Assembly (NCBI GenBank): GCA_030950365.1
Contig: JAUZRQ010000013.1
Coordinates: forward strand, 1 to 64,000
DNA: 64,000 nucleotides
Source of the DNA: Candidatus Zhuqueibacterota bacterium
GTDB taxonomy: Bacteria > Zhuqueibacterota > Zhuqueibacteria > Zhuqueibacterales > Geothermadaptataceae
Reading direction: 5' to 3'
A model generated the notes under the pieces. That model was not told the origin of the DNA. It saw only the letters and a list, made by a program, of their open reading frames with translations, and searched no databases. How positions within the stretch are numbered: the stretch's first letter is position 1; every line of letters begins with the position of its first letter. This document shows, piece after piece, positions 1 to 64,000 of this stretch. The translations under genes were made by a program, and so were the position numbers.

Positions 1-134
1 AATTCCAGGCGGCCCAGGTGCAAAAGTGTACGCTGCCGCGGGCCTTTGGCCGTACGGTAGGATTCGACCAAAAGGTGATAGACAAAGGTCTTTTCGTAGC
101 CTTTGTTTTTCTTGGTAACTTCTCGGATGAACAT
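1..134 (-). CDS. Transposase N-terminus (IS1634/IS4-like), cut by window edge
   Basis: Reading the minus strand from an ATG at 134 gives 44 residues that run off the left edge without a stop. They begin MFIREVTKKNKGYEKTF and end with RQRTLLHLGRLE. A basic N-terminus followed by R-Q-R-x(3)-LGRL is typical of the start of IS1634-family (IS4-group) DDE transposases, where a short beta-rich region precedes the catalytic domain. The catalytic residues lie outside the window, so whether the element is intact cannot be judged. No terminal inverted repeat was recognised between 134 and 282. Confidence 0.6.
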   Translation of the reverse strand, partial: MFIREVTKKNKGYEKTFVYHLLVESYRTAKGPRQRTLLHLGRLE

Positions 135-281
135 ACTGGAAGATACAAAAAAGCGGGAAAGGAGTCAAGAGGTATTCTTTATTATAGGTCACTACCTATC
201 CACCCTCAACCTAATAACAATGACTTACGTTGCGGAATGGCTAAATTTTGTCCAATTTTGCCCGTTTTGAGGGGAGTTTCG

Positions 282-674
282 TTAAAGATGGGTTAGGATA
301 CGAATGGGATATTTTTTTAGCTGTTGATCCATTGTTATGAGGGTCAATTGATGTTCAATAGCCTGGCACACCAATATTCGATCAAACGGATCTCGATGGA
401 TTGAGGGGAGATGGGGCAAATGCATGATAGAGGATTCATCCAGATCGAGATTGGCTATTTGATGCCGCTTTCGTTGATAGGAAAGGTATTTTTCAGGGGA
501 ATCAGGCAAGGTCAGTTTTCCAAGTTGATATTTGACAATGCATTCCCATATCGAAATAACACTTAGAAATACATCATTTTCAGCATTTTGAATCTGATGC
601 TTAATCGATTTAGAAATCCGTTTATCACCAGAAATATACCATAGGAAAATATGGGTATCCAGCAAAAGTCGCAT
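282..674 (-). CDS. VapC-like PIN-domain toxin
   Basis: A 130-residue protein with the PIN-domain layout: the first acidic residue in LLLDTHIFLWY (D6), a conserved Glu in SVISIWECIVKYQLGKL (about residue 44), and the C-terminal acidic pair in HRDPFDRILVCQA. These build the Mg-dependent RNase site of VapC-type type II toxins, and the length is normal for the family. The ATG overlaps the stop of the upstream antitoxin gene by one base (TAATG), so the two are translationally coupled. The likely role is an RNA-cleaving toxin held inactive by its partner; the RNA target cannot be read from sequence. Confidence 0.88.
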   Translation of the reverse strand: MRLLLDTHIFLWYISGDKRISKSIKHQIQNAENDVFLSVISIWECIVKYQLGKLTLPDSPEKYLSYQRKRHQIANLDLDESSIMHLPHLPSIHRDPFDRILVCQAIEHQLTLITMDQQLKKYPIRILTHL

Positions 675-922
675 TAATCTTTGCCCTCAAATTCATTCAA
701 AATCAGTTCGGGCAAGGGTTCATCAAAATCATCTGGAACCACAAATTCTCCCTTGCAAAGTCCGAATGGACGCGTCTTCTTCGCCTTTTCGGAAATGGGT
801 TTTATTTCGGCAACCGGCTTACCGCCTTTCAAAATAATGATTTTTTCCCCGCTCGTAATTTTTTCGATGATGTTTTTTAATTCCTTATCCAAATCGGCCA
901 ATTCAACAAAAGTAGCATCCAT
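674..922 (-). CDS. Phd/YefM-like antitoxin
   Basis: An 82-residue protein directly upstream of the PIN toxin. Residues 1-50 match the Phd/YefM pattern: a short N-terminal helix pair (ELADLDKELKNIIEKI), then SGEKIIILKGGKPVAEIKPI, the usual beta-hairpin 'G-K-P-V-A-x-I/L' element. The C-terminus is acidic (PDDFDEPLPELILNEFEGKD), as expected for the segment that folds over the toxin. An AAGGA ribosome site lies about 8 bases before the ATG. Antitoxins of this type usually repress their own operon; no operator palindrome was identified. Confidence 0.85.
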   Translation of the reverse strand: MDATFVELADLDKELKNIIEKITSGEKIIILKGGKPVAEIKPISEKAKKTRPFGLCKGEFVVPDDFDEPLPELILNEFEGKD

Positions 923-1258
923 GTGCGCATCCTTGAATATACAAATAAATAAATTAGTACTTTTTAGCCCGGCTTATGAATCGCCTTAAACATTCTCCTC
1001 TAATTTAAAAATTCCTTGATTCCAACAAATTAAAATATCAGCATGATTCTCGAAATGCAATTGATTTTTCAAATTTCCGACAATTGATTCTCTAATAATT
1101 CATTGAACGGCAGATTTGAATCATAATCAAATTGTGAAGCACATACTCTCACCAGTTGATTCCAATAGATCAAAAATGATTCCCGAGCCATAAAAAAACT
1201 CCAGGTACCATCGAGATACCCGGAGTTTTTATTTGGCTTTTTCTCTCATACGACAGAT
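923..1258. other. Intergenic, AT-rich; ends in terminator
   Basis: 336 bases between the toxin-antitoxin pair and the molybdoenzyme gene. It is AT-rich, and apart from the terminator at 1194-1230 no gene or repeat was recognised. The antitoxin promoter should lie within about 923-1000. Confidence 0.6.
1194..1230 (-). terminator. Rho-independent terminator downstream of soeA-like gene
   Basis: A nine-base stem AAAAACTCC (1194-1202) pairs with GGAGTTTTT (1222-1230), with additional GGTA/TACC pairing inside. The A and T ends make it work in either direction; it lies 29 bases after the stop of the minus-strand molybdoenzyme gene. Confidence 0.85.
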
Positions 1259-4117
1259 TCACGATTGGATATAAAACATCTCCTCCTGCGGTCGCAATGG
1301 CCGGTTGAGCCACAGGGGGCGGCGCAGGCCGTTGGGGCCGGGGGCCGGACGCGTCATTTTCAACCACTCTTTGTACACCTCGTGCGCCTTGTTGGTATCC
1401 ACCTCGATGTCGCCGTAGCGATCACCGGGCTGCGCTTTTTCGATGCGCACCTTCTGATGCCAACAATGCATGCCGCTGATCGGATCCGGATGCACCGGGA
1501 AGGTGATGTTCTGGTGCACGCCGCCGTCGCTCCAGAAAATGCGCATGGAGTCGTTGTCCGAGCTCTTGAACGGCCGCACGCCATCCAGCGTCCGCATGCG
1601 CCACTTGCCGTCCTTTTCCTCGATCTGCACCACGTTGCTCATCCACCGGTTGCCGGTTTTATCCTGCACACGACGCCAGCGGCCGATGTGGTGCGAGCAC
1701 ACTACCACCCCCGGCTTGACGCCCTCAGTCACCCAGACGCGATCCACGAAATAGCCGATGTCGGTGTACACGCGCACCAGATCGCCGGTTTGCACGCCCA
1801 GCCGCCTGGCGTCCGAAGTGTGCATCCACACCGGGTTGCGGTGCGCCAGCTCGGTGAGCCATTTGGCATTGGCCGAACGCGAGTGGATGTGCACCGGCAA
1901 CCGAAACGTGGGCAGCAGCGGAAACTCGTTCTTGTCACGATCGATGTTGTCCGGATGGATGTGGCTCTTCACATACACCGGCAGGCGGTACTCCTTCCAG
2001 CCCCAGTCCACCATGGTTTGCGAGTACAGCTCCTGTTTACGCGATGGCGTCGGGAAGCCCACCACCGGTTTGCCATCCACCATCACACCGATGGCCTTGC
2101 CGTCTTTGAGAATCAGGCCGCTGTCTTTGTCCACCTTCGCCGATTTCAGCTCATCCTCAGGGATCGGCTTCATGTGCTTTTCATAGGCCGCCTTTTCCAC
2201 CTCAAATGCGCCGTATTTTTTCATATACTCCAGCGGCGTCAGGTCCTCTTCGGCGGCCTTTTCTGGCAGGCCGGGCACGTTTTCAAAAATATACTGATAA
2301 TATTCGTCGATGGTGATTTTCTCGCCGGGACGGTATGGCGATATGAAATGCTCACGGATGCCCAGGCTGCCATCCGGGTCGATGCGCCAGGATAACTCGA
2401 TCCAGAACTCGTCTTCTTCCCACACTTCACCCGGGTTGGCTTCATAGGTGAATTGCACCTCTTTACCCATGCGGCGCATGGCTTCGCGCAGCACCGGCTG
2501 CCGGAAGCCAATCCACACGCCCGAATGGGTTTCGTAGCTAATCAGATCGTGCCGCTCCGGCGAATGGCCCATGGGCAGCACATAATCGGCGTAGTAGGCG
2601 GTTTCGTTCCACGTTGGGGTCAGCGCCACATGCAGGCCGATTTTCTTGGAATCGCGCAGCACTTCGATCCACGAAAAACCGTCCGGATAGGTCCATACCG
2701 GATTGAACACGCGCGTGAAATATACATCCAAACGGCCGCGGCCTTCCTTGAGAAAATGCGGCAGCAGAATGCTCATCTCGAAATGCGCCAGCGGATATTC
2801 TTTCGGGAAATGCAGCTCGTTCCAGAACTTGTGCGCGGGCGGATTGTCGAAGAATTTCGGCTTGAATTTGCTCCAGGCATTGGGCAGGGTGCCGCCCACC
2901 GTGCCGACGCTGCCGGTGAGCACGTTCAGAAAATGCAGCGCGCGCGACACGGCCCAGCCGCCGAGGTTGCCGGAACCGGCGCTGCGCCAGTTGTGAGTGG
3001 CAAAACGGGTTCCGGCACGCGCAATTTCATGCGCCACTTCAATGATCGTGGCCGCCGGCACGCCGCTTTCCTTCTCGGCGAATTCAGGAGTGTATTCTTT
3101 GTAGAACTCGCGCAGGGATTCGATGAAATTCTCAAACGTCACCTCTTTGTCCGGTTGCTCGTGGCGCATGTAGTCCTGCCAGTTCACCCAGTTGCGCAAA
3201 AAAGTTTCATTATATAAGTCCTTATCCAGGAGAATTTTGGCCATGGCCAGCAGCACCGCCGCCTCGCTGCCGGGATAGGTCGGCATCCAGTAATCAGCCA
3301 TGCTGGCGGTGTTGGAGAGCCGCGGATCCATCACGGCCAGTTTGGCGCCCTTCATCATGCCCTCGATGATGCGCTGGGCGTGCGGGTTGAAATAATGGCC
3401 GCTCTCCAGATGCGCGCTCACCAGCAGAATAAACTCGGCGTTGGCGTAATCCGGCGACGGCCGGTCATAGCCCTGCCAGATGGCATAGCCAAAGCGTGCG
3501 CCGGACGAGCATACATTGGTGTGGCTGTTGTGGCCGTCCACGTTCCATGCTTTAAGCACGCGATCCATGTAGCCTTCGTGGCCGGGCCGGCCGACGTGGT
3601 AAGCGATCTCGTTATTGCGGCCTTCCTTGAGCGCCTTGCGGATGCGCCCGGCGATGTCGTCGAGCACTTCATCCCAGGAGACGCGCTCCCATTCGCCGGA
3701 ACCGCGTTCGCCTTTGCGCCGCATCGGATACAAAATGCGGTCGGGATCGGTGACCTGATTGATGGTGGCCGGGCCTTTGGCGCAGTTGCGGCCGCGGCTG
3801 CCCGGATGGTAGGGATTCCCCTCCAGCTTGCGAATGCGCAGCGAGTCTTTTTCCACATAGGCCAGCAGGCCGCAGCCCGCCTCGCAATTGAAGCACACCG
3901 TGGGCACGATCATATAATGTTTTTTCTCGCGCCGCGGCCAGGCTTTGGCCTCGTATTCGGTCCAGTCGTCCCACTTTTCCGGTGGCGGATAATTCTGCAT
4001 GGTGCCCGGCTCGGTGAGACGGTCCAGCGGGGCATCTTCGTCGCCATGCAAATCGGGAATCAGGCGCAGTTTTTCAGCAAGGCGTTCTATCCAGGATGGG
4101 GTTGGTTGTACGGCCAT
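1259..4117 (-). CDS. soeA: SoeA-like cytoplasmic molybdopterin oxidoreductase, catalytic subunit
   Basis: A 952-residue member of the DMSO-reductase (CISM) superfamily. The N-terminal [4Fe-4S] motif is C75-x2-C78-x3-C82-x29-C112, followed by Mo-bisPGD domains; a conserved cysteine in the segment HTNVCSSGARFGY is the candidate Mo ligand. The C-terminus holds the pterin-binding domain (HRNPVWMHTSDARRLGVQTGD). There is no Tat signal, so the protein should stay in the cytoplasm, as SoeA does and PsrA/PhsA do not. The start at 4117 has a GGAGAGGAG site; a longer frame to 4147 lacks one. It follows the fused FeS/NrfD gene after 199 bases. The likely reaction is sulfite oxidation to sulfate, supported by the sHdr cluster upstream. 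A polysulfide- or thiosulfate-type CISM enzyme remains possible. Confidence 0.75.
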   Translation of the reverse strand: MAVQPTPSWIERLAEKLRLIPDLHGDEDAPLDRLTEPGTMQNYPPPEKWDDWTEYEAKAWPRREKKHYMIVPTVCFNCEAGCGLLAYVEKDSLRIRKLEGNPYHPGSRGRNCAKGPATINQVTDPDRILYPMRRKGERGSGEWERVSWDEVLDDIAGRIRKALKEGRNNEIAYHVGRPGHEGYMDRVLKAWNVDGHNSHTNVCSSGARFGYAIWQGYDRPSPDYANAEFILLVSAHLESGHYFNPHAQRIIEGMMKGAKLAVMDPRLSNTASMADYWMPTYPGSEAAVLLAMAKILLDKDLYNETFLRNWVNWQDYMRHEQPDKEVTFENFIESLREFYKEYTPEFAEKESGVPAATIIEVAHEIARAGTRFATHNWRSAGSGNLGGWAVSRALHFLNVLTGSVGTVGGTLPNAWSKFKPKFFDNPPAHKFWNELHFPKEYPLAHFEMSILLPHFLKEGRGRLDVYFTRVFNPVWTYPDGFSWIEVLRDSKKIGLHVALTPTWNETAYYADYVLPMGHSPERHDLISYETHSGVWIGFRQPVLREAMRRMGKEVQFTYEANPGEVWEEDEFWIELSWRIDPDGSLGIREHFISPYRPGEKITIDEYYQYIFENVPGLPEKAAEEDLTPLEYMKKYGAFEVEKAAYEKHMKPIPEDELKSAKVDKDSGLILKDGKAIGVMVDGKPVVGFPTPSRKQELYSQTMVDWGWKEYRLPVYVKSHIHPDNIDRDKNEFPLLPTFRLPVHIHSRSANAKWLTELAHRNPVWMHTSDARRLGVQTGDLVRVYTDIGYFVDRVWVTEGVKPGVVVCSHHIGRWRRVQDKTGNRWMSNVVQIEEKDGKWRMRTLDGVRPFKSSDNDSMRIFWSDGGVHQNITFPVHPDPISGMHCWHQKVRIEKAQPGDRYGDIEVDTNKAHEVYKEWLKMTRPAPGPNGLRRPLWLNRPLRPQEEMFYIQS

Positions 4118-4316
4118 AGCTCCTCTCCAGGCTTTCGAGTTGGTCAAAAAACCACAAACCGTTCGCTCAGGTTGAAATGCTTCGTGATTTTCATGATCAG
4201 CTTATTCTCCCGCAGAGTCGTAGGGGAATTTTCAATTTTTTATCCTCGGCGGTCCCGGCGCCTTTGCGAGAGTTGACTTTTCAAATTGCCACAGGCCCAG
4301 GATCACATCAAACAGC

Positions 4317-5981
4317 CTACGCCAGTGGCACGTATTGTGGCGCACGCACCCAGATGTGCTCGGTGCAGTAGAGTCCAATCAGAATCAATGCGCCGATGAC
4401 CGGCATCAGACCGGTCAGTCCGAGCAGCAGCATCGCCAGCGGGATCAGGTTCCCGACCAGCAGCACGCCCACATAGAACAGCCCGGCAAACCGGCCTTTG
4501 ATGATCATCTCCACCGCCAGCCTGGCATCCGACGTGGGGTGCGTGATAAAAATTTCCGCCGCCAGGATGGCCAGGTTCGCCAGCAACGTGAATATCATCG
4601 CGATCGGCATGCTCATGAATAAAAAGCCATCTTCCACCGGGCCAAGGAGGTTCAAAATGGCCAGCACCGCCTCACCGGCCAGAAGCGCATTGACCAGCAT
4701 GTGAAGCGGTAGGGTCGGCGTTTGCCAGAAATCCCGGCCTTTGGCCTGTGCGAACAGAAAGGCCGTATAGACCGCTACCATCACGCCCAGCGCCAATCCC
4801 AGCCATTCCGTGGCGACCTGCAGCCAGCCAATGGTCTGCCAATGCGCCAGGCCCCACAGGGTGACCACGCCGCCAAACAGGGTAATGAAATAGCCGCCGC
4901 GCACCAGCCAGGAATTCCACTGCGGCCGCAACAACACATACAGAAAGCGTTTCGGCTGATCCAGGTCTTTGATCAGCAACAGACCGGTGAGGGCCAGAAA
5001 AATCAATGAAATGGCCCAGCTTGCCCACTGCGCCTGATCGGAGAAGCTAGCAAAATTGAAACGGTTGTCGAATGCAATGAGCATGAACGTGCCTGCGGCG
5101 ATGGCCTTGGTCCAGACGTAGCTGGAGACCTCCCAGCCCCAGAGAATGCCTTTGGACGGGGCGTCGTACACGCGCCGCGCCTGCTCGCGCACCACGGCCC
5201 AGGCTTTGTTCAAAGCCGAGCTGCCGCCGGTGGCCATTTCCGGCACTTTGACGCCGTAATCTTCCGGCGAGCCCGCGCTGACCTGCGAGCCATTGCCGGC
5301 CAGTTGCTGCGCCATCTTTTGCGGATCGGCTTCTTGGAGCCGCTGCTCGGCAAATTTCACAAAATGGCCGACGCCGCTGGTCTGCTCGGTTTGAATGTAA
5401 TTCGTGGAAGGCGGGGCCATGCCCGGCACCAGCGAGGCCGCATCGCCGTCGATGTAAAACAGCTTCGGTTTGGTGCCTTTTTCCACTTTGCGCGCCTGCA
5501 CCTGCTCGCGGGCAATGAGCTGGGCAATTTCGCTGGTGGGATCGTCCAGATCGCCAGAGATGATGGCATGCTCGGGACACACGTTTACGCAGGCCGGCTC
5601 CAGGCCAATGTCGATCCGGTGGGCGCAGTAGTTACACTTGGCCGCCGTGTGCGACTCAGGATCGATGTACAGCGCATCATACGGACAGGCCTGCATACAA
5701 CTTTTGCAGCCGATGCAGCGTTGGTTGTCGAAATCCACGATGCCGTCCGGCCGTGTGTACAACGCCGCCACCGGACAGATATCCACGCAGGGCGCATCTT
5801 CGCAGTGGTTGCAACGCATCACCGAAAACAACCGCCGGGTGTTGGGGAACTCGCCCTTTTCGATGTACTTCACCCAGGTGCGGTTCACCCCGAGCGGAAC
5901 ATCGTGCTCCGCTTTGCAGGCGACCGTACAGGCATGACAACCGATGCATTTGCGGTTGTCGATCACAAAGCCAAAATTCAT
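4317..5981 (-). CDS. Fused SoeB-SoeC: four-cluster ferredoxin subunit plus NrfD membrane anchor
   Basis: A 554-residue fusion. Residues 1-190 form a CISM FeS subunit with four cysteine groups: C12-x2-C15-x2-C18-x3-C22, CNHCEDAPCVDICP, CIGCKSCMQACP and CNYCAHRIDIGLEPACVNVCP. A linker of about 100 residues leads into an NrfD-type membrane domain (about 290-554) with about eight hydrophobic helices, beginning GWEVSSYVWTKAIAAG. The start at 5981 is set by AAGGAGG six bases upstream; an in-frame extension to 6089 has no ribosome site. In SoeABC the FeS and NrfD subunits are usually separate genes, so the fusion is notable. Electrons from the molybdenum subunit would pass through the clusters to quinone in the membrane. 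Confidence 0.82.
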   Translation of the reverse strand: MNFGFVIDNRKCIGCHACTVACKAEHDVPLGVNRTWVKYIEKGEFPNTRRLFSVMRCNHCEDAPCVDICPVAALYTRPDGIVDFDNQRCIGCKSCMQACPYDALYIDPESHTAAKCNYCAHRIDIGLEPACVNVCPEHAIISGDLDDPTSEIAQLIAREQVQARKVEKGTKPKLFYIDGDAASLVPGMAPPSTNYIQTEQTSGVGHFVKFAEQRLQEADPQKMAQQLAGNGSQVSAGSPEDYGVKVPEMATGGSSALNKAWAVVREQARRVYDAPSKGILWGWEVSSYVWTKAIAAGTFMLIAFDNRFNFASFSDQAQWASWAISLIFLALTGLLLIKDLDQPKRFLYVLLRPQWNSWLVRGGYFITLFGGVVTLWGLAHWQTIGWLQVATEWLGLALGVMVAVYTAFLFAQAKGRDFWQTPTLPLHMLVNALLAGEAVLAILNLLGPVEDGFLFMSMPIAMIFTLLANLAILAAEIFITHPTSDARLAVEMIIKGRFAGLFYVGVLLVGNLIPLAMLLLGLTGLMPVIGALILIGLYCTEHIWVRAPQYVPLA

Positions 5982-6085
5982 TCCGCCTCCTTGTGCGTGA
6001 TAGCGGTTCAGACTCCATGAAATGAATCGTGTGGCAAGAACAGCCCCGCCCGGTGTCGCGTCTCCGCCGGCCGCGCCGTCGGGGC

Positions 6086-6385
6086 TCACTTATGACTCAA
6101 AAAACACTCTCGCATGCATTTCAAAATCCGCAGGACGAACGGCTCGGCGATGGAATAGTACACCATGTTGCCTTCGCGCCGGGATTTTAGTAGCCCGCGC
6201 ACGCGCAGCACGTTCAAATGCTGCGATGTGACCGCCTGCGGTTGGTTGACAATGCTCTGAATTTCACTGACGTTTTTTTCTCCGTTTTCCAGTGCCTGAA
6301 TGATGCCCAATCGCACCGGATGCGCCACGGCTTTCAAAATTTCCGATGCCATGATCATGAGCTGCGGATCGATCACTTCTTCCAT
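6086..6385 (-). CDS. ArsR-family regulator, sHdrR/SoxR-like candidate
   Basis: A 99-residue winged-helix protein with the ArsR signature HPVRLGIIQAL, recognition helix around QPQAVTSQHLNVLRVRGLLKSRREG and wing NMVYYSI. Two cysteines sit in the last helix (LKCMRECFLSHK). ArsR-type repressors of sulfur-oxidation operons (sHdrR, SoxR) sense per-sulfidated cysteines. The C-terminal pair could serve that role, but the second, more N-terminal cysteine of those proteins is absent if translation begins at 6385 (AGGTGA site); it would be present if translation started at 6412, where no ribosome site is seen. It lies in the same strand unit as the Soe genes, 105 bases ahead of them. Its function as sulfur regulator is inferred from context. 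Confidence 0.75.
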   Translation of the reverse strand: MEEVIDPQLMIMASEILKAVAHPVRLGIIQALENGEKNVSEIQSIVNQPQAVTSQHLNVLRVRGLLKSRREGNMVYYSIAEPFVLRILKCMRECFLSHK

Positions 6386-6425
6386 ACACTCACCTATCTC
6401 AATCCATTTCATAGTTTATAAAACA

Positions 6426-6701
6426 CTAATTTTCATTGTTCTCGGAATGTGAATCGGCCAGGTGGTACAGCAGCAGATCGTACGCCACCATGCGAATTTC
6501 GCGCTGGTATTGCTCCAGCACCTTCGCCGATTTCTTCAATGCCTGTTTGGTGGTATCTTTGCAGATCGGGCAGGTCAGTTCGAACACGAGCTGCCCTGAA
6601 AGTTTTTCCATGTAGATGTGTACCTCCTCTGGATGATGGTCGGTCAGATGGCCATGCAAGGCCATGCGTGAGCCGGAAAAATCACAATACGGGCACTTCA
6701 T
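6426..6701 (-). CDS. Small protein with two C2H2-like metal sites, function unknown
   Basis: A 91-residue protein not assigned to a family. The N-terminus reads C3-P-Y-C6, then H18 and H22/H23, a spacing close to a C2H2 zinc finger. A second possible site is C44-P-I-C47 with H80 and H85. A helix rich in Lys, Gln and Glu lies between them (residues 50-75). It begins six bases after the stop of the upstream winged-helix gene, with GGTGA overlapping that stop acting as ribosome site, so the two are probably co-translated. With an ArsR gene just downstream, a DNA- or partner-binding accessory role is plausible but unproven. Confidence 0.7.
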   Translation of the reverse strand: MKCPYCDFSGSRMALHGHLTDHHPEEVHIYMEKLSGQLVFELTCPICKDTTKQALKKSAKVLEQYQREIRMVAYDLLLYHLADSHSENNEN

Positions 6702-6707
6702 ATCTAG

Positions 6708-7217
6708 TCACCGAGTTTTAAAGATTTCAGGGAGTTCCTGTTCAATTTTGCCGGCCATGAGCTTAATCATGGTTTGCAAAAATTGCTGAACCGCCCGGCC
6801 AGCGGGGGTCGGTGTATATTGGCCGGTTTCGTAATTGCGTTCGACCATCGCGGCCTGCTGCAGGGCCGCCAGACGCTCGCGCAATAGCATTTCCGAAATG
6901 CCAATTTTTTCGGCCAGTGAGGCAGGGCTGTCTTCCGGATACGCGGCCATGAGCAGCAGTACTTGCGTCTGTTCTGACGAAAAGACCACCGACAGATTGG
7001 TCAGTAAAAATTCCCTGGCCAGAGTCCGGCTATCCTCCGCGGCCGTGGCCGATTTGCTCTTGTCGGCGTCGGATTTTGGCGGCACGAACGCACCCGGCAT
7101 TAGCGGCACAAAATTTTCCAGTTTTGCGAACGACAAAGCCAAAGACCGAAGTCGCTGCCAGGCCGCCTCTGCCAGCAGCGGCGCCAATTCATTGGGATCC
7201 GTTGATTGAGCGAACAT
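6708..7217 (-). CDS. Winged-helix regulator-like protein
   Basis: A 169-residue protein. Residues 1-60 are helical and carry a Pro-rich linker; residues 75-150 look like a winged helix: FLLTNLSVVFSSEQTQVLLLMAAYPEDSP, then a helix-turn-helix SLAEKIGISEMLLRERLAALQQAAMVERN and the beta wing ETGQYTPTPAGRAV. It resembles MarR/ArsR-type DNA-binding folds without matching one closely. No strong ribosome site precedes the ATG at 7217. It heads a likely co-transcribed set with the 91-residue metal-site protein, the ArsR gene and the Soe genes, so it may regulate or be regulated with sulfite oxidation. Confidence 0.65.
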   Translation of the reverse strand: MFAQSTDPNELAPLLAEAAWQRLRSLALSFAKLENFVPLMPGAFVPPKSDADKSKSATAAEDSRTLAREFLLTNLSVVFSSEQTQVLLLMAAYPEDSPASLAEKIGISEMLLRERLAALQQAAMVERNYETGQYTPTPAGRAVQQFLQTMIKLMAGKIEQELPEIFKTR

Positions 7218-7360
7218 GGTATCGATCCACAGTTAAACACCCGTCTTTAAAAGGTGCCGGATGCTTTGGGTTGAAAAAGTTTCCAGATGCGTTCAAAAAA
7301 TTCTCATGGTCTGCGCAAGCCCGGTGGGGGGCACCATAATCTCCCCGGAAAGTGTATTGC

Positions 7361-7425
7361 GATCGCCATCCGCCCGCCGTCGGATAAACACTCCCTCCAG
7401 TCAACAAATGTTCGCGAAGACGGGC
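7361..7425. repeat. Degenerate remnant of the dispersed intergenic repeat
   Basis: The stretch beginning gatcgccatccgcccgccgt resembles the middle of the copy at 52221-52364 (gatcgccatccgccagtcgt), and ttcgcgaagac matches a piece of the copy at 11321-11640. It is partial and worn. Confidence 0.45.
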
Positions 7426-7474
7426 TTTTGTTATTTCAACAAATATAATCCTTTTTAGCACGATTGCAAGGCAT

Positions 7475-8578
7475 TCAGGCCGGCACGGCTTCGGCGGCGA
7501 TGGCATACCGCCCCACCCGGCGGTGAATTTCTGGCAGCCGCTCAATGCCGGTGTCGAAATCCAGAATCCGATTGATGAAATAAAACAGGTACATCGTGGT
7601 CAGCCAGTTGGTGAACTCCTGCTGGCTGCGCAGATGTTTTTTCATGTTCAGCATGATCCACGAAAAATGCTCCCAGGTGTCATAACACACCGAGCAATCG
7701 CGATCCACGCCGGTGCAACAGCGCCGCGTAGTTTCGAGATCGGCGTTATAGGCGCGGAAATGCGGATTGTAGGCATGACCATTGCGGATGCGCGCCGCAT
7801 TGATCGGATTATCAGAGCTGATGCTGGTGCACACCTCGTAGCCCCACTGCTGGCCGTACAGCCGGCCGGTGGTGATCACGTAGCTCAAATACGAGGTGGT
7901 GAGAATGCGGTTCGGGTATTTATCGATCATGCAGTTGATGGTGTCCTGCACTTCGGCGAAGCCGTAGGCCGGGTCCAGCGCTCCCCCCCGCCCGGTAATG
8001 TCGCAGTAATAATTGAACAGCACGTAATTGCCGTTATCCACGCACTGATCGACCACGTTTTCGATTTCGTGGGCCATGCCCGGCGCTACGGTGTAATACC
8101 AGAAGGCGCGCGGATCGTTTTTGTAATTCTTTAGCGCGCGCTCGAACACGTCCACACGGTTGCCGCCGCGCAGCCAGCGGTCGGTGTCATGATCGCCCCA
8201 CACGGCAATACCGATGGGCATGGTCTCGAAGCCATCGTAGGGAATGCGGATCAGGCCGTTGGTGGCCACGTTCATCCAGAAATTATCGTAAATTTTCTTT
8301 AACCGGCCGAGCACCAGGGTGGGCTCGCCGCCGACCACGGTGACGAAATTGGTGCCGCGCTGCTTTTCGCGCTCGATGAAGGCATCGAAGGCAGCCTCGT
8401 CCTCAGGAGCGGTATGCTGATCCATGTTCTCGGAAAAGTAATAACAGCCGATGCAGCGCAGGTTGCACTGGTGGGTCAAATCCACCGAAATCGACCGGAT
8501 GCCGCCGACCTGTCGGATTTCGGAGTACAGATTATTTAAAAACGGGTCTTGCAGATAAGTTTTCAGATAACCGCCCAT
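7475..8578 (-). CDS. Radical SAM protein with SPASM-like C-terminal cysteines
   Basis: A 367-residue radical SAM enzyme: C38-x3-C42-x2-C45 (HQCNLRCIGCYY) binds the SAM [4Fe-4S] cluster, and VVGGEPTLV is the GGE motif. A second cysteine group, C287, C288, C295 and C298 (RCCTGVDRDCSVC), with C250 upstream, suggests an auxiliary SPASM/twitch-like cluster. The substrate is unknown. It lies at the 3' side of the lipoate assembly genes and ahead of the regulator-Soe genes on the same strand, with about 500 bases of repeat-bearing DNA upstream. A peptide or cofactor modification linked to the sulfur pathway is possible. It is not a LipA, and differs from the two LipS-type proteins upstream. Confidence 0.8.
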   Translation of the reverse strand: MGGYLKTYLQDPFLNNLYSEIRQVGGIRSISVDLTHQCNLRCIGCYYFSENMDQHTAPEDEAAFDAFIEREKQRGTNFVTVVGGEPTLVLGRLKKIYDNFWMNVATNGLIRIPYDGFETMPIGIAVWGDHDTDRWLRGGNRVDVFERALKNYKNDPRAFWYYTVAPGMAHEIENVVDQCVDNGNYVLFNYYCDITGRGGALDPAYGFAEVQDTINCMIDKYPNRILTTSYLSYVITTGRLYGQQWGYEVCTSISSDNPINAARIRNGHAYNPHFRAYNADLETTRRCCTGVDRDCSVCYDTWEHFSWIMLNMKKHLRSQQEFTNWLTTMYLFYFINRILDFDTGIERLPEIHRRVGRYAIAAEAVPA

Positions 8579-9083
8579 GGGGAAGCATCACCGGTAATGG
8601 ATTATTGATTCGATCGATGATCGTTTTTTTATCACAATTCTGGGATTTTCTCACAGCGGCGCCAAATGCGCTATCAGGAATATTCGTTTGGATTTCAATG
8701 ATTGTACACTTCACTCTGCGCTTTGCCTGTCATTGCGAGGAGCCCCGCATCACGCGCGGAGTAAATTCCGCGATAAAGCAATCTCTTTGTCGATGAGCAA
8801 GAAGATCGCCACGCGGCCACTCGCGATGACGCGTCATTTCTTGATATATCCACTGCACCTTGAGGCCGATGAGTGCTTTGTCTGCTTGCCAGGGGATTGC
8901 TTCGCCCGCTGACGCGGGCTCGCAATGACGGGGCGTGCCCTGAATCATGGCCTGTCTCTGCGTCAATCATTTTCGCCTGCACACCATCGCCCTGGCCGTG
9001 TTCCTCCCGCGCTCACCCGTGGCTCGAAAAATCGCCACGACGCTTCCGGTTCAGGCCGTGGATTATGCCAACCACAAGCGCGA
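8579..9083. other. Intergenic, carries dispersed repeat copy A
   Basis: 505 bases between the radical SAM gene and the third lipoate ligase. Repeat copy A fills 8702-8933; the remainder shows no gene. Short reading frames here are by-products of the repeat. Confidence 0.6.
8702..8933. repeat. Dispersed intergenic repeat, copy A
   Basis: Begins ttgtacacttcac, then tcattgcgaggag, and ends in the palindromic segment gattgcttcgcccgctgacgcgggctcgcaatgac (8896-8933), which recurs almost unchanged at 11606-11640. Outer ends (cattgcgag and ctcgcaatg) are inverted, so the whole can fold back on itself. Confidence 0.75.
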
Positions 9084-10127
9084 TCAGGCGGGCGCGCCGG
9101 CCCCGTCGACCACCGAATCGGCGGCTTCAGCCTTGCGCCATTCGTCCGGCCGGAAGGGCAGCCCGATAAAGTCCGTTTCCCGTTCGCACAGCCGCAGGCC
9201 GCGCTCATCCAGCAACCGGGCGTCGTAAACCGTGCCGCGCTTCACCCAAAAATTGCCGGCCACCGGTCTTCCCTGATGCTGCAGCGGCGCGAAATGAATG
9301 AAATCATCCGCCGCGATTTTCAACTGCCGCAGCGGCTCGGCGATACGTCCGTTTTCCGGAGGCATGAGGTAGTCCGGCGCGGTCATTTTGTCCGCCAGCT
9401 CCTCGGCCCGGTGTCGCTCCTCCGCGCTCAGTTCGCCGTCGATCACCGGCCGGCCGAAATGGCTGCGGATGTGGCGCGCCAGCAGCCGCTCGACGTCCTC
9501 CAGCGGCAACCGCAGGCCGAGCTGCCGGAACGTGGCGATTTGTTCCTGCATGGCCTGTTTCGCCAGCTCGCGGAACCCGGGCGACGGCACATGCAGAAAC
9601 CGCACCATGGTTTCGGCATCGAAATCGGCCAGCACGTTGCCCACCACCACGCAGGCCTGGCCGAACTGGCCGCCACCGGTGCCGGCCATGCGCCGGCCAT
9701 CCACCTCGATTTCGTTGATTTTGCGCAGCGCCGCGTTCAAGCCCAGCGATTGCAGCAACGCAACCGCCGGCGAGAGCAGATGCTGAAAAATAGCATCGAA
9801 ATGCACCGGCAGACGGCGCTGATGAAACACGAATTGATAAAACAGTTGCCGGGCATCGAGATAGGTAGTGCCGCCGCCGATTTTGCGGCGGATCACTGAA
9901 AAGCCGGCCCGCTGCAGCGCCGCCACATCGAACATCTGCGCCAGATGCTGGTGATAGCCGAGACAAAAATACGGCCGGTCCGGCTGGCACAAAATCACCG
10001 TATCCGGCGAGGATTCGTCCATGCACGCCGCCACGGCATGATACACCGATTGCGTGTACCGCCAATGCGTACGGCCGAGGCGCACCAGGCGGATGGGCAT
10101 AGATGTCGTGCGATGCGTGCGAGCCAT
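9084..10127 (-). CDS. Lipoate-protein ligase family protein, catalytic Lys replaced
   Basis: A 347-residue protein of the LplA/BPL fold. The usual RRxTGGG motif appears as IRRKIGGGTTYLD (residues 79-91), and the KINDI-like segment as RKINEIEVDG. At the position of the invariant catalytic lysine (R-K in E. coli LplA, Lys133) it has R145-R146, so the lysine is an arginine. The C-terminal 100 residues resemble the LplB-type accessory domain. A GGAGG site precedes the ATG at 10127, and the gene starts 12 bases after the LipS-type gene. It could be a ligase with altered chemistry, an octanoyl/lipoyl transferase or a non-catalytic partner; two paralogues in this island keep the lysine. Confidence 0.8.
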   Translation of the reverse strand: MARTHRTTSMPIRLVRLGRTHWRYTQSVYHAVAACMDESSPDTVILCQPDRPYFCLGYHQHLAQMFDVAALQRAGFSVIRRKIGGGTTYLDARQLFYQFVFHQRRLPVHFDAIFQHLLSPAVALLQSLGLNAALRKINEIEVDGRRMAGTGGGQFGQACVVVGNVLADFDAETMVRFLHVPSPGFRELAKQAMQEQIATFRQLGLRLPLEDVERLLARHIRSHFGRPVIDGELSAEERHRAEELADKMTAPDYLMPPENGRIAEPLRQLKIAADDFIHFAPLQHQGRPVAGNFWVKRGTVYDARLLDERGLRLCERETDFIGLPFRPDEWRKAEAADSVVDGAGAPA

Positions 10128-10139
10128 GTTGCCTCCGCT

Positions 10140-11255
10140 TCAGGATATAGCCGGTTCGGAAAGCCGATTGAACACCTCGTCCAGCCGCAGCTCGCGCCGG
10201 ATGGTGACCACATCCTGCGGTTCGGGCCGGAACGGATAATCGCGGAACTCTTCGCCGGGACGGTACGAACCGTACGGCCGGTTGCACGCCAGGTTGCCCT
10301 CGCGATCCGGGCAGCCATTGGTCATGAACGGCAACCCACTGTCGATGGCCACTTCCACGGTCATTTCCGGCGCGTCGATGCCGATGAGATCGCCGGCCTC
10401 ATTGAATTCCAGCGCCTCACGCGGCAGGTCTTTTTCTTCGATGAGGTATTTCACCAGTTGGATGCGGCGCCAGCGGTGAATCGGCGCACGCGGCACATTT
10501 TGCATCACCGTGCCCGGCTCGGGATTGAACGAGAACAGGTACGCGGCGATCTGCTCGGATTTGAGCTGATAAAACAGGTCCACCAGCTCGCGGTCGGTTT
10601 CGCCCAGGCCGACGATGACGTGACAGTTGACATTCATCGGCCCGAACAGGCGGCGCGCCGTGCGGATGATGCGCCAGTGGTGCTCCCAGTCGTGCGGACC
10701 TTTGGCGCCCTTACCGCGGTTGTTGTAAAACACCTCTTCCGAGGCTGCATCCAGGCCCACACCGACGATATCCACACCGGTGGTTTGAATGTGTGCCACT
10801 TTGTCCTCGTCCAGGGTGGTGGCGCTCACCAGGGCGGAAATCGGCACCTCGGGCGCGGCCCGGTGCACCCGCCCGATCATATCGATGAGGTCATCGTAGG
10901 CGCGGTTATCCTGCACCTGCGAAATACACACCCGGCCCACGCCGCCGTTGGCTTCTTTTTCAGCGATTTTCTCGGCCACCAGATCGGTGGGATACAGCGG
11001 CCAGTTGACGCGGATAAAGGTATTTTCTTCCGGAACGCCGGGGCGTTCGCGGGCCAGGCCACAGTAAGTGCAGTTCGCCCAGCATCCCTCCGGATAGTTC
11101 TGCAACAGGTTGATGCAGCCGCAACTGCAGCCACGGAACATCTGCCCTTTTTTCAGTCCCAGCTCAATCGCCGCCGCCATGCTGATGCGGACGTAATCCG
11201 GACTGATCTGGTACACTTCCTCCTGCATCGCTGTGGGGATGGTGACTTTTGCCAT
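10140..11255 (-). CDS. LipS1/LipS2-type radical SAM lipoyl synthase subunit
   Basis: A 371-residue radical SAM protein of the biotin synthase-like group. The cluster motif is C58-x3-C62-x2-C65 (GCWANCTYCGLAR). It is preceded by C43, C45 and C47 (GCSCGC), possible ligands of a second, sacrificial cluster, since lipoyl synthesis needs a sulfur-donating cluster. Paired LipS1/LipS2 proteins insert the two sulfur atoms into octanoyl-carrier in place of LipA and accompany sHdr gene sets. The second member of the pair lies at 11795-12811. Which of the two is S1 and which is S2 I cannot decide from sequence alone. Confidence 0.85.
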   Translation of the reverse strand: MAKVTIPTAMQEEVYQISPDYVRISMAAAIELGLKKGQMFRGCSCGCINLLQNYPEGCWANCTYCGLARERPGVPEENTFIRVNWPLYPTDLVAEKIAEKEANGGVGRVCISQVQDNRAYDDLIDMIGRVHRAAPEVPISALVSATTLDEDKVAHIQTTGVDIVGVGLDAASEEVFYNNRGKGAKGPHDWEHHWRIIRTARRLFGPMNVNCHVIVGLGETDRELVDLFYQLKSEQIAAYLFSFNPEPGTVMQNVPRAPIHRWRRIQLVKYLIEEKDLPREALEFNEAGDLIGIDAPEMTVEVAIDSGLPFMTNGCPDREGNLACNRPYGSYRPGEEFRDYPFRPEPQDVVTIRRELRLDEVFNRLSEPAIS

Positions 11256-11794
11256 GAGCTACCTCGATGTTACCGGTTGATGATTTAAGGGCCATTTCCA
11301 GAGTTTGTTGGCAAAGCTGGTTTGTAACTGTTCAGCCTCCTTCCCGTCATCGCGAGGAGCGCTGCGACCCAGCGATCTTACTGGTCTATCTGCAAAGAGA
11401 TCGCCGCGCACCCCGTCTCTCAGCGGCTGTTCGCGAAGACAAGCAAGATTTCATCAAACGAAGATCGCTGAACAGTTACACTTTTTTGAATCCTTTCGCA
11501 GAGGCGCTGCGCTCGCGGAGAACGGCGCCCCGGCATTACATGCAGGGCAGGTGCCGTTAAATGCCCTGTTCGAGTTGCATTTGATTTTCTGCCTCCTGGT
11601 CGGGAGATTGCTTCGCCCGCTGACGCGGGCTCGCAATGACAGATCGCAGTCGGACGAATTCTCCATTTTCGTAATGATTCATGTATCCCAGAAATGGCGG
11701 TCAGGGACCGTCTCTTACCCAATTAAAAACCTTGAATGGTTAGAGGCCGTCCCTGACGGCCGGATACTGAGCTACAAAACGACCGACCATTCGC
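11256..11794. other. Intergenic gap inside the lipoate-assembly genes
   Basis: 539 bases separating the two LipS-type genes. It carries repeat copy B (11321-11640) and, nearer the upstream gene, an inverted repeat pairing gtcagggac (about 11700) with gtccctgac (about 11750). On the minus strand that structure lies just after the stop at 11795 and could end or slow transcription. Confidence 0.55.
11321..11640. repeat. Dispersed intergenic repeat, copy B (composite)
   Basis: Starts tttgtaactgttcagcctccttcccgtcatcgcgagg, homologous to the starts of copies A and C, and ends with the same palindromic ctgacgcgggctcgcaatgac as copy A. A 13-base inverted pair, GTAACTGTTCAGC (11324-11336) and its complement (11467-11479), bounds the left half, giving a 156-base MITE-like unit. 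Confidence 0.75.
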
Positions 11795-12811
11795 TCACCA
11801 ATTCACGCCACAACACGCGTTTACGAATTTAGGCTGCAGTTGCCGCTCACGGGCATAGGCAATCATGCCGTCGGACGGATACGCCAGCCCGTTGAACCCG
11901 GCGTCGATGGCCAGCCGGTCGATGTGCGCCTTCATACTGCCCAGCGGTTTGGCGCATCCCAGCATGATGGGCGTTTCCGGCAGCCGTTTACGAGCCAGCT
12001 CGAAAAAGCCGCCGATTTCCTCCAGCGAGGGCGGTTCCACCCCGGCAATGGGAGTCCCGGTCAGCGGCATGATGATCACCAGCACCAGAATCTTGGGCGG
12101 ATACTTGGCGATCATCTCCAGGGCGCGCCACTCGCCGAGCAAGCGGCCGAAATGTAGCCCAAGAATGATGTGCGGGATGCTGGGAAGGTTGTAGCGGTGA
12201 AACCGCTCGAGACAGGCCTCATAATCGTCCGGTTCTGCGTTCAGATGATAGATGTCGCGGATGGTATCGCGGTGGCCGATGATGTCGATCATGGCGCCGT
12301 CGATATCCACCTCGGCCAGCGCCCGGCATGTTTCCTCATCCGGCAGGCCCGGATGCACGCGGATGGTCATGCCCAGTTCCCTGCGCACGCGAATCAATTC
12401 CGGGATATGTGGCATTAGCGGCACTCTCCCCTGGCGGTCGCTGCCGCCGGAGATCAGCACGCCGCGTGCGCCGCGCTGCTTCAGTTGCCGGCACAAGTCG
12501 AATAGCCCGCCCCGATGCCCGGTCAAATCCAGCATTCCCTTGAGCACCTGCATCTGGCAATGCTCGCAATTCAGTGCGCAGGCCGTGCCGGTCAGGCTGA
12601 TGGATACAAATTCTTCAGGTCGCTGGCAGGTATATTCCGAGGTGCTATACTTCTTCAGCCCCGGCGCGTGAAATACAATCTCATCATCAAAATGCCGCCG
12701 CCTGATTTCCAGACACTCCGGATCGACCTTCACTTCGGGAATGCTCCGGTACGGCCGCTCGATTTGCACCAGCTCAGGCATGGTACCGGTCGGGGGTGAC
12801 AAAACAGCCAT
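11795..12811 (-). CDS. LipS1/LipS2-type radical SAM lipoyl synthase subunit (second)
   Basis: A 338-residue radical SAM protein with C78-x3-C82-x2-C85 (CALNCEHC). Further cysteines before the motif are at C33 and C62; a GG-type glycine turn follows (LISGGSDRQG). With the 371-residue protein at 10140-11255 it forms the expected two-protein lipoyl synthase. It overlaps the upstream lipoate ligase gene by 38 bases; the chosen ATG (12811) has GGAG ten bases ahead, whereas the inner ATG at 12781 has none. Acting on octanoylated carrier protein, the pair would complete lipoyl-LbpA in the cytoplasm. Confidence 0.85.
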   Translation of the reverse strand: MAVLSPPTGTMPELVQIERPYRSIPEVKVDPECLEIRRRHFDDEIVFHAPGLKKYSTSEYTCQRPEEFVSISLTGTACALNCEHCQMQVLKGMLDLTGHRGGLFDLCRQLKQRGARGVLISGGSDRQGRVPLMPHIPELIRVRRELGMTIRVHPGLPDEETCRALAEVDIDGAMIDIIGHRDTIRDIYHLNAEPDDYEACLERFHRYNLPSIPHIILGLHFGRLLGEWRALEMIAKYPPKILVLVIIMPLTGTPIAGVEPPSLEEIGGFFELARKRLPETPIMLGCAKPLGSMKAHIDRLAIDAGFNGLAYPSDGMIAYARERQLQPKFVNACCGVNW

Positions 12812-13898
12812 AGGGTTGCTCTCCGCTCTGATTCAGGTGATGAGCGCCATGCTCGATGGCCTGTTCGATGGCTTCACACAACGACGATAGCGAAATCAAA
12901 CTCCAGTCGTGCTGATGCTGATGATACACCCGGGAAACGGTTTTGCGCACGGCATCGGCATCGCTGCTGTGCCAGCGCAGGTGCGCCTCCAGGTCGGCGA
13001 TGGCCTGCTCGTTGGCAAAGAAATCGCCGCGGATGTAAGCCGCCTTGATGGTGCGGCCGGCCAGGCTCACGCGAACGTCCAGCAGCCCGCCGTCGGTTTT
13101 GAGCACCGCCCGGCCCTCGGCTTCCGGCACGTCAGCGGTCTGGAAAATCCATTCGGGATTCCGGTATTTGCGTTCTTCCAGCTCGCGGATGGCCTGCCGC
13201 TCGTCCGCATCGAACGTGCCGGGCGTCAATTCCAGCTCGAACGCGCGGGCAAAGCCGCGGGCCACGGCCTCGCGCACCTCATCCACGCTGATGGCGCGCC
13301 CCAGTTCGCGGTGCACGGTGGTCATGCGCTCGGCCACAGTATGAATGTGCTTGTCGGAAATTTTCTCAAACGGGGTCTTCAACACGCGTAACATGAGAGG
13401 GATATCCAGATCCACCAGCAAGGAGGCGTGAAACAGCAGGCCGCCCTGCGGATGGCGGTATAGCCCAAGACCGGCGATTTTGCGGCAATCGACTTCGAGA
13501 TCGTTTTTGCGGCGGAACACCGCCCGGATGCCGAGCGCCTCAAGCGCCAGCAGGAGCCCACGCGAGAATTGCGCCATGATTTCGCGCGCACGGCCGTACG
13601 CGGTGCGGTCACTGCGCGCCAGCATCAGCGCCACGCCGAGCTGGTCGGCGCCCATGATGATCGCGCCGCCGCCGGTGGGGCGCCGGTTGACCTCGATGCC
13701 ATGCCGACGGCAGTAATCGAGATGGATTTCATTTTCCACGGTTTGAAACCGGCCCACCAGTCCACAGTGTGAGCGGTAAGTGTACAGCCGCACGGTTTGC
13801 GGCGACAGGCCCCGGCCCACGCGGTGCGTCACGGCCTCGTCTGCCGTCAGACCGTAGGCTGCCGAAACGCCATCTTCGATAATCAGCCGCCAGGTCAT
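12774..13898 (-). CDS. Lipoate-protein ligase, LplA-type with C-terminal domain
   Basis: A 374-residue protein of the lipoate ligase fold: NRRPTGGGAIIMG (residues 71-83) is the RRxTGGG lipoyl-AMP motif and FRRKNDLEVDCRKIAG carries the catalytic lysine K140. Residues from about 255 on form the C-terminal accessory domain, so this is a full-length bipartite ligase (sLpl(AB)-like). Its ATG overlaps the stop of the upstream H-protein-like gene (ATGA), tying its translation to that carrier, which is its likely substrate. Downstream overlap with a LipS gene completes a compact carrier-ligase-synthase unit. Confidence 0.87.
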   Translation of the reverse strand: MTWRLIIEDGVSAAYGLTADEAVTHRVGRGLSPQTVRLYTYRSHCGLVGRFQTVENEIHLDYCRRHGIEVNRRPTGGGAIIMGADQLGVALMLARSDRTAYGRAREIMAQFSRGLLLALEALGIRAVFRRKNDLEVDCRKIAGLGLYRHPQGGLLFHASLLVDLDIPLMLRVLKTPFEKISDKHIHTVAERMTTVHRELGRAISVDEVREAVARGFARAFELELTPGTFDADERQAIRELEERKYRNPEWIFQTADVPEAEGRAVLKTDGGLLDVRVSLAGRTIKAAYIRGDFFANEQAIADLEAHLRWHSSDADAVRKTVSRVYHQHQHDWSLISLSSLCEAIEQAIEHGAHHLNQSGEQPYGCFVTPDRYHA

Positions 13899-14344
13899 GC
13901 GTCCAGATTTTGCTGTGCGTTCATGCGTTCCGCTTCCGCCTGCATCCAGGTCGCAATTTCGGCAGGATCGTGCACCAGGTGCCTCTGCTCGTCCTCCCAA
14001 TCCGTGCCATCCACGGCGAACAGCCAGCCCGATTCATACGGATCCTGATTGACCTTCATCGGATCCTGCAGTACGGCTTCATTCACACCGATCAGGATAC
14101 CGCTCACCGGCGCGATGATTTCCGAGGTCATTTTGGCGGCCTCCAGCGATCCGATGGCGTCGCCGCGGCGAATCGGCGTGCCCACGTCCGGAAGCTGAAT
14201 ATAGGCCAGATCACCGAACGTATCCAGCAGCAGCGCATCGATGCCGACAATGAGCCGACCGGTGGTTGTATCTTTTTTCACCCAGAAATGCGTGTCACGA
14301 TCGTAGGCGCGATCGGTGGGCGCAGAAAACGTCGAATTGGCCAT
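13895..14344 (-). CDS. GcvH-like lipoyl carrier protein (second Lbp)
   Basis: A 149-residue H-protein homologue. The lipoyl lysine is K71 in GSLEAAKMTSEIIAPVSG, followed by the hairpin GILIGVNEAVLQDP and the C-terminal GWLFAV strand. A 20-residue tail beyond the H-protein core (about 120-149) is Glu/Gln-rich. No glycine cleavage genes are in the window, while lipoate ligase and lipoyl synthase genes follow at once and Emo precedes it, so a role as sulfur carrier rather than in glycine cleavage is likely. It differs clearly from the LbpA at 23942-24412, which has ESAKWVGP around its lysine. Confidence 0.85.
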   Translation of the reverse strand: MANSTFSAPTDRAYDRDTHFWVKKDTTTGRLIVGIDALLLDTFGDLAYIQLPDVGTPIRRGDAIGSLEAAKMTSEIIAPVSGILIGVNEAVLQDPMKVNQDPYESGWLFAVDGTDWEDEQRHLVHDPAEIATWMQAEAERMNAQQNLDA

Positions 14345-14382
14345 ATATCGAATCCTCTCTAATTGTCGGTGATACGGTTTCT

Positions 14383-16548
14383 TTACGACGCCGCTTCCGC
14401 CTTCTCTGCAGGTTGCAGGTCGAGCGCTTCGGCCACGAATTCGATCAGGTCTTTGACTTCAATTCTGTCCTCATTGCCCGATGCCTTCACCGCATCGGTG
14501 TACATGGTGTAATCTTTCGGGCAACAGGTAATGAAGTACTGGATGTCGCCCAGGGACAGCGCTTCCTCGATGCGCTGCTCGCTGGTGCGTTTCTTTTCGT
14601 TCGAGGTGTCCATCCAGATGCGGCCGCCGCCAGCGCCGCAGCAGAAGGTGTTCACCCCGCAGCGCGGCATTTCGTGTAGCTCCAGCCCGATTGCCTTCAT
14701 CACCTCGCGCGGCGCGTTGATCACCCGGTTATACCGCGCCAGATAGCACGGATCGTGATAGGTGACTTTGTACCCCAGCTTTTTCTTGATGGGCAGCTTA
14801 CCACTCTGGATCAAACTTAGCAACAGGCTAGTGTAATGTTCCACGGGATATTCGACACCGAATTCGGGATATTCATTGCGCAGGGTGTTCAGCGTGTGCG
14901 GATCGGTGGTGAAGATTTTCTGAAATTTTGCCTTTTTCAAGGTGGCCATGTTGTCTTCGACCAGCATCTCGAACAAGCCTTCCTCACCCACGCGGCGCAC
15001 ATCGTTGCCAGCGGTCTTTTCAGCATCGTACAGAATGCCAAAGTCCAGTCCGGCGGCGTGCATCACCTCGGCCACTTTTTGCGAGACTTTCTGCAATCGC
15101 GGATCGAAGGAAGCGAAATCACCGACATACCACAGGTACTCGACTTTTTCCTTGCGCGCGTCTTTGATTTTGAAGGAAAGCCCCTTGGTCCATTTGGCGC
15201 GCGTCTTCGGCGATTGCCCGAAAGAATTGCCGTAATCACCAAGGCTCATCAGGGCGTTTTGCAGATTATCATCGAGCTCACCGAGATCCACCAGATGCCG
15301 ACGCATTTGGACAATGCTGGTCAGATGTTCAATGCCCACAGGACAACTTTCCACACAGGCCATACAAGTGGTGCAACTCCACAGGGTCTCCGGCCGAATC
15401 ACGTTAAGGGGGACATCAACTTTCAAGGCGTCTTCGCTGGATTTACCATTTGCCAGTGGCCATTTCGAACCTTTGAGAAATTTTTGTTTAAACCACTCTT
15501 TCGGTGTTAACACCTCATTGGCAAAGGTACGCAGGTCGAGAATTAGATCACGTGGAGATAGGGTGGTACCTGCCGCATTGGCTGGACATGCCGCATGACA
15601 ACGGCCGCATTTGGTGCAGGCATCAAAGTCGAGCAACTCTTTCCAGGTAAAATCAGTAATATAAGTATAGCCCATGGGCGGCAGGGCATTTTTCTTACCC
15701 TCGGTCGGCTCGGGCTCGGGAAGCGGGGGTAACCGACGCGCGGCCATATCATCATAAAAAATCAGATTGGCCGTATCGGTAAAGATGTGCATAACTTTGG
15801 AATAAGGAATATAGCCAATAAATACCATGACTACTACCGCATGGACCCACCACATCCATTTATGCCATGCCAAAATACTTGACACGTCCATAGACTGAAA
15901 CATACCAGCAAGCCACCACCCCACTGGGGACCAGCGCTCAAATTCTGGCATGGTTTCGGCGATACGCAAACCTTCAATTAAAAACCCTGTGACACCGATG
16001 ACAAAGAGAAGCAAGAGAAACAGCATATCATCGGTCATAAATCCGGAGCGATCATATTTGCCATTCTGGTCATCCGGACGCGAATAGTCCAATTGCGTAG
16101 GTTTGACGACATAACGCCGAATAGCCATAAGCACCAGACCGATCAGAAAAAGGACTCCCCAGATATCCAGGACAAAGGAAAAGCCCAGATAAAACGTGCC
16201 TTTCAGGATAGATACGTCAAAGAAACGCAAAATATCGTGATCGATTGCCACGATCGTCGTGCCTATAAAAAGAAACGTAAATCCCCAAAAAATCAAAAAA
16301 TGGGCGAAGCCCGCGAAAGGGTCTCGCTTGCGTACGGTGGATTGTGCGGCAATCACTGCCAGAGCACGGGTAATGCGTTTGCCAAGATGATCAAAACGAT
16401 TGACCTTGCGCCCCCGTCGATATTTTTGAAACCGACGGAAAAAGCCAAACAAAAAGATAAAACTTGCTACGGCAGCTACCGCATAAAATACCAGTTGCAT
16501 CCACAAGGGGAAATGCAAGAATATTTCACGCGTCGGCACCTGGTTCAT
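14383..16548 (-). CDS. Emo-type membrane HdrD-like Etf:quinone oxidoreductase
   Basis: A 721-residue fusion: residues 1-265 hold about five transmembrane helices of the NarI-like cytochrome b type with possible heme histidines (FAHFLIFWGF, AWHKWMWWVHAV). Then two [4Fe-4S] motifs follow, CTKCGRCHAACPA and CTTCMACVESCPV, and a pair of CCG domains. Only the second CCG is intact (NTFCCGAGGGR, preceded by DPCYLARYN); the first reads EKTAGN in place of CCG. This architecture is that of the membrane FeS oxidoreductase that takes electrons from EtfAB to menaquinone (Emo). It lies downstream of etfBA on the same strand, separated by 361 bases. In this island it would be the exit for sHdr electrons. 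Confidence 0.85.
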   Translation of the reverse strand: MNQVPTREIFLHFPLWMQLVFYAVAAVASFIFLFGFFRRFQKYRRGRKVNRFDHLGKRITRALAVIAAQSTVRKRDPFAGFAHFLIFWGFTFLFIGTTIVAIDHDILRFFDVSILKGTFYLGFSFVLDIWGVLFLIGLVLMAIRRYVVKPTQLDYSRPDDQNGKYDRSGFMTDDMLFLLLLFVIGVTGFLIEGLRIAETMPEFERWSPVGWWLAGMFQSMDVSSILAWHKWMWWVHAVVVMVFIGYIPYSKVMHIFTDTANLIFYDDMAARRLPPLPEPEPTEGKKNALPPMGYTYITDFTWKELLDFDACTKCGRCHAACPANAAGTTLSPRDLILDLRTFANEVLTPKEWFKQKFLKGSKWPLANGKSSEDALKVDVPLNVIRPETLWSCTTCMACVESCPVGIEHLTSIVQMRRHLVDLGELDDNLQNALMSLGDYGNSFGQSPKTRAKWTKGLSFKIKDARKEKVEYLWYVGDFASFDPRLQKVSQKVAEVMHAAGLDFGILYDAEKTAGNDVRRVGEEGLFEMLVEDNMATLKKAKFQKIFTTDPHTLNTLRNEYPEFGVEYPVEHYTSLLLSLIQSGKLPIKKKLGYKVTYHDPCYLARYNRVINAPREVMKAIGLELHEMPRCGVNTFCCGAGGGRIWMDTSNEKKRTSEQRIEEALSLGDIQYFITCCPKDYTMYTDAVKASGNEDRIEVKDLIEFVAEALDLQPAEKAEAAS

Positions 16549-16909
16549 GCTTTCACTCCCTCCTCAGGGTTCGCAGTACATACAGCCACCTGCAGAAAGA
16601 TTGCTAACGAGACGTGCGAGATATTTATACATTCCGGGGACAATATAGATATGCCGGGTTTCCCTAACGAACCCAGCGAACCGTATCACAGGCCTGCCTA
16701 TAAGTGATCAGGCTTTATTGAACAGACAAAATATCTGCCCAAGAATCCATTTTTATGTTCTACATCTTTTGTCACGGGAACATACTTTAAAAAGGAAAAT
16801 CGGAGTTTTGGGGCACCCGCCCGACCTCCCTTGCGCCATGAAAATCGTACCCATTCCTATTTTATATAGCGCAACTCTTTTATTTCCCAAAACTCCGATT
16901 GCTTTTGCT
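16549..16909. other. Intergenic between emo and etfA
   Basis: 361 bases with no recognised gene; it includes the long inverted repeat at 16798-16900 and presumably a promoter for the emo transcript. A perfect palindrome-like gaacc/ggttc pair occurs near 16670. Confidence 0.5.
16798..16900. repeat. 15-base perfect inverted repeat spanning 73 bases
   Basis: AATCGGAGTTTTGGG (16798-16812) is the exact reverse complement of CCCAAAACTCCGATT (16886-16900). It begins ten bases after the etfA stop. It could be the 3' stem of the etfBA mRNA or the ends of a miniature element. Confidence 0.7.
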
Positions 16910-17878
16910 TTAACCTTTCAATTTCTCGGTCAGGGCCGGCACTACATCGAACAGGTCTTCGGTCACGCCGAAATGCGCCACCTCGAAAATCGGCGCTTCC
17001 GGATCGGTATTGATGGCGATGATCAGTTCCGCATCCTTCATGCCTTCGATGTGTTCCGGCGCGCCGCTGATGCCGACGGCAAAGTACAGCTTCGGCTTCA
17101 CCTTCAGGCCGGACTTGCCCACCTGACGCGTTTTGGGCAGCCACTTGTTATCCACAATCGGCCGCGACGAGGCCAACGCACCGCCCAGCGCCTCGGCCAG
17201 TTCTTCCACCATGGGCAGATTGTCTTCGCTCTGAATGCCGCGGCCCACACTAACCAGAATGTCCTGCTGCGTGATATCCACATCGCCGCCTTCCGGCTGG
17301 ATCAGGTTCTTGAAGCGCACGCGCGTCTGATCCAATCCGTCCGGCGCGGCTACCGTTTCCACCTCTGGACTGCCATCCTGCTTGCCGGCATCCACAGCAA
17401 ATGAACCGGCAAGAACACTGACTACGGACGAGTCGCCTTCCAATACCGATTCGACATTGATCTTGCCGCCGTAGAGCTGGCTTGTGGCCACCACCTGGCC
17501 GTTATCGATTTGCACGTCTGTGGCATAGGCCACCAGCGGCAGGTTGTTTTTCACCGAAACCGCGGCCGCGAGGTCCATGCCCATGGAGGTGTTGGGAATG
17601 AGCGTCAACCGCGGCTGGTTCTGTTCCAGAATGTGCGACAGGGCCCTGGCATAGGATTCGGGATTGAAGTGTTCCAGCGCGGCATTGTCCATATACAGCA
17701 CCTTATCAGCGGCGCCGAGACTGCCGGCCTGATTCTGAATGCCCGAACCCATCAGCACCGCCACGACGTGTCCGCCGCTCTGGCCGGCCAGTTCACGCGC
17801 CTTGCCGAGCAGCTCATAGGTCACGTCGTCGATCTTGCCTTGCAGGTGTTCCGCAACTACGAATACGTCTTGGCTCAT
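16910..17878 (-). CDS. etfA: Electron transfer flavoprotein alpha subunit
   Basis: A 322-residue EtfA. The C-terminal FAD domain is clear: ALASSRPIVDNKWLP, RQVGKSG, KPKLYFAVGISGAPEHIEGM, IIAINTDPEAPIF and a terminal DLFDVVPALTEKL. There is no N-terminal ferredoxin domain, so this is the short form. Its ATG overlaps the etfB stop (ATGA). Placed between the fused hdrC-hdrB gene and emo, it probably carries electrons from the sHdr complex to the membrane. Bifurcating activity cannot be decided from what is visible. Confidence 0.95.
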   Translation of the reverse strand: MSQDVFVVAEHLQGKIDDVTYELLGKARELAGQSGGHVVAVLMGSGIQNQAGSLGAADKVLYMDNAALEHFNPESYARALSHILEQNQPRLTLIPNTSMGMDLAAAVSVKNNLPLVAYATDVQIDNGQVVATSQLYGGKINVESVLEGDSSVVSVLAGSFAVDAGKQDGSPEVETVAAPDGLDQTRVRFKNLIQPEGGDVDITQQDILVSVGRGIQSEDNLPMVEELAEALGGALASSRPIVDNKWLPKTRQVGKSGLKVKPKLYFAVGISGAPEHIEGMKDAELIIAINTDPEAPIFEVAHFGVTEDLFDVVPALTEKLKG

Positions 17879-18642
17879 TTCTTAATCCCTTTCTCCTGAA
17901 GAATTTTGATGATCTTTTCAGCGATTTCTTCGGGCGACCCTTCCAGCATTTCCGCGCCAGCGCCTTTTTCCGGCTTAAACATGCGGCGGATGCTGGAGCC
18001 GATGTTGGCTTCGGTATCGTTCGCTTCCACTTCTTCGATTTCGGCCTGGCGCATCACCTGGCGCACGCGGCTCACCGGCGCATAGCGCGGCGTTTGCCGG
18101 GCGGCCTGCACACCAAATACGGCAGGCAGGTCCACTTCAAATTCCGCCATCACACCGCCGGCGTATTCTTTTTGCACCGTCACGGCGCCGTTGCTGGGCG
18201 CAACGCCGCTGACCACGCTCACGTGCGGCACATCCAGATAATTGGCCAGCAGCACGCCGAGCTGGCCGTCGCGATCATCGGCAGCCTGCACACCGGTCAG
18301 AATCAGATCATACTCCATTCCCGAAAGCACGCTGGCCAAGGCCTTTGCCAGCACATGGTTCGGCGTACCCGGCGGCAGATCGTTGGTGATCTTCACCGCA
18401 CGATCGGCGCCTTTGGCAATGGCCGTATACAGCACCTTGTCGGTGTCATCGCCCTCGAAAGCGATCACCGTCACGGTACCGCCGTGCTCTTCCTTCAGCA
18501 GCAGCGCTTCTTCCAGCGCATGTTCATCGAATTCATTCAGCTTGTAACTGAGATAGTCCCGGTCCAGATCGGTACCGTCGTCATTGATTTCCAGCTCCTC
18601 GACCAGATCGGGGACCTGCTTCACGGGCACAATAATGTTCAT
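17875..18642 (-). CDS. etfB: Electron transfer flavoprotein beta subunit
   Basis: A 255-residue EtfB beginning MNIIVPVKQVPD, with LNEFDEHALEEAL, the nucleotide-binding segment LILTGVQAADDRDGQLG and the C-terminal signature region EVDLPAVFGVQAARQTPRY. The last 40 residues are an acidic and lysine-rich tail with a helix ending EKGIKK. It overlaps etfA by four bases and follows the fused hdrC-hdrB gene by 50 bases with GGAG upstream, consistent with one transcript. Confidence 0.95.
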   Translation of the reverse strand: MNIIVPVKQVPDLVEELEINDDGTDLDRDYLSYKLNEFDEHALEEALLLKEEHGGTVTVIAFEGDDTDKVLYTAIAKGADRAVKITNDLPPGTPNHVLAKALASVLSGMEYDLILTGVQAADDRDGQLGVLLANYLDVPHVSVVSGVAPSNGAVTVQKEYAGGVMAEFEVDLPAVFGVQAARQTPRYAPVSRVRQVMRQAEIEEVEANDTEANIGSSIRRMFKPEKGAGAEMLEGSPEEIAEKIIKILQEKGIKK

Positions 18643-18692
18643 AGCCTGTTCATCTCCTTAAAAATGGGTTTCATGGACATCGGTTCGTTGTC

Positions 18693-19973
18693 TCAATTCG
18701 CGGCCATGGCCTCGACCACGAGCTCGATGATATCGCGCACCACCAGCTTGCCTTCGTTGCCGGTGGATTTGACCGCATCTTCAAACCGCGATACTTCGTA
18801 CGGACAGCATACCGCCAGCACCTCAGCGCCAACTTCCACGGCTTCACGCACGCGGCGTTCGGAAAGCCGCTCGCTCACGTGATCGGCCATGAAGCCATCC
18901 AACCACATGCCGCCACCACCGCCGCCGCAGCAATAGCTATTTTCCCGGCAGCGGAACATTTCGATCAGCTCCACGCCCGGCAGCGCCTGCAGAATCTGCC
19001 GCGGCGCCTCGAACTCACCATTATGGCGGCCAAGATAGCAAGGATCATGGAACGTCACCTTATAATCCAGCTTTTTCGTGAAGTTTAGCTTTTCCAACAT
19101 TGGCGCCAGGAAAGTGGTGTAATGCACCACATCGTATTTGCCGCCGTATTTTGGATATTCCTTCCGCAGAGCATTCAGCGCATGCGGATCGGTGACCAGA
19201 ATCTTTTTGAATTTATAGCGCTTCATGGTTTTGATGTTTTGCTCGGCGAATTCTTCGAACAGGCCGATTTCGCCGGCCAGCCGCTGGCTGTCACAGGTGC
19301 ATTTTTCTTCTACGCCGAGAATGCCGAAATCCACGCCCAGCTCATTCAGCACGCGTGCCAGCGCTTTGCTGGCATCGATGCCGCGTGGATGATAGCTTGG
19401 ATAACACTCGACAAACCATAACACCTCGGCCTGCTTTTTCTCTTTCATGATGGGCACTGGCACGCCGGCATCTTTAGTCCAGGCGGCGCGCTTCTTTGGT
19501 GACTCGCCAAGTGGATTGCCGTAATCGAAGGTATTCTCGAAAGCCTGCTGCAACTCTTCCGGTACGTAGCCTTCCAGCACCGCTTCCTGCCGCACGGCAG
19601 GCATGATCTGGATCATGTCCACCTCTTTCGGGCACACACGCAGGCAGTTCATGCAGGTGGTGCATTGCCACAGCAGCGGGCTCTGGAATAGATCCTCCCC
19701 CCATTGGACGCGGCGAAAAATTTTTCGTGGACCGTAATCCCCTACCAGATTGACCGGACATACCGGCACACACTGTCCGCACTGGTAGCAATAGCCCAGC
19801 GACTCGCCACCTTCCAGGGCTGTCACCTTGTCCAGCATCTCCGTGTTGTAATCCCAGATCACCCGTTGTTCGAACATGCGGTTCCAGTGGCCGGAAATAT
19901 CCATACCTTCTTGAACAACATGTTCCTTTTCGATGATTTGATCGGGATCGATGGAATGCTTATTTGAAGCCAT
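18693..19973 (-). CDS. Fused HdrC-HdrB (HdrD-like) subunit of the sHdr system
   Basis: A 426-residue soluble protein: N-terminal HdrC part with CYQCGQCVPVCPV and CTTCMNCLRVCPK, then an HdrB part with two CCG domains. The second CCG is intact (DPCYLGRHN and ENSYCCGGGGGG); the first is altered to EKCTCDSQ, so one noncubane cluster is likely. In the usual sHdr order (C1-B1-A-hyp-C2-B2) this gene occupies the C2-B2 place as a single fused gene. The ATG at 19973 has GGAG at proper spacing; the longer TTG start at 19979 is less likely. Its position beside etfBA suggests it passes electrons to Etf. It also resembles the soluble half of Emo (14383-16548). Confidence 0.83.
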   Translation of the reverse strand: MASNKHSIDPDQIIEKEHVVQEGMDISGHWNRMFEQRVIWDYNTEMLDKVTALEGGESLGYCYQCGQCVPVCPVNLVGDYGPRKIFRRVQWGEDLFQSPLLWQCTTCMNCLRVCPKEVDMIQIMPAVRQEAVLEGYVPEELQQAFENTFDYGNPLGESPKKRAAWTKDAGVPVPIMKEKKQAEVLWFVECYPSYHPRGIDASKALARVLNELGVDFGILGVEEKCTCDSQRLAGEIGLFEEFAEQNIKTMKRYKFKKILVTDPHALNALRKEYPKYGGKYDVVHYTTFLAPMLEKLNFTKKLDYKVTFHDPCYLGRHNGEFEAPRQILQALPGVELIEMFRCRENSYCCGGGGGGMWLDGFMADHVSERLSERRVREAVEVGAEVLAVCCPYEVSRFEDAVKSTGNEGKLVVRDIIELVVEAMAAN

Positions 19974-20025
19974 ATTCAATGCTCCTCGCGGTTAAACGTG
20001 GGTCTTTTTCAAATCCAATCATTGC

Positions 20026-20781
20026 TCAGACGGATGTGGGCTTGTCCTCTTCGCGGGTGCCCTGATACACCCCCAGAAGTCTCCGCGAAAACTCCGGCAA
20101 GTCAGGAACCACCTTATTAAACTCCTGAGTCATTCGCATACGTAGTACGGTGTACACATAGATCACATACACACAGCTCAAATACACATCCGTACCAAAA
20201 ATGCTCTTACGGATGGCCTGAAACGAGGCGGCACTACCAACTTCGTGTACAAATGCCACGGCTTCGCCAACACGCATGTAAATATCGCCAACGGTTTCGC
20301 CTTCCAAGTTAAAGGTAGAATATGTAACCAGAGGCAGCGCTCCAGTTTTCACCTTCGGGTCCCACATCCAGCGCGTCCATAGCCAATATTGCTCGGGATC
20401 GGCAAAATGCAAAATCTCGCTGGCCACATCACAGCGCAACCGGACATCCAGGCCGTCAAAGCGATCGACAAAGGTTTGAAAACGGGATTTGAGCGGCCCG
20501 GAGCCATATAGCAGCTCCCGGGTCCATGCTTTCAAATCCTGTATTGGATACGTCTCCATGATTTTATCTGCCCGACGGCGAACAGCAAAGATGCGACGCA
20601 AAAGCGAATAATAATTGGCCGCGGACATCCGCTCGATGCCCTCCGGGCTTAAATGCTGCTGAAACCAACCCGCTTTGCCCTCCACTTCTGAACAGATAGC
20701 TGCCAGCTCATCGGCTGCCACCTTGTCCAGCGTTTCACGCATAAATTCGCGAGCAGTTTCGGTATCAACGACCTGTCTCAT
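20026..20781 (-). CDS. Conserved sHdr-cluster 'Hyp' protein
   Basis: A 251-residue mostly helical protein with no cofactor motif. It contains a conserved-looking stretch EILHFADPEQYWLWTRWMWDP (about residues 124-144) and only a few cysteines (C30, C116 and one near residue 205). Its place, directly after hdrA and before the hdrC-hdrB fusion, is the same as the conserved hypothetical gene found between shdrA and shdrC2 in sHdr clusters, and the length fits. Its role in the complex is unknown; a structural subunit is the simplest idea. Confidence 0.75.
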   Translation of the reverse strand: MRQVVDTETAREFMRETLDKVAADELAAICSEVEGKAGWFQQHLSPEGIERMSAANYYSLLRRIFAVRRRADKIMETYPIQDLKAWTRELLYGSGPLKSRFQTFVDRFDGLDVRLRCDVASEILHFADPEQYWLWTRWMWDPKVKTGALPLVTYSTFNLEGETVGDIYMRVGEAVAFVHEVGSAASFQAIRKSIFGTDVYLSCVYVIYVYTVLRMRMTQEFNKVVPDLPEFSRRLLGVYQGTREEDKPTSV

Positions 20782-20828
20782 TGGGCATCACATTGCATTG
20801 TCGGTTGATGGAATGACCAGCTTTTTAC

Positions 20829-21887
20829 TCAGGCTGCTTGAGCTACTTTGCGTAACATCGATACCGCCTTCAGAGCGGCTGCACTGGCCGAGGAGATTGA
20901 ATCTTCCAGGTCGGCTGGGCCGGTGCACGCACCACAGGCGAACACGCCCTCCTTGCTGGTAGTCACCGTATTCAGGGCGCCACCAATGGTCTCGATGAAA
21001 TTATATTTATTGGTTTCCAGGCCGAAAACTTTGGCCATTTCTTTGGTGCCGGCGCTGGGCTCCATGCCGACCGACAGCACCACGATATCCATAGGCACTT
21101 CCATCGGTCGGCCAAAGGTCGCATCTTCTCCCCGGACAATGAGCTGATCACCTTTCTTCAGCACTTCGGTGGCAATGCCTTTAATATAGTTGACTTTGTA
21201 CTTTTCCTGCGCCGGCCAGTAAATTTCATTCTCCCAATAACCATACATACGCATGTCAATATAGAAGATAAACACCTTGCAATCCGGCACCTGCTGGCGC
21301 ACTTCGATGGCCTCCTTGGAGGCAATGCCGCAGCATACTTTGGAACAGTATTCATTGCCAATCTGCCGATCACGTGAACCGACACATTGAATAAAACATA
21401 ACCGTTTCGGTGGCTGCCCGTTAGAGGGCCGCACCACTTTGTGGGCCTTTAACATCTTTTCCAGGTCCACCAGGGTAATCACGTCATCGAATTCATAATA
21501 GCCATACTGCTGGGTTTCACGCCCCGGATCGAAATGCGTGAACCCCGTGGCGATGATAACGGCACCAGCTTTCACTTTTTCCACCCCTTTAGCATTTTTC
21601 AGCGTGACCTCAAAGTCGCCGACGCTACCAGAAGCGGCCGTTACAGTGGAATTCAAATGCAATTCAACATTGGGATGGTTCTGTACTGCATCGGCCATTT
21701 CTCGCATCGCTTCTTCAGCAGGGCGGAAGTCCGGCGTCAATGCAGCATAGTTTGCCTCATCCGGGGTTCCCCCCAACCGGTTGCGCTTTTCCACCAGGAT
21801 AGCCTTGTAGCCCAAGTCGGCGACCCCGCGAGCTGCCTCCAAACCGGCAGGCCCGCCGCCCACAATTAATACGGATTGTTCAGGCAT
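20829..21887 (-). CDS. hdrA: sHdrA flavoprotein subunit
   Basis: A 352-residue HdrA core: FAD-binding VLIVGGGPAGLEAARG at the N-terminus, ATGF segment, and the HdrA cluster motif CVGSRDRQIGNEYCSKVCC with GIASKEAI. The end GVFACGACTGPADLEDSISSASAAA is the second FAD motif. It lacks the extra ferredoxin domains of methanogen HdrA, which is typical of sHdrA. The start at 21887 (second ATG) has GGGAGG six bases upstream and overlaps hdrB1 by eight bases. As the flavin subunit it would receive electrons from oxidation of lipoyl-bound sulfur. Confidence 0.92.
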   Translation of the reverse strand: MPEQSVLIVGGGPAGLEAARGVADLGYKAILVEKRNRLGGTPDEANYAALTPDFRPAEEAMREMADAVQNHPNVELHLNSTVTAASGSVGDFEVTLKNAKGVEKVKAGAVIIATGFTHFDPGRETQQYGYYEFDDVITLVDLEKMLKAHKVVRPSNGQPPKRLCFIQCVGSRDRQIGNEYCSKVCCGIASKEAIEVRQQVPDCKVFIFYIDMRMYGYWENEIYWPAQEKYKVNYIKGIATEVLKKGDQLIVRGEDATFGRPMEVPMDIVVLSVGMEPSAGTKEMAKVFGLETNKYNFIETIGGALNTVTTSKEGVFACGACTGPADLEDSISSASAAALKAVSMLRKVAQAA

Positions 21888-23073
21888 CAACATCCTCCCA
21901 GGTTAAATATTGCTTTTCTCCACGCTTGATTTTTTCCACTTCGTCTTCGAATTCCTTCCAGGCTTTTTCCACATCTATACCGATTTTTTCCAACAACGGT
22001 TTGTTGTCGGTGTTGTGCCAATGCAACTGCAACACCTTGTAAGGGTGGGCTCCCATAGCCAGTGCCGCCATCTGCGAATCAGACATGACCGGCACACCCA
22101 CGTTCCGGCCATGCGCCTTGGCCGCAAACTGGCTTTGATCCAGCGTGGTCACGCAACCGGTATCGTGCGTCACCACCACATCCGGATCAGCTTCTTCTTT
22201 CATGACTTCGATTTTGCGCTGCGTGGCAAACGAACGTGAGAAATCGCGCGAGACCAGGATATGGCGAAATCCAAATCCACAGCAGTCGTACCAGGTTGAA
22301 TAATCGCGCACCTCCACACCAATGGCTTTTAGCGTGGCCGTAATAACGGCTGTACGCTGAGCACCATAAATTTCCGGGTCGTAAATCGCGTCTTCACGTA
22401 CCAGCTTATGGTAATGGCAGGCAGGATGCACGGTGGCCGCCACCATGCTCATATCACGCACCTGCAGTTCCGCAATCCGGTGCCGCATTGCATGCACCCA
22501 TTCACTATAATGCACGATTTCTTCGGGCATCACCAGTTTTTTACCCAACTTGGCAAGGATATCCCGCACCTGCCGGCGTAGTTCTGGACTATGGATCAGT
22601 TCCTGGCGGACTTCTTTATAATGCCCGAAACTGGTCCCACAATGGATAATCGGAAAATACCCGGTTTCGGCCGCAGCAGCAAAATTGCGCATGGCCACTG
22701 CCGCCTGCGCCGCCACGTTGGATGTGGCCGAAGCATAGTAATTCCATGCTGTACAAGAGGTCTGGTCGGTAGGATCCAGATAATCCAAGCCGAGCTTACG
22801 GTTAATCCAGAATATGGATGTGGAATATCCCGGGATATGCCCGCATTGGCCACAGCTTTTATGGTGCCAGGTAGTGTTAATGGGAATCTTTTTTTTGCGG
22901 CCAAACTTGGTTTCCACTTCGATATAGGGTTCAGGAACTCGCTGTACTTCCCATTCTCCTTCCTTTTCCAATTGGAAGATAATATCATGATAATCTTCCG
23001 TGGGGGCATCGGCCGGATTGACGTTGAATTGCCGTTCACTGGCCGGCTTAACTAACGTTTCAACCGGTATCAT
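21880..23073 (-). CDS. hdrB: sHdrB1 CCG-domain subunit
   Basis: A 397-residue HdrB-type protein. The N-terminal half has cysteines HKSCGQCGHIPG, QTSCTAWNYYAS and HCGTSFG; the C-terminal CCG domain has HPACHYHKLV, WYDCCGFGF and HDTGCVTTL. Such motifs bind a noncubane [4Fe-4S] pair in HdrB, the site of disulfide chemistry. In sHdr the substrate is thought to be sulfur bound to lipoyl-LbpA. It is about 100 residues longer than HdrB of methanogens, with an N-terminal extension of about 70 residues and an acidic C-terminal tail. A GGGAG site lies before the ATG. Confidence 0.9.
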   Translation of the reverse strand: MIPVETLVKPASERQFNVNPADAPTEDYHDIIFQLEKEGEWEVQRVPEPYIEVETKFGRKKKIPINTTWHHKSCGQCGHIPGYSTSIFWINRKLGLDYLDPTDQTSCTAWNYYASATSNVAAQAAVAMRNFAAAAETGYFPIIHCGTSFGHYKEVRQELIHSPELRRQVRDILAKLGKKLVMPEEIVHYSEWVHAMRHRIAELQVRDMSMVAATVHPACHYHKLVREDAIYDPEIYGAQRTAVITATLKAIGVEVRDYSTWYDCCGFGFRHILVSRDFSRSFATQRKIEVMKEEADPDVVVTHDTGCVTTLDQSQFAAKAHGRNVGVPVMSDSQMAALAMGAHPYKVLQLHWHNTDNKPLLEKIGIDVEKAWKEFEDEVEKIKRGEKQYLTWEDVDA

Positions 23074-23115
23074 AAAAAGGTCTCCCTTGTTTTACGTTCC
23101 AAACCAACGAGGTAT

Positions 23116-23820
23116 TTAATCGAAGGTGACGTCATAACCTTCTTCTTCCAGCCGTTCTTCCATCACGTCGGCCAGAATCATAAATAACCCTTCATCCACT
23201 TCCTTAATCATATCCATCACGCCTGTGTGGTGCCAAATAAGGTATAATTCGATAATGGTTTTATCGCTCACCTGCCAGCCGGTCTCGGTAGTATGCAGGG
23301 TTTCGGGGGGCAACGCTTTGCGCCAAAGGTCGAGATTGTCGGAGATTTCTTTAACATGAGGCCCCCAATCAGGGAAAGCGCTGGGTTGTAACATATCTGG
23401 AGATACCTGGGTGCCCGTACTCATAATTTTGTAAACAATGCGACCGTATCCTTCCAGGGCTTGCTGGGCGCTAGCCAGACCATTTTTGACCGCAACCTCC
23501 CGCATGACGGTAATAAGACCACCAGGAGAGTTTTGCCGTGGACACCGATCGCAGGAAAAACACTGCGAACAATCCCAGATGCTATCATTGAGGAAAATGT
23601 AAAATAGCTCCACGTCTTCACGGGCTACAGCCTGGGCAATCTTGCGCGGACTGAAATCATAAAATCGCGCCGATGGACACGCCGCTACACAGATGCCACA
23701 CTCATAGCATCCATAAAGGTATTCATCAAAGCGCATGTCCCGTTTCACTTCATTAAACAGGCGTTCCTTTTCTTCATAAGGAACCTCGGCATAACGGTTT
23801 TGGCTCAGGTCTAATGCCAC
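23116..23820 (-). CDS. hdrC: sHdrC1 iron-sulfur subunit
   Basis: A 234-residue protein with two [4Fe-4S] motifs, CYECGICVAACPS (residues 38-50) and CSQCFSCDRCPR (about 84-95), as in HdrC. The C-terminal half is helical and acidic. Translation starts at GTG (23820) with AAGGGAG seven bases ahead. It would relay electrons between HdrB1 and HdrA in the cytoplasmic complex. The gene begins after a 121-base AT-rich gap with a terminator-like hairpin, so the core hdr genes may have their own promoter. Confidence 0.92.
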   Translation of the reverse strand: MALDLSQNRYAEVPYEEKERLFNEVKRDMRFDEYLYGCYECGICVAACPSARFYDFSPRKIAQAVAREDVELFYIFLNDSIWDCSQCFSCDRCPRQNSPGGLITVMREVAVKNGLASAQQALEGYGRIVYKIMSTGTQVSPDMLQPSAFPDWGPHVKEISDNLDLWRKALPPETLHTTETGWQVSDKTIIELYLIWHHTGVMDMIKEVDEGLFMILADVMEERLEEEGYDVTFD

Positions 23821-23889
23821 GGGCCACTCCCTTTAGGTTTTATAATAATTATGTTTTTTATATATTTTAATATTATAATGTTTTTCGAT

Positions 23890-23925
23890 TTTTAAAAATA
23901 AGGCTACGAATACTACACCGTAGCC
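23890..23925 (-). terminator. Hairpin with T-rich tail between lbpA and hdrC1
   Basis: On the minus strand GGGCTACG and CGTAGCC (23919-23925 and 23902-23908) form a seven-base stem followed by TTATTTTT. It lies 17 bases after the lbpA stop. It may end most upstream transcripts or act as an attenuator setting lbpA above hdr expression. Confidence 0.7.
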
Positions 23926-23941
23926 CATTGTGTGGATTTTT

Positions 23942-24412
23942 TTAAGCTTCAAAACCTTCGACGTGCTCGCAGCCTTTAATATCGTCCGCTTCAATCTTCT
24001 TCTTATACGCCTCCACGGCCGCATCTCCAGTCACCAATGCCTTCAATTCTTCATCCAGGTTGGTGGGTTGCATCTTCACAATCCATCCCTTCCGATACGG
24101 GCTGCGATTGATGATCGTGGCATCCTTCTCGATTTCTTCATTCACTGCAATGATTTCACCAGAAATCGGCGATTTAACGGGGCCAACCCATTTGGCACTT
24201 TCTACCGTTGCCACGGGACGCCCCTTTTTACGACTGGTACCAACCGCCTTGGTCTTCGCGTGTAGCAAGGGCCCGGCCATATTCTGGGCGATATCCGTCA
24301 TCCCGATATTGACGGTGCCATCGTCGTTGAGTTGGACCCAGGTATGATCATCCACACTGTAGTATAAATCTGTCCGGATCACACATCCACGAATCTCTTG
24401 CGTATCTGCCAT
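23942..24412 (-). CDS. lbpA: Lipoate-binding protein LbpA of the sHdr system
   Basis: A 156-residue H-protein-like lipoyl carrier. The lipoyl lysine is K74 within TVESAKWVGPVKSPISG, a form typical of sHdr-linked LbpA rather than GcvH. The first 25 residues include RGCVIRTDLYYSVDDHTWV. A 30-residue helical tail follows the lipoyl domain. GGAGGAG precedes the ATG at 24412; an in-frame extension to 24436 is not needed. LbpA is proposed to hold sulfur intermediates on its dihydrolipoyl arm while sHdr oxidises them. It sits between the sulfur-transfer genes and hdrC1. Confidence 0.92.
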   Translation of the reverse strand: MADTQEIRGCVIRTDLYYSVDDHTWVQLNDDGTVNIGMTDIAQNMAGPLLHAKTKAVGTSRKKGRPVATVESAKWVGPVKSPISGEIIAVNEEIEKDATIINRSPYRKGWIVKMQPTNLDEELKALVTGDAAVEAYKKKIEADDIKGCEHVEGFEA

Positions 24413-24448
24413 TGTGTTTCTCCTCCACAAACTCAATGATCTTCAAAA

Positions 24449-24829
24449 TTAGAAATACATGACGTGATCGGATTCCAGCGCCAGATTGATGATGCTGGTC
24501 GCACCGAGGATTTCCACGCCATCGATCAAGTCATCCTGCGTCATATTCCACAAAGCCAAACTTTGCTGACACACACGCAATTTCACACCGGAGTCGATGG
24601 CCTGCTCCAGCATGGTTTTCAGGGTCACATCGCTGGTCGGGTCCAGTTTGATCTTTTCGGCTTCGCCTTTTTTCAACTGGTTGGTGCCGTTCATGGTAAA
24701 CCAGACCATCACATCCATTTCCATCGCTGCCGCTGCCATGGCGTAAAACAATGGCGAATAGGTTCTCGTGGGCGTTTCCACACCGTGCGTTTGAATCACC
24801 AGGATCTTTTTGCCTTCAAAATCGTCCAC
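24449..24829 (-). CDS. DsrE-family sulfur-transfer protein
   Basis: A 126-residue DsrE/F-fold protein starting at GTG with GGAG upstream. The conserved cysteine is C87 in GVKLRVCQQSLALWNMTQDDL, matching the active cysteine of DsrE-like sulfur carriers, and the C-terminus ATSIINLALESDHVMYF is typical of the family. It would take sulfane sulfur from TusA and hand it on toward LbpA, whose gene starts 37 bases downstream. No rhodanese gene was found in the island. Confidence 0.87.
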   Translation of the reverse strand: MDDFEGKKILVIQTHGVETPTRTYSPLFYAMAAAAMEMDVMVWFTMNGTNQLKKGEAEKIKLDPTSDVTLKTMLEQAIDSGVKLRVCQQSLALWNMTQDDLIDGVEILGATSIINLALESDHVMYF

Positions 24830-24889
24830 GTCTCCACTCCTCGTTGATAGGGTTGCTCGTTTTTCATTTATTTCGTGGGTTGCTTTTTC

Positions 24890-25147
24890 TCAACCAATTT
24901 CGCAGGGCCGGGAGGGATCGGAGTACACGATCAGGTAGCGCTTGCTCCAATCCCAGTCGTCCTGCTCCATCATCAATTCATGCAGCTCGTCTTTGTCGCT
25001 AGATTGCGCCAGCACGCGCAACCGAATTGGCGTGCCAGTAGCATTGGTCTCGAGAATTTCCAAAAGCAACCAGTCGCCCGCGGTTTCTTCATACAGCCGA
25101 CTGATTTCTTTAAGCCGAATCTCTCTGCCAACAAACGCGCTATCCAA
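24890..25147 (-). CDS. Small protein of unknown function in sulfur-transfer operon
   Basis: An 85-residue protein starting at TTG (25147), ten bases after the ligase stop; AAGGCGGA overlapping that stop is the only ribosome-site candidate. It is acidic, predicted alpha/beta, with a Trp- and Asp-rich stretch EQDDWDWSKRYLIVYSDP and one cysteine near the end (C82). No family was recognised. Tight spacing on both sides suggests it is real and co-expressed with the ligase, DsrE and lbpA genes. Confidence 0.6.
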   Translation of the reverse strand: MDSAFVGREIRLKEISRLYEETAGDWLLLEILETNATGTPIRLRVLAQSSDKDELHELMMEQDDWDWSKRYLIVYSDPSRPCEIG

Positions 25148-25156
25148 GGTTCAAAC

Positions 25157-26230
25157 CTATTCCGCCTTCTGCTGCAAACTCATGAGTACCGATACCCAAT
25201 CCTCGATTTCCACACCTGGCGTTTGTACATCGTGATCCTCATAAAATTGCCCCACCCGCTCGCGAATGGCATCGGGCTCAAGTCGCACATTCACCAGCGC
25301 TTTTTCCAGATCGGTAAACAGCCGGTGCGGATGGAAGGTGAAATCGCCGGACAGCGACAGGTCTTCGATGCGATCGTGATGCAACCGCGCCATGGCCCGC
25401 ACCAGCCCGCCACGCGCTTTCAGCATCGCCTCCATCACCCAAACATCCTGATGAATCTTTACCCCATCTCGCATCAGACCGCTTTTCTGGTATAGCCAGG
25501 ATTCAGACTGGAATTTTTCATCCAGGGTTTCGATCGTAGCAAGTTCATCCGGCGTGAGCTCTCCCTCCACGATCTCTTCGCCCAGCGCCTTTTCACATTC
25601 ACGCATGTAAACCGCCTTCACGTCTTCGCGGTCCGGCACCGTCTGCAGTTCCTTTTTCATGGTGGTCATGTATTCCTGCAGACTCTGAAACACCTTGTCC
25701 CGAAATTTTTCGGAAGGCACTTTCAATACCCGGGCCATGAGTTCGGTATTGAAATCGAACAGAAAGCTGCCTACCATCACTTCGGCCTGCCCTATGGCAG
25801 CCGCACCGGTACCTCCGATTTTCCTTCCGGAAACATGAATATCGTTGATGGGACGAAATTCGGCCTGAATGCCGAAAGCATGGTAGGTTTGCACGAGCGG
25901 GCGGGCATAAATTTGAAATCGTTTGTTGAGGTTCCAGGGAAGACGGTCTGGCGCCATGATCCACTGGGTGAACATTTGATTTTCATCCAGCAGCACCGCG
26001 CCACCACCAACTTCACGTCGTAGCACCGGGAGCCCCTTTTCACGGCAGAACGTCATATCCACCTCTTTATCCACCTCCTGATGAAAACCCACGCACACAT
26101 ATGGTTCCTTCGGATTCATCAGAAGAATGGTGTCCGGGGTGTGATCGGTTCTGGCATAGGCCACCCCATGATACACGGTTTGCGAACGCAGATACGATAC
26201 GGTGCCCAGGTCCACGAGCCGAATAGCCAT
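25157..26230 (-). CDS. Lipoate-protein ligase family protein next to lbpA
   Basis: A 357-residue ligase-fold protein. The lipoyl-AMP motif reads RREVGGGAVLLDE (residues 71-83) and the catalytic lysine is K137 in HVSGRKIGGTG. Residues from about 235 form a C-terminal domain like that of bipartite sLpl(AB). It lies two genes upstream of dsrE and lbpA, so LbpA is the likely target. It is closest in build to the Lys-to-Arg paralogue at 9084-10127 (both start with a similar IRLV-LG strand) and more distant from that at 12774-13898. Confidence 0.85.
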   Translation of the reverse strand: MAIRLVDLGTVSYLRSQTVYHGVAYARTDHTPDTILLMNPKEPYVCVGFHQEVDKEVDMTFCREKGLPVLRREVGGGAVLLDENQMFTQWIMAPDRLPWNLNKRFQIYARPLVQTYHAFGIQAEFRPINDIHVSGRKIGGTGAAAIGQAEVMVGSFLFDFNTELMARVLKVPSEKFRDKVFQSLQEYMTTMKKELQTVPDREDVKAVYMRECEKALGEEIVEGELTPDELATIETLDEKFQSESWLYQKSGLMRDGVKIHQDVWVMEAMLKARGGLVRAMARLHHDRIEDLSLSGDFTFHPHRLFTDLEKALVNVRLEPDAIRERVGQFYEDHDVQTPGVEIEDWVSVLMSLQQKAE

Positions 26231-26289
26231 CTTCCCTCCTCAAAAACAATCAAAATGCGGGTATTCAAAATCGATGATCATGAAATAGA

Positions 26290-26808
26290 TTAGATAAACA
26301 AAGTCACATCAGCATCCGCAGCATACTCCAGGAACGTGGCCGCGCCACCAATTTCGCACTCGTCTATGAATTCTTCTTTAGTGAAGCCAAATACATCCAT
26401 GGTCATCTGGCAGCCAATCATCCGCACTTCCAGGTCCACACAAGCCTCACGGAGCTGCTCTATAGAAGGCACGCCCTTATTCTTGAACGTCTGCTTCATC
26501 AGGCTTGTGGCCACCGATTCGAAGCCGGGCAGGTTGGAGGTGAGCAAATTGGGAATCGGCCAGTTGATTTTCTGAAATGCTTTGGGCCCGAAGGGCATTT
26601 TCATGGGCATGGCCGGATTGCCCACCGGCGAGACGGCAGCATCCAATTTTTTCCTAAGCAGTGGCAAGCCGTAAAAGGTGAAGAAAATGGCAACTTCCCA
26701 ATCCATTGAAGCGGCGGCGCTACCAAGAATGAATGGCGGATACGCCCAATCCAGTGTGCCTTTGCTGGCGATCATAGCGAGGCGCCGTTTTCCATTTTCT
26801 TGTGCCAT
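26290..26808 (-). CDS. DsrE3-like sulfur-transfer protein
   Basis: A 172-residue DsrE2/DsrE3-type protein. Two cysteines ten residues apart, C123 and C133 (ACVDLEVRMIGCQMTMDVFG), match the pair seen in DsrE3A proteins of sHdr organisms; C151 follows in DECEIGGAATFLE. The N-terminal part (RLAMIASKGTLDWAYPP, then FFTFYGLPLL) has the DsrE alpha/beta fold. It is encoded 74 bases after tusA, and such proteins accept sulfur from TusA. It would be the first relay toward LbpA. Confidence 0.87.
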   Translation of the reverse strand: MAQENGKRRLAMIASKGTLDWAYPPFILGSAAASMDWEVAIFFTFYGLPLLRKKLDAAVSPVGNPAMPMKMPFGPKAFQKINWPIPNLLTSNLPGFESVATSLMKQTFKNKGVPSIEQLREACVDLEVRMIGCQMTMDVFGFTKEEFIDECEIGGAATFLEYAADADVTLFI

Positions 26809-26882
26809 AGCAATGCTCCCTTTGGTTAACGTTGCATTTGGTCACAGCCACGACAGCTGTGGCGCGTGCCCCCACCATCACA

Positions 26883-27122
26883 CTAATGGGTTTTGCGAAT
26901 CAAAAAGCGAAATTTGCCGCCATCGAGTTCTTCTGCCACCAGCAGTTCGTGTTGCGTTTGCTTGGCCCAGGCTTCCATGTCTGGAATCGAGCCCGGATCG
27001 GTGGCGATCATCTCCAGCACCTGTCCCACTTCCAAATCATTCATCGCCTTTTTGGTTTTCACAACCGGCATCGGGCATAAAAGCCCGGTACAGTCCAACA
27101 TTTTATCGGCTTTGGCCTCCAC
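26883..27122 (-). CDS. tusA: TusA-family sulfur carrier, canonical
   Basis: A 79-residue TusA protein with C11 and the CPxP motif C16-P-M-P (DCTGLLCPMPVVKTKKAM). The GTG at 27122 is chosen because GAAGGAGGAG lies six bases upstream and the resulting length is normal; a longer frame to 27167 would begin inside the upstream hairpin. C16 would carry the persulfide passed to the DsrE proteins encoded next. The later part (IATDPGSIPDMEAWAKQTQHELL) is standard for TusA. Confidence 0.92.
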   Translation of the reverse strand: MEAKADKMLDCTGLLCPMPVVKTKKAMNDLEVGQVLEMIATDPGSIPDMEAWAKQTQHELLVAEELDGGKFRFLIRKTH

Positions 27123-27162
27123 GAAAACTCCTCCTTCCAGAATCCGTTTCTGTTTTAACGTT

Positions 27163-27185
27163 AACAAGAATACGCCATTCTTGTT
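27163..27185 (-). terminator. Hairpin directly after the TusA-like gene
   Basis: AACAAGAAT (27163-27171) and ATTCTTGTT (27177-27185) form a perfect nine-base stem with a five-base loop that touches the stop codon of the upstream gene. The downstream tail on the minus strand (taacgttaaaac) is only weakly T-rich, so this may be an attenuator or mRNA-stabilising stem rather than a full terminator. Confidence 0.6.
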
Positions 27186-27467
27186 TTAGCTGATCCGCTC
27201 TTTACAGCGGATAAAAAAACTGACCTGGTCGCCCCGCTCATAGACATCAATAAGTTCATGACCGGTGACGCGACACCAGGCTGCAACATCCGCAGGAGCG
27301 CACGGATCGTCCCAGATCAGCTCCAGGATTTGCCCGGCCACCATCGTCTCCAATGCGGCTCGCAACTGCAGAAGTGGCATCGGCTCCATTTGCCCAAGGC
27401 AGTCCAGTCGTCGTGAGACAACAATAATCGGAGATGGCTGCCGAGAATCATTATGGGACGCTGTCAT
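27186..27467 (-). CDS. TusA-like protein lacking the catalytic cysteine
   Basis: A 93-residue protein that aligns with TusA over its length (LDCLG, PMPLLQLRAAL, DDPCAPADVAAWCRVTGHEL). The CPxP motif is changed: after LDCLG the sequence is Q-M-E28-P-M-P, with glutamate where the sulfur-bearing cysteine should be. C23 of LDCLG is kept, and two new cysteines lie at about C56 and C65. It is the first gene of the island, 63 bases before the true tusA start. It may be a regulator, chaperone or a partner that docks to TusA-binding proteins without carrying sulfur. Confidence 0.78.
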   Translation of the reverse strand: MTASHNDSRQPSPIIVVSRRLDCLGQMEPMPLLQLRAALETMVAGQILELIWDDPCAPADVAAWCRVTGHELIDVYERGDQVSFFIRCKERIS

Positions 27468-28170
27468 AACCGGGGTTCCTCTATTCGGCCCGCCTTTTCG
27501 ACGTGCCTGCGGCCCCAAAGAACCCCACGACGAATCGGCCGAGCCCTTCCTGCATGCCTCTCTTTTAAGCAAACTCCATACCATCGCAGGATCATCAAAA
27601 TATATGAATATACTTATCGAATAAGTTATTAATTTTAAAATTGTTAAATTCAATTAATAATTTTAATAATCGCGACCACCGTGTCCGAAGGGAGGGCATT
27701 TTGTGGTGAGAATTCGGGAATATGGCAAAAATACCCTAATTTGTGCGGCGCATTTCTATACCTCCCGTATTTTAGGTGCCTGCACAAAAGTTTGGCGGCC
27801 CATCGAAACGTGCCATAATTTGCATGCGGATCGACCGAATGGATGCCTACTTTCTAGATCGCCTATCAGCCAGCCAATTACAATGCAATATCTGTAACGA
27901 GCACTTATCCCCTGGTCATGCAATTATCCGTGTTCAATCCGTGGCTTCGAAAAATCCGCTGATGATTCAGCCATAAGTTCATTCGGTCCTTCCGGCTTCA
28001 TCGTAAGAGAGACATTGAGATATGCATCCCCCTTCTTCATGCGGAGATTGGCGGGGAAAACGGAGTGGCCAGATAGCATCAAAATTGTACGTGTGGCGGG
28101 ATAGCCAAAATCTGGTTATGCAGCTCGCTTGGCATTCAGTCTGAACGCAGCCATTAGCCCATCATCGCGC
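27468..28170. other. Upstream region of the sulfur island; AT-rich core
   Basis: 703 bases without a firm gene. 27585-27680 is very AT-rich with nested palindromes (AATTTTAAAATT) and is the best place for the promoter and operator of the sHdr genes; TTGAAT and AATAAC at 17-base spacing on the minus strand are a weak candidate. A 50-codon plus-strand frame at 27824-27976 contains CNICNEHLSPGH but lacks support and is not called. No sigma-54 site was found for the minus strand. Confidence 0.5.
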
Positions 28171-29571
28171 TTATTCTTTGAAATCCCACTTGCTCAGCCC
28201 GTGCCGGCGCATTTTTTCACAGAAATTCTTGTAATCCATCTGCGCTTCCCGCGCTGCATCGACGATGCGGCCGCCATGCTTTTCCAGCAGCCGGCTCAGG
28301 TAATCCTTTTCGAAACGGTTCAGCAGATCGGTTTTGGCCTTTTTGAACGGTACGCCATCATACACATAGTATTTGAACTCCTTCTCGTTTTTCTTGGGCA
28401 GCAGACACTTCTGAATGGTCGCCTCCTGGATCTGCCCAGACTTTTCGATGATCACGGCGCGTTCGATGACGTTTTCCAGCTCGCGGATGTTCCCCGGCCA
28501 GCGGTAGTTGAACAGGGTCTGAATCGCCTCGGGCGTGATGCTCTCAATCTCTTTTTTGAACTTTTCAGCATAAAGCCGGGTAAAATGCACCGCCAGCAAA
28601 GGCAAATCATCCATGCGCTCACGGAGTGGAGGAACATGGATGACGACCACGTTCAACCGGTAAAACAGGTCTTCCCGAAACTCACCTTTACCGATGGCTT
28701 CCTGCAAATCTTTGTTCGTGGCAGAAATAACCCGCACATCCACCTGGATGCTCTGGTTGCTGCCCAGTCGTTCGAAGGTTTTTTCTTGTAGCACCCGCAG
28801 CAGTTTGGCCTGGGTAGCCAATGGGATATCGCCGACCTCATCGAGAAAAATGGTGCCGGAATCGGCCTCCTCAAACCGACCGATACGGGTTTTGATGGCA
28901 CCGGTGAAGGCGCCACGCTCATGGCCAAACAGCTCACTCTCCAGCAAATTCTCCGGCAGCGCAGCACAATTGACGCGCACAAACGGCCGGTCGCGTCGAC
29001 TGCTGTTGTAATGGATAGCTTTGGCGATGAGTTCCTTACCAGTGCCGGTCTCCCCATAGATCAAAATCGTCGCATCGGTATTGGCCAGGTCCTCGATTAG
29101 TTCATAAATTTCCTGCATTTTGTGCGATTTACCTATGATGTTGCTGAAGCTGTAGCGCGATTCGACCTCCTGCCGCAGGCGGTGAATTTCCTGCTTCAGT
29201 GCCGCTTGTTCCAGACAACGGTTCAATACCAGAATCAGTTCATCATAATTGATGGGCTTGGTCAGGTAGGTGAGCGCGCCAAGCTGCATGGCCTTTACAG
29301 CGTGCTCAATAGAGCCATGCGCTGTGATGATGATCGTCGGAATGTCTATGCCCTGTTCACGCAATCGTTTAAGCAGGGTCAACCCATCCAGATTCGGCAT
29401 CATGTAATCGGCAATAATCACATCGACGCGTTCTTTTTCTAGCATCGCCAGTGCTACGGCACCATCCAGCGCGGTAACAACGGTAAAACCTTCACGCGAT
29501 AGGTTAGCCTGCATCACTTTGAGTGTAGCTGGCTCGTCATCGATAACTAAAATGGTGTTCTTTGGCTTCAT
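28171..29571 (-). CDS. NtrC-family sigma-54 response regulator
   Basis: A 466-residue regulator: receiver domain (1-120) with phosphoacceptor D55 in VIIADYMMPNLDG, AAA+ domain with Walker A GETGTGKE (173-180), the sigma-54 contact loop GAFTGA (220-225) and arginine finger region (RWPGNIRELEN), and a Fis-type DNA-binding helix-turn-helix near residues 430-460. It overlaps the start of the kinase gene frame by 35 bases and is its partner. A consensus sigma-54 promoter at 31346-31361, in front of the divergent FadL-like gene, is its most likely target. Confidence 0.95.
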   Translation of the reverse strand: MKPKNTILVIDDEPATLKVMQANLSREGFTVVTALDGAVALAMLEKERVDVIIADYMMPNLDGLTLLKRLREQGIDIPTIIITAHGSIEHAVKAMQLGALTYLTKPINYDELILVLNRCLEQAALKQEIHRLRQEVESRYSFSNIIGKSHKMQEIYELIEDLANTDATILIYGETGTGKELIAKAIHYNSSRRDRPFVRVNCAALPENLLESELFGHERGAFTGAIKTRIGRFEEADSGTIFLDEVGDIPLATQAKLLRVLQEKTFERLGSNQSIQVDVRVISATNKDLQEAIGKGEFREDLFYRLNVVVIHVPPLRERMDDLPLLAVHFTRLYAEKFKKEIESITPEAIQTLFNYRWPGNIRELENVIERAVIIEKSGQIQEATIQKCLLPKKNEKEFKYYVYDGVPFKKAKTDLLNRFEKDYLSRLLEKHGGRIVDAAREAQMDYKNFCEKMRRHGLSKWDFKE

Positions 29572-31057
29572 AGACTTTCAATGTTGTTGGAAAACGCAAA
29601 ACCGCTTTGGTTCCTACATGATCACGAGGCTCCAGGTGCACCGAACCCTGGTGGCTATTCATAATTTTGCGCACCACCGGTAACCCCAGTCCGGTACCAC
29701 GCAATTTGGTGGTCACAAACGGCTTAAACAAATCCTCAGGATCGCGTTCCCCCAGCCCCTCGCCATCATCTTCAATGATCAGCACGACCTCATGCAAACT
29801 ATTGGCCGGCATGGCCTGATCGTAATAGCAAGAGATGCGGAGGCGACCACCCGGTTGCATGGCATCGATGGCATTGTCGATCAAATTCAGCAGCGCCCGC
29901 TCCACCTGGACTTCATCCAGTGGCAGCAATGGTAAATTGCCATCCATGTCAAGCTGGACCCGTATCTTTTTCGAACGGATACGCTCCTGCATGGTCTTGA
30001 GCGCATTCTCGATTAGGGGCTGAATCTGACAGTAGGAAAACTCCAAAAACAGGGGGCGGGCATAATCGAGCATTTCGTCGGTTACGGCGTTCACCCGCTT
30101 GACTTGCTCGTCGATGATCTGCAAGTACGACTGCAGCTCCTCGTTTTCGATCTCGCCTTTCAAAAAGCGTACGGCCCCAGCGATGGCGTTGAGGGGATTT
30201 CGCACCTCATGCGCTACGATCGACCCCATTTTGCCGATCTCGGCAAGATTTTTGGCCTGCTCGAGATGTTTCTGCATTTTTACGGCTTCAGTCACATCCT
30301 TCACATATTCAATCACCTGCTCCACTTGGCCGGCTTCATTCAGCAGCGGAAAGTCGTAAATCTCAAAAATGCGCTCTTCATTACCATACGAAGTACGTTT
30401 GGTGCATTGGGTGAAAGAATGGCCGCCAAGTTGAAACACCGTATCGGCGCGGCAGAACGAACAGCGACTCTCCCGTCCCTGGCACATCTCGAAACAATGC
30501 TCTCCCGAAAGCTCATCCAGGCTCTTACCGATCAGCTTCTCCATCACCGGGTTGGCATCCACGATGCGGTAGTTGCGATCGATGATCATGATGCCATCCG
30601 GGATGCCGACAAAAATGGCTTCCAGCTTTTCGTTGGCCTTTTTCAACCGACGGGATATCTCCTCGGCATTCTCTTTCGCCTGCCGCAGATCGTGAATATT
30701 TTGCCGCAAACGACGCACCATTTCGTTAAATCCGAGAAACAGCATATCCATTTCATCCGCCGGCTCGCTCAGGCCATTCACTTCCATTTGCACTTCGAGA
30801 TTTCCATTTTGCACCTCTTTCACCTTGTCGGTAAGATCGATCACCGGTTGAACCATGATGCGCGCAATTACGGAAATCCCTGTGATGCCGACGGCAATAT
30901 AAAACACCGTCTGCCAGATAAGCCCGGTTTTTAACCCCATCATACCGGAGTAAATAAAAAAATACAGCAGCAGACTGCCAAATACAGAAAACATGACCAA
31001 AAGACTGATACTGGACAGCATGAATTTTTTCTTTAATCCCGCGCGATAACTCGCCAT
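29537..31057 (-). CDS. PAS sensor histidine kinase, membrane-bound
   Basis: A 506-residue kinase with two membrane helices (about 13-36 and 47-66) separated by only about ten residues, so there is almost no periplasmic sensor. HAMP (67-120), PAS (about 145-255), HisKA with H283 in VAHEVRNPLN, and HATPase with DNAIDA, DDGEGLG and GTGLGLPV follow. The PAS domain holds cysteines C188, C192, C199 and C202 (plus C218), spaced as a possible metal or redox site. The signal is thus probably cytoplasmic or membrane-derived. The gene overlaps the response regulator and faces the FadL-like gene. Confidence 0.93.
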   Translation of the reverse strand: MASYRAGLKKKFMLSSISLLVMFSVFGSLLLYFFIYSGMMGLKTGLIWQTVFYIAVGITGISVIARIMVQPVIDLTDKVKEVQNGNLEVQMEVNGLSEPADEMDMLFLGFNEMVRRLRQNIHDLRQAKENAEEISRRLKKANEKLEAIFVGIPDGIMIIDRNYRIVDANPVMEKLIGKSLDELSGEHCFEMCQGRESRCSFCRADTVFQLGGHSFTQCTKRTSYGNEERIFEIYDFPLLNEAGQVEQVIEYVKDVTEAVKMQKHLEQAKNLAEIGKMGSIVAHEVRNPLNAIAGAVRFLKGEIENEELQSYLQIIDEQVKRVNAVTDEMLDYARPLFLEFSYCQIQPLIENALKTMQERIRSKKIRVQLDMDGNLPLLPLDEVQVERALLNLIDNAIDAMQPGGRLRISCYYDQAMPANSLHEVVLIIEDDGEGLGERDPEDLFKPFVTTKLRGTGLGLPVVRKIMNSHQGSVHLEPRDHVGTKAVLRFPTTLKVYEAKEHHFSYR

Positions 31058-31408
31058 GGTTTACTCCCTCCGGTCAGGGATGGGTGGTTGGAAAATTGGG
31101 TCCACTGCAACAATCTGCCTTCCTGGCAGATATCTACGATGCGGGTGTGTATTTTACTTCATTTTCATAAATATTTCAACTTTTTTTAATGAGATTTTAA
31201 AAATTTCGATTCCGGCCAACATTTTTGGCCATTTTGGGGTAAAAACGCCCTCTTTATGGTTTCGATGCCCTATTTCTTGCCTTTGCGGCAAATCCATTTT
31301 CCGGTAGTATCCCTGTTTTTCCCACAATTTTGATACCAAGCTCTATGGCACCATTCTTGCTAAAAGGTCAAAGATGTCATATCTCTAAAAATATCGGAGG
31401 GCAGGAGT
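31058..31408. other. Divergent regulatory region between kinase and FadL-like gene
   Basis: 351 bases that must hold promoters in both directions. It includes a small stem CTGCC/GGCAG near 31118-31132 and the sigma-54 promoter at 31346-31361. Upstream activator sites for the NtrC-type regulator would be expected about 80-200 bases before the promoter; no clear palindrome was picked out. Confidence 0.5.
31346..31361 (+). promoter_or_regulatory. Sigma-54 (-24/-12) promoter
   Basis: TGGCAC (31346-31351), five bases, then TTGCT (31357-31361). The GG and GC are exactly ten bases apart and every consensus base is met. It lies 47 bases ahead of the FadL-like start codon, next to genes for a sigma-54 activator. 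Confidence 0.88.
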
Positions 31409-32683
31409 ATGAGACACCGTACCCGTTTTATCTATGCGAAACGGGTTGCGCCCGTGGCCCTGTTTCTTTTCCTATTTCTCGCCATCGAACACGGGCATGC
31501 GACCAACGGTTACTTTTCTCATGGCTATGGTATTCGCTACAAAGGCATGGCTGGCGCCGGGGTGGCGCTCTACCTGAGCCCCATGGCCGCTGCGACCAAT
31601 CCGGGCAGCATGGCATTCGTCGGGAAGGGCTATCAGGTTTCTCTGGCGCTGTTCAATCCCAATCGCCAGTACACGGTCGCCGGCAATCCATCCGGGTTTC
31701 CGCAGACGTTCGGCCTTACGCCGGGCACGGTTGAGAGCGACTCTCGCTATTTTTTCGTTCCGTCGCTGGCCGCCAACTGGCGGCTGAAAGAAACCGTCTA
31801 TTTTGGCGTAGCCGTGTTCGGCAACGGCGGCATGAACACCAATTATCCGACCAACACGTTTTACGGCACCACGCCCACGGGCGTAGATTTGATGCAGCTC
31901 TTTGTAGCCGCCACCCTGTCGTTTCAGCTCGCCGAAAAACATGGCATCGGCATCAGCCCGATTTTCTCCTTTCAGCGTTTCCAGGCGCAAGGGTTGCAGG
32001 CCTTTGGCAATTTCTCCAGCGATGCCAATAAACTGACCAACAATGATTACGACAGCGCCACCGGCTTCGGGCTGCGCATCGGCTATTTCGGCCAGTGGAT
32101 GGACTTCCTTGCGTTCGGCGCGGCCTATCAAACCAAAATCAATATGGGGCAGTTCAGCAAATACGCCGGGCTGTTTGCCGGCGGCGGCGATTTCGATATC
32201 CCGGCGAATTGGACCGTCGGCGTGGCCCTGGGCTATGAAGCCTTCGCCATTGCCTTCGATGTGCAACGCATTATGTACAGCTCGATTTCGTCGATTGCCA
32301 ATCCCATGTTTCCGAATTTGCAGCAGGCACCCCTCGGCGCCGATGGTGCGGCCGGCTTCGGCTGGGAGGACATGACCGTGTTCAAAATCGGCGTGCAAAT
32401 GCAGCGCGGTGAGGCCTGGACCTACCGGGCCGGTTTCTCGACGGGTAAACAGCCGATTCCGGAAAGCGAAGTCATGTTCAATATTCTGGCCCCGGGCGTA
32501 ATCGAAAAGCATCTGACCTTCGGCGTGTCGCGCAAACTGAACAGCGGTAAGGAACTCAGCCTGTCGATTACTCGTGCACTGAGCGGCAGCGTCCAGGGGC
32601 CCAATCCGCTGGAAGCCCCCAACCAGCAAACCATCGAATTGAAAATGGATCAGTGGGAATTCGGCGTTGCGCTGACATTTTGA
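31409..32683 (+). CDS. FadL/OmpP1-family outer membrane porin
   Basis: A 424-residue protein with a signal peptide (cleavage near AIEHGHA-TNG) followed by the FadL start NGYFSHGYGIRYKGMAGAGVAL and NPGSMAFVG, and repeated amphipathic strands ending in F (GVALTF), the outer-membrane C-terminal signal. FadL proteins pass hydrophobic molecules; in sulfur oxidisers FadL-like porins have been suggested to take up sulfur, but fatty acids or hydrocarbons are equally possible. A good GGAGG site lies ahead of the ATG. It is transcribed from a sigma-54 promoter and followed 18 bases later by a DUF302-like gene. Confidence 0.87.
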   Translation: MRHRTRFIYAKRVAPVALFLFLFLAIEHGHATNGYFSHGYGIRYKGMAGAGVALYLSPMAAATNPGSMAFVGKGYQVSLALFNPNRQYTVAGNPSGFPQTFGLTPGTVESDSRYFFVPSLAANWRLKETVYFGVAVFGNGGMNTNYPTNTFYGTTPTGVDLMQLFVAATLSFQLAEKHGIGISPIFSFQRFQAQGLQAFGNFSSDANKLTNNDYDSATGFGLRIGYFGQWMDFLAFGAAYQTKINMGQFSKYAGLFAGGGDFDIPANWTVGVALGYEAFAIAFDVQRIMYSSISSIANPMFPNLQQAPLGADGAAGFGWEDMTVFKIGVQMQRGEAWTYRAGFSTGKQPIPESEVMFNILAPGVIEKHLTFGVSRKLNSGKELSLSITRALSGSVQGPNPLEAPNQQTIELKMDQWEFGVALTF

Positions 32684-32701
32684 CGTTTTCAGGGAGGCCC
32701 C

Positions 32702-33730
32702 ATGATGAAAACGATTCGAACCTATCTGCTTGCGGCGGTGCTGCTGATGAGCACCGCTACGGTTTTTGCCATGCCCGAGAAAAACAACAGGGGCTTTGGC
32801 GTGTATCAGTACGTTGTTGAGCAGGCCGAAGGCGACCTGGACGCCATTTTGGATTCCATCAAGTCCGCAGCCGGAGCCGCCGGCTGGCAGGTGCTTGCCG
32901 ATGTCGCCGGCGGCGTGCCTGAGGGCTGCAAATACCGCACGCACGTGCTTGTGCTGGCCGATTCGGCGTATGCGGATCAAATCATGCAGGCCAATCGGGT
33001 CACGGGACCATTCGCCGTTGTTGACCGCGTCAATGTGTTTGAAGATGAACGCGGCGTGCACGTGTCGGTGGTCAATCCGCACTCCATCAACCGCACCGTG
33101 CTGATGGATGACGAGGCCTACATGGAGATGACCGAAGCGCACTTGCAGAAACTGCGCGGCATGATCACTTCCGCGGTGAAAGGCACTGTAAACGAAAAAG
33201 AATATGGACAATTTCGCAAAAAGGGTTATATTGGCAAAACCATGGGCGTGATGGCCGGCGGCAAGTTCATCGACAAACTGGTGGCCGTGGCCACGGTTTC
33301 CGGGCAGGGCTGGCAGTCGGTGGCCGCCCGGGTGCGCGAAGGTCTATCCAAACCATCGGCAAAATGGGGCATGCACCGGGTGTATGAGCTGGCACTGCCG
33401 GACTACAGGACCGTCGTCTTCGGCACCACGGGCACGCCCATGGATAGCAAGTCGTTCAGCATTGTTCGTGCCGGCAGCGATAAATCGCGCAAGAAGTTCA
33501 AGTGTCCCGGACTGGCGCATGCCGGCGCCTATCCCATTGAGGTGGTGGTGGCCGAGAATGAGGACGGTAGTGTCAGCGTGCGGCTGGTGGAAACCATGTT
33601 CCGGATGAAGATGTATTTCGAAGATGCCGGCAAATGGGCATTCATGAAAAACATGCGCATGCCCGGCTCGATTCAAAAAGAGCTGGTACAGCAAATTCGC
33701 TCGGCCCTACAACCCATGACCGCCAAATAG
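32702..33730 (+). CDS. Secreted protein with two DUF302-like domains
   Basis: A 342-residue protein with signal peptide (cut near TATVFA-MPE). Two similar halves are seen: about 35-145 and about 195-340. The first contains VVNPHSINRTVLMDDEAYMEM and a helix LQKLRGMI; the second VRLVETMFRMKMYFED and a helix SIQKELVQQIRSAL, as in DUF302 proteins. Two cysteines, in GCKYRTHV and KFKCPGLAH, are far apart. It is co-transcribed with the FadL-like gene and ends before a strong terminator. DUF302 function is not known; a periplasmic partner of the porin is an inference. Confidence 0.65.
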   Translation: MMKTIRTYLLAAVLLMSTATVFAMPEKNNRGFGVYQYVVEQAEGDLDAILDSIKSAAGAAGWQVLADVAGGVPEGCKYRTHVLVLADSAYADQIMQANRVTGPFAVVDRVNVFEDERGVHVSVVNPHSINRTVLMDDEAYMEMTEAHLQKLRGMITSAVKGTVNEKEYGQFRKKGYIGKTMGVMAGGKFIDKLVAVATVSGQGWQSVAARVREGLSKPSAKWGMHRVYELALPDYRTVVFGTTGTPMDSKSFSIVRAGSDKSRKKFKCPGLAHAGAYPIEVVVAENEDGSVSVRLVETMFRMKMYFEDAGKWAFMKNMRMPGSIQKELVQQIRSALQPMTAK

Positions 33731-33778
33731 CACAGTCAAAGCACCTGGCGGTAATCTAAGGTACGAGGTAGCATTCCC

Positions 33779-33815
33779 TGTGCGGCGCACGGTTCGGGGC
33801 GTCGCACATTTTTTT
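33779..33815 (+). terminator. Rho-independent terminator of the FadL-DUF302 unit
   Basis: TGTGCGGCGC (33779-33788) pairs with GCGTCGCACA (33799-33808) with one mismatch, followed by seven T (33809-33815). It lies 49 bases after the stop. Confidence 0.93.
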
Positions 33816-34056
33816 GCCGGAACTTTAAATTGACCGTCCCGGATGAAGTTTGCAGGTGATTGACAGGATGATTTTTGTTCATGCTCATTCTCCAATTTTT
33901 GCCATACATTTTTCCTGTTTATCCTGTAAATCCCGTGAAAAATGAACAGGCGACCCATCTTGTTCAACAAAAGAGCCAGGCATTCTGCGCCATGTGGATG
34001 ACTAACGCTTCAATGATGGTGAATTCATCCCGGATCAAAATGTCGTAACGCGAAGC
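33816..34056. other. Gap ahead of the SulP gene
   Basis: About 240 bases after the terminator with no gene; includes a generic dispersed phrase (cctgtttatcctgtaaatc). No consensus promoter was recognised. Confidence 0.5.
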
Positions 34057-36186
34057 ATGAACGCACAAACTGCATTATCCCATCGATGGTTTCCGTTTTT
34101 GCGCTGGTTCCCGCTGCGTGGGAAATACCTCTGGAATGACCTGATCGCCGGCGTCACCGTGGCCCTGGTGCTGATTCCCCAATCCATGGCCTACGCGCAG
34201 CTAGCCGGTCTGCCTCCGGTGTACGGCCTGTACGCCTCATTTCTGCCGGTGATTTTTGCCACCCTGTTTGGTTCATCCAATCAGCTCAGCACGGGCCCGG
34301 TGGCCATGACCTCGCTACTCACGGCCAGCGCTCTCACTACCCTGGCCTCGCCCGGATCAGACACCTACATTCAACTGGCCATCCAGCTTGCGCTCATCGC
34401 CGGCATCATCCGCATCGCCATGGGGCTTTTGCGGCTGGGGTTGGTGGTCAATCTGCTGTCGCATCCGGTGCTGACCGGCTTCACCAACGCCGCCGCGATC
34501 ATCATCAGCTTTTCGCAGTTGAGCAAATGGCTGGGCGTGCCCGGTGGCCACACCGGCCGTTTCCTCACCGATGCTTGGGAGTTGCTGCAACAGGCACGCC
34601 ACTTCAACGAAGCGTCGCTGCTCATGGGGGTGTTTGCCTTCGCGATCATTATGGGCTTCAAGAAGTGGTTGCCGCGCATCCCCGGCGTCCTGGTGGCCGT
34701 GGTGCTGAGCACGGTGATTAGCTGGCAGATCGGCTTCCAGCACGAAATGCGCGTGCCGGTGTCCCACTTTAGTGATCCTGAAATCCGGCATCTGTTTCAG
34801 GAATTGCAGGCCAAACGCGACAGCGTGCGCGTGCTGCAGGACCGCATTCAAAGCGAAAATCAACGCCTGAAACAATTGCAGAAACAACATCCGGACGAAG
34901 AAACTCGCATCCTCGCCGCCCGGTTTGAAATCGAGTTGTTGCAATTGGAACTGAAAGAAAGCCAGGATGAGGTTGTTCGCATTGAAGATGATCTGCACCG
35001 GTTTGCATTTCTGCAAACCGATTCCGCCGGCTCGGATAAGCCGTATCTGCACACCATCGATAAAGCCCATTTCCCGCATAAAACTGAGGGACGCAAATGG
35101 CATTATAAAAAATATAACGGGGACGAAGTTTTATTGATTGCCGGCGGCGAGATCATCGGCGACATCCCCGCCGGTCTGCCGCAATTGCGCCCGCCGGAGC
35201 TTTCCTGGGACGCCATGGTGACGCTCATTCCGGCCGCGTTTGCGCTGGTGCTGATCGGTTTCATGGAGGCCATTTCCATCGCCAAGACCATTTCGGCGCG
35301 CACGCGCGAACCCATCGATGTGGACCAGGAATTGATCGGGCAGGGCATCGCCAATGTGGTAGGGAGTTTCTCGTCAGCATATCCGGTGAGCGGTTCGTTT
35401 TCGCGCTCGGCGTTGAACTACACCATGGGCGCGCGCACCGGCCTGTCCTCGGTGGTGACCGGCATCGTGGTGATGATCACGCTTTTGTTTTTCACGCCGC
35501 TGCTGTACTACCTGCCCAAAGCGGTGCTCGCCGCAGTCATCATCTCCGCGGTGATCGGTCTGATCAATTTCAAGCCCATCCTGCTGGCCTGGAAGGCGCA
35601 ACGCCATGATGGCATCTCGGCAATTGCCACCTTTGTAGCCACTCTGCTTTTCGCGCCGCACCTGGAAATGGGCATTTATTTTGGCGCCGGACTCACCGTG
35701 GCGCTGTATCTGCTGCGCAACATGACTCCGCGCGTGGCCATTCTCGGTCGCCACCCCGATGGCACCCTGCGCGACGCCAAATTGCACAATCTGCCGACCT
35801 GCGATTATATCGCCGCGGTCCGCTTCGACGGTTCGCTCACGTTTGTGAATGTAACCTATTTCGAAGATTCGATTTTACATATTATCTCGCAATACCCCAA
35901 ACTGCGCCAGGTGCTGATTGTGTGCGATGGCATCAATCAAATCGACGCCTCCGGCGTGGAAGTCATCCGCAATGTGGTAAAACATGTCAGCAGCCACGGC
36001 ATCGGCATTGCGTTTTCCGGCTTGAAAAAACAGGTGCTCGATGTGCTGCAGAGCACCAGCGCTTATGCGCTGTTGGGCGAGGAAAACATTTTCCGCACCG
36101 AAAATCAGGCACTGGACGCGCTGTTCGATCGGGTCAAAGACCCTGAATTTGACCCGGAAAAATGTCCGCTGCGGAAAAAGACGTGA
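34057..36186 (+). CDS. SulP-family anion permease with coiled-coil insertion and STAS domain
   Basis: A 709-residue SulP transporter. The N-terminal membrane domain starts with NDLIAGVTVALVLIPQSMAYAQLAGLPPVYGLYASF, the family signature. The membrane part is interrupted at about residues 240-370 by an insertion: a heptad-rich coiled coil (FQELQAKRDSVRVLQDRIQSE) and a small beta-rich segment before the membrane part resumes near WDAMVTLIPAAFAL. A C-terminal STAS domain (about 580-690) ends the protein. Bacterial SulP proteins are commonly about 500-600 residues. Being near a sulfite-oxidising system, sulfate or bicarbonate are plausible substrates; direction cannot be told from sequence. Confidence 0.9.
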   Translation: MNAQTALSHRWFPFLRWFPLRGKYLWNDLIAGVTVALVLIPQSMAYAQLAGLPPVYGLYASFLPVIFATLFGSSNQLSTGPVAMTSLLTASALTTLASPGSDTYIQLAIQLALIAGIIRIAMGLLRLGLVVNLLSHPVLTGFTNAAAIIISFSQLSKWLGVPGGHTGRFLTDAWELLQQARHFNEASLLMGVFAFAIIMGFKKWLPRIPGVLVAVVLSTVISWQIGFQHEMRVPVSHFSDPEIRHLFQELQAKRDSVRVLQDRIQSENQRLKQLQKQHPDEETRILAARFEIELLQLELKESQDEVVRIEDDLHRFAFLQTDSAGSDKPYLHTIDKAHFPHKTEGRKWHYKKYNGDEVLLIAGGEIIGDIPAGLPQLRPPELSWDAMVTLIPAAFALVLIGFMEAISIAKTISARTREPIDVDQELIGQGIANVVGSFSSAYPVSGSFSRSALNYTMGARTGLSSVVTGIVVMITLLFFTPLLYYLPKAVLAAVIISAVIGLINFKPILLAWKAQRHDGISAIATFVATLLFAPHLEMGIYFGAGLTVALYLLRNMTPRVAILGRHPDGTLRDAKLHNLPTCDYIAAVRFDGSLTFVNVTYFEDSILHIISQYPKLRQVLIVCDGINQIDASGVEVIRNVVKHVSSHGIGIAFSGLKKQVLDVLQSTSAYALLGEENIFRTENQALDALFDRVKDPEFDPEKCPLRKKT

Positions 36187-36356
36187 GGTAGCGTCACGGA
36201 AGGCAACGAAAGCAAGGGCAATTGAGATGTATTTGGAGATCCGCCAACAGCCGATTTTGTTGAGGGAAATGGTTTCAGAATTGGACGAATTTTACAGGTA
36301 CATGAAATCAGACGTGGGGATGATGCTATTGGTGGATTACACACGTGGACTTGAGG

Positions 36357-36884
36357 CTAAACTTTGACCTTTTCTTCCAGAGCACTCACTTTTTTATTAA
36401 GCTGGTGCACGTTTTCGGCCAGCTTTTCGTAGTCCTGCAAATCCCGAACGGCCTTCTCCAGCCTTTCGTGCTCCTCCCGGCGCACCATCTGGATGGCAAT
36501 ATTATCGATTCGGGCATTCATCGCATCCAGCCGGTGGATGACATCCCATTTAAATTCATCAAAATGCTTATATAGTTCATCTCGAATTTGTCCAATGCGC
36601 GCATTGGTTTGATCAATGCGGCTGATCAGATCATCCCGAACCTGATCAATCCGAGCATTGGTTTGATCAATCCGGCCGATCAGCTCCTCCCGAACCTGAT
36701 CTATCCGGGCATTGGTTTGGTCGATGCGCCGGCTCAATTCAATGATGTGCCCATTCATGTTATCCAGACGCTTATTGGTAAGCGCCTGCGCTGTCTCCAA
36801 TTTGTCCAGCCGGCTGTTGATCGAACTGAGTTCAGGGACAACCAGCTCTTTAAGCGCTTCGATCAGGGCGTCTTTAATATCCAT
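36357..36884 (-). CDS. Coiled-coil protein built from 18-residue repeats
   Basis: A 175-residue fully helical protein. Residues 53-106 are three tandem 18-residue units of the form RIDQTNARIDQVREELIG; a fourth, looser unit (RLDAMNARIDNIAIQMV) follows. The flanks are also heptad-rich, so a long parallel coiled coil or tetramer is expected. No enzymatic motif. The ATG at 36884 has GGGAG eight bases upstream. Such proteins are common beside DNA-processing or nuclease genes, but here none is near; function unknown. Confidence 0.72.
   Translation of the reverse strand: MDIKDALIEALKELVVPELSSINSRLDKLETAQALTNKRLDNMNGHIIELSRRIDQTNARIDQVREELIGRIDQTNARIDQVRDDLISRIDQTNARIGQIRDELYKHFDEFKWDVIHRLDAMNARIDNIAIQMVRREEHERLEKAVRDLQDYEKLAENVHQLNKKVSALEEKVKV
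36567..36728 (-). repeat. Three 54-base tandem repeats within the coiled-coil gene
   Basis: DNA units of 54 bases encode the three 18-residue blocks; they are similar at base level (gtttgatcaat...ccgatcag), so copy number could change by slippage or recombination. Confidence 0.7.
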
Positions 36885-37306
36885 GCGGATGTCTCCCTTT
36901 TGCACTAAAATAGTAATTGATAAACGGTTTGTCAACGGCTTTATGGATACAGCGGCTCATTTTTATATGAGCAAAATGCCAGGCCCATTTCCCGACCTTA
37001 CTGCCGGTTCGTAATCATCCCAGCATGAGTTCATTTTTTCACTTCAGCGTTTCGGCCGGAATTCGATCGAAAGGCATTTCTGTATTTTGCCTCAGTCAGT
37101 TTTACCGGTTCCTATTTCTCAATTCCTGATACCTCACTGCCCATCCCCACCCTTGCTCCGTTAAGAAAAACATATTCGATAAAAAGTATCACCAATCCAA
37201 CCTTACCCATTCCCTTCGTTCGTTTTTTATTGGCGAAAATCCGGGAAACATCTACTTTTGTGCGAACTCCTATATGTGAAAAAACCATTCATTTATGAGG
37301 GTGGAT
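36885..37306. other. Intergenic region before the Asp-box protein
   Basis: 422 bases between divergent genes. A small stem GCTCAT/ATGAGC lies at 36956-36973. No consensus promoter was recognised and no gene is visible. Confidence 0.5.
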
Positions 37307-40300
37307 ATGCCATTTGCAAAACGCGTTTTTTCCTTGGCCATTGCATTTGTGCTTTGCGCCAATCTGGCACAATGGCAGCCGGTCCTGGCCGCATTGGGAA
37401 ACGGTGACGATCTCCCCGTTCCTCCGGCCACCCCGGCAGACAAGCGCTTGTTGGCGCATAAAAAGCGCATCGCCTTGCAGGACCAATCCCTGGTGGCCAA
37501 CGTCCGCTACCGCTCCATCGGACCGACTGTCATGAGCGGGCGTGTCGCCGACCTGGATGTGTCGCCCACCGATCCAACGCATTTTTACGTGGCTTACGCT
37601 TCCGGCGGTCTGTGGAAAACCGAAAACAATGGTCTCAGTTTCACGCCGATTTTCGACGAGCAGACCGTGATGACCATCGGCGATATCGCCGTGGACTGGC
37701 AGCACGGCGAAACGATCTGGGTGGGCACCGGTGAAAACAACTCCAGCCGTTCTTCCTACTCGGGCACCGGCATCTACAAAAGCGCCGATGGCGGCAAAAC
37801 CTGGCAACACATGGGCCTCGGTGAAACGCACCACATTGGCCGCATCATTATGCATCCGGACGATCCGAACACGGTCTGGGTAGCGGCGCTCGGTCATTTG
37901 TATTCCTACAATCCTGAACGAGGCGTGTACAAAACCACGGATGGCGGCCAAACCTGGCGCAAAACTCTGTTCGTGGATGATACCACCGGTGCCATTGACC
38001 TGATCATCGATCCGAGCAATCCCGATGTGCTATATGCCGCCACCTGGCACCGCGAGCGCTTTGCCTGGAATTTCGTCGAGAGCGGCATCGGTTCAGGCAT
38101 CTACAAAAGCACGGATGGCGGCGAAACCTGGACGCGCCTGAACACCCCGGGAAGCGGCTTCCCCACCGGTCCCGGGGTTGGCCGCATCGGCCTGGCGATT
38201 TATCCGGGCAATCCGAACATTCTCTACGCCATCGTCGATAACCAGAACCGCCGGCCCAAAGAGAAAAAAGAGGAAGAGCCCGAATTGACCAAAGACCGCC
38301 TCCGAACCATGTCCCGCGAGGCCTTCCTCAAGCAGGACGATGAGCTGATCACCGAATACCTGGATTATTACAATTTTCCTCTGAAATATACGGCCAAAGG
38401 CATTAAGGAGCGCGTGCGCAAGGGCGAAATCACGCCAAAGTCGCTGGTCGATTTCCTCGAAGATGCCAACCGGCAGCTTTTCGACACCCCGGTCATCGGC
38501 CCGGAGGTGTACCGCTCTGAAAACGCTGGCAAAACCTGGAAGAAAACCCACGACGATTACATCGATGCGCTGTTCTACTCCTATGGCTATTATTTCGGAC
38601 AGATTCGGGTGGCACCGGACGATGTCAACCGCATTTACATCGCTGGCGTGCCGATTTTGAAGTCCGATGACGGCGGCAAAACGTTCAAATCCATCAACGA
38701 GGAAAATGTGCATGTGGATCACCATGCCCTGTGGGTGAGCCATCGGCGCAAGGGGCACATCATCATCGGCAACGACGGCGGCATCAACATTTCTTACGAT
38801 GACGGCAAAACCTGGTTCAAAGCCAACACGCCTGCCGTCGGGCAGTTCTATGCCATCGCTGTGGATATGGCAAGGCCCTACAACGTGTACGGCGGCCTGC
38901 AGGACAATGGCGTGTGGTACGGTCCGAGTACCTACAAACATAGCCTGCGCTGGACCGCCACCGGCAATTATCCCTGGAAGATGATCATGGGCGGCGACGG
39001 CATGCAGGTGGAGGTGGATACGCGCGACAACAACACGGTGTACACCGGTTTTCAGTTCGGCAATTACTTCCGTATCAACAAAAAGTCCGGCCGCCGCAAA
39101 CGCATCACCCCGCAGCACGAGCTCGGCCAGCGGCCGTACCGATGGAACTGGCAAACGCCCATCAAGCTATCGCCGCACAATCAGGACATTTTGTACATGG
39201 GCTCCAATTTCCTCCATCGCTCCATGGATAAAGGCGAAACCTGGCAAACCATCTCCGGCGATCTCACCCGCGGCGGCAAAAAAGGCGACGTACCGTATGG
39301 TACGCTTACCACGATCGACGAGTCGCCATTGCGCTTCGGCCTGATTTACGTCGGCAGCGATGACGGCCTGGTGCATATGACCCCGGACGGCGGCTACACC
39401 TGGGAACGCATTTCCGACAGCCTGCCGCAGAACCTGTGGGTCTCGCGCGTGGAAGCTTCGCAACACGACACGGCCACGGTGTATGTGGCGCTCAACGGCT
39501 ACCGCTGGGATGATTTCACAGCGTATTTGTACAAATCCACCGACTACGGTCAGACCTGGCAGCGCATCGGCACCGATCTGCCCGATGAACCGATCAACGT
39601 GGTGGTGGAAGACCCGGAGAATAAAGACCTGTTGTACGTGGGCACCGATCACGGTGTGTACATCTCTCTGGACGGGGGCCAGAGTTTCATGGCAATGATG
39701 CAGGACCTGCCGCACGCACCGGTGCATGATCTGGTGGTGCATCCGCGGGAAAAGGATCTGGTGGTGGGTACACACGGCCGGTCGATTTACATCGCCAATG
39801 TGGAGCATGTGCAGCAGCTTACGCCGGAAATGCGCAAGAAACCGCTGCACCTGTTCCCGCTGGATAAAGTCACCTTCAGCGAAAATTGGGGCCGCAAACG
39901 CGCCAACTGGGCCGAGGCGAACGAACCGGAGATCGAAATCGCATTTTATGCAGGTAGCCCGGGCAAAGCCACGATCCGCATTCTCACCGAAAACGGCCTG
40001 CTGCTGAAAACATTGACCGATGACAGCGAGCGAGGGCTGAATTACGTCCAATATGACCTTGCTGTGGATTCCACGCGCGTGGCGGCCTACAACAAGGCGC
40101 TGAAAAAGAAATTCGAGAAAAAGTCCGGCAAAGGGAAAAAGAAAAAGTGGAAAGACCTGAAGCCTGCGGATAACGGCCGGGTGTATCTGCGGCCGGGCAA
40201 GTACACGGTGGAAGTAACTCTTGGCAAAGCCACGGCCAAACAGACTTTGGAAATCAAAGAGCGCAAGCGACCGAAGCGTGGCCGTAAAGGCAAAAAATAG
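37307..40300 (+). CDS. Secreted Asp-box (BNR/VPS10-like) beta-propeller protein
   Basis: A 997-residue exported protein (signal peptide ending near QPVLA). It contains at least ten Asp boxes of the S/T-x-D-x-G-x-T-W type (SADGGKTW, TTDGGQTW, STDGGETW, SDDGGKTF, SYDDGKTW, SMDKGETW, TPDGGYTW, STDYGQTW), forming one or two large propellers like sortilin/VPS10 and the 'WD40/YVTN/BNR-like' proteins. A helical insertion lies at about residues 325-395 (KEKKEEEPELTKDRL onward). The C-terminal part is an Ig-like domain ending in a Lys/Arg-rich tail. The start at 37307 has GAGG six bases upstream. Substrate or ligand unknown; peptidase or glycosidase activity cannot be claimed. Confidence 0.85.
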   Translation: MPFAKRVFSLAIAFVLCANLAQWQPVLAALGNGDDLPVPPATPADKRLLAHKKRIALQDQSLVANVRYRSIGPTVMSGRVADLDVSPTDPTHFYVAYASGGLWKTENNGLSFTPIFDEQTVMTIGDIAVDWQHGETIWVGTGENNSSRSSYSGTGIYKSADGGKTWQHMGLGETHHIGRIIMHPDDPNTVWVAALGHLYSYNPERGVYKTTDGGQTWRKTLFVDDTTGAIDLIIDPSNPDVLYAATWHRERFAWNFVESGIGSGIYKSTDGGETWTRLNTPGSGFPTGPGVGRIGLAIYPGNPNILYAIVDNQNRRPKEKKEEEPELTKDRLRTMSREAFLKQDDELITEYLDYYNFPLKYTAKGIKERVRKGEITPKSLVDFLEDANRQLFDTPVIGPEVYRSENAGKTWKKTHDDYIDALFYSYGYYFGQIRVAPDDVNRIYIAGVPILKSDDGGKTFKSINEENVHVDHHALWVSHRRKGHIIIGNDGGINISYDDGKTWFKANTPAVGQFYAIAVDMARPYNVYGGLQDNGVWYGPSTYKHSLRWTATGNYPWKMIMGGDGMQVEVDTRDNNTVYTGFQFGNYFRINKKSGRRKRITPQHELGQRPYRWNWQTPIKLSPHNQDILYMGSNFLHRSMDKGETWQTISGDLTRGGKKGDVPYGTLTTIDESPLRFGLIYVGSDDGLVHMTPDGGYTWERISDSLPQNLWVSRVEASQHDTATVYVALNGYRWDDFTAYLYKSTDYGQTWQRIGTDLPDEPINVVVEDPENKDLLYVGTDHGVYISLDGGQSFMAMMQDLPHAPVHDLVVHPREKDLVVGTHGRSIYIANVEHVQQLTPEMRKKPLHLFPLDKVTFSENWGRKRANWAEANEPEIEIAFYAGSPGKATIRILTENGLLLKTLTDDSERGLNYVQYDLAVDSTRVAAYNKALKKKFEKKSGKGKKKKWKDLKPADNGRVYLRPGKYTVEVTLGKATAKQTLEIKERKRPKRGRKGKK

Positions 40301-40309
40301 GCTCATTGC

Positions 40310-40343
40310 ACGTGCGACGCACTTTTGAAAGTGCGTCGCACGT
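40310..40343 (+). terminator. Perfect 16-base palindromic stem after the Asp-box gene
   Basis: ACGTGCGACGCACTTT (40310-40325) and its exact complement (40328-40343) enclose a two-base loop, nine bases after the stop. There is no T-run, so it may serve as a protecting 3' stem or a weak terminator. It shares GTGCGTCGCAC with the terminator at 33779-33815. Confidence 0.6.
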
Positions 40344-40593
40344 GTTCGGGCCACCGATCGAGCCGGATGAAGCATGGATTTCCAATATAAAAACTGCGAA
40401 CTGACTTAGCTTCGAGCATTCGCATACGCCACTAAAATGATGTCTCGTAGAGGCGCCGAGCTCGCGGTGTGAGAATGGTGGCTCAATGTATTAAAACCTT
40501 TGCGCGCTCTGCGTTCTCTGCGACAGCCTATCGATATGTCTCGATGCGCTTCGTGTCATTTGATGTTCATTTCATTCTCAGATTCATTGAACC

Positions 40594-41272
40594 ATGCGAT
40601 CCATTAATCATTCGCTCTGGCTTGCGACCTTTGTTTTCACATCCAACCGCGTGTTTGCTGCCGGCGATTCTCTTGTCGTTTCCAAAAACCAACACACTGA
40701 TGCTCCGCACCCAGGCGTTTGCCGTTGCCAATAAAGGTTTATTCGCCGGCCAAATTCGCTACCGTTTCGATCGAGGCAGGCACGCCGGCGAAATTGCCCT
40801 GCCCCCCCTGGAGAATCTCCGCGGCATCCCTTTTTATAGCGCCGATGCTTACTTTCTGACCCTGAATATCTACAGCCGGCGGCGGTTTTTCCGTTTTAAA
40901 ATCGCCGCTCTCACCGGCATTTTTCGCTCCGGATCGGATTGGCAATGGTTTCCCGTTGTGCCGACGCTTCAGATCCAATTCGGCTCCGAAAGTGTCTATG
41001 CGGCCATTTATTTGCTGGACGACGAATTGGTGGCCGTGGATTTTGCCGGCGTTGGTTTTCTTCACAAAAAGTTCCATCTTCAACTTGGCTTCACGCGAGG
41101 CTGGCTACCCAAATTGGCTGGAGATGATTCGAACAAGCCCGCTTTCATGGCCCGGCTGGATTACCCGGCTGGCAAGCGCGGCCGGGTGGCCCTGCAGTAT
41201 CATGAGCAATTTTGGTATTTTGGGCAGGATACCCGGGCGGCCCTGGGGATCGAATACCAGATCACGCTTTAG
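40594..41272 (+). pseudogene. Surface/outer-membrane protein, apparently frameshifted
   Basis: A signal peptide is encoded from the ATG at 40594 (MRSINHSLWLATFVFTSNRVFAAG) but that frame stops at about 40732. The mature-looking part, rich in beta strands ending in the aromatic-terminated YQITL, continues in another frame (residues LMLRTQAFAVANKGLFAGQIRYRF onward to 41272). A one- or two-base shift near 40690-40710, close to a run of A, would join them into about 225 residues. Either the gene has decayed or the sequence has an error. The barrel part resembles small outer-membrane proteins; no family recognised. Confidence 0.5.
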
Positions 41273-41641
41273 CGCCAGCCGAGCCTGCATTGTAACTGTT
41301 TGATGGATTCCTGCCAAGGGCCTTTCCAACCCCTTTTTGCAATCGAAAATTTTAATAAAATGGTTTTCGATTTTTCATTTTGAAAAGCCCGTCTTTCAAT
41401 TTGAAACGGCCCACCATTAAGCGCCCGCCTCTATGATATCTTTTTTCGCCCGAATTAAGCTTAAAAGGGCCTAATAAAGCCCTCATCCTGGTTTGGTCTG
41501 CAATTTGCATGGCCGTTCGCAACTTGTGCACCGTGCGAACATCTCGATGTTGAATACCGGCAGCATTCGCCCTTCTACATAGATGCTTTTCCATTCCCGC
41601 ATTGCATCTGAATTCCAATCCATGAGAAGAATGGTGTGAGA
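41273..41641. other. Intergenic, possible weak sigma-54 site
   Basis: 369 bases, AT-rich in part. A possible -24/-12 element (TGGTCT, five bases, TTGCA; 41494-41509) lies ahead of the protease gene; GG and GC spacing is right but the -24 half is poor. Nothing else recognised. Confidence 0.35.
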
Positions 41642-42787
41642 ATGTTCAAAGGGTCTATTGTTGTTGTCTTTGCCTTATTGCTCTGGTCCTGCGGAGAGAG
41701 GGAGCAATTCGTACTGGTGCAGCCGCCAACCGCATCATCCAAAGCGATGCTGCAAAAAGCGTCCAGCAACATTATCCCGGGGAAATACATCATCGTGTTT
41801 AAGGACGACGTGGTTGATGTAGCGAATCTGGTGTCCCAACTGCCGAAGGCGCATGGCGCGGCCGTTGAACACGTGTATCGGCATGCGCTGAAGGGCTTTT
41901 CGGCCAATCTGCCCGATGCCGCGGTGCAGCGCCTGCAAAACGATCCCCGCATCAAAGACATCGTGCCGGACGCCGTGGTTACGGTAGGGCCGCCTCCGGG
42001 CAAAGGTCCGGGTGGTGGGAGCACGGGACAGGTCACGCCGTGGGGCGTGACCCGCATCGGTGGTCCGCTGGACGGCCCCGGCAAGACCGTCTGGGGGATC
42101 GACACCGGCATCGATCTGGATCGTCCCGACCTGAATGTGGATGTGAGCCGCAGCGCCAATTTCGTCACCCGCGGCAAGGATTCACCGGATAACGGCAATG
42201 GCCATGGCACGCATGTGGCCGGTACCATCGGCGCCATTGACAATGATATCGACGTGGTGGGAGTGGCGGCCAATGCCACCCTGATGGCCGTGCGCGTGCT
42301 GGACAACAGCGGTTCGGGATCGTATAGCTGGGTGATTGCAGGCGTGGATTACGTGACGCAGAATGCCTCCCCTGGTGACGTGGCCAATATGAGTCTGGGC
42401 GGTCCGCCCAACGATGCGCTCGACGACGCCATCCGCGCGGCCGCGGCTAAAGGCATCCTGTTTGCCATCGCCGCCGGCAACGATAGCGACGATGCTAACA
42501 ATTATTCGCCAGCGCGAGTAGAATATCCAAACGTGTACACCGTCTCGGCCATCGGTGAAGATGACTGTCTGGCCTCGTTCAGCAACTGGGGCAATCCTCC
42601 GATTGAATTTGCCGCGCCCGGTGTCAATATTTTATCTACAAAGGACGGTGGAGGCACCACTACTTTGAGCGGCACCTCGATGGCCGCACCACATGTGGCC
42701 GGTTTGCTACTATTCGGCACGGTCAACAGCGATGGAACGGCCTGTAATGATCCGGATGGCAATCCGGATCCCATTGCCTTTAAATAA
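41642..42787 (+). CDS. Subtilisin-like serine protease lipoprotein with I9 propeptide
   Basis: A 381-residue S8 peptidase. The lipobox LLLWSC suggests a lipid-anchored envelope protein. An inhibitor I9-type propeptide (IIPGKYIIVFKDD to RIKDIVPDAVV) spans about residues 45-115, followed by a Gly/Pro linker and the protease: Asp in GIDTGIDLDRPDL, His in GNGHGTHVAGTIGA and Ser in SGTSMAAPHVAG. The oxyanion Asn lies in AIAAGNDSDD. All triad residues are present. A GTG two codons earlier is an alternative start. A bidirectional terminator follows. Confidence 0.93.
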   Translation: MFKGSIVVVFALLLWSCGEREQFVLVQPPTASSKAMLQKASSNIIPGKYIIVFKDDVVDVANLVSQLPKAHGAAVEHVYRHALKGFSANLPDAAVQRLQNDPRIKDIVPDAVVTVGPPPGKGPGGGSTGQVTPWGVTRIGGPLDGPGKTVWGIDTGIDLDRPDLNVDVSRSANFVTRGKDSPDNGNGHGTHVAGTIGAIDNDIDVVGVAANATLMAVRVLDNSGSGSYSWVIAGVDYVTQNASPGDVANMSLGGPPNDALDDAIRAAAAKGILFAIAAGNDSDDANNYSPARVEYPNVYTVSAIGEDDCLASFSNWGNPPIEFAAPGVNILSTKDGGGTTTLSGTSMAAPHVAGLLLFGTVNSDGTACNDPDGNPDPIAFK

Positions 42788-42805
42788 CCCTACCCGCCCC
42801 ATCCG

Positions 42806-42870
42806 AAAAAGCCGCGGCGGGCGTCCAATCAAAGCGGGAATGGAAACCCGCCCGCCGTGGCGCTATTTTT
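42806..42870. terminator. Bidirectional terminator between convergent genes
   Basis: GCCGCGGCGGGCG (42811-42823) pairs with CGCCCGCCGTGGC (42849-42861) with one mismatch. AAAAA precedes on the left and TATTTTT follows on the right, so it ends both the protease and the SdpI-family transcripts. Confidence 0.9.
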
Positions 42871-43537
42871 ACGACATCGCAGCCTTCTTTTTTTCCTTCT
42901 GAAATTCCAGGTACGAGTACACAACGCTCACAAGCGTCACGCCAAAAAGTACCACCATCATTCCGATAAAAAACACCGCCGTGGATGCGATCATCCTCAA
43001 AGCCACCAATGCCACGCCGGCTGCCACAAACAGCTTTCCTGAGAACCGATGCGTCCGCCGCCACACTTCCGCGTTTTCCAGCGTCCAGGGTGTCCGAACG
43101 CCCACAAAATAATTCGGCTCGATGTCTTTCATGTACACGCCCAGCACAATAAAGAGCAGTCCGAACAGGTATCCCAGCAAATACACCGTCTGCATGGGAC
43201 GGATGAATGCGACCCCGGTTTGTGTGAAAATCTCACTCAGGGAAAGCACCGACATAAAGCCTAGCAGGCCCAGTACAATGCCATTGTAAACCGGCCGAAA
43301 TTTGGCGAAATTTTCGGAGCGGGGGTCGATTTTCGGAATGACATTCAAGATCAGGGCCAACACCAGATTGATGGTGGGAAGGAAAAACACAAATTCCCTG
43401 GAAGCAAAAGCATCCACTTCCCCGCGAAGGTTGTAGTGCCGCGGAATCTGATCCGGCAGTGCATCCCAGAAATATATCGCCGCCAGCACTGGCGCCAGAA
43501 TAATCACGGCCTGGCTCAGCAGGAACCTTTTATTCAT
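42869..43537 (-). CDS. SdpI-family membrane protein (DUF1648-SdpI)
   Basis: A 222-residue protein with about six membrane helices. The N-terminal DUF1648-like part contains ALPDQIPRHYNLRGEVDAF, and the C-terminal SdpI-like part NYFVGVRTPWTLENAEVWRRTHRFSGKLF. SdpI gives Bacillus immunity to the SdpC toxin and is a receptor for its regulator; in most bacteria such proteins stand alone and their function is unknown, as here. The start at 43537 has GGAGGA six bases upstream; the frame extends to 43561 without a site. Confidence 0.88.
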   Translation of the reverse strand: MNKRFLLSQAVIILAPVLAAIYFWDALPDQIPRHYNLRGEVDAFASREFVFFLPTINLVLALILNVIPKIDPRSENFAKFRPVYNGIVLGLLGFMSVLSLSEIFTQTGVAFIRPMQTVYLLGYLFGLLFIVLGVYMKDIEPNYFVGVRTPWTLENAEVWRRTHRFSGKLFVAAGVALVALRMIASTAVFFIGMMVVLFGVTLVSVVYSYLEFQKEKKKAAMS

Positions 43538-43870
43538 GCTCTTCCTCCGTCTCGCTTTCACGCCTTGTTCATGTCAAAACCAAATCCCAGAGACGCTCTG
43601 TTTATATTACCCTCAAATACGAAAATCATTCAAAATCGATCCAAAAAACACTCCATAATCTGCGTCGCATTTTGGCAGCGCTTTCTAAATAAAAATGATG
43701 CATCAATGAAACATTTTGCCTATTACAATATCAGGTTCTAACATTTTAATGATTGTTTTTTAATGAGATAGAACTGCCAACCAAACTCATGGAAACATGG
43801 CACAAAATTTAAAAATATAAGTGCGATAGGCGCGGCGGTACTTTTTGAACCCAAAACCGTGGGGGACGCC
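43538..43870. other. Intergenic, AT-rich
   Basis: 333 bases, AT-rich and without recognisable gene, repeat or clear promoter. Confidence 0.5.
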
Positions 43871-44545
43871 ATGAAACGGATCGTGTTGCTTTTGGTGTTC
43901 AGTTTGTGGGTGTTTGGCTGTGAGCAGACGCCCACCGAAGCTCCCAAACCTCAGGCCAATCATCAGACTTCATCGCAAATCACGGCCGATGGCATGGGCG
44001 GCGGCGCCGGTATTCAGCAGCCAGATATCCAATGGCAAGTGCCACCGGATGTGGAGTTGTATATCCAAAAGGGATACCTGGGATACTTGCATTGGTGGAC
44101 AGAAAATCAATCTGCTTATATTAACCTCTATTACATTGAGACGCAAGACAAGATTTGGCTTTCCTATTATGTTTGGGAAAACGGCTCTTATTTTTACCGC
44201 GGACATGGATATATTCCATCAAATAATGTATCAGGGAATGACAAAGTAGGATTTCTGCATTTAGATATCGATCTCGCTCAACTTACTGATTTCAATTTTG
44301 TTAATGGCGGCCCTGTTAAAATAGCTGCCCATATTCAGAAAACTGGTTATTGGTCAAGGATTTTTGGAAATTATGATTTATTCCATGACAAATTAACAGG
44401 ATCTAGTTGGGCTTTTTTAGGTTATAGAAATATTGATTCGGCCGATGGATGGATGCAGATGGAAAATTTAAGATTTGAGGGAAGTTATTGGGGAGGATTG
44501 GGTTCTCTTAAAAACTTTAATGCATGGTTTACCATGCCTGATTAA
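43871..44545 (+). CDS. Lipoprotein of unknown function, mosaic composition
   Basis: A 224-residue protein with a lipobox (VFGC) and a Pro/Gln linker, then an aromatic-rich beta domain (GYLGYLHWWTENQSAYINLYY, and NGSYFYRGHGYIP). No family recognised. The first about 190 bases are GC-rich like the rest of the window; from about 44100 on the bases and codons become AT-rich to the stop. This points to a fused or transferred C-terminal domain behind a resident lipoprotein signal. The start at 43871 has GGGGGA upstream. Confidence 0.7.
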   Translation: MKRIVLLLVFSLWVFGCEQTPTEAPKPQANHQTSSQITADGMGGGAGIQQPDIQWQVPPDVELYIQKGYLGYLHWWTENQSAYINLYYIETQDKIWLSYYVWENGSYFYRGHGYIPSNNVSGNDKVGFLHLDIDLAQLTDFNFVNGGPVKIAAHIQKTGYWSRIFGNYDLFHDKLTGSSWAFLGYRNIDSADGWMQMENLRFEGSYWGGLGSLKNFNAWFTMPD

Positions 44546-44583
44546 ATTATTTAGTCAACAATTTCCCCGCCGCGTCTTCATCC

Positions 44584-45237
44584 TTATTTTCCCTGCACCC
44601 GCGCCAGCGCCTCCTTGACCCGCCGCGTAATCTCGCTGAAATGGCCATCGGCGATGAGCTGCCCCTGCACAAACCAGCTACCACCGCAGGCCAGAAGGCA
44701 ATCCAGGTTCAAATAATCCGTCAGATTGTCGCCGGTGATGCCGCCGGTGGCGATGAATTGCACCTCCGGGAACGGCGCGGCGATGGCCCTGAGGGTGCGC
44801 ACACCGCCGGAGGCTTCGGCCGGAAAATATTTCAAAACCCGCCACCGCCTGTCCAGCGCCATCTGAATTTCGGTAGCCGTGACCACGCCGGGAAAATACG
44901 GCAGCTCCTGCCGGACACAGAAATCCGACACCGCTGCGGAAAATCCAGGCGACACGATAAAGGTGGCCCCGGCGTCGAGGGCCGCCTGCGCCTGTTCAGT
45001 GCGGATGACGGTGCCCGCGCCCACCGTCATCTCCGGAAGCCGCTGGCTGATCCTCCGGATGGCCTCGGCCGCCGCATCGGTGCGAAAAGTGATCTCGATC
45101 AGCGGCAGGCCGGCTTGCAGCAGCGCCTCGCCCAGCGGCTCGGCATCCTCCGCGCGGTCGAGGATCACCACCGGAATCAGCCGGTAGCGTTTAAACCGTT
45201 CAATAAGCGTATTCAAACGGTGTTGCAAACGATCCAT
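44584..45237 (-). CDS. KDPG/KHG-type aldolase
   Basis: A 217-residue class I aldolase of the Eda family. The Schiff-base lysine is in VLKYFPAEASGG, the catalytic glutamate in PLIEITFRTDAA, and GAGTVI and FIATGGIT complete the phosphate-binding TIM barrel. It cleaves 2-keto-3-deoxy-6-phosphogluconate or related keto-acids to pyruvate and an aldehyde. Its stop is 39 bases after the convergent lipoprotein; it follows the rhamnose isomerase gene by 30 bases on the same strand, so a role in deoxy-sugar or sugar-acid breakdown is likely. The TTG start at 45267 is less likely than the ATG. Confidence 0.92.
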   Translation of the reverse strand: MDRLQHRLNTLIERFKRYRLIPVVILDRAEDAEPLGEALLQAGLPLIEITFRTDAAAEAIRRISQRLPEMTVGAGTVIRTEQAQAALDAGATFIVSPGFSAAVSDFCVRQELPYFPGVVTATEIQMALDRRWRVLKYFPAEASGGVRTLRAIAAPFPEVQFIATGGITGDNLTDYLNLDCLLACGGSWFVQGQLIADGHFSEITRRVKEALARVQGK

Positions 45238-45267
45238 TTCGCCGACTCCATAGCTTGCTGTTTCCAA

Positions 45268-46515
45268 TCAGGCACCCGGATAGCCGCCCGACCCACCACC
45301 GGATGCTCCGCGCTCGCAGGCGATTTTTGCTTCGTAACCGCTTTCCTTTAGCGCCTGGATCGGATCCGGGTGAAGTCCCATGTCTTCGCGCACTTCCGCC
45401 AGCAGCGGCCGGACATCCATTTCAAAGGCCGCGGTGAGCTCGCGGTGTGCGCCGAGGACATCGTCATCGGCCTGTTTTTGCGCCAGCGTCCGGCGATCGA
45501 CCAGCAGCGCTTTGGCCAGGGCGATCTGGCAGTTCATCACCGACTGCACCATGGCTTCGATCTTGGGCTCGATGTTATGCGACTGGTCGATCATGTAGGC
45601 TACCTGCTGCGCACAGCTCCGCGCCGGTTCATCATCACCCTGTTCGGCGCTCACCAATTCGTGAAAAATCAGGAACAGTTCAAACGGGTTGACTGATCCC
45701 ACGATGAGGTCATCATCCGCATATTTGCGGTTGTTGAAGTGGAATCCGCCCAGCCGGCCTTCATCCAGCAGCACCGCCACAAGGTGCTCGATGTTGGCGC
45801 CCTGTGCATGATGCCCGGTATCCACCAGCACGTACGCCTTTTCGCCCAGTCGGGTCGCCGCCAGGTAGGCCATCCCCCAGTCGGCCAGATCGGTATGATA
45901 GAACGCCGGTTCGAAAAATTTGTACTCGATGAGCATGCGTTTGCCGTCCGGCAACGCGGCATGCACCTCCGCCAGCGCCTCGAGCATGCGCCGCTTGCGG
46001 GCCCGGAAGCTATCCTGCCCGGCATAATTGGTCCCATCGGCGGACCAGAGCGATAGATCGCGGGAGCCGGTTTTCTGCATAATTTCGATGCATTCCAGCA
46101 TGTGCTCCACGGCCATCCGGCGAACCGCGGCATCGGGATGGCAGATGGAACCCAATTTGTAGGCCTCATCCTGAAAGACGTTCGGATTGATGGCGCCGAT
46201 ACGAATTCCCAGCTCATCGGCGTACTGCTTCAGCGCGTCCCAGTCATCAACACGATCCCACGGGATGTGCAGCGCCACAGACGGCGCCACGCCGGTGAGC
46301 CGGTGCACCATGGCGGCATCGGCCAGCTTCTCTTCCACCGTGCGCGCCGCGCCGGGCCAGGCGAACACCCGGAATCGCGTGCCGCTATCGCCGTAACCCC
46401 AGGATGGCGTTTCGATGTGCTGATGTTTGAGGGCTTCTTTAATGGCATCCAGATCGAGCCCCCTCTCGTCGCACCAGGTGCGGATGGCATCCATGCGTCG
46501 CAGTGCCTCACTCAT
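45268..46515 (-). CDS. rhaI: L-rhamnose isomerase, RhaI (Pseudomonas-type)
   Basis: A 415-residue TIM-barrel isomerase that matches the P. stutzeri L-rhamnose isomerase family throughout: [89 protein letters not shown] and [14 protein letters not shown]. The Glu, Asp and His metal ligands are present. It interconverts L-rhamnose and L-rhamnulose. GGAGG lies six bases before the ATG; the reading frame runs on to 47136 only by chance against the divergent asparaginase gene. Pairs with the aldolase downstream; no rhamnulose kinase or transporter is in view. Confidence 0.93.
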
Positions 46516-46701
46516 GATTCGCCTCCTTCCATCGGTAATGTTCAAACGCAAAGGCAACTTAGAATGCGCGGCGCAGAAACGCAACGGCTTTGTGCCGATT
46601 GCACCGCACGCGGCCGCACTTTTCCGCGAAAAACACTTGACATTTTGCCAGCGGAAAGTTATGCTTTGCCGGTCATCCAAACCGCAAAGCGAGGGCAGCC
46701 C

Positions 46702-47208
46702 ATGAGCATTCGAATCATCGTGACCGGCGGCACGTTCGACAAAGAATACGATGAGATCCACGGCCGGTTGTATTTTCGCAACACGCATGTGCCCGAAATG
46801 TTGCGACGCGGGCGCTGTTTGCTGGATGTGCACATCCAGACGCTGATGATGGTGGACAGCCTGGAAATGTCCGAAACGCAGCGCCAGGAGATTCTCCGCA
46901 CCTGCCAGCAGGCGCCGGAGACACAGATTGTCATCACGCACGGCACCGACACCATGGTGGATACGGCCCGGCTGCTGGGCCAGACCGTCACGGGCAAAAC
47001 CATTGTGCTCACCGGCGCCATGATTCCTTACGCCTTTGGCAGTTCGGACGGCATGTTCAATCTGGGCAGCGCGCTGTCGTTCGTGCAATCTTTGCCCCCC
47101 GGGGTATATATTGCCATGAATGGCCGCTATTTCCACTGGAACAACGTGCGCAAAAACCGCGAGTTGGGGGTGTTTGAGGAATTGCGCATGGCTGATGAAG
47201 ATCCATGA
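46702..47208 (+). CDS. Single-domain asparaginase-like protein
   Basis: A 168-residue protein equal to the N-terminal domain of L-asparaginase [16 protein letters not shown] holds the nucleophile Thr and [17 protein letters not shown] the second Thr-Asp pair. The C-terminal domain (about 150 residues) that completes the active site in the dimer is absent, and the gene ends naturally in a stop. Similar one-domain 'asparaginase domain' proteins are known; activity on asparagine is unproven. The ATG is divergent from rhaI across 186 bases. Confidence 0.82.
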
Positions 47209-47298
47209 GACGGATGGATGGTAGTCCTGCCAAAGCCGTCAATGCCGGGTCTTTCGACATCCGCCTTTTTCGAAACCAGACAAAGAATGGACCGATCC

Positions 47299-48159
47299 AT
47301 GAAGCGAGCCCCTTTACCCGGACCTCGATTTCGCAGTATTTCATCCGCGGCGCTTGTGACCCTGCTGATTCAGAGTGCGTTGTTATCGGCATGCAAGAAG
47401 CGCGGCGACAGAGGCGAATCCGCCAGATTGAGAACGAAAACCGTGGTCGTATGCGCGCACCGCGGGGCATCGGCATACGCTCCGGAAAACACCCTGGCCG
47501 CCATGCGTAAGGCCATGGAATTGGGCGCCGATATGGCCGAACTGGATGTGCAACAAACCGCGGATGCTCATCTGGTGGTGATGCACGATGATCGCCTCAA
47601 CCGCACCACCAGCGGCCGCGGCCTGCTGTGGCAAAAATCGCTTGCGGAGCTCCGCCGGCTCGATGCCGGCGGCTGGTTCGATCCGCATTTTGCCGGCGAG
47701 CCCATTCCGACGCTGGAGGAGGTCATGGACCTGGTACGCGACAGGATGAAGCTGAACATTGAAGTCAAAATGCACGGCCACGAGCGCGGGATTGTGCGGC
47801 TGGTGATCGACACCATCCGCCGTAAGGACTTTGTCGAGCACTGCATCGTGACGTCGTTCGATCATGCGTTCATCGATTCGCTAAAAGCGCAAGCGCCAGA
47901 GATGCGGGTGGGGTATATTTTCGTACCGGAGTTGTTTCACGATTCCCTGTTTGTGAAACCGGTCGAGGTGTTGAGCGCACATTACAAAATGGTAGATGCG
48001 GCCTTCATTGAGCGGGCGCATGCCAACGGCAAGGAAGTGCACGTGTGGACGGTGAACGACCGCGACGCCATGCGGCGGTTGATCGAGATCGGGGTGGATG
48101 GCATCATCACCAATTATCCCGACCGCGCCCGCGAGGTGGCGCAGGCGCTCCAGCAGTAA
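47299..48159 (+). CDS. Glycerophosphodiester phosphodiesterase lipoprotein
   Basis: A 286-residue GDPD. After a basic N-terminus and a lipobox LLSACKK come the GDPD motifs: AHRGASAYAPENTLAA (His-Arg and Glu), AELDVQQTADAHLVVMHDD (Glu, Asp, His), RTTSGRG and LNIEVKM; HVWTVNDRD near the C-terminus is also typical. It hydrolyses glycerophosphodiesters at the envelope to glycerol-3-phosphate. Upstream in-frame starts (47218, 47287) are possible but the lipoprotein signal favours 47299. It follows the asparaginase-like gene with no terminator between. Confidence 0.92.
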   Translation: MKRAPLPGPRFRSISSAALVTLLIQSALLSACKKRGDRGESARLRTKTVVVCAHRGASAYAPENTLAAMRKAMELGADMAELDVQQTADAHLVVMHDDRLNRTTSGRGLLWQKSLAELRRLDAGGWFDPHFAGEPIPTLEEVMDLVRDRMKLNIEVKMHGHERGIVRLVIDTIRRKDFVEHCIVTSFDHAFIDSLKAQAPEMRVGYIFVPELFHDSLFVKPVEVLSAHYKMVDAAFIERAHANGKEVHVWTVNDRDAMRRLIEIGVDGIITNYPDRAREVAQALQQ

Positions 48160-48528
48160 TCATCGCTCGGCAGTGGTATTGACCGATCAAATGACATCTA
48201 CCTGCCAGGGACAAGAGATTGCGATGCTATTGTGTTATCGCGGGCGAAACGGTTGAATCCTTCCGTAATGGACGTCTGGGCTGTCCTGTCCATGAAGACG
48301 GACCTCCGTGAAAAAGCTCTGTTTGCCCGGATTGGTATCAATAAAATGCATTAGACCATCTCTGCCAAAGCCACAAGGGCGTAAGGTTTTTAGGGAGTTG
48401 GGGAAGCAGCAAGAAATTCCGGAATCCCTCAGTTAGCCGTGTTTTGTGGCCTTCGTGCTCGTGGCAAGAATCTTTTTGCCCCATAACGAGGCACTGTCGA
48501 AGTGCTGGATGGAGCAATGAAAAAAGAT
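48160..48528. other. Intergenic between convergent GDPD and spermidine synthase
   Basis: 369 bases without a gene. It holds a degenerate copy of a common dispersed phrase (aagccacaagggcgtaag to ttcgtgctcgtgg) and a short GGCAA/TTGCC stem near 48463-48480. Confidence 0.5.
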
Positions 48529-49443
48529 TCATACCACCTCAAGCAATGCATCGTCGCGGATGATCATCCCGGCGGCAGGGTCTTCCAGTGATTGGCGCAG
48601 GAATTTGGGCAGCGCGAAGATGTGCCGGTGCGTCTCGGCGTCATAAAACTGCAAATCGGTACAGTGGCGCTGTTGCATAATTTGCGTCAGACGCTCTCCG
48701 GCATAGGGCTTGCTCAGGTCATGATCCGCGGCCACGGCAAATCCCCACGACAGGCCATAAAACGGCACCCAGGCATGATACGGTCGCACATCGCGAAAGA
48801 CCTGCCGCAGCGTTTTGATGATGGACACATGCGCCAGGTGCTCGCCGATGTTGGTGGTTTCCGCTTGCATGGCAAAGGTGCCGCCGGGATTGAGGCGTGA
48901 TTTCACCAGCTCGAAAAATTCCTGCGTAAACAAATACGCCGCCGGGCTGCCTTTGAGCGGGTCGGTCATATCGCTAATAATACAATCGAACCGTTCGCGG
49001 GTGTTTTGCAGGTAGGCGCGGGCGTCTTCGTGCAGCACCTGCACGCGCGCATCATCAAACGTGCCCTGATGCCAGGTGGTCAAAAACTTTTTGGCCAGCG
49101 CCACCAGGGTGTCGTCGATATCCACCATGATGACTTTCTCCACGGATGGATGGCGCAGGATTTCACGCAGGTTGGCGCCCTCGCCGCCGCCGGCCACAAA
49201 CACGGTTTTGGGCTCGGCGCAGGCCATCATGGCCGGTTGTATCAGGCATTCATGATACACATGCTCATCCAGTTGCGACGACTGCGGGATGCCGTCCAGA
49301 AACAGGGCGCGGCCAAAATCAAAGGTTTCGGCGATCAAAATTTCCTGAAATTGCGAACGGGTATTGACCAGGGTTTCTTTGAGGCGGTACATGTTGGCGC
49401 GATGGGGGCCGCGGTAGTCGATCACCCAGTTTTGTGTCTTCAT
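48529..49443 (-). CDS. speE: Spermidine synthase (polyamine aminopropyltransferase)
   Basis: A 304-residue SpeE. The N-terminal beta domain includes LFLDGIPQSSQLDEHVYHECL; the SAM-fold has GGGEGANLREILRH, VDIDD for the nucleotide ribose, and CIISDMTDPLKGSPAAYLF with the substrate Asp. It transfers aminopropyl from decarboxylated SAM to putrescine or a longer polyamine. The ATG at 49443 has AGAGG eleven bases ahead; an upstream ATG three codons earlier is too close to that site. No speD gene is nearby. Confidence 0.93.
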   Translation of the reverse strand: MKTQNWVIDYRGPHRANMYRLKETLVNTRSQFQEILIAETFDFGRALFLDGIPQSSQLDEHVYHECLIQPAMMACAEPKTVFVAGGGEGANLREILRHPSVEKVIMVDIDDTLVALAKKFLTTWHQGTFDDARVQVLHEDARAYLQNTRERFDCIISDMTDPLKGSPAAYLFTQEFFELVKSRLNPGGTFAMQAETTNIGEHLAHVSIIKTLRQVFRDVRPYHAWVPFYGLSWGFAVAADHDLSKPYAGERLTQIMQQRHCTDLQFYDAETHRHIFALPKFLRQSLEDPAAGMIIRDDALLEVV

Positions 49444-49668
49444 GAATCCCATTTCCTCTCTATAGTTGGTGTTCACACTTGCATTCAAAAGATTCCAAAT
49501 ATATGGATTATCTGCTGTAAAATCAATATGATTGTCGGTCCTGGGATTGCTTGCTGTGATTGAGGTTGTTTCAAACCACGAAGAACAGGAAGAGCGCGAA
49601 AAAACAACAGCATTGCAAATCCGTGCCAATCCGCATGAATCCGTGGCCGAGGCCCGATATTCGCGCGT

Positions 49669-49687
49669 CACAAGCTGGAAGCTTGTG
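49669..49687. repeat. REP-like palindrome, copy 1
   Basis: CACAAGCTGGAAGCTTGTG; near-perfect inverted repeat, also at 56669 and in a CG-variant at 49728. Confidence 0.7.
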
Positions 49688-49727
49688 CTACAGGATCATT
49701 CCGTGGCAAAATCGCAAATGCAGGCAC

Positions 49728-49746
49728 CGCAAGCTGGGAGCTTGCG
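49728..49746. repeat. REP-like palindrome, copy 2
   Basis: CGCAAGCTGGGAGCTTGCG; same pattern as copy 1 with compensating end bases, which keeps the stem. Confidence 0.7.
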
Positions 49747-49864
49747 CCACAAGCCAGGCTTTTTTTGCTTGACTCACCGGGGTTGTTGCCATAGTTTAGG
49801 GCACAACAAAAGCGGTTGTCGGATTTCATAAAAAATGACTCGTGGACTTACCCGGAGGGAAAGC

Positions 49865-51820
49865 ATGCCGCAAAAACAAGGTTTGAGTCCCAAAGCGTAC
49901 GAGCCGTTAGCCAACGGCGAAACTTATGAACCCTATGTGCCGGCTCAGGTAAGCCCGCTGGAATTCACCATCAAAGCGGCGATTGCCGGTATTCTATTCG
50001 GCGTGATGTTCGGCGCCGCCAACGCCTATCTGGGATTGCGCGCCGGTCTCACCATTTCAACCTCCATTCCCGTGGCGGTGATGACCGTGGCGGCCTTCCG
50101 GATTTTGCAGAGCCTGGGCCGCAACTCCACGATCCTCGAAGCCAACCTGTCGCAAACCATCGGTTCGGCCTCGAGCTCGCTGGCCAGTGGCATCATTTTC
50201 ACCCTGCCGGCGCTGTTCATGTGGAACGTGCCGCCGACTCTGGCGGAGATGACCTTTCTGGCCATGTTCGGCGGCTTGCTCGGCGTGCTGTTCATGGTTC
50301 CACTGCGCCGGTTTTTGATCGAGCGCGAGCACGGCCATTTGCCCTATCCCGAGGGCACGGCCTGCGCCGAGGTGCTGGTGGCCAGCGAGGTCGGTGGCGG
50401 CCGAGCCAAAAACGTGTTTCTCGGCCTCGGCGTCGGAGCGCTGCTCAAATTCCTGGTAAGCTGGATCAAAATCGTGCCCCGCGATGTGCATTTTTCGGTG
50501 CCGTTTCTCAAAAAAAGCCAATTGTCGTTTGACATCTCCGGCGCGCTGTTCGGCGTTGGCTACATTCTCGGACCGCGCATCGCCGCCATCATGGTCGGCG
50601 GCAGCTTGCTCTCCTGGCTGGTCATCATCCCGGTGCTTGCCTACTGGGGCCAGACCATGACCACACCGCTATATCCGGAAACCGTGAAGACCATCGCCGA
50701 AATGAGCGCCGGCGAAATCTGGAATCGGTACGTGCGCTACATCGGTGCTGGCGCGGTGGCCATGGGCGGGCTCATCACCCTTATCCGCAGCATCCCGGTG
50801 ATGGTGGAGAGCTTCCGCATCGGCGCGAAGCAGTTCCGCGAGCGGCTGGAAAACAAAGATTACGTGGTGCCGCGCACCGGCCAGGACCTGCCGCTGAAAT
50901 TCGTGCTCATCAGCGTGGCCGCCGTGGCGCTGGTGATGGCCGTGGTGCCGCACGTCTTCGGCCCGATCGAATCGTTTGGCATCCGTCTGGTGGGCGCGGT
51001 ACTGGTGGTCATTTTCGCCTTCTTTTTCGTCACCGTATCTTCGCGCATTGTCGGCCTGGTGGGCGTAACCTCCAACCCGACCAGCGGCATGACCATCGCG
51101 ACTTTGATTGGCACGTCTTCCGTATTTTTGCTGATGGGTTGGACCGATGCGACCGGTAAGGCCGCCGCCATCACGGTAGGATGCGTGGTGGCCATTGCGG
51201 CGTCCATTGCCGGCGACACGTCGCAGGATTTGAAAACCGGCTTTCTGCTCGGCGCCACACCGAAACGGCAGCAGGTCGGCGAACTGATCGGCGTGCTCAC
51301 TTCGGCGGTGTTCGTGGCCCTGGCGGTGATCGCCCTGGCGAAGGCCTACGGCTTTGGCACCAAGGAGCTGCCCGCCCCGCAGGCCACTCTCATGAAGCTG
51401 GTCATCGAGGGTGTGCTGGACAAAGAACTGCCATGGCTGCTGGTGGGCATCGGCGTGGGCATTGCCCTTGTGTCGGAACTCTTCAAAATTCCGAGCCTGC
51501 CGTTTGCGGTTGGCGTGTACCTGCCCGTGGCCACGATGATGACTGTGTTTTTCGGCGGCATGCTTCGCCACGTACTGGAAAAGCAATCGCCGTCCGCGGA
51601 AGACGCCTCGCGCCGGCGCGAGCGCGGCATCCTGTTCGGCAGCGGACTCGTCGGCGGGGAGGGGCTGCTGGGCGTGGGCATTGCGGCGGTGGCCCTGCTC
51701 AAAGGCCGGGCACCGGCTGGCTTCGGCACCGACTGGGCTGGTCCACTGGTGCCGCTGGTGGGCGTGCTGACCATGCTGGCGCTGCTCTGGTATTTCCGCC
51801 AGCGCTGCGTGCGCGAATAA
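49865..51820 (+). CDS. OPT-family oligopeptide transporter
   Basis: A 651-residue polytopic membrane protein. The start of the transport domain, EFTIKAAIAGILFGVMFGAANAYLGLRAGLTISTSIP, and ASSLASGIIFTLPALF, REHGHLPYPEGTACAEVLVA and AIAASIAGDTSQDLKTGFLLG are characteristic of bacterial OPT proteins. About fourteen or more membrane helices. It imports peptides or possibly metal-chelates with protons. The ATG at 49865 has GGAGG eight bases upstream. It stands alone. Confidence 0.93.
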   Translation: MPQKQGLSPKAYEPLANGETYEPYVPAQVSPLEFTIKAAIAGILFGVMFGAANAYLGLRAGLTISTSIPVAVMTVAAFRILQSLGRNSTILEANLSQTIGSASSSLASGIIFTLPALFMWNVPPTLAEMTFLAMFGGLLGVLFMVPLRRFLIEREHGHLPYPEGTACAEVLVASEVGGGRAKNVFLGLGVGALLKFLVSWIKIVPRDVHFSVPFLKKSQLSFDISGALFGVGYILGPRIAAIMVGGSLLSWLVIIPVLAYWGQTMTTPLYPETVKTIAEMSAGEIWNRYVRYIGAGAVAMGGLITLIRSIPVMVESFRIGAKQFRERLENKDYVVPRTGQDLPLKFVLISVAAVALVMAVVPHVFGPIESFGIRLVGAVLVVIFAFFFVTVSSRIVGLVGVTSNPTSGMTIATLIGTSSVFLLMGWTDATGKAAAITVGCVVAIAASIAGDTSQDLKTGFLLGATPKRQQVGELIGVLTSAVFVALAVIALAKAYGFGTKELPAPQATLMKLVIEGVLDKELPWLLVGIGVGIALVSELFKIPSLPFAVGVYLPVATMMTVFFGGMLRHVLEKQSPSAEDASRRRERGILFGSGLVGGEGLLGVGIAAVALLKGRAPAGFGTDWAGPLVPLVGVLTMLALLWYFRQRCVRE

Positions 51821-52556
51821 AAGCGGCATGCGCGCACAGTCTCCGATCGCACCTGTGTCCGAACTTGCACAAAAGCGCAGGAAATCCATTTTGCAGGGAC
51901 GCTGTGTTCGCTGATTTGGTCACTATTCAGCGAATGGTAAAAAACGATAAGGAAGAAAAGCAAATCTCTCGCAGCGGCGCTGAGATCGCCGAGCTTTAAG
52001 TTTAAGGATTTGGGAATCGCGAATTCATCATTTCAAGGTTTCAGGGAGACCGGCCGTGCTAATCCGTGTGCATCCGTGGCCTCCCGAAAATCAGTGCCAA
52101 TCTGTGAAATCTGCGGTCTGTTCGAGTCGACATCCAAATTCATTAGCAAGGCGTTTCTTTGTTGTTCTAAATGGCAGTGCCCGATTTGTGCTGAATATAC
52201 TACTTCAGTAAATTAGGATTTTGTACAATTCAACCCACTTCCCGTCATTGCGAGGATCCGCCAGCCGGCGGAGATGACGCAATCTCTATAAGAAAGGCAC
52301 AGAGATCGCCATCCGCCAGTCGTCGGACAGGCGCCTCCGCCAGGTGGCGGAGGCTCGCGATGACAGGGCCTTTTATTTTTTGTTCCAAAGGGCTGAATAG
52401 GTACGGTTTTTTAAACTTACCGAAGTAGTATTAGTTACTTGATTTGTATATTGATACAACCTATAAGCAACTCTGCGAACACCGCGGCCTCTGCGAGTAA
52501 ATACAACAAAAATATTTACAATTTCATGCATCAGCCAATGGAGGAAATTCTGCATC
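51821..52556. other. Intergenic with dispersed repeats, no gene seen
   Basis: 736 bases. It contains a dispersed phrase (aatccgtgtgcatccgtgg, about 52062-52082) and repeat copy C (52221-52364). Reading frames here are short and read like repeat by-products. The promoter of the SDR gene should lie near 52400-52540, which is AT-rich. Confidence 0.55.
52221..52364. repeat. Dispersed intergenic repeat, copy C
   Basis: ttgtacaattcaacccacttcccgtcattgcgagg matches the starts of copies A and B; the end ctcgcgatgac mirrors the start. An internal perfect stem GCCTCCGCC/GGCGGAGGC lies at 52333-52354. Confidence 0.75.
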
Positions 52557-53312
52557 ATGATCGATTTATCCAGTAAACTGGCCCTGGTGACCGGCGGCTC
52601 GCGCGGCGTGGGACGGGCCACGGCGCAATTGCTGGCCCGCGCCGGCGCCAAAGTGGGGATCACCTACCGCTCCCGCGAAGCCGAAGCCCGGGAAACCCTG
52701 AAACTCATCGAAGCCGAAGGCAGCACCGGCTGGGCGCATCAGGTCGATCTCGCCGATGAGCAGCAAATTCAGGCGCTGTTCGAACGCGTGGATCGCGAAT
52801 TTCCGCAGGGCTTCGATATTTTTATTGCCAATGCGGGAATCTGGCCGCCGAATGATGTTCCTATTGAAGACATGACCACCGAGCAATGGAAACATACGCT
52901 GGCCGTGAATCTGGACGCGGTATTTTACACCACGCGTGAGGCAGGGAAACGGCTGCGGGAAAACGGCCGCATTGTGTATGTTGGTTCCACCGCCGGCCAG
53001 CGCGGCGAAGCCTTTCACGTGGATTACGCCGCCACCAAAGGCGCGCTCATCTCCATGGTCAAAGGCCTGTGCGTGGAATACGCCCCACGCAACATCACCG
53101 TCAATTGCGTCGCGCCGGGCTGGATCGATACCGAAATGAGCGAACCGGCCTACAAGGACCGCATCGATGAAATCATCGAGGGGATTCCCCTGAAACGCAT
53201 CGCCACGGCGGAGGACGTGGCCGGCCCGATCGTGTTCCTGTGCTCAGAGCTGGCGCGCCACATCACCGGCGAGGTGGTCAACATCAACGGGGGAGCCGTA
53301 CTTTGCGGTTAA
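52557..53312 (+). CDS. Short-chain dehydrogenase/reductase (FabG-like)
   Basis: A 251-residue classical SDR: NAD(P) motif TGGSRGVG, NAG in FIANAGIWPP, catalytic Ser in YVGSTAG, Y-x3-K in DYAATKGAL, then the NCVAPGWIDTEM and ITGEVVNINGGAVL segments. An arginine-rich stretch after strand 2 (ITYRSREAEAR) suggests NADP preference. Substrate cannot be set: 3-oxoacyl-ACP reductase or a sugar dehydrogenase are both possible. GGAGGA lies upstream of the ATG at slightly long spacing. It stands alone ahead of a decayed gene. Confidence 0.92.
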   Translation: MIDLSSKLALVTGGSRGVGRATAQLLARAGAKVGITYRSREAEARETLKLIEAEGSTGWAHQVDLADEQQIQALFERVDREFPQGFDIFIANAGIWPPNDVPIEDMTTEQWKHTLAVNLDAVFYTTREAGKRLRENGRIVYVGSTAGQRGEAFHVDYAATKGALISMVKGLCVEYAPRNITVNCVAPGWIDTEMSEPAYKDRIDEIIEGIPLKRIATAEDVAGPIVFLCSELARHITGEVVNINGGAVLCG

Positions 53313-53361
53313 AGCAATGCATGAAGCCCGTTCACGGGCTGTCAAAAAGAGATACGTCAGT

Positions 53362-54729
53362 ATGAATCCCCCTGTTCGAGGTTCGGGACTGAAAGGGAAA
53401 ACTCAGTTTCGGCAAAACGTTTTTCTAGCAGAGCTGGACGAGCTGCGACAGCGACGCCAAAACCTTCTGGGCAAAGTTACCAAAAACTGATCAAATGCAA
53501 AGGCCCCATCAGCCCGGCTCGGCCTGGTGGGGCCTGCGCTTTCCAGGAGGGGGCATCCGATTGGCGGCGTTCAACCTTGGCGTGCTGCAAGCGCTATCGA
53601 AATACGGCATCCTGCGGCTGGTGGATGACCTTTCCACCATTTCCGGTGGCGGCTTCATCGGCGCCTGTTTGAGCTGCCTGCTCAACTCGCCAGACCATGC
53701 TCCCTAGTTCAAGCGTTTTCCCGGCCGTCACGAGCTGTGCTAAGTAGAACCGCTGATATTTCGGCCTCTGCGCAACAACAGCAACTATTGGCAGGCGGAG
53801 AGCTTGTGGGACTCGCTGCGCATCCCGGCGCTGCTGCGCGGCCTGTTCATCAACTTTCTCACCTTTCTGCCGTATATTTGGCTGGCCATGTTTAGCAGCG
53901 AGTAGCTGTATGGCCATTACTTTCGCCAGCTCGTCGCCGGTCAGATTTTGCCACGATGGAACAACTTGCTCGTACTCACGCCATGCGCGCTGGCGATTTT
54001 CGGGGCTTATGTGTTTTTGTCATTCGCTGTATACCGGATTTGTCGGCTCTGAAGCTCTCACCTGGCACCGCCACGACGGTGTCCGCGGCCGCGGTGTCGC
54101 CCAACAGCGGCTCCACCACCATCAAGCCGCTGGTCTTCATCCTGACACAGCTGAATTTGCGCCTCGGTTACTGGCTACCGAATCCGCGCAAACTCCACGC
54201 TAAGCGAAAGGTCATCTTTCACAAGGTAAAATTTGAGTATCTGTTGGAAGAATTGTTCAGCCGGTTCGATCCGGAAAGCCTGTTTGTGAATGCCAGCGAT
54301 GGCGAGCATCTGGAGGATCTGGGGATATACGAACTGCGGCGGCGCTGCCGGCTGATCATCGCCTCGGATGCCGGCGCCGATCCACATCACGATTTCAGCG
54401 ACCTGGCCAAGTTGATCCGCATGGTGCGAATCGACATGGCCATCGAGATCGACATCGATCTGGATCGGTTGCGGCTGAGCAGCGACCATCTCACCGAAAA
54501 TCACTGGGCGGTGGGCACCATCGATTACGGCGACGGCGAAACCGGTTATTTGATTTATCTGAAATCATCCGTCACCGGAGACGAAGAAGAATACATCCAC
54601 GAATACTGGAACAAACACCCGCGCTTTCCGCACGAATCCTCGGCGGAGCAGTTTTTCGACGAAACCCAGTTTGAAGTGTACCGCGTCCTGGGACATCGCA
54701 TGGCGCGAGTGTTATTCAGCGAGCCATAG
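53362..54729 (+). pseudogene. Decayed patatin-like phospholipase
   Basis: Fragments in several frames add up to a patatin-like protein. An N-terminal piece from 53362 (FRQNVFLAELDELRQRRQN) stops at about 53490. The catalytic piece follows (GGGIRLAAFNLGVLQAL and STISGGGFIGACLS, 53495-53707) and stops again; a membrane segment (53760-54040) carries another stop and a frame change. The C-terminal part (AAAVSPNSG, NASDGEHLEDLGIYELRRRCRLIIASDAG) is open to 54729. At least three disabling changes make sequencing error an unlikely sole cause. The family is lipid acyl hydrolases with Ser-Asp dyad. Confidence 0.85.
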
Positions 54730-54807
54730 GCACTGGCGCCCAACCACAACTAGCGGCGCACGGGATTTCAGGCGCCGGTGGAATAGCCTTGTCCACCGGC
54801 GCGGCGG

Positions 54808-56286
54808 TCATTCCACACGCTGTGACAACAACACTTCATTGAGCCAGTTTCGCGCGGCATTACGCAGAAACGCGTAATCCAGACTGTGCTCGTTCCAGTT
54901 GGCCACTTTCTCCATCAGCTCACGCGCCTTGCCTGGATTCTGCAGTTGCACCTCGCACAGCGCCCAGTAATACAGTACGAATGGATCGCGCTCGCTGGCC
55001 TGGCGGAAATGCGCGATGGCCGTGGCCGGATGCCCCTTCTGGTAGTACAAAAAGCCCATCACCCGGTGGTATTTTTCCATCTCCTTGAAATCCTTGCTCA
55101 TCGCGATCTTTTCCTTCAACTGCTCGGCGACATCGAAAGCCCGGTCGAACTGCTTCTGCCGCGCAAACAGACTGGCCTTGATGCACATGATGCGCTCGGC
55201 GATTTTTTCCGTCGTCCGCGCCGGCAGCTCATAATCGCTGAAAATGGCCTCGGCCCGCTTAACTTCTTGCATGGCTTTGTCCAGCTCGCCTTTTTCAATG
55301 TACAGCCGCGCCCGGAACAGGCTCGTTTCCGCCTGCCATTCCGGCAAATCTGAGGCCTTGGCAAATTGCCACGCTTTTTCCGCCGCCTTCAGCGCATCGT
55401 CAATCTTCCCCTCGTACAGGAACGAAGAGGCATACATCAGATGCGTATTCACGCGCCCCGAAGGGGAGGCTTCCAAATCCAGAGCTTTAAGAATGGCTTC
55501 CCGGGCATCCTCGTAGCGATCCATGAAAATGTAGTTTTCGCCGATTTTGCGCTGCGAGAACGCGAACGCCTTGCTCAGCTTCACCGCCTTTTTGTAGTAC
55601 TGAATGGCCTCTTTGTACTTGCCCATTTTGGTGTACAGGTCGGCGATGGAATCGTACGGGTTCGGTTCTTCCGGCAGCAGGCGCAGGTATTTTTTGAAAG
55701 CGGCCACGGCTTTTTCATACTCGCCAATCCGGCGGTAGGCATAGCCCAGATTGTTGTAGGCCGGCGCATAATTGTGATCGATTTCGATCGCCTTCAGAAA
55801 AGCCTCGATGGCTTTGTGGTCATCGCGCTCGCGGTACAGATAGCCCAGAAACCGGTGCGCGCGCTTATCGCGTGGATACAATTGCACCAGTTTTTTTCGC
55901 AGCTCAATAGCCCGCTCCGGGTTGTTCTCGGCCAGCGCCCGCAACGACTCGATCAGCAGCCGTTCGCCTTCGGACACATTTTTGGCCAGGGCCACGGCCA
56001 TTTTCAAATGCGTCTGATATTCGATGGCCGATGTGGCAATGTCGGCTAAATAGAAGTGACACAGGGCGAAATCCATGTCCTTTTCCAGAGCCCGGGAGAA
56101 ATAATCACGCGCCTCTTCCTCGCGCAGATTTTCATACAGCTCCAGGCCTTTCATGAACAGTTTTTTCGCCTCGGGAGAATTGGTGGTGATGGGCATTTCA
56201 TATTTCGTTGCATTATCACATCCCGCCAGCCATACCCCCAACAACACGATGCCGCATAACGCGACCAACAGCTTTTGCTTTTTCAT
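54808..56286 (-). CDS. TPR-repeat lipoprotein
   Basis: A 492-residue protein with signal peptide and lipobox LAGCDN, then a series of about ten tetratricopeptide units (for example ALEKDMDFALCHFYLADIA, AIEIDHNYAPAYNNLGYAYRRIGEYEKAV, YKEAIQYYKKAVKLSKAFAFS, and HPATAIAHFRQASERDPFVLYYW). Lengths and the A-x3-A pattern fit TPRs. It should be anchored in an envelope membrane as a scaffold for protein complexes. No partner is evident nearby; it converges on the decayed patatin gene. Confidence 0.9.
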   Translation of the reverse strand: MKKQKLLVALCGIVLLGVWLAGCDNATKYEMPITTNSPEAKKLFMKGLELYENLREEEARDYFSRALEKDMDFALCHFYLADIATSAIEYQTHLKMAVALAKNVSEGERLLIESLRALAENNPERAIELRKKLVQLYPRDKRAHRFLGYLYRERDDHKAIEAFLKAIEIDHNYAPAYNNLGYAYRRIGEYEKAVAAFKKYLRLLPEEPNPYDSIADLYTKMGKYKEAIQYYKKAVKLSKAFAFSQRKIGENYIFMDRYEDAREAILKALDLEASPSGRVNTHLMYASSFLYEGKIDDALKAAEKAWQFAKASDLPEWQAETSLFRARLYIEKGELDKAMQEVKRAEAIFSDYELPARTTEKIAERIMCIKASLFARQKQFDRAFDVAEQLKEKIAMSKDFKEMEKYHRVMGFLYYQKGHPATAIAHFRQASERDPFVLYYWALCEVQLQNPGKARELMEKVANWNEHSLDYAFLRNAARNWLNEVLLSQRVE

Positions 56287-56825
56287 GGCGGAACTCCAGA
56301 GTTAGGATGACAAAGCGTGTGTCAAACAACGAAATGTGGTGATGCGTTCAGGAATGCTCGGAAGGGCAGAGGCGATCGCGGTTCTGGTTCCGGGAAACAC
56401 CTGCGACGACCTCGTTATCGGAAGGGGAAGCGGTGGAATTGTTCATAATTTTAACAATATTCTGCGCCATTGTCAAGTAGAATCGCAAGCCCACGACGCC
56501 CGCCAGCACAGGGAAGCAGGGCTCCAATCGGTGCCAGCGTTTGCACGCTCTTTTTAGGCTATTACTGGAAGATGTTTTTTAAACCGCGAGGGCCCGAAGG
56601 GCGCGAAGAAAAAGCAACAACATTCCAATCCGCGTTCGATCCGCTTCGACCGTAGCTATCCGAAAATCCACAAGCTTGAAGCTTGTGCTACTTTCATCCC
56701 GTCAATTCGATCTAATTCGCAGAATCAGTCACTACAAACATGAAGCTGGTGTCCCATTGGTGCACAAAACGGTTGGATTCGCAGGGCTTACTGCTTATTT
56801 TAAAGCATTTGCGAGGAGGATATGA
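56287..56825. other. Intergenic ahead of the GH4-lut genes
   Basis: 539 bases between divergent genes, containing a REP-like palindrome at 56669-56687 and a generic dispersed phrase. GAGGAGG at 56812-56818 is the GH4 ribosome site. No consensus promoter called. Confidence 0.5.
56669..56687. repeat. REP-like palindrome, copy 3
   Basis: CACAAGCTTGAAGCTTGTG followed by ctac, as after copy 1 (gcttgtgctac). Confidence 0.7.
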
Positions 56826-58118
56826 ATGACCAAAATCGCTTTCATCGGCGCGGGCAGCGTGGTGTTCACCCAGAACCTGCTGACCGATATTTACCAGTTC
56901 CCCGAATTCAAAGACGCCACCATCGCGTTGCTGGACATTGATCCGGTGCGGCTTAAGGCCGCCGGGAAAATGGCCCGCACCATCCAGGAACGCGCCGGCG
57001 CCAGCGGCCGCATCGAGGAGCACCTGGACCGGCGGCGCGCGCTGGAGAACGCCGATTTCGTGCTGAACATGGTGCAGGTGGGCATGCACGAGGCCACCCT
57101 GCTCGATTTCGAGATCCCCAAAAAGTACGGCCTGCGGCAGACCATCGCCGACACGGTGGGCATTGGCGGCATTTTTCGTTTCTTGCGCACGGCGCCGGTG
57201 GTGGAATCGCTGTGCCGAGACATCGAAGAAGTGGCCGCGGACGCCCTGCTGCTCAATTACACCAATCCCATGGCCATGCTCATGCTGCTGATCTTTCGAC
57301 AGAGCCGCGTGCGCGCGGTCGGCCTGTGCCACAGCATCCAGAACACCGCCGAACAGCTCGAATCGTACATGCAGCTCGAAAGAGGCACGCTGCACTATCA
57401 CGCGGCCGGCATCAATCACATGGCCTGGTTTCTACGGCTGCGCTACCGGGGCGAAGATGCTTATCCGCGCCTGCGCGCGGCCATGAAGGACGACGCCATC
57501 CGCGCCCGCGATCCGGTGCGATTCGAGATTTTTCGGCGATTCGGCTATTTCGTCAGCGAATCCAGCGAGCACATGGCCGAATACGTGCCCTATTTCATCC
57601 AGTTCCCGGAAGAAGTGCAGCGGCTGCGCATCCCCCTGGATGAGTACATCCGGCGCAGCGAGGCCAATCTCAAAACCTTTGAGGCGGTTCGTCAAAAACT
57701 GGACCGCGGCGAAGCGTTCGCCCTGCGTCCGAGCAATGAATACGCGGCAGAGATTATGCACGCGGTGGTTGAGGATGATCCGAGGGTGATTTACGGCAAT
57801 GTGGAAAACATCGGCCTGATCACCAACCTGCCGCAAGGCTGCTGCGTCGAAGTGCCCTGCCTGGTGGACCGCAACGGCATCCAGCCGACGGTGGTGGGCG
57901 CGCTGCCCCCACAACTGGCGGCGCTGAATCGCACCAATGTGAATGTGCAGGAATTGGCCGTGGCGGCCTACACGGAGCGCTGCCGCGAGCATGTGTACCA
58001 CGCGGCGTTGCTCGATCCCAACACCACCGCGCAACTCTCCACCGATGCCATCTGCGCCATGGTGGACGAGCTATTCGAAGCGCACCGCAAACGGCTGCCG
58101 GATTTTTTCTTCGATTGA
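56826..58118 (+). CDS. Family GH4 glycosidase (alpha-galactosidase/glucosidase-like)
   Basis: A 430-residue GH4 enzyme. The N-terminus KIAFIGAGSVVFTQNLLTD binds NAD; VLNMVQVGMHEA, LLLNYTNPMAM, GLCHSIQNTAEQL (metal-ligand Cys) and AAGINHMAWF (metal-ligand His) are GH4 hallmarks. The C-terminus ends in the usual GNVENIGLITNLPQGCCVEVPCLVD block. GH4 enzymes act by an NAD- and Mn-dependent redox mechanism on alpha-galactosides, alpha-glucosides or glucuronides; the Cys-His-Ser pattern (CHS) is closest to alpha-galactosidase/alpha-glucosidase types. It starts the cluster with lutABC, 56 bases ahead of lutA. Confidence 0.92.
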   Translation: MTKIAFIGAGSVVFTQNLLTDIYQFPEFKDATIALLDIDPVRLKAAGKMARTIQERAGASGRIEEHLDRRRALENADFVLNMVQVGMHEATLLDFEIPKKYGLRQTIADTVGIGGIFRFLRTAPVVESLCRDIEEVAADALLLNYTNPMAMLMLLIFRQSRVRAVGLCHSIQNTAEQLESYMQLERGTLHYHAAGINHMAWFLRLRYRGEDAYPRLRAAMKDDAIRARDPVRFEIFRRFGYFVSESSEHMAEYVPYFIQFPEEVQRLRIPLDEYIRRSEANLKTFEAVRQKLDRGEAFALRPSNEYAAEIMHAVVEDDPRVIYGNVENIGLITNLPQGCCVEVPCLVDRNGIQPTVVGALPPQLAALNRTNVNVQELAVAAYTERCREHVYHAALLDPNTTAQLSTDAICAMVDELFEAHRKRLPDFFFD

Positions 58119-58174
58119 TTTGAATCAAGTAACCAAAAGCCGCTTTCAAACTTCATTGCATCCAGAAAGGACTC

Positions 58175-58897
58175 ATGCGCGTTTCGCTATTCATTCCCTG
58201 CCTCGTGGATCAGGTCTATCCGGAGATCGGGCTGTCCATGGCCCGGGTGCTGGAACGGCTGGGCTTTGAGCTGCACTACGATCCGCGCCAGACGTGCTGC
58301 GGGCAACCGGCCTTCAACGCCGGGCATGTGAGCGAAGCCCGCAGCGTGGCGGAAAATTTTGTCGAGGTGTTTCGCGAGGCCAGGGTAATTGTCGGGCCTT
58401 CCGGCTCGTGCACCGCGATGGTGCGGCATTTTTATGGCCGGCTGTTTGCCAGGCATCCCCTGGCCGCCGCGGCCGGCGATCTTTCCCGGCGCGTGTATGA
58501 ATTTTCAGAATTTCTGAAGCAGTACGTGCCGGCCGATCGCATTCGTGGGGCATTTTCGGCAAAGATGGGCTTTCATAATTCTTGCCACAGCTACCGCGAG
58601 CTCGGCATCACCGATGAGCATGTAGCCTTTTTGCAGCATATCCGCGGTCTGGAGTGGATTCCCCTGCCCGGCGAGCCGGTGTGCTGCGGATTCGGCGGCC
58701 TGTTTTCATTCAAGTTTGCCCCAATCGCCGAAACCATGGCCAAAACCCGCCTCGACATGTTCCTCGAAGCGGGCTGCGATACGCTGCTGTCCAACGACCC
58801 TGGCTGCATCATGCACCTGCGGCAGGAAGTGCAGGCGCGCGGCCTGCCGCTGCGGATTTTGCACCTGGCCGAGCTACTGGACCGCGCCATGGAATAG
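58175..58897 (+). CDS. lutA: Lactate utilization protein A (LutA/LldE)
   Basis: A 240-residue protein with two CCG domains: FIPCLVDQVYPEIG and QTCCGQPAFNAG, then NSCHSYRELG and EPVCCGFGGLFSFKF. LutA is the FeS subunit of the LutABC L-lactate dehydrogenase complex. Length and motifs are standard. It follows the GH4 gene closely and is followed by lutB after 164 bases. CCG-domain sequences here are distinct from those of the sHdr HdrB proteins. Confidence 0.93.
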   Translation: MRVSLFIPCLVDQVYPEIGLSMARVLERLGFELHYDPRQTCCGQPAFNAGHVSEARSVAENFVEVFREARVIVGPSGSCTAMVRHFYGRLFARHPLAAAAGDLSRRVYEFSEFLKQYVPADRIRGAFSAKMGFHNSCHSYRELGITDEHVAFLQHIRGLEWIPLPGEPVCCGFGGLFSFKFAPIAETMAKTRLDMFLEAGCDTLLSNDPGCIMHLRQEVQARGLPLRILHLAELLDRAME

Positions 58898-59061
58898 CGT
58901 GCCGGCGGTCGGGATCCGCCTCCAACCGAAATTCTTGGAATTAGAATCCGTCACTGACGGCAAATTTTCAAAATCCCGCAAGATGGTGAATACAGAACTG
59001 AGTAGTGTAATAAAAACTCATTTCGAATTGATCTTCTCACACTCATTAACCAGGACGTTTC

Positions 59062-60456
59062 ATGCAGGAGCCCAGAGCCTTTCTCCAGCGCGCGGCGGCA
59101 AAAACGCGCGATGAAGAGCACCGGCTGAAAATCTTAAAGGCCATTGACACGTACACTCGCGTCGTCGAACAGCGCAAACACACCCAATTTCGCGACTGGC
59201 GGCAGGCCCGTCAACTGGCGGCGCGCATCAAGGATGATGTACTGGCGCGGCTGCCAGAATTGTTGCAACAGTTCGAAGAACGCATCACGGCGCGGGGGGC
59301 GCGGGTTTTCTGGGCCGAAACCGCCGCCGAGGCCCGCCAGTACATTCTCGACCTTGTGGCACGCCGGCAGGCCCGCGTGGTGGTGAAATCGAAATCCATG
59401 ACCACCGAAGAGATTGGTTTGAATGAGGCCCTGCAGCACGCTGGCGTCGACGTGTGGGAAAGCGATCTGGGCGAGCTGATCGTGCAGGTGGCCGGCGAGA
59501 AACCGTACCACATCGTCACCCCGGCCATGCACAAGAATCGCGAGGACGTGGCGCGGCTGTTTCACGAAAAGTTAGGCGCGCCCCTGACGCAGGACGTGGA
59601 GCAGCTCACCATGATCGCCCGCGAGCATCTGCGACACGCCTATGTCTCGGCCGAGATCGGCATCACCGGCGCCAATTTCATTCTCGCCGAAGAAGGCGCC
59701 ATCGTGATGACCGAAAACGAGGGCAACGGCCGCCTGACCATGGCCTGTCCGCCGGTGCACGTGGTCCTGGTGGGCCTCGAAAAAGTGTTGCCATCCATGC
59801 GGGAGCTGGCGCTGTTCCTGCCGCTGTTGGCCACCAGTGGTACCGGCCAGCAAATCACTTGCTACAATTCCATCGTGCGCGGCCCGCGGCAACCCGGCGA
59901 ACCCGACGGTCCCGAGGAAATGCACATCATTTTGCTGGACAATGGTCGCACCGAGCTGCTTGCGCAACCGGAGTTCCAGCACGTACTGCGTTGCATCCGC
60001 TGCGGCGCGTGCCTCAATGCCTGCCCGGTGTACCGCACCATCGGCGGGCATACTTACAACACGCCGTATCAGGGTCCTATCGGCTCGGTCATCACGCCGC
60101 ATTTGCGCGGTTTTCGGCAGTGGTACCACCTGCCCTTTGCATCCAGCCTGTGCGGTGCCTGTTCGGATGTATGTCCGGTGAACATCGACTTGCACCATCT
60201 GCTGCTGTGGAACCGCCACCGAGCGGTGGAACGCGAGCACACGGCCGCGCCCGGCTGGCGGCTGGCCATGAAGCTCTGGGCCTGGGGCATGCGACGGCGA
60301 AAGCGGATCGCACTGCTACGCCCCTGGCTGCGGCTCGGCACGAAATTGCTGCTCCCGCTGCTGCCCGGCGCGCAGCGCCGACGCGTTCCATCCATGGCCG
60401 AACACTCGTTTGCCCGATTATGGAGAGACCATGAGCGCCAGAAATCGCATTTTTGA
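59062..60456 (+). CDS. lutB: Lactate utilization protein B (LutB/LldF)
   Basis: A 464-residue LutB. The N-terminal part includes KSKSMTTEEIGLNEAL and the LUD-domain motif ITGANFILAEEGAIVMTENEGNGRL; two [4Fe-4S] motifs follow, CIRCGACLNACPV (about residues 310-322) and CGACSDVCPV (about 364-373). It forms the LutABC lactate dehydrogenase with LutA and LutC and would pass electrons onward to quinone. The stop overlaps lutC by 26 bases. Confidence 0.95.
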   Translation: MQEPRAFLQRAAAKTRDEEHRLKILKAIDTYTRVVEQRKHTQFRDWRQARQLAARIKDDVLARLPELLQQFEERITARGARVFWAETAAEARQYILDLVARRQARVVVKSKSMTTEEIGLNEALQHAGVDVWESDLGELIVQVAGEKPYHIVTPAMHKNREDVARLFHEKLGAPLTQDVEQLTMIAREHLRHAYVSAEIGITGANFILAEEGAIVMTENEGNGRLTMACPPVHVVLVGLEKVLPSMRELALFLPLLATSGTGQQITCYNSIVRGPRQPGEPDGPEEMHIILLDNGRTELLAQPEFQHVLRCIRCGACLNACPVYRTIGGHTYNTPYQGPIGSVITPHLRGFRQWYHLPFASSLCGACSDVCPVNIDLHHLLLWNRHRAVEREHTAAPGWRLAMKLWAWGMRRRKRIALLRPWLRLGTKLLLPLLPGAQRRRVPSMAEHSFARLWRDHERQKSHF

Positions 60457-61090
60457 AAAATTGCGGCAGGCAATGCGTCCTGCATCGGCCGAAGCCCTGC
60501 CAGACGTCCGCGATGCCGATGTGTACCGGGATTATCCGTCCGATCCGGCATCACTGTTCGAGCTGTTTAAAACCCGGCTGGAAGAGCTGCGCGGCGAGGT
60601 GTACCGCGTTGGCGATGAGGTGGCCGCTTCGGACAAAGTTGTCGAGCTGGCAGACAGTGTGGGAGGATCGGTGATGGTGCAACCTGGAGAACCCATGGCA
60701 TCGTTGTTGCCCGGATTGGCCGAACGGCTGTGCGACAGACTCGTGGATGCCGCCGCCGTTGCCGATTCAGCCGATTTCGCCCGCGTTGAAGTGGGCGTCA
60801 CGGCCGCGGATTTTCTGATCGCACGCACGGGCAGCGTGCTGTTGCGCACCATTTCTTCCGGCGGCCGGCGGCTTTCGGTCTTGCCACCGTTCCACATCGT
60901 GGTGGCGCGTGCTTCGCAAATGGTGCCTTCGCTGGAAGAAGCACTCAATGGGCTGAAAGGACTATCGCCAGACTGGAGCTATGCCGCGCTGATCACCGGC
61001 CCTTCGCGGACGGCGGATATCGAGAAAATTCTGGTGCTCGGCGCGCATGGTCCAAAACGGCTGGCCGTCGTGGTGGTGGACGCGGCCTAA
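60431..61090 (+). CDS. lutC: Lactate utilization protein C (LutC/LldG)
   Basis: A 219-residue LUD-domain protein: RNRIFEKLRQAM at the start, VGVTAADFLIARTGSVLLRT in the middle and SYAALITGPSRTADIEKILVLGAHGPKRLAVVVVD at the end, the LUD signature. The start at 60431 has GGAGAG upstream. Completes lutABC. Confidence 0.94.
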   Translation: MSARNRIFEKLRQAMRPASAEALPDVRDADVYRDYPSDPASLFELFKTRLEELRGEVYRVGDEVAASDKVVELADSVGGSVMVQPGEPMASLLPGLAERLCDRLVDAAAVADSADFARVEVGVTAADFLIARTGSVLLRTISSGGRRLSVLPPFHIVVARASQMVPSLEEALNGLKGLSPDWSYAALITGPSRTADIEKILVLGAHGPKRLAVVVVDAA

Positions 61091-61106
61091 ATTCAGGAGT
61101 TCCCTC

Positions 61107-61757
61107 ATGAAGCGCGCGGTGCTGTTTGATTTTGACGGCGTGATGGCGGACACATTCCGGTATAATTTCGAGGCGTGGCAGCACGTGCTGGCGCCACTGG
61201 GCATCCGCCTCCAGCCCCGCGAGGTTTACCTGCATGAAGGCCAGCCGGTCAGGGGCGTCCTTGGCGGACTGCTCCAATCGCACGGACGAACCCTGAGCGA
61301 GGCGGAGTTGCGGCACCTCATCGATGAAAAACAGCGCTTTTTCCGCGAGCATCAGCGGGCGCGGCCGCTCCCGGGCGTCGTGGTCTTTTTGCAGGAGGTG
61401 AAACGCCGCGGTTTCAAGACCGCATTGGTTACCGGCACCACGCGCCAAAATGTGGAAACCGTGCTGTCGCCGGAGGCCCTGGCGCTTTTCGATACGCTGG
61501 TTACCGAAGGCGCCACGAAGCATGGCAAACCGCATCCCGATCCCTATTTAGAAGCCGCCCGCCGCCTGCGGGTGGCGCCCGAAGAGTGCGTGGTCATCGA
61601 AAACGCGCCGCTGGGCATTCGGGCCGCCAAACGCGCCGGTATGACCTGCGTCGCCATCACGTCCAGTCTCCCTGCTGAAGACCTGCAGGAAGCCGATTTC
61701 ATTTTTCGCGATATTCCGGACGTGCAAAAGCATTTCGATCGCATTTACAGGTTGTGA
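61107..61757 (+). CDS. HAD-superfamily phosphatase/phosphomutase-like hydrolase
   Basis: A 216-residue HAD subfamily I protein: motif I FDFDGVMADT (nucleophile and acid Asp), motif II TGTT, motif III K in TKHGKPHPDPYL, motif IV VVIENAPLGIRAAKRAGM. A small helical cap lies between motifs I and II. Closest in type to beta-phosphoglucomutase or sugar-phosphate phosphatases; the substrate is unknown. CAGGAG lies nine bases before the ATG; it is 16 bases after lutC, so probably the last gene of the GH4-lut unit. Confidence 0.9.
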   Translation: MKRAVLFDFDGVMADTFRYNFEAWQHVLAPLGIRLQPREVYLHEGQPVRGVLGGLLQSHGRTLSEAELRHLIDEKQRFFREHQRARPLPGVVVFLQEVKRRGFKTALVTGTTRQNVETVLSPEALALFDTLVTEGATKHGKPHPDPYLEAARRLRVAPEECVVIENAPLGIRAAKRAGMTCVAITSSLPAEDLQEADFIFRDIPDVQKHFDRIYRL

Positions 61758-62016
61758 TCGACCGCGAAAATTCGCTATATTGGGATGGCGCAATCCGCCG
61801 GTGTGCATCTGGCAATCGCTGGATATGCGAGCTAAATCCATCATGATTTTATGGAATTGAAGCCACGGTTCGACCCGGATGGGTTTTGAACTGGACCCGT
61901 TTTGATTAGCGATTGTGGGTAAAAGTATCTGCCTTGCCTTTTTGTGAAACGTTGCCCTTAAAACTCGTGCGTGAACAGGAACGGAAAACGCTGACCTCAA
62001 ACGTTGCAATCGGACC

Positions 62017-62973
62017 ATGTCAACATCTCACAAATACGTATTCGGGCCGGTGCCGTCGCGGCGGCTGGGCTATTCGCTGGGCGTGGATGTGGTCCCGGCC
62101 AAAACCTGCAATTTGAACTGCGTGTATTGCGAGCTGGGCCGCACCACGCGCCAGACTCTCGAACGGCGCTCCTATGTGCCCATGGACGCGGTGTTGGCGG
62201 ATATCCGCAACGCGGTGGCCGTCATTGAACAGATCGATTTCATCACGTTCACCGGCTCCGGTGAGCCCACTCTGAATGCCGATCTCGGCCGCATGATCGA
62301 GGCCGTGCGCGCGTTCACGAAAATCCGCATTGCCGTGCTCACCAACGGCACCCTGCTGTACCTGCCCGACGTACGCCGCGATCTGGCCCGCGCCGATGTG
62401 GTGATTCCTTCGCTGGACGCCGTGTCCGAAGAGGCCTTCCGGCGCGTTAACCGGCCGCACGGTCGATTGAATCTCGCGGACATCATCGAAGGACTGAAAC
62501 AATTTCGGCGGGAATACAACGGCCAGCTCTGGCTGGAAATTCTATTTGTGAAGGGCTTGAACGATCAGCCGGAGCATGTCCGACAGTTAAAGCGAGTGAT
62601 TCAAGATACCCGACCGGATCGGGTGCAACTGAACACAGTGGTGCGGCCGCCGGCCGAAAGCAACATCGAGCCGGTGGCGCAGGAGTGGCTGGAAGCGGTG
62701 CGCCGGCAAATCGGCGAAAAGGCGGAGGTCATCGCGTCGTTCCAGCCGCACGACCACCAGCGCATTTGCGACAATAAAATGGATACCATTCTGGCGCTGG
62801 TGTCCCACCGGCCGGTGACGCTGCAAGACATTCACGATAGCCTGGGCTATTCAGAAGCCAATATCCGCGAGGTGCTGGACCACCTGCGGCAGCAGGGCCG
62901 GATACAGGAAAAACGGCATTTGAATCGCGTTTATTATTTCGTGCCGTTGCGGGAAGAAATGAACGGTGAGTAG
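62017..62973 (+). CDS. Radical SAM protein with C-terminal winged helix (COG0731-like)
   Basis: A 318-residue radical SAM protein. FGPVPSRRLGYSLGVDVVP precedes the cluster motif CNLNCVYCELGRTT (C-x3-C-x2-C), and ITFTGSGEPTLN is the GGE-like motif. The last about 75 residues form a winged helix (SHRPVTLQDIHDSLGYSEANIREVLDHLRQQGRIQ). The family is often annotated as wyosine-synthase-like but occurs in bacteria without wyosine; function unknown. The short upstream ATG at 62004 is out of frame. Confidence 0.88.
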   Translation: MSTSHKYVFGPVPSRRLGYSLGVDVVPAKTCNLNCVYCELGRTTRQTLERRSYVPMDAVLADIRNAVAVIEQIDFITFTGSGEPTLNADLGRMIEAVRAFTKIRIAVLTNGTLLYLPDVRRDLARADVVIPSLDAVSEEAFRRVNRPHGRLNLADIIEGLKQFRREYNGQLWLEILFVKGLNDQPEHVRQLKRVIQDTRPDRVQLNTVVRPPAESNIEPVAQEWLEAVRRQIGEKAEVIASFQPHDHQRICDNKMDTILALVSHRPVTLQDIHDSLGYSEANIREVLDHLRQQGRIQEKRHLNRVYYFVPLREEMNGE

Positions 62974-63123
62974 CATGAATCTTTTTTTGGTGAATCATCA
63001 GTGCCAATCTGTGTAATCTGTGGTTTTCCCCACTTGCTCCTCAACCTGAAAAAAATCCGGGACACAATATTCCTAATTTCATCGTCTCCCCTCTGGTCGC
63101 CGTCGAAATCCAGAAAACAAAAG

Positions 63124-63154
63124 GCCCTAACAGAGTTTTACGCTCTGCCAGGGC
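63124..63154 (-). terminator. Rho-independent terminator of the CBS-domain gene
   Basis: On the minus strand GCCCTGGCAGAG and CTCTGTTAGGGC (63143-63154 and 63124-63135) form a strong stem followed by CTTTTGTTTT. It lies 25 bases after the stop, and also could end the plus-strand radical SAM transcript (tail TTGTTTTT). Confidence 0.92.
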
Positions 63155-63178
63155 TTGTTTTTCCGGTTTGCGCTTCAA

Positions 63179-63622
63179 TCAATCTCCCCCAATGCCGTCG
63201 GCACCGATATAGGCATTCAGGCTTTCCAACTCACGCGATAAGACTTCCACAATCCGGTGCATGAGATGCCGCACCGATAGCATTCCCACCAGCTTACCGT
63301 TTTCATCCACCACCGGCAAATGACGAAAATGCTTGTCTGTCATGAATTCAAATGCTTCACTGGCTTCCATTTCCATCGCCGGGGCTACGTGCGGATTGCG
63401 CGTCATCACTTCGTCAATCCGGGTCTCATCCACCGAACGCCCGGGATGCACCACGCGTGTCAGCAGATCGCGCTCGGTAAAAATGCCAACCAGCTCATTC
63501 TCACCCTCAACCACGGCCACGGCGCCCACGCCCGCATCCACCATTCTGTTCACGGCGGTGCGGACCGTATCCTGCGGAGAAACCACAATCGGCGGAACGC
63601 GTGCAATTTTCAGCAGATCCAT
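63179..63622 (-). CDS. CBS-domain pair protein
   Basis: A 147-residue protein of two CBS motifs: PPIVVSPQDTVRTAVNRMVDAGVGAVAVVEGENELVGIFTERDLLTR, and TRNPHVAPAMEMEASEAFEFMTDKHFRHLPVVDENGKLVGMLSVRHL. Stand-alone CBS pairs bind adenosine nucleotides and sense energy state or regulate partners. GGAGGA precedes the ATG at 63622, so the longer frame to 63676 is unlikely. A terminator follows the gene. Confidence 0.92.
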   Translation of the reverse strand: MDLLKIARVPPIVVSPQDTVRTAVNRMVDAGVGAVAVVEGENELVGIFTERDLLTRVVHPGRSVDETRIDEVMTRNPHVAPAMEMEASEAFEFMTDKHFRHLPVVDENGKLVGMLSVRHLMHRIVEVLSRELESLNAYIGADGIGGD

Positions 63623-63691
63623 TGCTTCCTCCTCAGTTTGGTGAGCTTTGCCTGCACTTGTTTTACCGTCATGCATCGGACGTAGTTCCGG

Positions 63692-64000
63692 TCAGGATTT
63701 CACGAGACGCCGCAAATAACCAAAGCCGGCGGCCGAACCAACGAAATAATACCCAAAATCCACCGGATCGAACGAGGTGCCGAGCAGGATACGCCCGAGA
63801 AAATGAGAGCGCAGCCCTTCCAGCCAGATCGGGTGCCAGAGCTGCAGCATTTCCAGCAGGCTGGTGGCGAAGAACACCGTCACGGCACAGCGCAACGGCG
63901 ACCACTGCGGCAGGAAAAAGCGCAAAAACAGAATCCAGAACATTTCGTAGAAAATGGCTCCGCCATACCGCAGTCCCCATCCGGCCAATCCGAATTTGGC
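63692..64000 (-). CDS. DUF2809-family membrane protein, cut by window edge
   Basis: At least 102 residues on the minus strand, open at the right edge; an apparent TTG start at 63988 is probably not the real one. The segment GGAIFYEMFWILFLRFFLPQWSPL, LLEMLQLWHPIWLEGLRSHFLGRILLGTSFDPVDFGYYFVG matches the DUF2809 pattern (E-x2-Q-L, L-G-x2-L-L-G, D). About three membrane helices are seen. The function of this family is unknown. Confidence 0.8.
   Translation of the reverse strand, partial: AKFGLAGWGLRYGGAIFYEMFWILFLRFFLPQWSPLRCAVTVFFATSLLEMLQLWHPIWLEGLRSHFLGRILLGTSFDPVDFGYYFVGSAAGFGYLRRLVKS

Follow-up and report, generated by a model that had tools for sequence, protein, structure and literature searches.

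A conserved TusA paralogue without the sulfur-carrying cysteine, a possible docking or control partner of the TusA-DsrE2 relay in KSB1 bacteria

A cysteine-less tusA at the head of a sulfur island

The window, by which we mean the whole 64,000-nucleotide stretch of DNA analysed, carries a sulfur island on its minus strand, and the first gene of this island (27186..27467, stop codon included) encodes a TusA paralogue of 93 amino acids without the sulfur-carrying cysteine. The frame opens with an ATG at 27467 and runs for 93 codons plus the stop. Its motif is R-R-L-D-C-L-G-Q-M-E-P-M-P, where Glu28 (codon 27384..27386) occupies the site of the TusA cysteine and pairs with Cys19 of E. coli TusA in a profile alignment to 1dcj and 3lvj; an earlier, sequence-only reading had placed a glutamate at this site, and the sequence, the PF01206 match and the alignment to E. 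coli Cys19 all bear it out. The cysteines that the protein does have are Cys23 (codon 27399..27401), Cys56, Cys65 and Cys88.

The protein matches Pfam TusA (PF01206) with 68.4 bits against a gathering score of 28.6. It is below the NCBIfam cut-offs for TusA, YedF and YeeD, as is its canonical neighbour; for the TusA equivalog the two score 38.6 and 58.5 bits against the required 78. The AlphaFold model (pLDDT 86.6) has a predicted beta-alpha-beta-alpha-beta-beta topology, and its best PDB match is 3lvj_C, E. coli TusA complexed with IscS, with a TM score of 0.88 by target length: a TusA fold is confidently predicted. In its own genome, this gene and the adjoining canonical tusA are the only TusA matches over the cut-off.

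That canonical tusA (26883..27128) follows directly, again as first read, with the motif LDCTGLLCPMP and a Pfam score of 91.7 bits; its frame is open to 27167, and the GTG start was inferred from a ribosome-binding-like stretch and from the orthologue in a second genome, G001. Next comes a DsrE/DsrF/DsrH-like gene (26290..26808) with a cysteine in RMIGCQMTMD, at first called DsrE3-like, which NCBIfam assigns to DsrE2 (NF047629, 213 bits, cut-off 210). Behind this triad, all on the same strand, lie genes for a lipoate-protein ligase-like protein (25157..26230, family search), a small protein of 85 aa (24890..25147), a DsrE-like protein (24449..24829, family search) and a GcvH/LbpA-like lipoate-binding protein (23942..24436; PF01597 127.5 bits, NF002270 127.5 over 117). 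The hdr block (18693..23820) encodes HdrC-, HdrB- and HdrA-like proteins, a 251-aa protein without a family and an HdrC2B2-like fusion, and fits the order hdrC1B1A-hyp-hdrC2B2, where HdrC and HdrB were family-tested and HdrA, hyp and C2B2 were named by reading. EtfB and EtfA (16910..18642), also named by reading the sequence, are followed at 9084..16548 by genes for a membrane HdrD-like protein, a second GcvH-like and two more lipoate-ligase-like proteins (these three by reading), and LipS1-like and LipS2-like radical SAM proteins, the last two being best family matches below the cut-off (228.6 of 230 and 208.5 of 270). Such an sHdr-LbpA-type cluster is headed by the triad in most genomes that have the triad.

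Two other products of the island deserve mention. The 85-aa protein is conserved in eight of nine KSB1 clusters (it was not found in the stretch from G067), with an invariant WLLLE and a C-terminal PxxPC, and gave no match in Pfam, NCBIfam or a PDB fold search (none under E 0.6). The protein at 14383-16548, adjoining EtfBA, joins a weak nitrate-reductase-gamma-like part to ferredoxin domains and a CCG domain, and is a possible electron route to quinone.

A conserved promoter-like site and its regulators

Upstream of the Cys-less gene, at 27568..27583 on the minus strand, is a sigma54-type -24/-12 site, TGGTATGGAGTTTGCT, which is conserved between genomes as YGGTATNNNNTTTGC and contains the GG and the GC typical of sigma54 promoters. 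The window has a single copy of the conserved form (15 bases from 27569, minus strand), and six other loci have one copy each, in all seven cases ahead of the operon; in six genomes the Cys-less gene is the first gene behind it, at a distance of 50-116 bases. In the seventh locus (L089, genome G028, 9471-9756) the distance from the site to tusA is 285 bases, and no Cys-less gene is recognisable between them; the site is absent from the loci of G067 and G068. Over the whole window, the sigma54 consensus with up to two mismatches shows no excess (39 occurrences vs 43.8 expected from shuffles), and the case is made by the conservation of the site from genome to genome. When single genomes are scored by the strict consensus, their best sites are weak to moderate, with shuffles scoring as well in 11 of 300 for G000, 28-39 of 300 for five others and 4 of 300 for G028, and in G003 and G005 the top-scoring strict-consensus site lies elsewhere, at -384.

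Further upstream, and also on the minus strand, are genes for an NtrC-type response regulator with a sigma54-interaction domain (28171..29571) and a PAS/HAMP histidine kinase (29537..31057). Within the stretches fetched, regulator homologues lie upstream in 5/9 KSB1 loci, the window included, and they also lie upstream of tusA-dsrE2 in 7/13 Nitrospinota loci, where TusA is single and has its cysteine. From this gene order, regulator-tusA-dsrE2 looks like a wider module, to which the Cys-less gene would be a KSB1 addition. Beyond the kinase gene, an exact sigma54 consensus, TGGCACCATTCTTGCT, is found at 31346-31361 on the plus strand, a short way ahead of the gene for a FadL/OmpP1-like outer-membrane protein (31409-32683) that is perhaps co-regulated with the sulfur island.

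The cysteine-less gene is always found with tusA and dsrE2

We surveyed 82 KSB1 genomes, 18 of which had a match at E 1e-14, and inspected all 18; more divergent Cys-less forms could fall below this threshold. The Cys-less gene is present in eight genomes, always in the order Cys-less gene-tusA-dsrE2 and always as an open frame: G000 and G001 (MEPMP), G003 and G005 (YDPLP), G007 and G008 (FGPMQ), and G067 and G068 (YDPLP). The last two belong to the same phylum but lie outside the window's class, and the gene thus occurs in two classes. Among the matches read, the other ten genomes have Cys-bearing TusA only. The residue at the cysteine site is Asp in four orthologues, Glu in two and Gly in two, so the stress first laid on glutamate was misplaced and the common trait is the loss of the cysteine.

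This type of dsrE2 occurs in nine of the 82 genomes, and eight of the nine have the Cys-less gene directly before tusA-dsrE2; at the same threshold it was not found in the 73 genomes without this dsrE2 type. The corresponding Fisher value of 2.5e-10 is no test of function, because the genomes are related by descent and the genes belong to one operon. The ninth genome, G028, has tusA-dsrE2 alone and an sHdr-type cluster, to which the Cys-less gene is therefore not essential. Conversely, G067 (98% complete) keeps the triad and has no HdrB match, which makes the triad the smallest unit seen. With these two genomes, the idea of an essential sHdr subunit was set aside. The stretch from G067 (L087, 9329-19348) carries no hdr genes. 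The genes after the triad encode a protein with rhodanese and metallo-beta-lactamase parts, a molybdopterin oxidoreductase and a SulP transporter there, which may be a further context of sulfur metabolism for the triad.

Outside KSB1 we searched 198 and 369 further genomes, and the cysteine is kept in 40/40 of the TusA loci read, 20 per search out of the matches listed. A scan of genome contigs for Cys-less patterns, which were narrow and would miss the form of G067 and G068, returned 28 loci; only three of these (L050-L052) belong to the clade described here, and all three match KSB1 genomes (L051 corresponds to contig 638 of G005, a genome of the same family). Loci L053-L077, labelled as Rokubacteria, Binatota, Betaproteobacteria, Planctomycetota and others, have TusA-like domains with a cysteine that is not followed by proline: motifs such as ACGEL and CGNG replace CPxP, often with two domains per locus and some in longer frames. 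They are seemingly another divergent TusA branch. A parallel loss of the cysteine in Nitrospinota DsrE2 was also considered and rejected, since 12/13 keep it; the one exception has Tyr in its place (L110, 1495-1995, one Nitrospinales genome).

The nucleophile is lost and its surroundings are kept

Seven positions are identical in all 34 canonical TusAs aligned: D22, G25, C28, P31, G45, D60 and W64. The eight Cys-less orthologues read D7E1, G3N2W2E1, D4E2G2, P6Q2, G8, D8 and W8 at these positions, i.e., C28 alone is lost in every one of them. D54 is likewise kept in all eight, and 15 columns of their alignment, which spans two classes, are invariant. In E. coli TusA, according to the available part of the structural study, D45 makes a bond to the NH of Cys19 and D51 is put forward as the base, so that the two orient the cysteine and, as proposed there, activate it (PMC2854127); D54 and D60 are their equivalents. 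By alignment, the acids of the site are thus retained in a protein whose nucleophile is gone. The same source gives R31 and F58 as residues used for IscS binding, but their equivalents say little here, because they are conserved neither in the Cys-less proteins nor in the canonical partners. Together, the pattern points to a protein that may help or control and not to a carrier, and members of the Cys-less clade may be misannotated when they are named sulfurtransferase TusA.

The protein could still be a carrier if Cys23, which precedes the lost site by five residues, had taken over. Cys23 is invariant in 8/8 Cys-less orthologues, though the nearby D22, G25 and P31 vary, and the position is often not Cys elsewhere (Ala prevails in the second 20-row set from outside KSB1), so that a cysteine is dispensable for the fold; D60, the equivalent of the proposed general base, would also be in place. 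However, 33 of the 34 canonical TusAs have Cys23 alongside Cys28, which marks it as inherited and not as a new feature or a replacement. In the AlphaFold model, moreover, Cys23 is predicted just past strand 1, whereas residue 28 lies two residues ahead of helix 1. We consider a carrier using Cys23 unlikely, if the best of the alternatives. A disulfide or relay between Cys23 and Cys65 was set aside, as residue 65 is Ser in G067 and G068.

Still less probable, in our judgement, is that Asp or Glu at position 28 imitates the charge of a persulfide or thiosulfonate, so that the protein would permanently occupy a partner as if loaded, or act as a sensor. An acid is found there in six of the eight orthologues and across two classes, and the gene opens a sigma54-type operon that lies close to the genes of a sensor kinase and an NtrC-type regulator, as one might want of such a mimic. 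The two exceptions, G007 and G008, argue against it: they have Gly at the site, and their triad and most of their cluster are unchanged.

An old gene under selection

A tree of 42 TusA rows places the eight Cys-less ones in a single clade (support 97/93). Because the motif itself could pull these rows together, we dropped the motif columns. With all rows kept, the clade was then not recovered (two changes; a single change in 6% of bootstrap trees), but one clade was not rejected either (AU p 0.43). Leaving out the longest-branch row as well (G075_3638) brought the clade back with 97/89 and one change in 96% of bootstrap trees, and without two further long rows the values were 97/88 and 96%. 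The gene therefore likely, though not certainly, arose once and long ago.

The Nei-Gojobori dN/dS of the Cys-less gene is 0.153 for G000-G001, 0.056 for G003-G005 and 0.085 for G007-G008, the three unsaturated pairs (G067-G068 is saturated); by these codon comparisons the gene is under purifying selection, with dN/dS of 0.06-0.15. It does evolve faster than its neighbours: between G000 and G001 its identity is 71%, vs 95% for TusA, and its dN/dS is the highest of the operon, the 13 other genes with finite dS lying at 0.012-0.052. This, and its absence from G028, is what one would expect of a decaying or hitch-hiking duplicate. Such a passenger is nevertheless improbable, given dN/dS values well under 1 in three pairs, 15 columns held invariant across two classes, frames without internal stops in all eight genomes, and first place behind the promoter-like site in six. 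The least credible explanation, an error in sequencing or assembly or one mutation of recent date, to which the sequence-only reading would have turned had relatives shown CPxP in this gene, is ruled out by seven other genomes: the cysteine is absent in 8/8 orthologues, from eight genomes in two classes, of which seven are assemblies other than that of the window. What that reading had seen as a kept fold with a lost catalytic residue next to an active copy is thus supported, and the gene, which lies in an island for sulfur oxidation, is in addition old and under selection; a sensor, a decoy, a scaffold or a carrier on Cys23 are the candidate roles that the reading proposed.

Discussion

The explanation we favour, with a probability of roughly one half, is that the Cys-less protein is a pseudo-TusA that does not carry sulfur and serves the relay of TusA and DsrE2 as a subunit for docking or control. 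We prefer it because the cysteine is lost while the fold and the helper residues are kept, and because the smallest unit seen is the triad. The protein would be a pseudo-sulfurtransferase, in which the persulfide-carrying cysteine is permanently lost and the scaffold and the acids of the vacant site are kept. Encoded with tusA and dsrE2 in an apparent sigma54-type operon, it would dock at or regulate the relay by which TusA and DsrE2 may feed the sHdr-type sulfur-oxidation complex; it could, for example, fill a TusA-binding site without taking sulfur, and so set the stoichiometry or the direction of transfer. Its presumed partners are DsrE2, TusA or the Hdr complex. We note that the loss of the cysteine should weaken the known mode of binding: in the available parts of the respective papers, the C18S mutant of Metallosphaera cuprina TusA fails to bind DsrE3A (PMC4175335), and the cysteine of YeeD (C17) is needed for YeeE binding (PMC11073785). 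With about equal chances of being right or wrong, then, we picture an anciently fixed TusA that is a standing component of the relay, where it would control or organise the delivery of sulfur and never hold any itself.

A natural and selected Cys-less TusA separates docking from sulfur carriage within one fold, which bears on how sulfane sulfur is handed over to the sHdr complex without loss or oxidation. Should it bind DsrE2 or Hdr proteins, it would be a ready-made control with which to study how TusA recognises its partners apart from the chemistry. No Cys-less TusA is described in the open-access literature searched, a scope outside which lie a Protein Science article from 2024 about the sHdr transferase cascade and a 2019 review of TusA; within the same literature, a control or organising role of a non-carrier, if true, would be undescribed for the TusA fold.

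Comparison with known systems

The Cys-less protein resembles TusA, YedF and YeeD (TsuB) in its PF01206 match over the cut-off, its predicted fold and its Asp54, Asp60 and Trp64. These carriers have the CPxP cysteine, which all eight Cys-less orthologues lack. The setting is also familiar. Purple sulfur bacteria have the gene order rhd-tusA-dsrE2. M. cuprina has dsrE3A-dsrE2B-tusA, where, as in KSB1, tusA lies beside a DsrE2/DsrE3-type gene and Hdr-like genes, but where the available part of the paper mentions no second, Cys-less TusA (PMC4175335). Among the Hdr-like/LbpA loci, the KSB1 cluster resembles Group III, which has EtfBA (PMC6067878, section 5, the part available) and shares with the KSB1 cluster the Hdr-like, GcvH/LbpA-like, LipS1/LipS2-like and EtfBA proteins and the lipoate ligases. 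The host differs, being KSB1 here and Actinobacteria or Firmicutes there, and compared with Group III as that section describes it, the KSB1 cluster adds the Cys-less TusA, the conserved 85-aa protein and the membrane HdrD-like protein.

A sulfur relay in which a catalytic homologue is produced along with a non-catalytic one has a parallel in DsrEFH and TusBCD, where only one subunit has the active cysteine. According to the available part of a survey of DsrEFH, TusA passed its sulfur to DsrE and not to DsrF or DsrH (PMC13293266). There the subunits have the DsrE fold; here the predicted fold is that of TusA, and any complex is putative. The same part of that survey attributes rare, scattered loss of the DsrE cysteine in type II DsrEFH to likely sequencing error, unlike the fixed Cys-less TusA clade of KSB1.

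Follow-up and report, generated by a model that had tools for sequence, protein, structure and literature searches.

Results

Gene content of the locus

The window, that is, the whole 64,000-nucleotide stretch of DNA analysed here, comes from the draft genome of a Candidatus Zhuqueibacterota bacterium (5.0 Mb in 136 contigs, 95% complete). Comparisons extended over 63 genomes of the class, in which G001 belongs to the same genus, G003 and G005 (close to each other) to a second genus of the family, and G028 to another family; G007 and G008 are also close to one another.

On the minus strand, positions 16910-23820 hold the seven genes of an sHdr core, namely shdrC1 (23116-23820), shdrB1 (21880-23073), shdrA (20829-21893), hyp (20026-20781), a fused shdrB3 with Fer4 and two CCG stretches (18693-19979), etfB (17875-18642) and etfA (16910-17878). 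This arrangement corresponds to type II sHdr, which has been defined as shdrC1B1A-hyp-B3 together with etfAB in one syntenic cluster (PMC11582611). The same strand carries genes for two TusA-family sulfur carriers (26883-27467, comprising 27186-27467, with a revised start, and 26883-27167), a DsrE3-like protein (26290-26808), a lipoate-ligase-like protein (25157-26230), a DsrE-like protein (24449-24829) and a GcvH-like protein (23942-24436), which is a candidate for the lipoate-binding LbpA from its gene context. The names LbpA and EtfAB were given from similarity and context.

A two-component system is encoded on this strand as well, by genes for an NtrC-family response regulator (28171-29571; PF00072, PF00158) and a sensor histidine kinase with HAMP, PAS, HisKA and HATPase domains (29537-31057). 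The response regulator has the composition of an NtrC-family activator (bEBP), with a receiver, an AAA+ domain bearing an intact GAFTGA loop (Sigma54_activat, 254.6 bits) and a C-terminal Fis-type helix-turn-helix, for which the HTH_8 score of 21.1 bits lies just under the cut-off of 22. Thus, a kinase and a GAFTGA activator do lie opposite fadL, as the initial annotation had stated, and the divergent order of fadL and the kinase gene is kept in G003, G005 and G007. An activator 57% identical to this one is encoded in G013 (C308:5896-7275), a genome that lacks this kinase as well as FadL and sHdrB1.

On the plus strand, beyond a 351-bp intergenic gap, lies the gene for a FadL/TodX-type outer-membrane protein of 424 aa (31409-32683), whose PF03349 (Toluene_X) score of 63.1 bits against a cut-off of 29.7 places it among the FadL/OmpP1/TodX porins. 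Its ATG (31409) is preceded by a good Shine-Dalgarno sequence (ggagggcaggagt). The second gene of the unit (32702-33730, plus strand) encodes a protein with an N-terminal signal-like segment, previously labelled DUF302. By sequence the label fails, as the protein scores 17.0 bits against the 23 bits of Pfam DUF302 (PF03625), and all members tried were below the cut-off or gave no match. By predicted fold it holds: the model (mean pLDDT 65, better in the N-terminal domain) matches 1q9u (TM-score 0.77 by target length) and 1j3m. The protein is accordingly accepted as having a DUF302-like fold on the predicted structure only, and not as a Pfam member. A SulP gene lies at 34057, after a gap of 326 bp from this unit.

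Two other gene groups of the minus strand are recorded here. At 9084-14000, two further lipoate-ligase-like genes accompany a pair of radical-SAM-like genes; together they likely serve lipoate assembly for the sHdr pathway. Positions 1259-6089 contain genes for a molybdopterin oxidoreductase with Fe-S and membrane subunits, similar to the Soe/Phs type, and orthologues of these genes directly follow the fadL-DUF302 unit in G007 and G008.

A putative sigma-54 promoter ahead of fadL

The sequence TGGCACCATTCTTGCT (31346-31361, plus strand) is a perfect TGGCAC-N5-TTGCT, with GG and GC 10 bases apart and no mismatch to the -24/-12 pattern TGGCAC-N5-TTGCW; it places the predicted transcription start at about 31372. 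It ends 47 bases before the fadL-like ATG, in agreement with the initial annotation. The absence of rpoN had been named as a finding that would speak against this promoter; the gene is present in the genome (G000:C12; Sigma54_DBD, E 1.4e-62). In the 64-kb window this is the only perfect match, against 0.11 expected by chance. At least one perfect match was found in 10 of 100 shuffled windows, and a motif with such a chance rate over 64 kb is not decisive by itself. A chance match on the correct strand of the intergenic gap is nevertheless unlikely. Genome-wide, 15 perfect matches were counted versus 4 for a reversed control pattern; when the genes behind the other perfect sites were inspected by eye, no other sulfur genes were recognised. 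Some perfect matches precede heat-shock-like genes, two of them (L002, G000:C15:74933; L015, G000:C107:55547) genes that by eye resemble Hsp20-Lon and ClpB, which suggests sigma-54 heat-shock control in this lineage.

Conservation was then considered. The block 31345-31360, which holds all of the promoter but its last base, is identical to G001 at 16/16 positions, and the element itself (31346-31361) at 15/16, with T against A at the last base, while the flanks have diverged (29/72 identical upstream, 22/34 in the downstream leader). The initial annotation had proposed to look for the element before orthologous fadL genes. Besides G001, it occurs in G003 and G005 as TGGCACCATACTTGCG (ATGGCACCATACTTGCG), facing fadL in the same direction 482-485 bp before the gene, and more weakly in G028 as TGGCATTTGTTTTGCT, 362 bp before it; in G007 and G008 there is no more than a weak common site, CGGCATCYGATTTGC (CGGCAT-N5-TTGC). 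In contrast, nothing convincing of the -24/-12 type was found upstream of 36 further homologues from Bacteroidales, Gammaproteobacteria and other phyla, and hence the promoter is no general feature of the FadL family. The scoring matrix for -24/-12 sites was set by hand from general knowledge, and its scores are therefore relative. Taken together, the motif and its conservation support a sigma-54 promoter ahead of fadL.

The leaders between site and gene differ among these genomes. The leader of about 480 bp in G003 and G005 (L074 and L075, about 1250-1740 and 2826-3308) is without an obvious conserved gene; in G028 (L078, about 8300-8590, reverse strand) a short ORF of about 75 codons, with a GTG start and a good Shine-Dalgarno sequence, lies between site and fadL. 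In the window, a sigma-70-like promoter of the divergent kinase gene, TTGAAA-17-TAAAAT, is predicted at 31151-31179 on the minus strand. It falls within an AT-rich block (31148-31196) that is identical at 46/49 positions between the congeners, better kept than the region of the dyad described below, and that may hold more than this likely kinase promoter.

A second element and a shared dyad ahead of the sHdr cluster

The scan was extended beyond the activator gene into the downstream sHdr cluster, where a second -24/-12-like element, TGGTATGGAGTTTGCT (27568-27583, minus strand; TGGTAT-N5-TTGCT), was found 100 bases ahead of the likely ATG (27467) of the first, TusA-like gene. Its spacing and its GG and GC fit TGGCAC-N5-TTGCW, but its -24 box, TGGTAT, is off consensus. 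An element of the form [T/C]GGTAT-N5-TTGC[C/T] occupies the same place in all seven genomes compared (the window, G001, G003, G005, G007, G008 and G028), and GGTAT-N5-TTGC is kept over three families, although the flanks are unalignable between families.

Upstream of both elements lies a dyad, TAKGGT-N6-RCCMTA, which was drawn by eye from the regions of the window, G001 and G028 and then tested. Ahead of fadL it reads TATGGT-N6-GCCCTA (31255-31272, plus strand) and is centred 82 bp before the first T of the -24 element; ahead of the sHdr operon it reads TAGGGT-N6-GCCATA (27721-27738, minus strand), centred 146 bp upstream of the -24 element. Both are proposed activator sites (UAS). Besides these two, one for each putative promoter, the 5-Mb genome has no exact copy, and G001 likewise has two exact copies only, at the corresponding places and distances (82 and 146 bp). 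A second, weaker copy may exist 20 bp further upstream of the fadL dyad (31235-31252, plus strand; 2 mismatches); this is tentative, and G001 has no counterpart at the same threshold. Of 21 one-mismatch dyads examined elsewhere in the genome, only two have a -24/-12-like site nearby, and both score below the window's own.

In the four genomes that had not been used to draw the motif, a dyad with at most one mismatch was found 144-157 bp upstream of the putative sHdr promoter: at 144 bp in G007 (one mismatch) and G008 (none), and at 157 bp in G003 and G005. Shuffled versions of these upstream regions reached such a match in 0-2 of 1000 cases. Given the relatedness of G003 to G005 and of G007 to G008, this amounts to about two independent confirmations rather than four. 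G028, which had served to draw the motif, has the dyad with one mismatch 161 bp upstream of its sHdr element. Dyad and -24/-12-like element thus stand as a pair before sHdr in all seven sHdr-bearing genomes of the class. Before fadL, the dyad is absent from G003, G005, G007, G008 and G028 and occurs within this genus only. Exact dyads elsewhere in G003 and G005 (contigs C246 and C261) and in G028 were discarded, being in coding sequence or near unrelated genes.

Co-occurrence and kinase architecture

An orthologue of the kinase is present in 7 of the 63 class genomes, and sHdrB1 in exactly the same seven. Under random placement, the probability of this overlap is 1.8e-9 by genome and 1e-6 by genus, figures that ignore relatedness. 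The fadL gene occurs in these seven genomes and in G011. The association does not always reflect a single inherited island, since the kinase and sHdr genes of G008 fall on two contigs and the fadL gene of G028 is located away from kinase and sHdr alike.

In the seven orthologues, the N terminus of the kinase has a pair of hydrophobic segments joined by a very short loop, and the HAMP, PAS, HisKA and HATPase domains follow. The PAS domain has the cysteine pattern C-x3-C-x6-C-x2-C and one cysteine more, and all five are invariant (CFEMCQGRESRCSFC ... FTQCT). A protein with almost no periplasmic part and five invariant PAS cysteines is unlikely to sense an external hydrophobic ligand directly, and the earlier suggestion that the system senses a hydrophobic substrate is not supported in that form. 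The likeliest signal is a thiol, Fe-S or sulfane-sulfur state in the cytoplasm, and we note that the PAS cysteines (kinase 29537-31057) might form an Fe-S or persulfide sensor.

Discussion

From the promoter motif and its conservation, the unique shared dyad and the co-occurrence, we infer binding, activation, signal and substrate as follows. Probably, an AtoSC/ZraSR-like pair activates both sHdr and fadL through the dyads and two sigma-54 promoters and so controls dissimilatory sulfur oxidation, with FadL passing sulfur species. The cytoplasmic thiol, Fe-S or sulfane-sulfur signal would be read by the Cys-rich PAS domain, and the kinase would phosphorylate the activator, which would bind TAKGGT-N6-RCCMTA at two places and open RNA polymerase-sigma-54 at the two promoters. 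The minus-strand promoter would serve the tusA-dsrE-lpl-lbpA-sHdr-etf cluster and the plus-strand promoter fadL with the DUF302-fold gene. Poorly soluble sulfur (S8, polysulfide, organic polysulfanes) might then be admitted through the outer membrane by the FadL barrel and reach the cytoplasmic sHdr pathway. The findings suggest that one sensor pair may govern sulfur uptake and sulfur oxidation together.

The earlier proposal that the kinase/activator pair is the likely regulator of fadL gains from the unique shared dyad, the divergent order kept in three other genomes and the co-occurrence. That the system induces its porin is supported in so far as a sigma-54 promoter appears to stand before fadL; the porin, however, is probably not the main target, the putative sHdr promoter being the one kept in all seven genomes. 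The best reading of the sequences is that the pair is the sHdr regulator with fadL as a second target. Outside this genus the dyad is absent before fadL, so the link between this gene and the activator comes from two related genomes and from synteny, and the assignment of the activator is weaker at fadL than at sHdr.

The role of the porin is where another explanation has most room. FadL-DUF302 might import a hydrophobic organic compound unrelated to sulfur, its place beside sHdr being incidental, which we consider unlikely though worth keeping in mind. The PDB relatives of FadL by sequence are the hydrocarbon channels TbuX, TodX and CymD. Moreover, Bacteroidales homologues (39-51% identity) stand among housekeeping genes. 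These unrelated neighbours, together with the presence of fadL in G011, which has neither kinase nor sHdr, also count against our model. Against the import of an organic compound speaks a repeated linkage to TusA, DsrE, sHdr or Soe-like genes in other phyla: a FadL homologue adjoins sHdr and TusA genes of a MAG from Thermoanaerobaculia (L036), TusA/DsrE/lipoate genes in HyVt-532 (L044) and DsrE/TusA in a Desulfobulbaceae MAG (L045), and lies near DsrE and rhodanese in Gammaproteobacteria (L062); a DUF302-like gene follows it in L044, L045, L062 and L064. The dyad common to fadL and sHdr and the co-occurrence with sHdr point the same way, and these observations together support the mention of sulfur as a possible substrate in the initial annotation.

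It is also conceivable, if rather improbable, that the fadL promoter works with a different activator and that the neighbouring pair controls the sHdr operon only. The genome encodes about 31 full-length sigma-54 activators, another of which could act on fadL, and five of the seven genomes lack the dyad before fadL even though the promoter persists in G003 and G005. On the other hand, in this genus the fadL dyad has just a single other exact counterpart genome-wide, and the conserved divergence of fadL and kinase gene favours the neighbouring pair.

The dyads could bind another regulator, for example a sulfane-sulfur repressor like sHdrR or SoxR, and the element before sHdr would then not be a sigma-54 promoter; we give this little credence. 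Indeed, the sHdr regulators documented in Hyphomicrobium are sHdrR and SoxR (PMC12423496, PMC10451225), the element before sHdr departs from the consensus in its -24 box (TGGTAT), and a winged-helix protein is encoded at 6708-7217. It is the only helix-turn-helix candidate of this kind among the genes examined around the sHdr cluster, where no ArsR-type repressor gene was seen. Yet this protein contains no cysteine, and its best resemblance is to HVO_A0261/HxlR domains rather than to ArsR. Furthermore, the dyads precede the predicted starts by about 108 and 172 bp, distances typical for sigma-54 activators and far for a repressor, and GG-N10-GC is invariant in seven genomes. Finally, that the 16-base match at 31346-31361 is a functionless chance motif is very hard to believe: the shuffled windows show that such matches can arise, but its position, its strand, the block identity in G001 amid diverged flanks and the recurrence in a second genus all argue otherwise.

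Control of sulfur oxidation by sigma-54 two-component systems is already known, and what is new in the activation of sHdr and fadL proposed here is the combination with sHdr and FadL. In Acidithiobacillus caldus and A. thiooxidans, TspS/TspR exerts sigma-54-dependent control of the periplasmic sox-II, with the activator site TGTCCCAAATGGGACA and thiosulfate as the proposed signal (PMC6335251). Like the present system, it is a sigma-54-dependent pair beside sulfur-oxidation genes with an upstream dyad, whose role is here a proposed one; the target (sox-II) and site (TGTCCCAAATGGGACA) differ from the sHdr/fadL genes and TAKGGT-N6-RCCMTA of this locus. The ZraSR-like, sigma-54-dependent TcsS/TcsR of Acidithiobacillus ferrooxidans has been reported for the tetrathionate pathway (PMC6335251), which involves neither sHdr nor a FadL porin. 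The likeness, drawn by description and not by sequence, lies in a ZraS/ZraR-type system in sulfur-compound metabolism, our kinase having ZraS and AtoS among its nearest named models. Indeed, AtoS/AtoC and ZraS/ZraR of Escherichia coli are among the closest curated models by score, although the AtoS and AtoC scores (239 and 476 bits) are far below the curated cut-offs (646 and 714) and the targets differ. Unlike AtoS and ZraS, the kinase is without a large sensor domain in the periplasm, and its PAS domain is rich in cysteine. In Hyphomicrobium denitrificans, sHdrR and SoxR are ArsR-type repressors of sHdr-type sulfur oxidation that respond to sulfane sulfur (PMC12423496, PMC10451225), in contrast to the sigma-54 activator system proposed here; if the latter is true, the control of sHdr would extend from ArsR-type repression to sigma-54 activation.

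For the delivery of sulfur, SoxT1A is reported to be the only demonstrated importer, and SoxT to be absent with type II sHdr (PMC11582611). FadL would resemble SoxT/YeeE-type importers (PMC11582611) in a proposed delivery of sulfur to the sHdr pathway, but in another place: SoxT is a transporter of the inner membrane, and FadL would work in the outer one. Our literature search returned no paper joining FadL with sHdr, nor sHdr with a sensor histidine kinase. A bolder version, which we put forward tentatively and with some doubt, is that the sigma-54 two-component system is dedicated to type II sHdr, that its kinase, with the cytoplasmic Cys-rich PAS domain, senses intracellular sulfane sulfur and that the co-induced FadL-DUF302 pair, kept next to genes of sulfur trafficking in several phyla, provides the missing route of zero-valent sulfur through the outer membrane. 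A regulator shared by FadL and sHdr would name concrete candidates both for the outer-membrane sulfur step and for the sensor, and two short DNA sites make these porin and sensor candidates testable. As a separate observation, all but one of the seven sHdr genomes have PF04143 (YeeE-type) matches, in most cases two short ORFs side by side (G000:C23:12266-13460 and counterparts).
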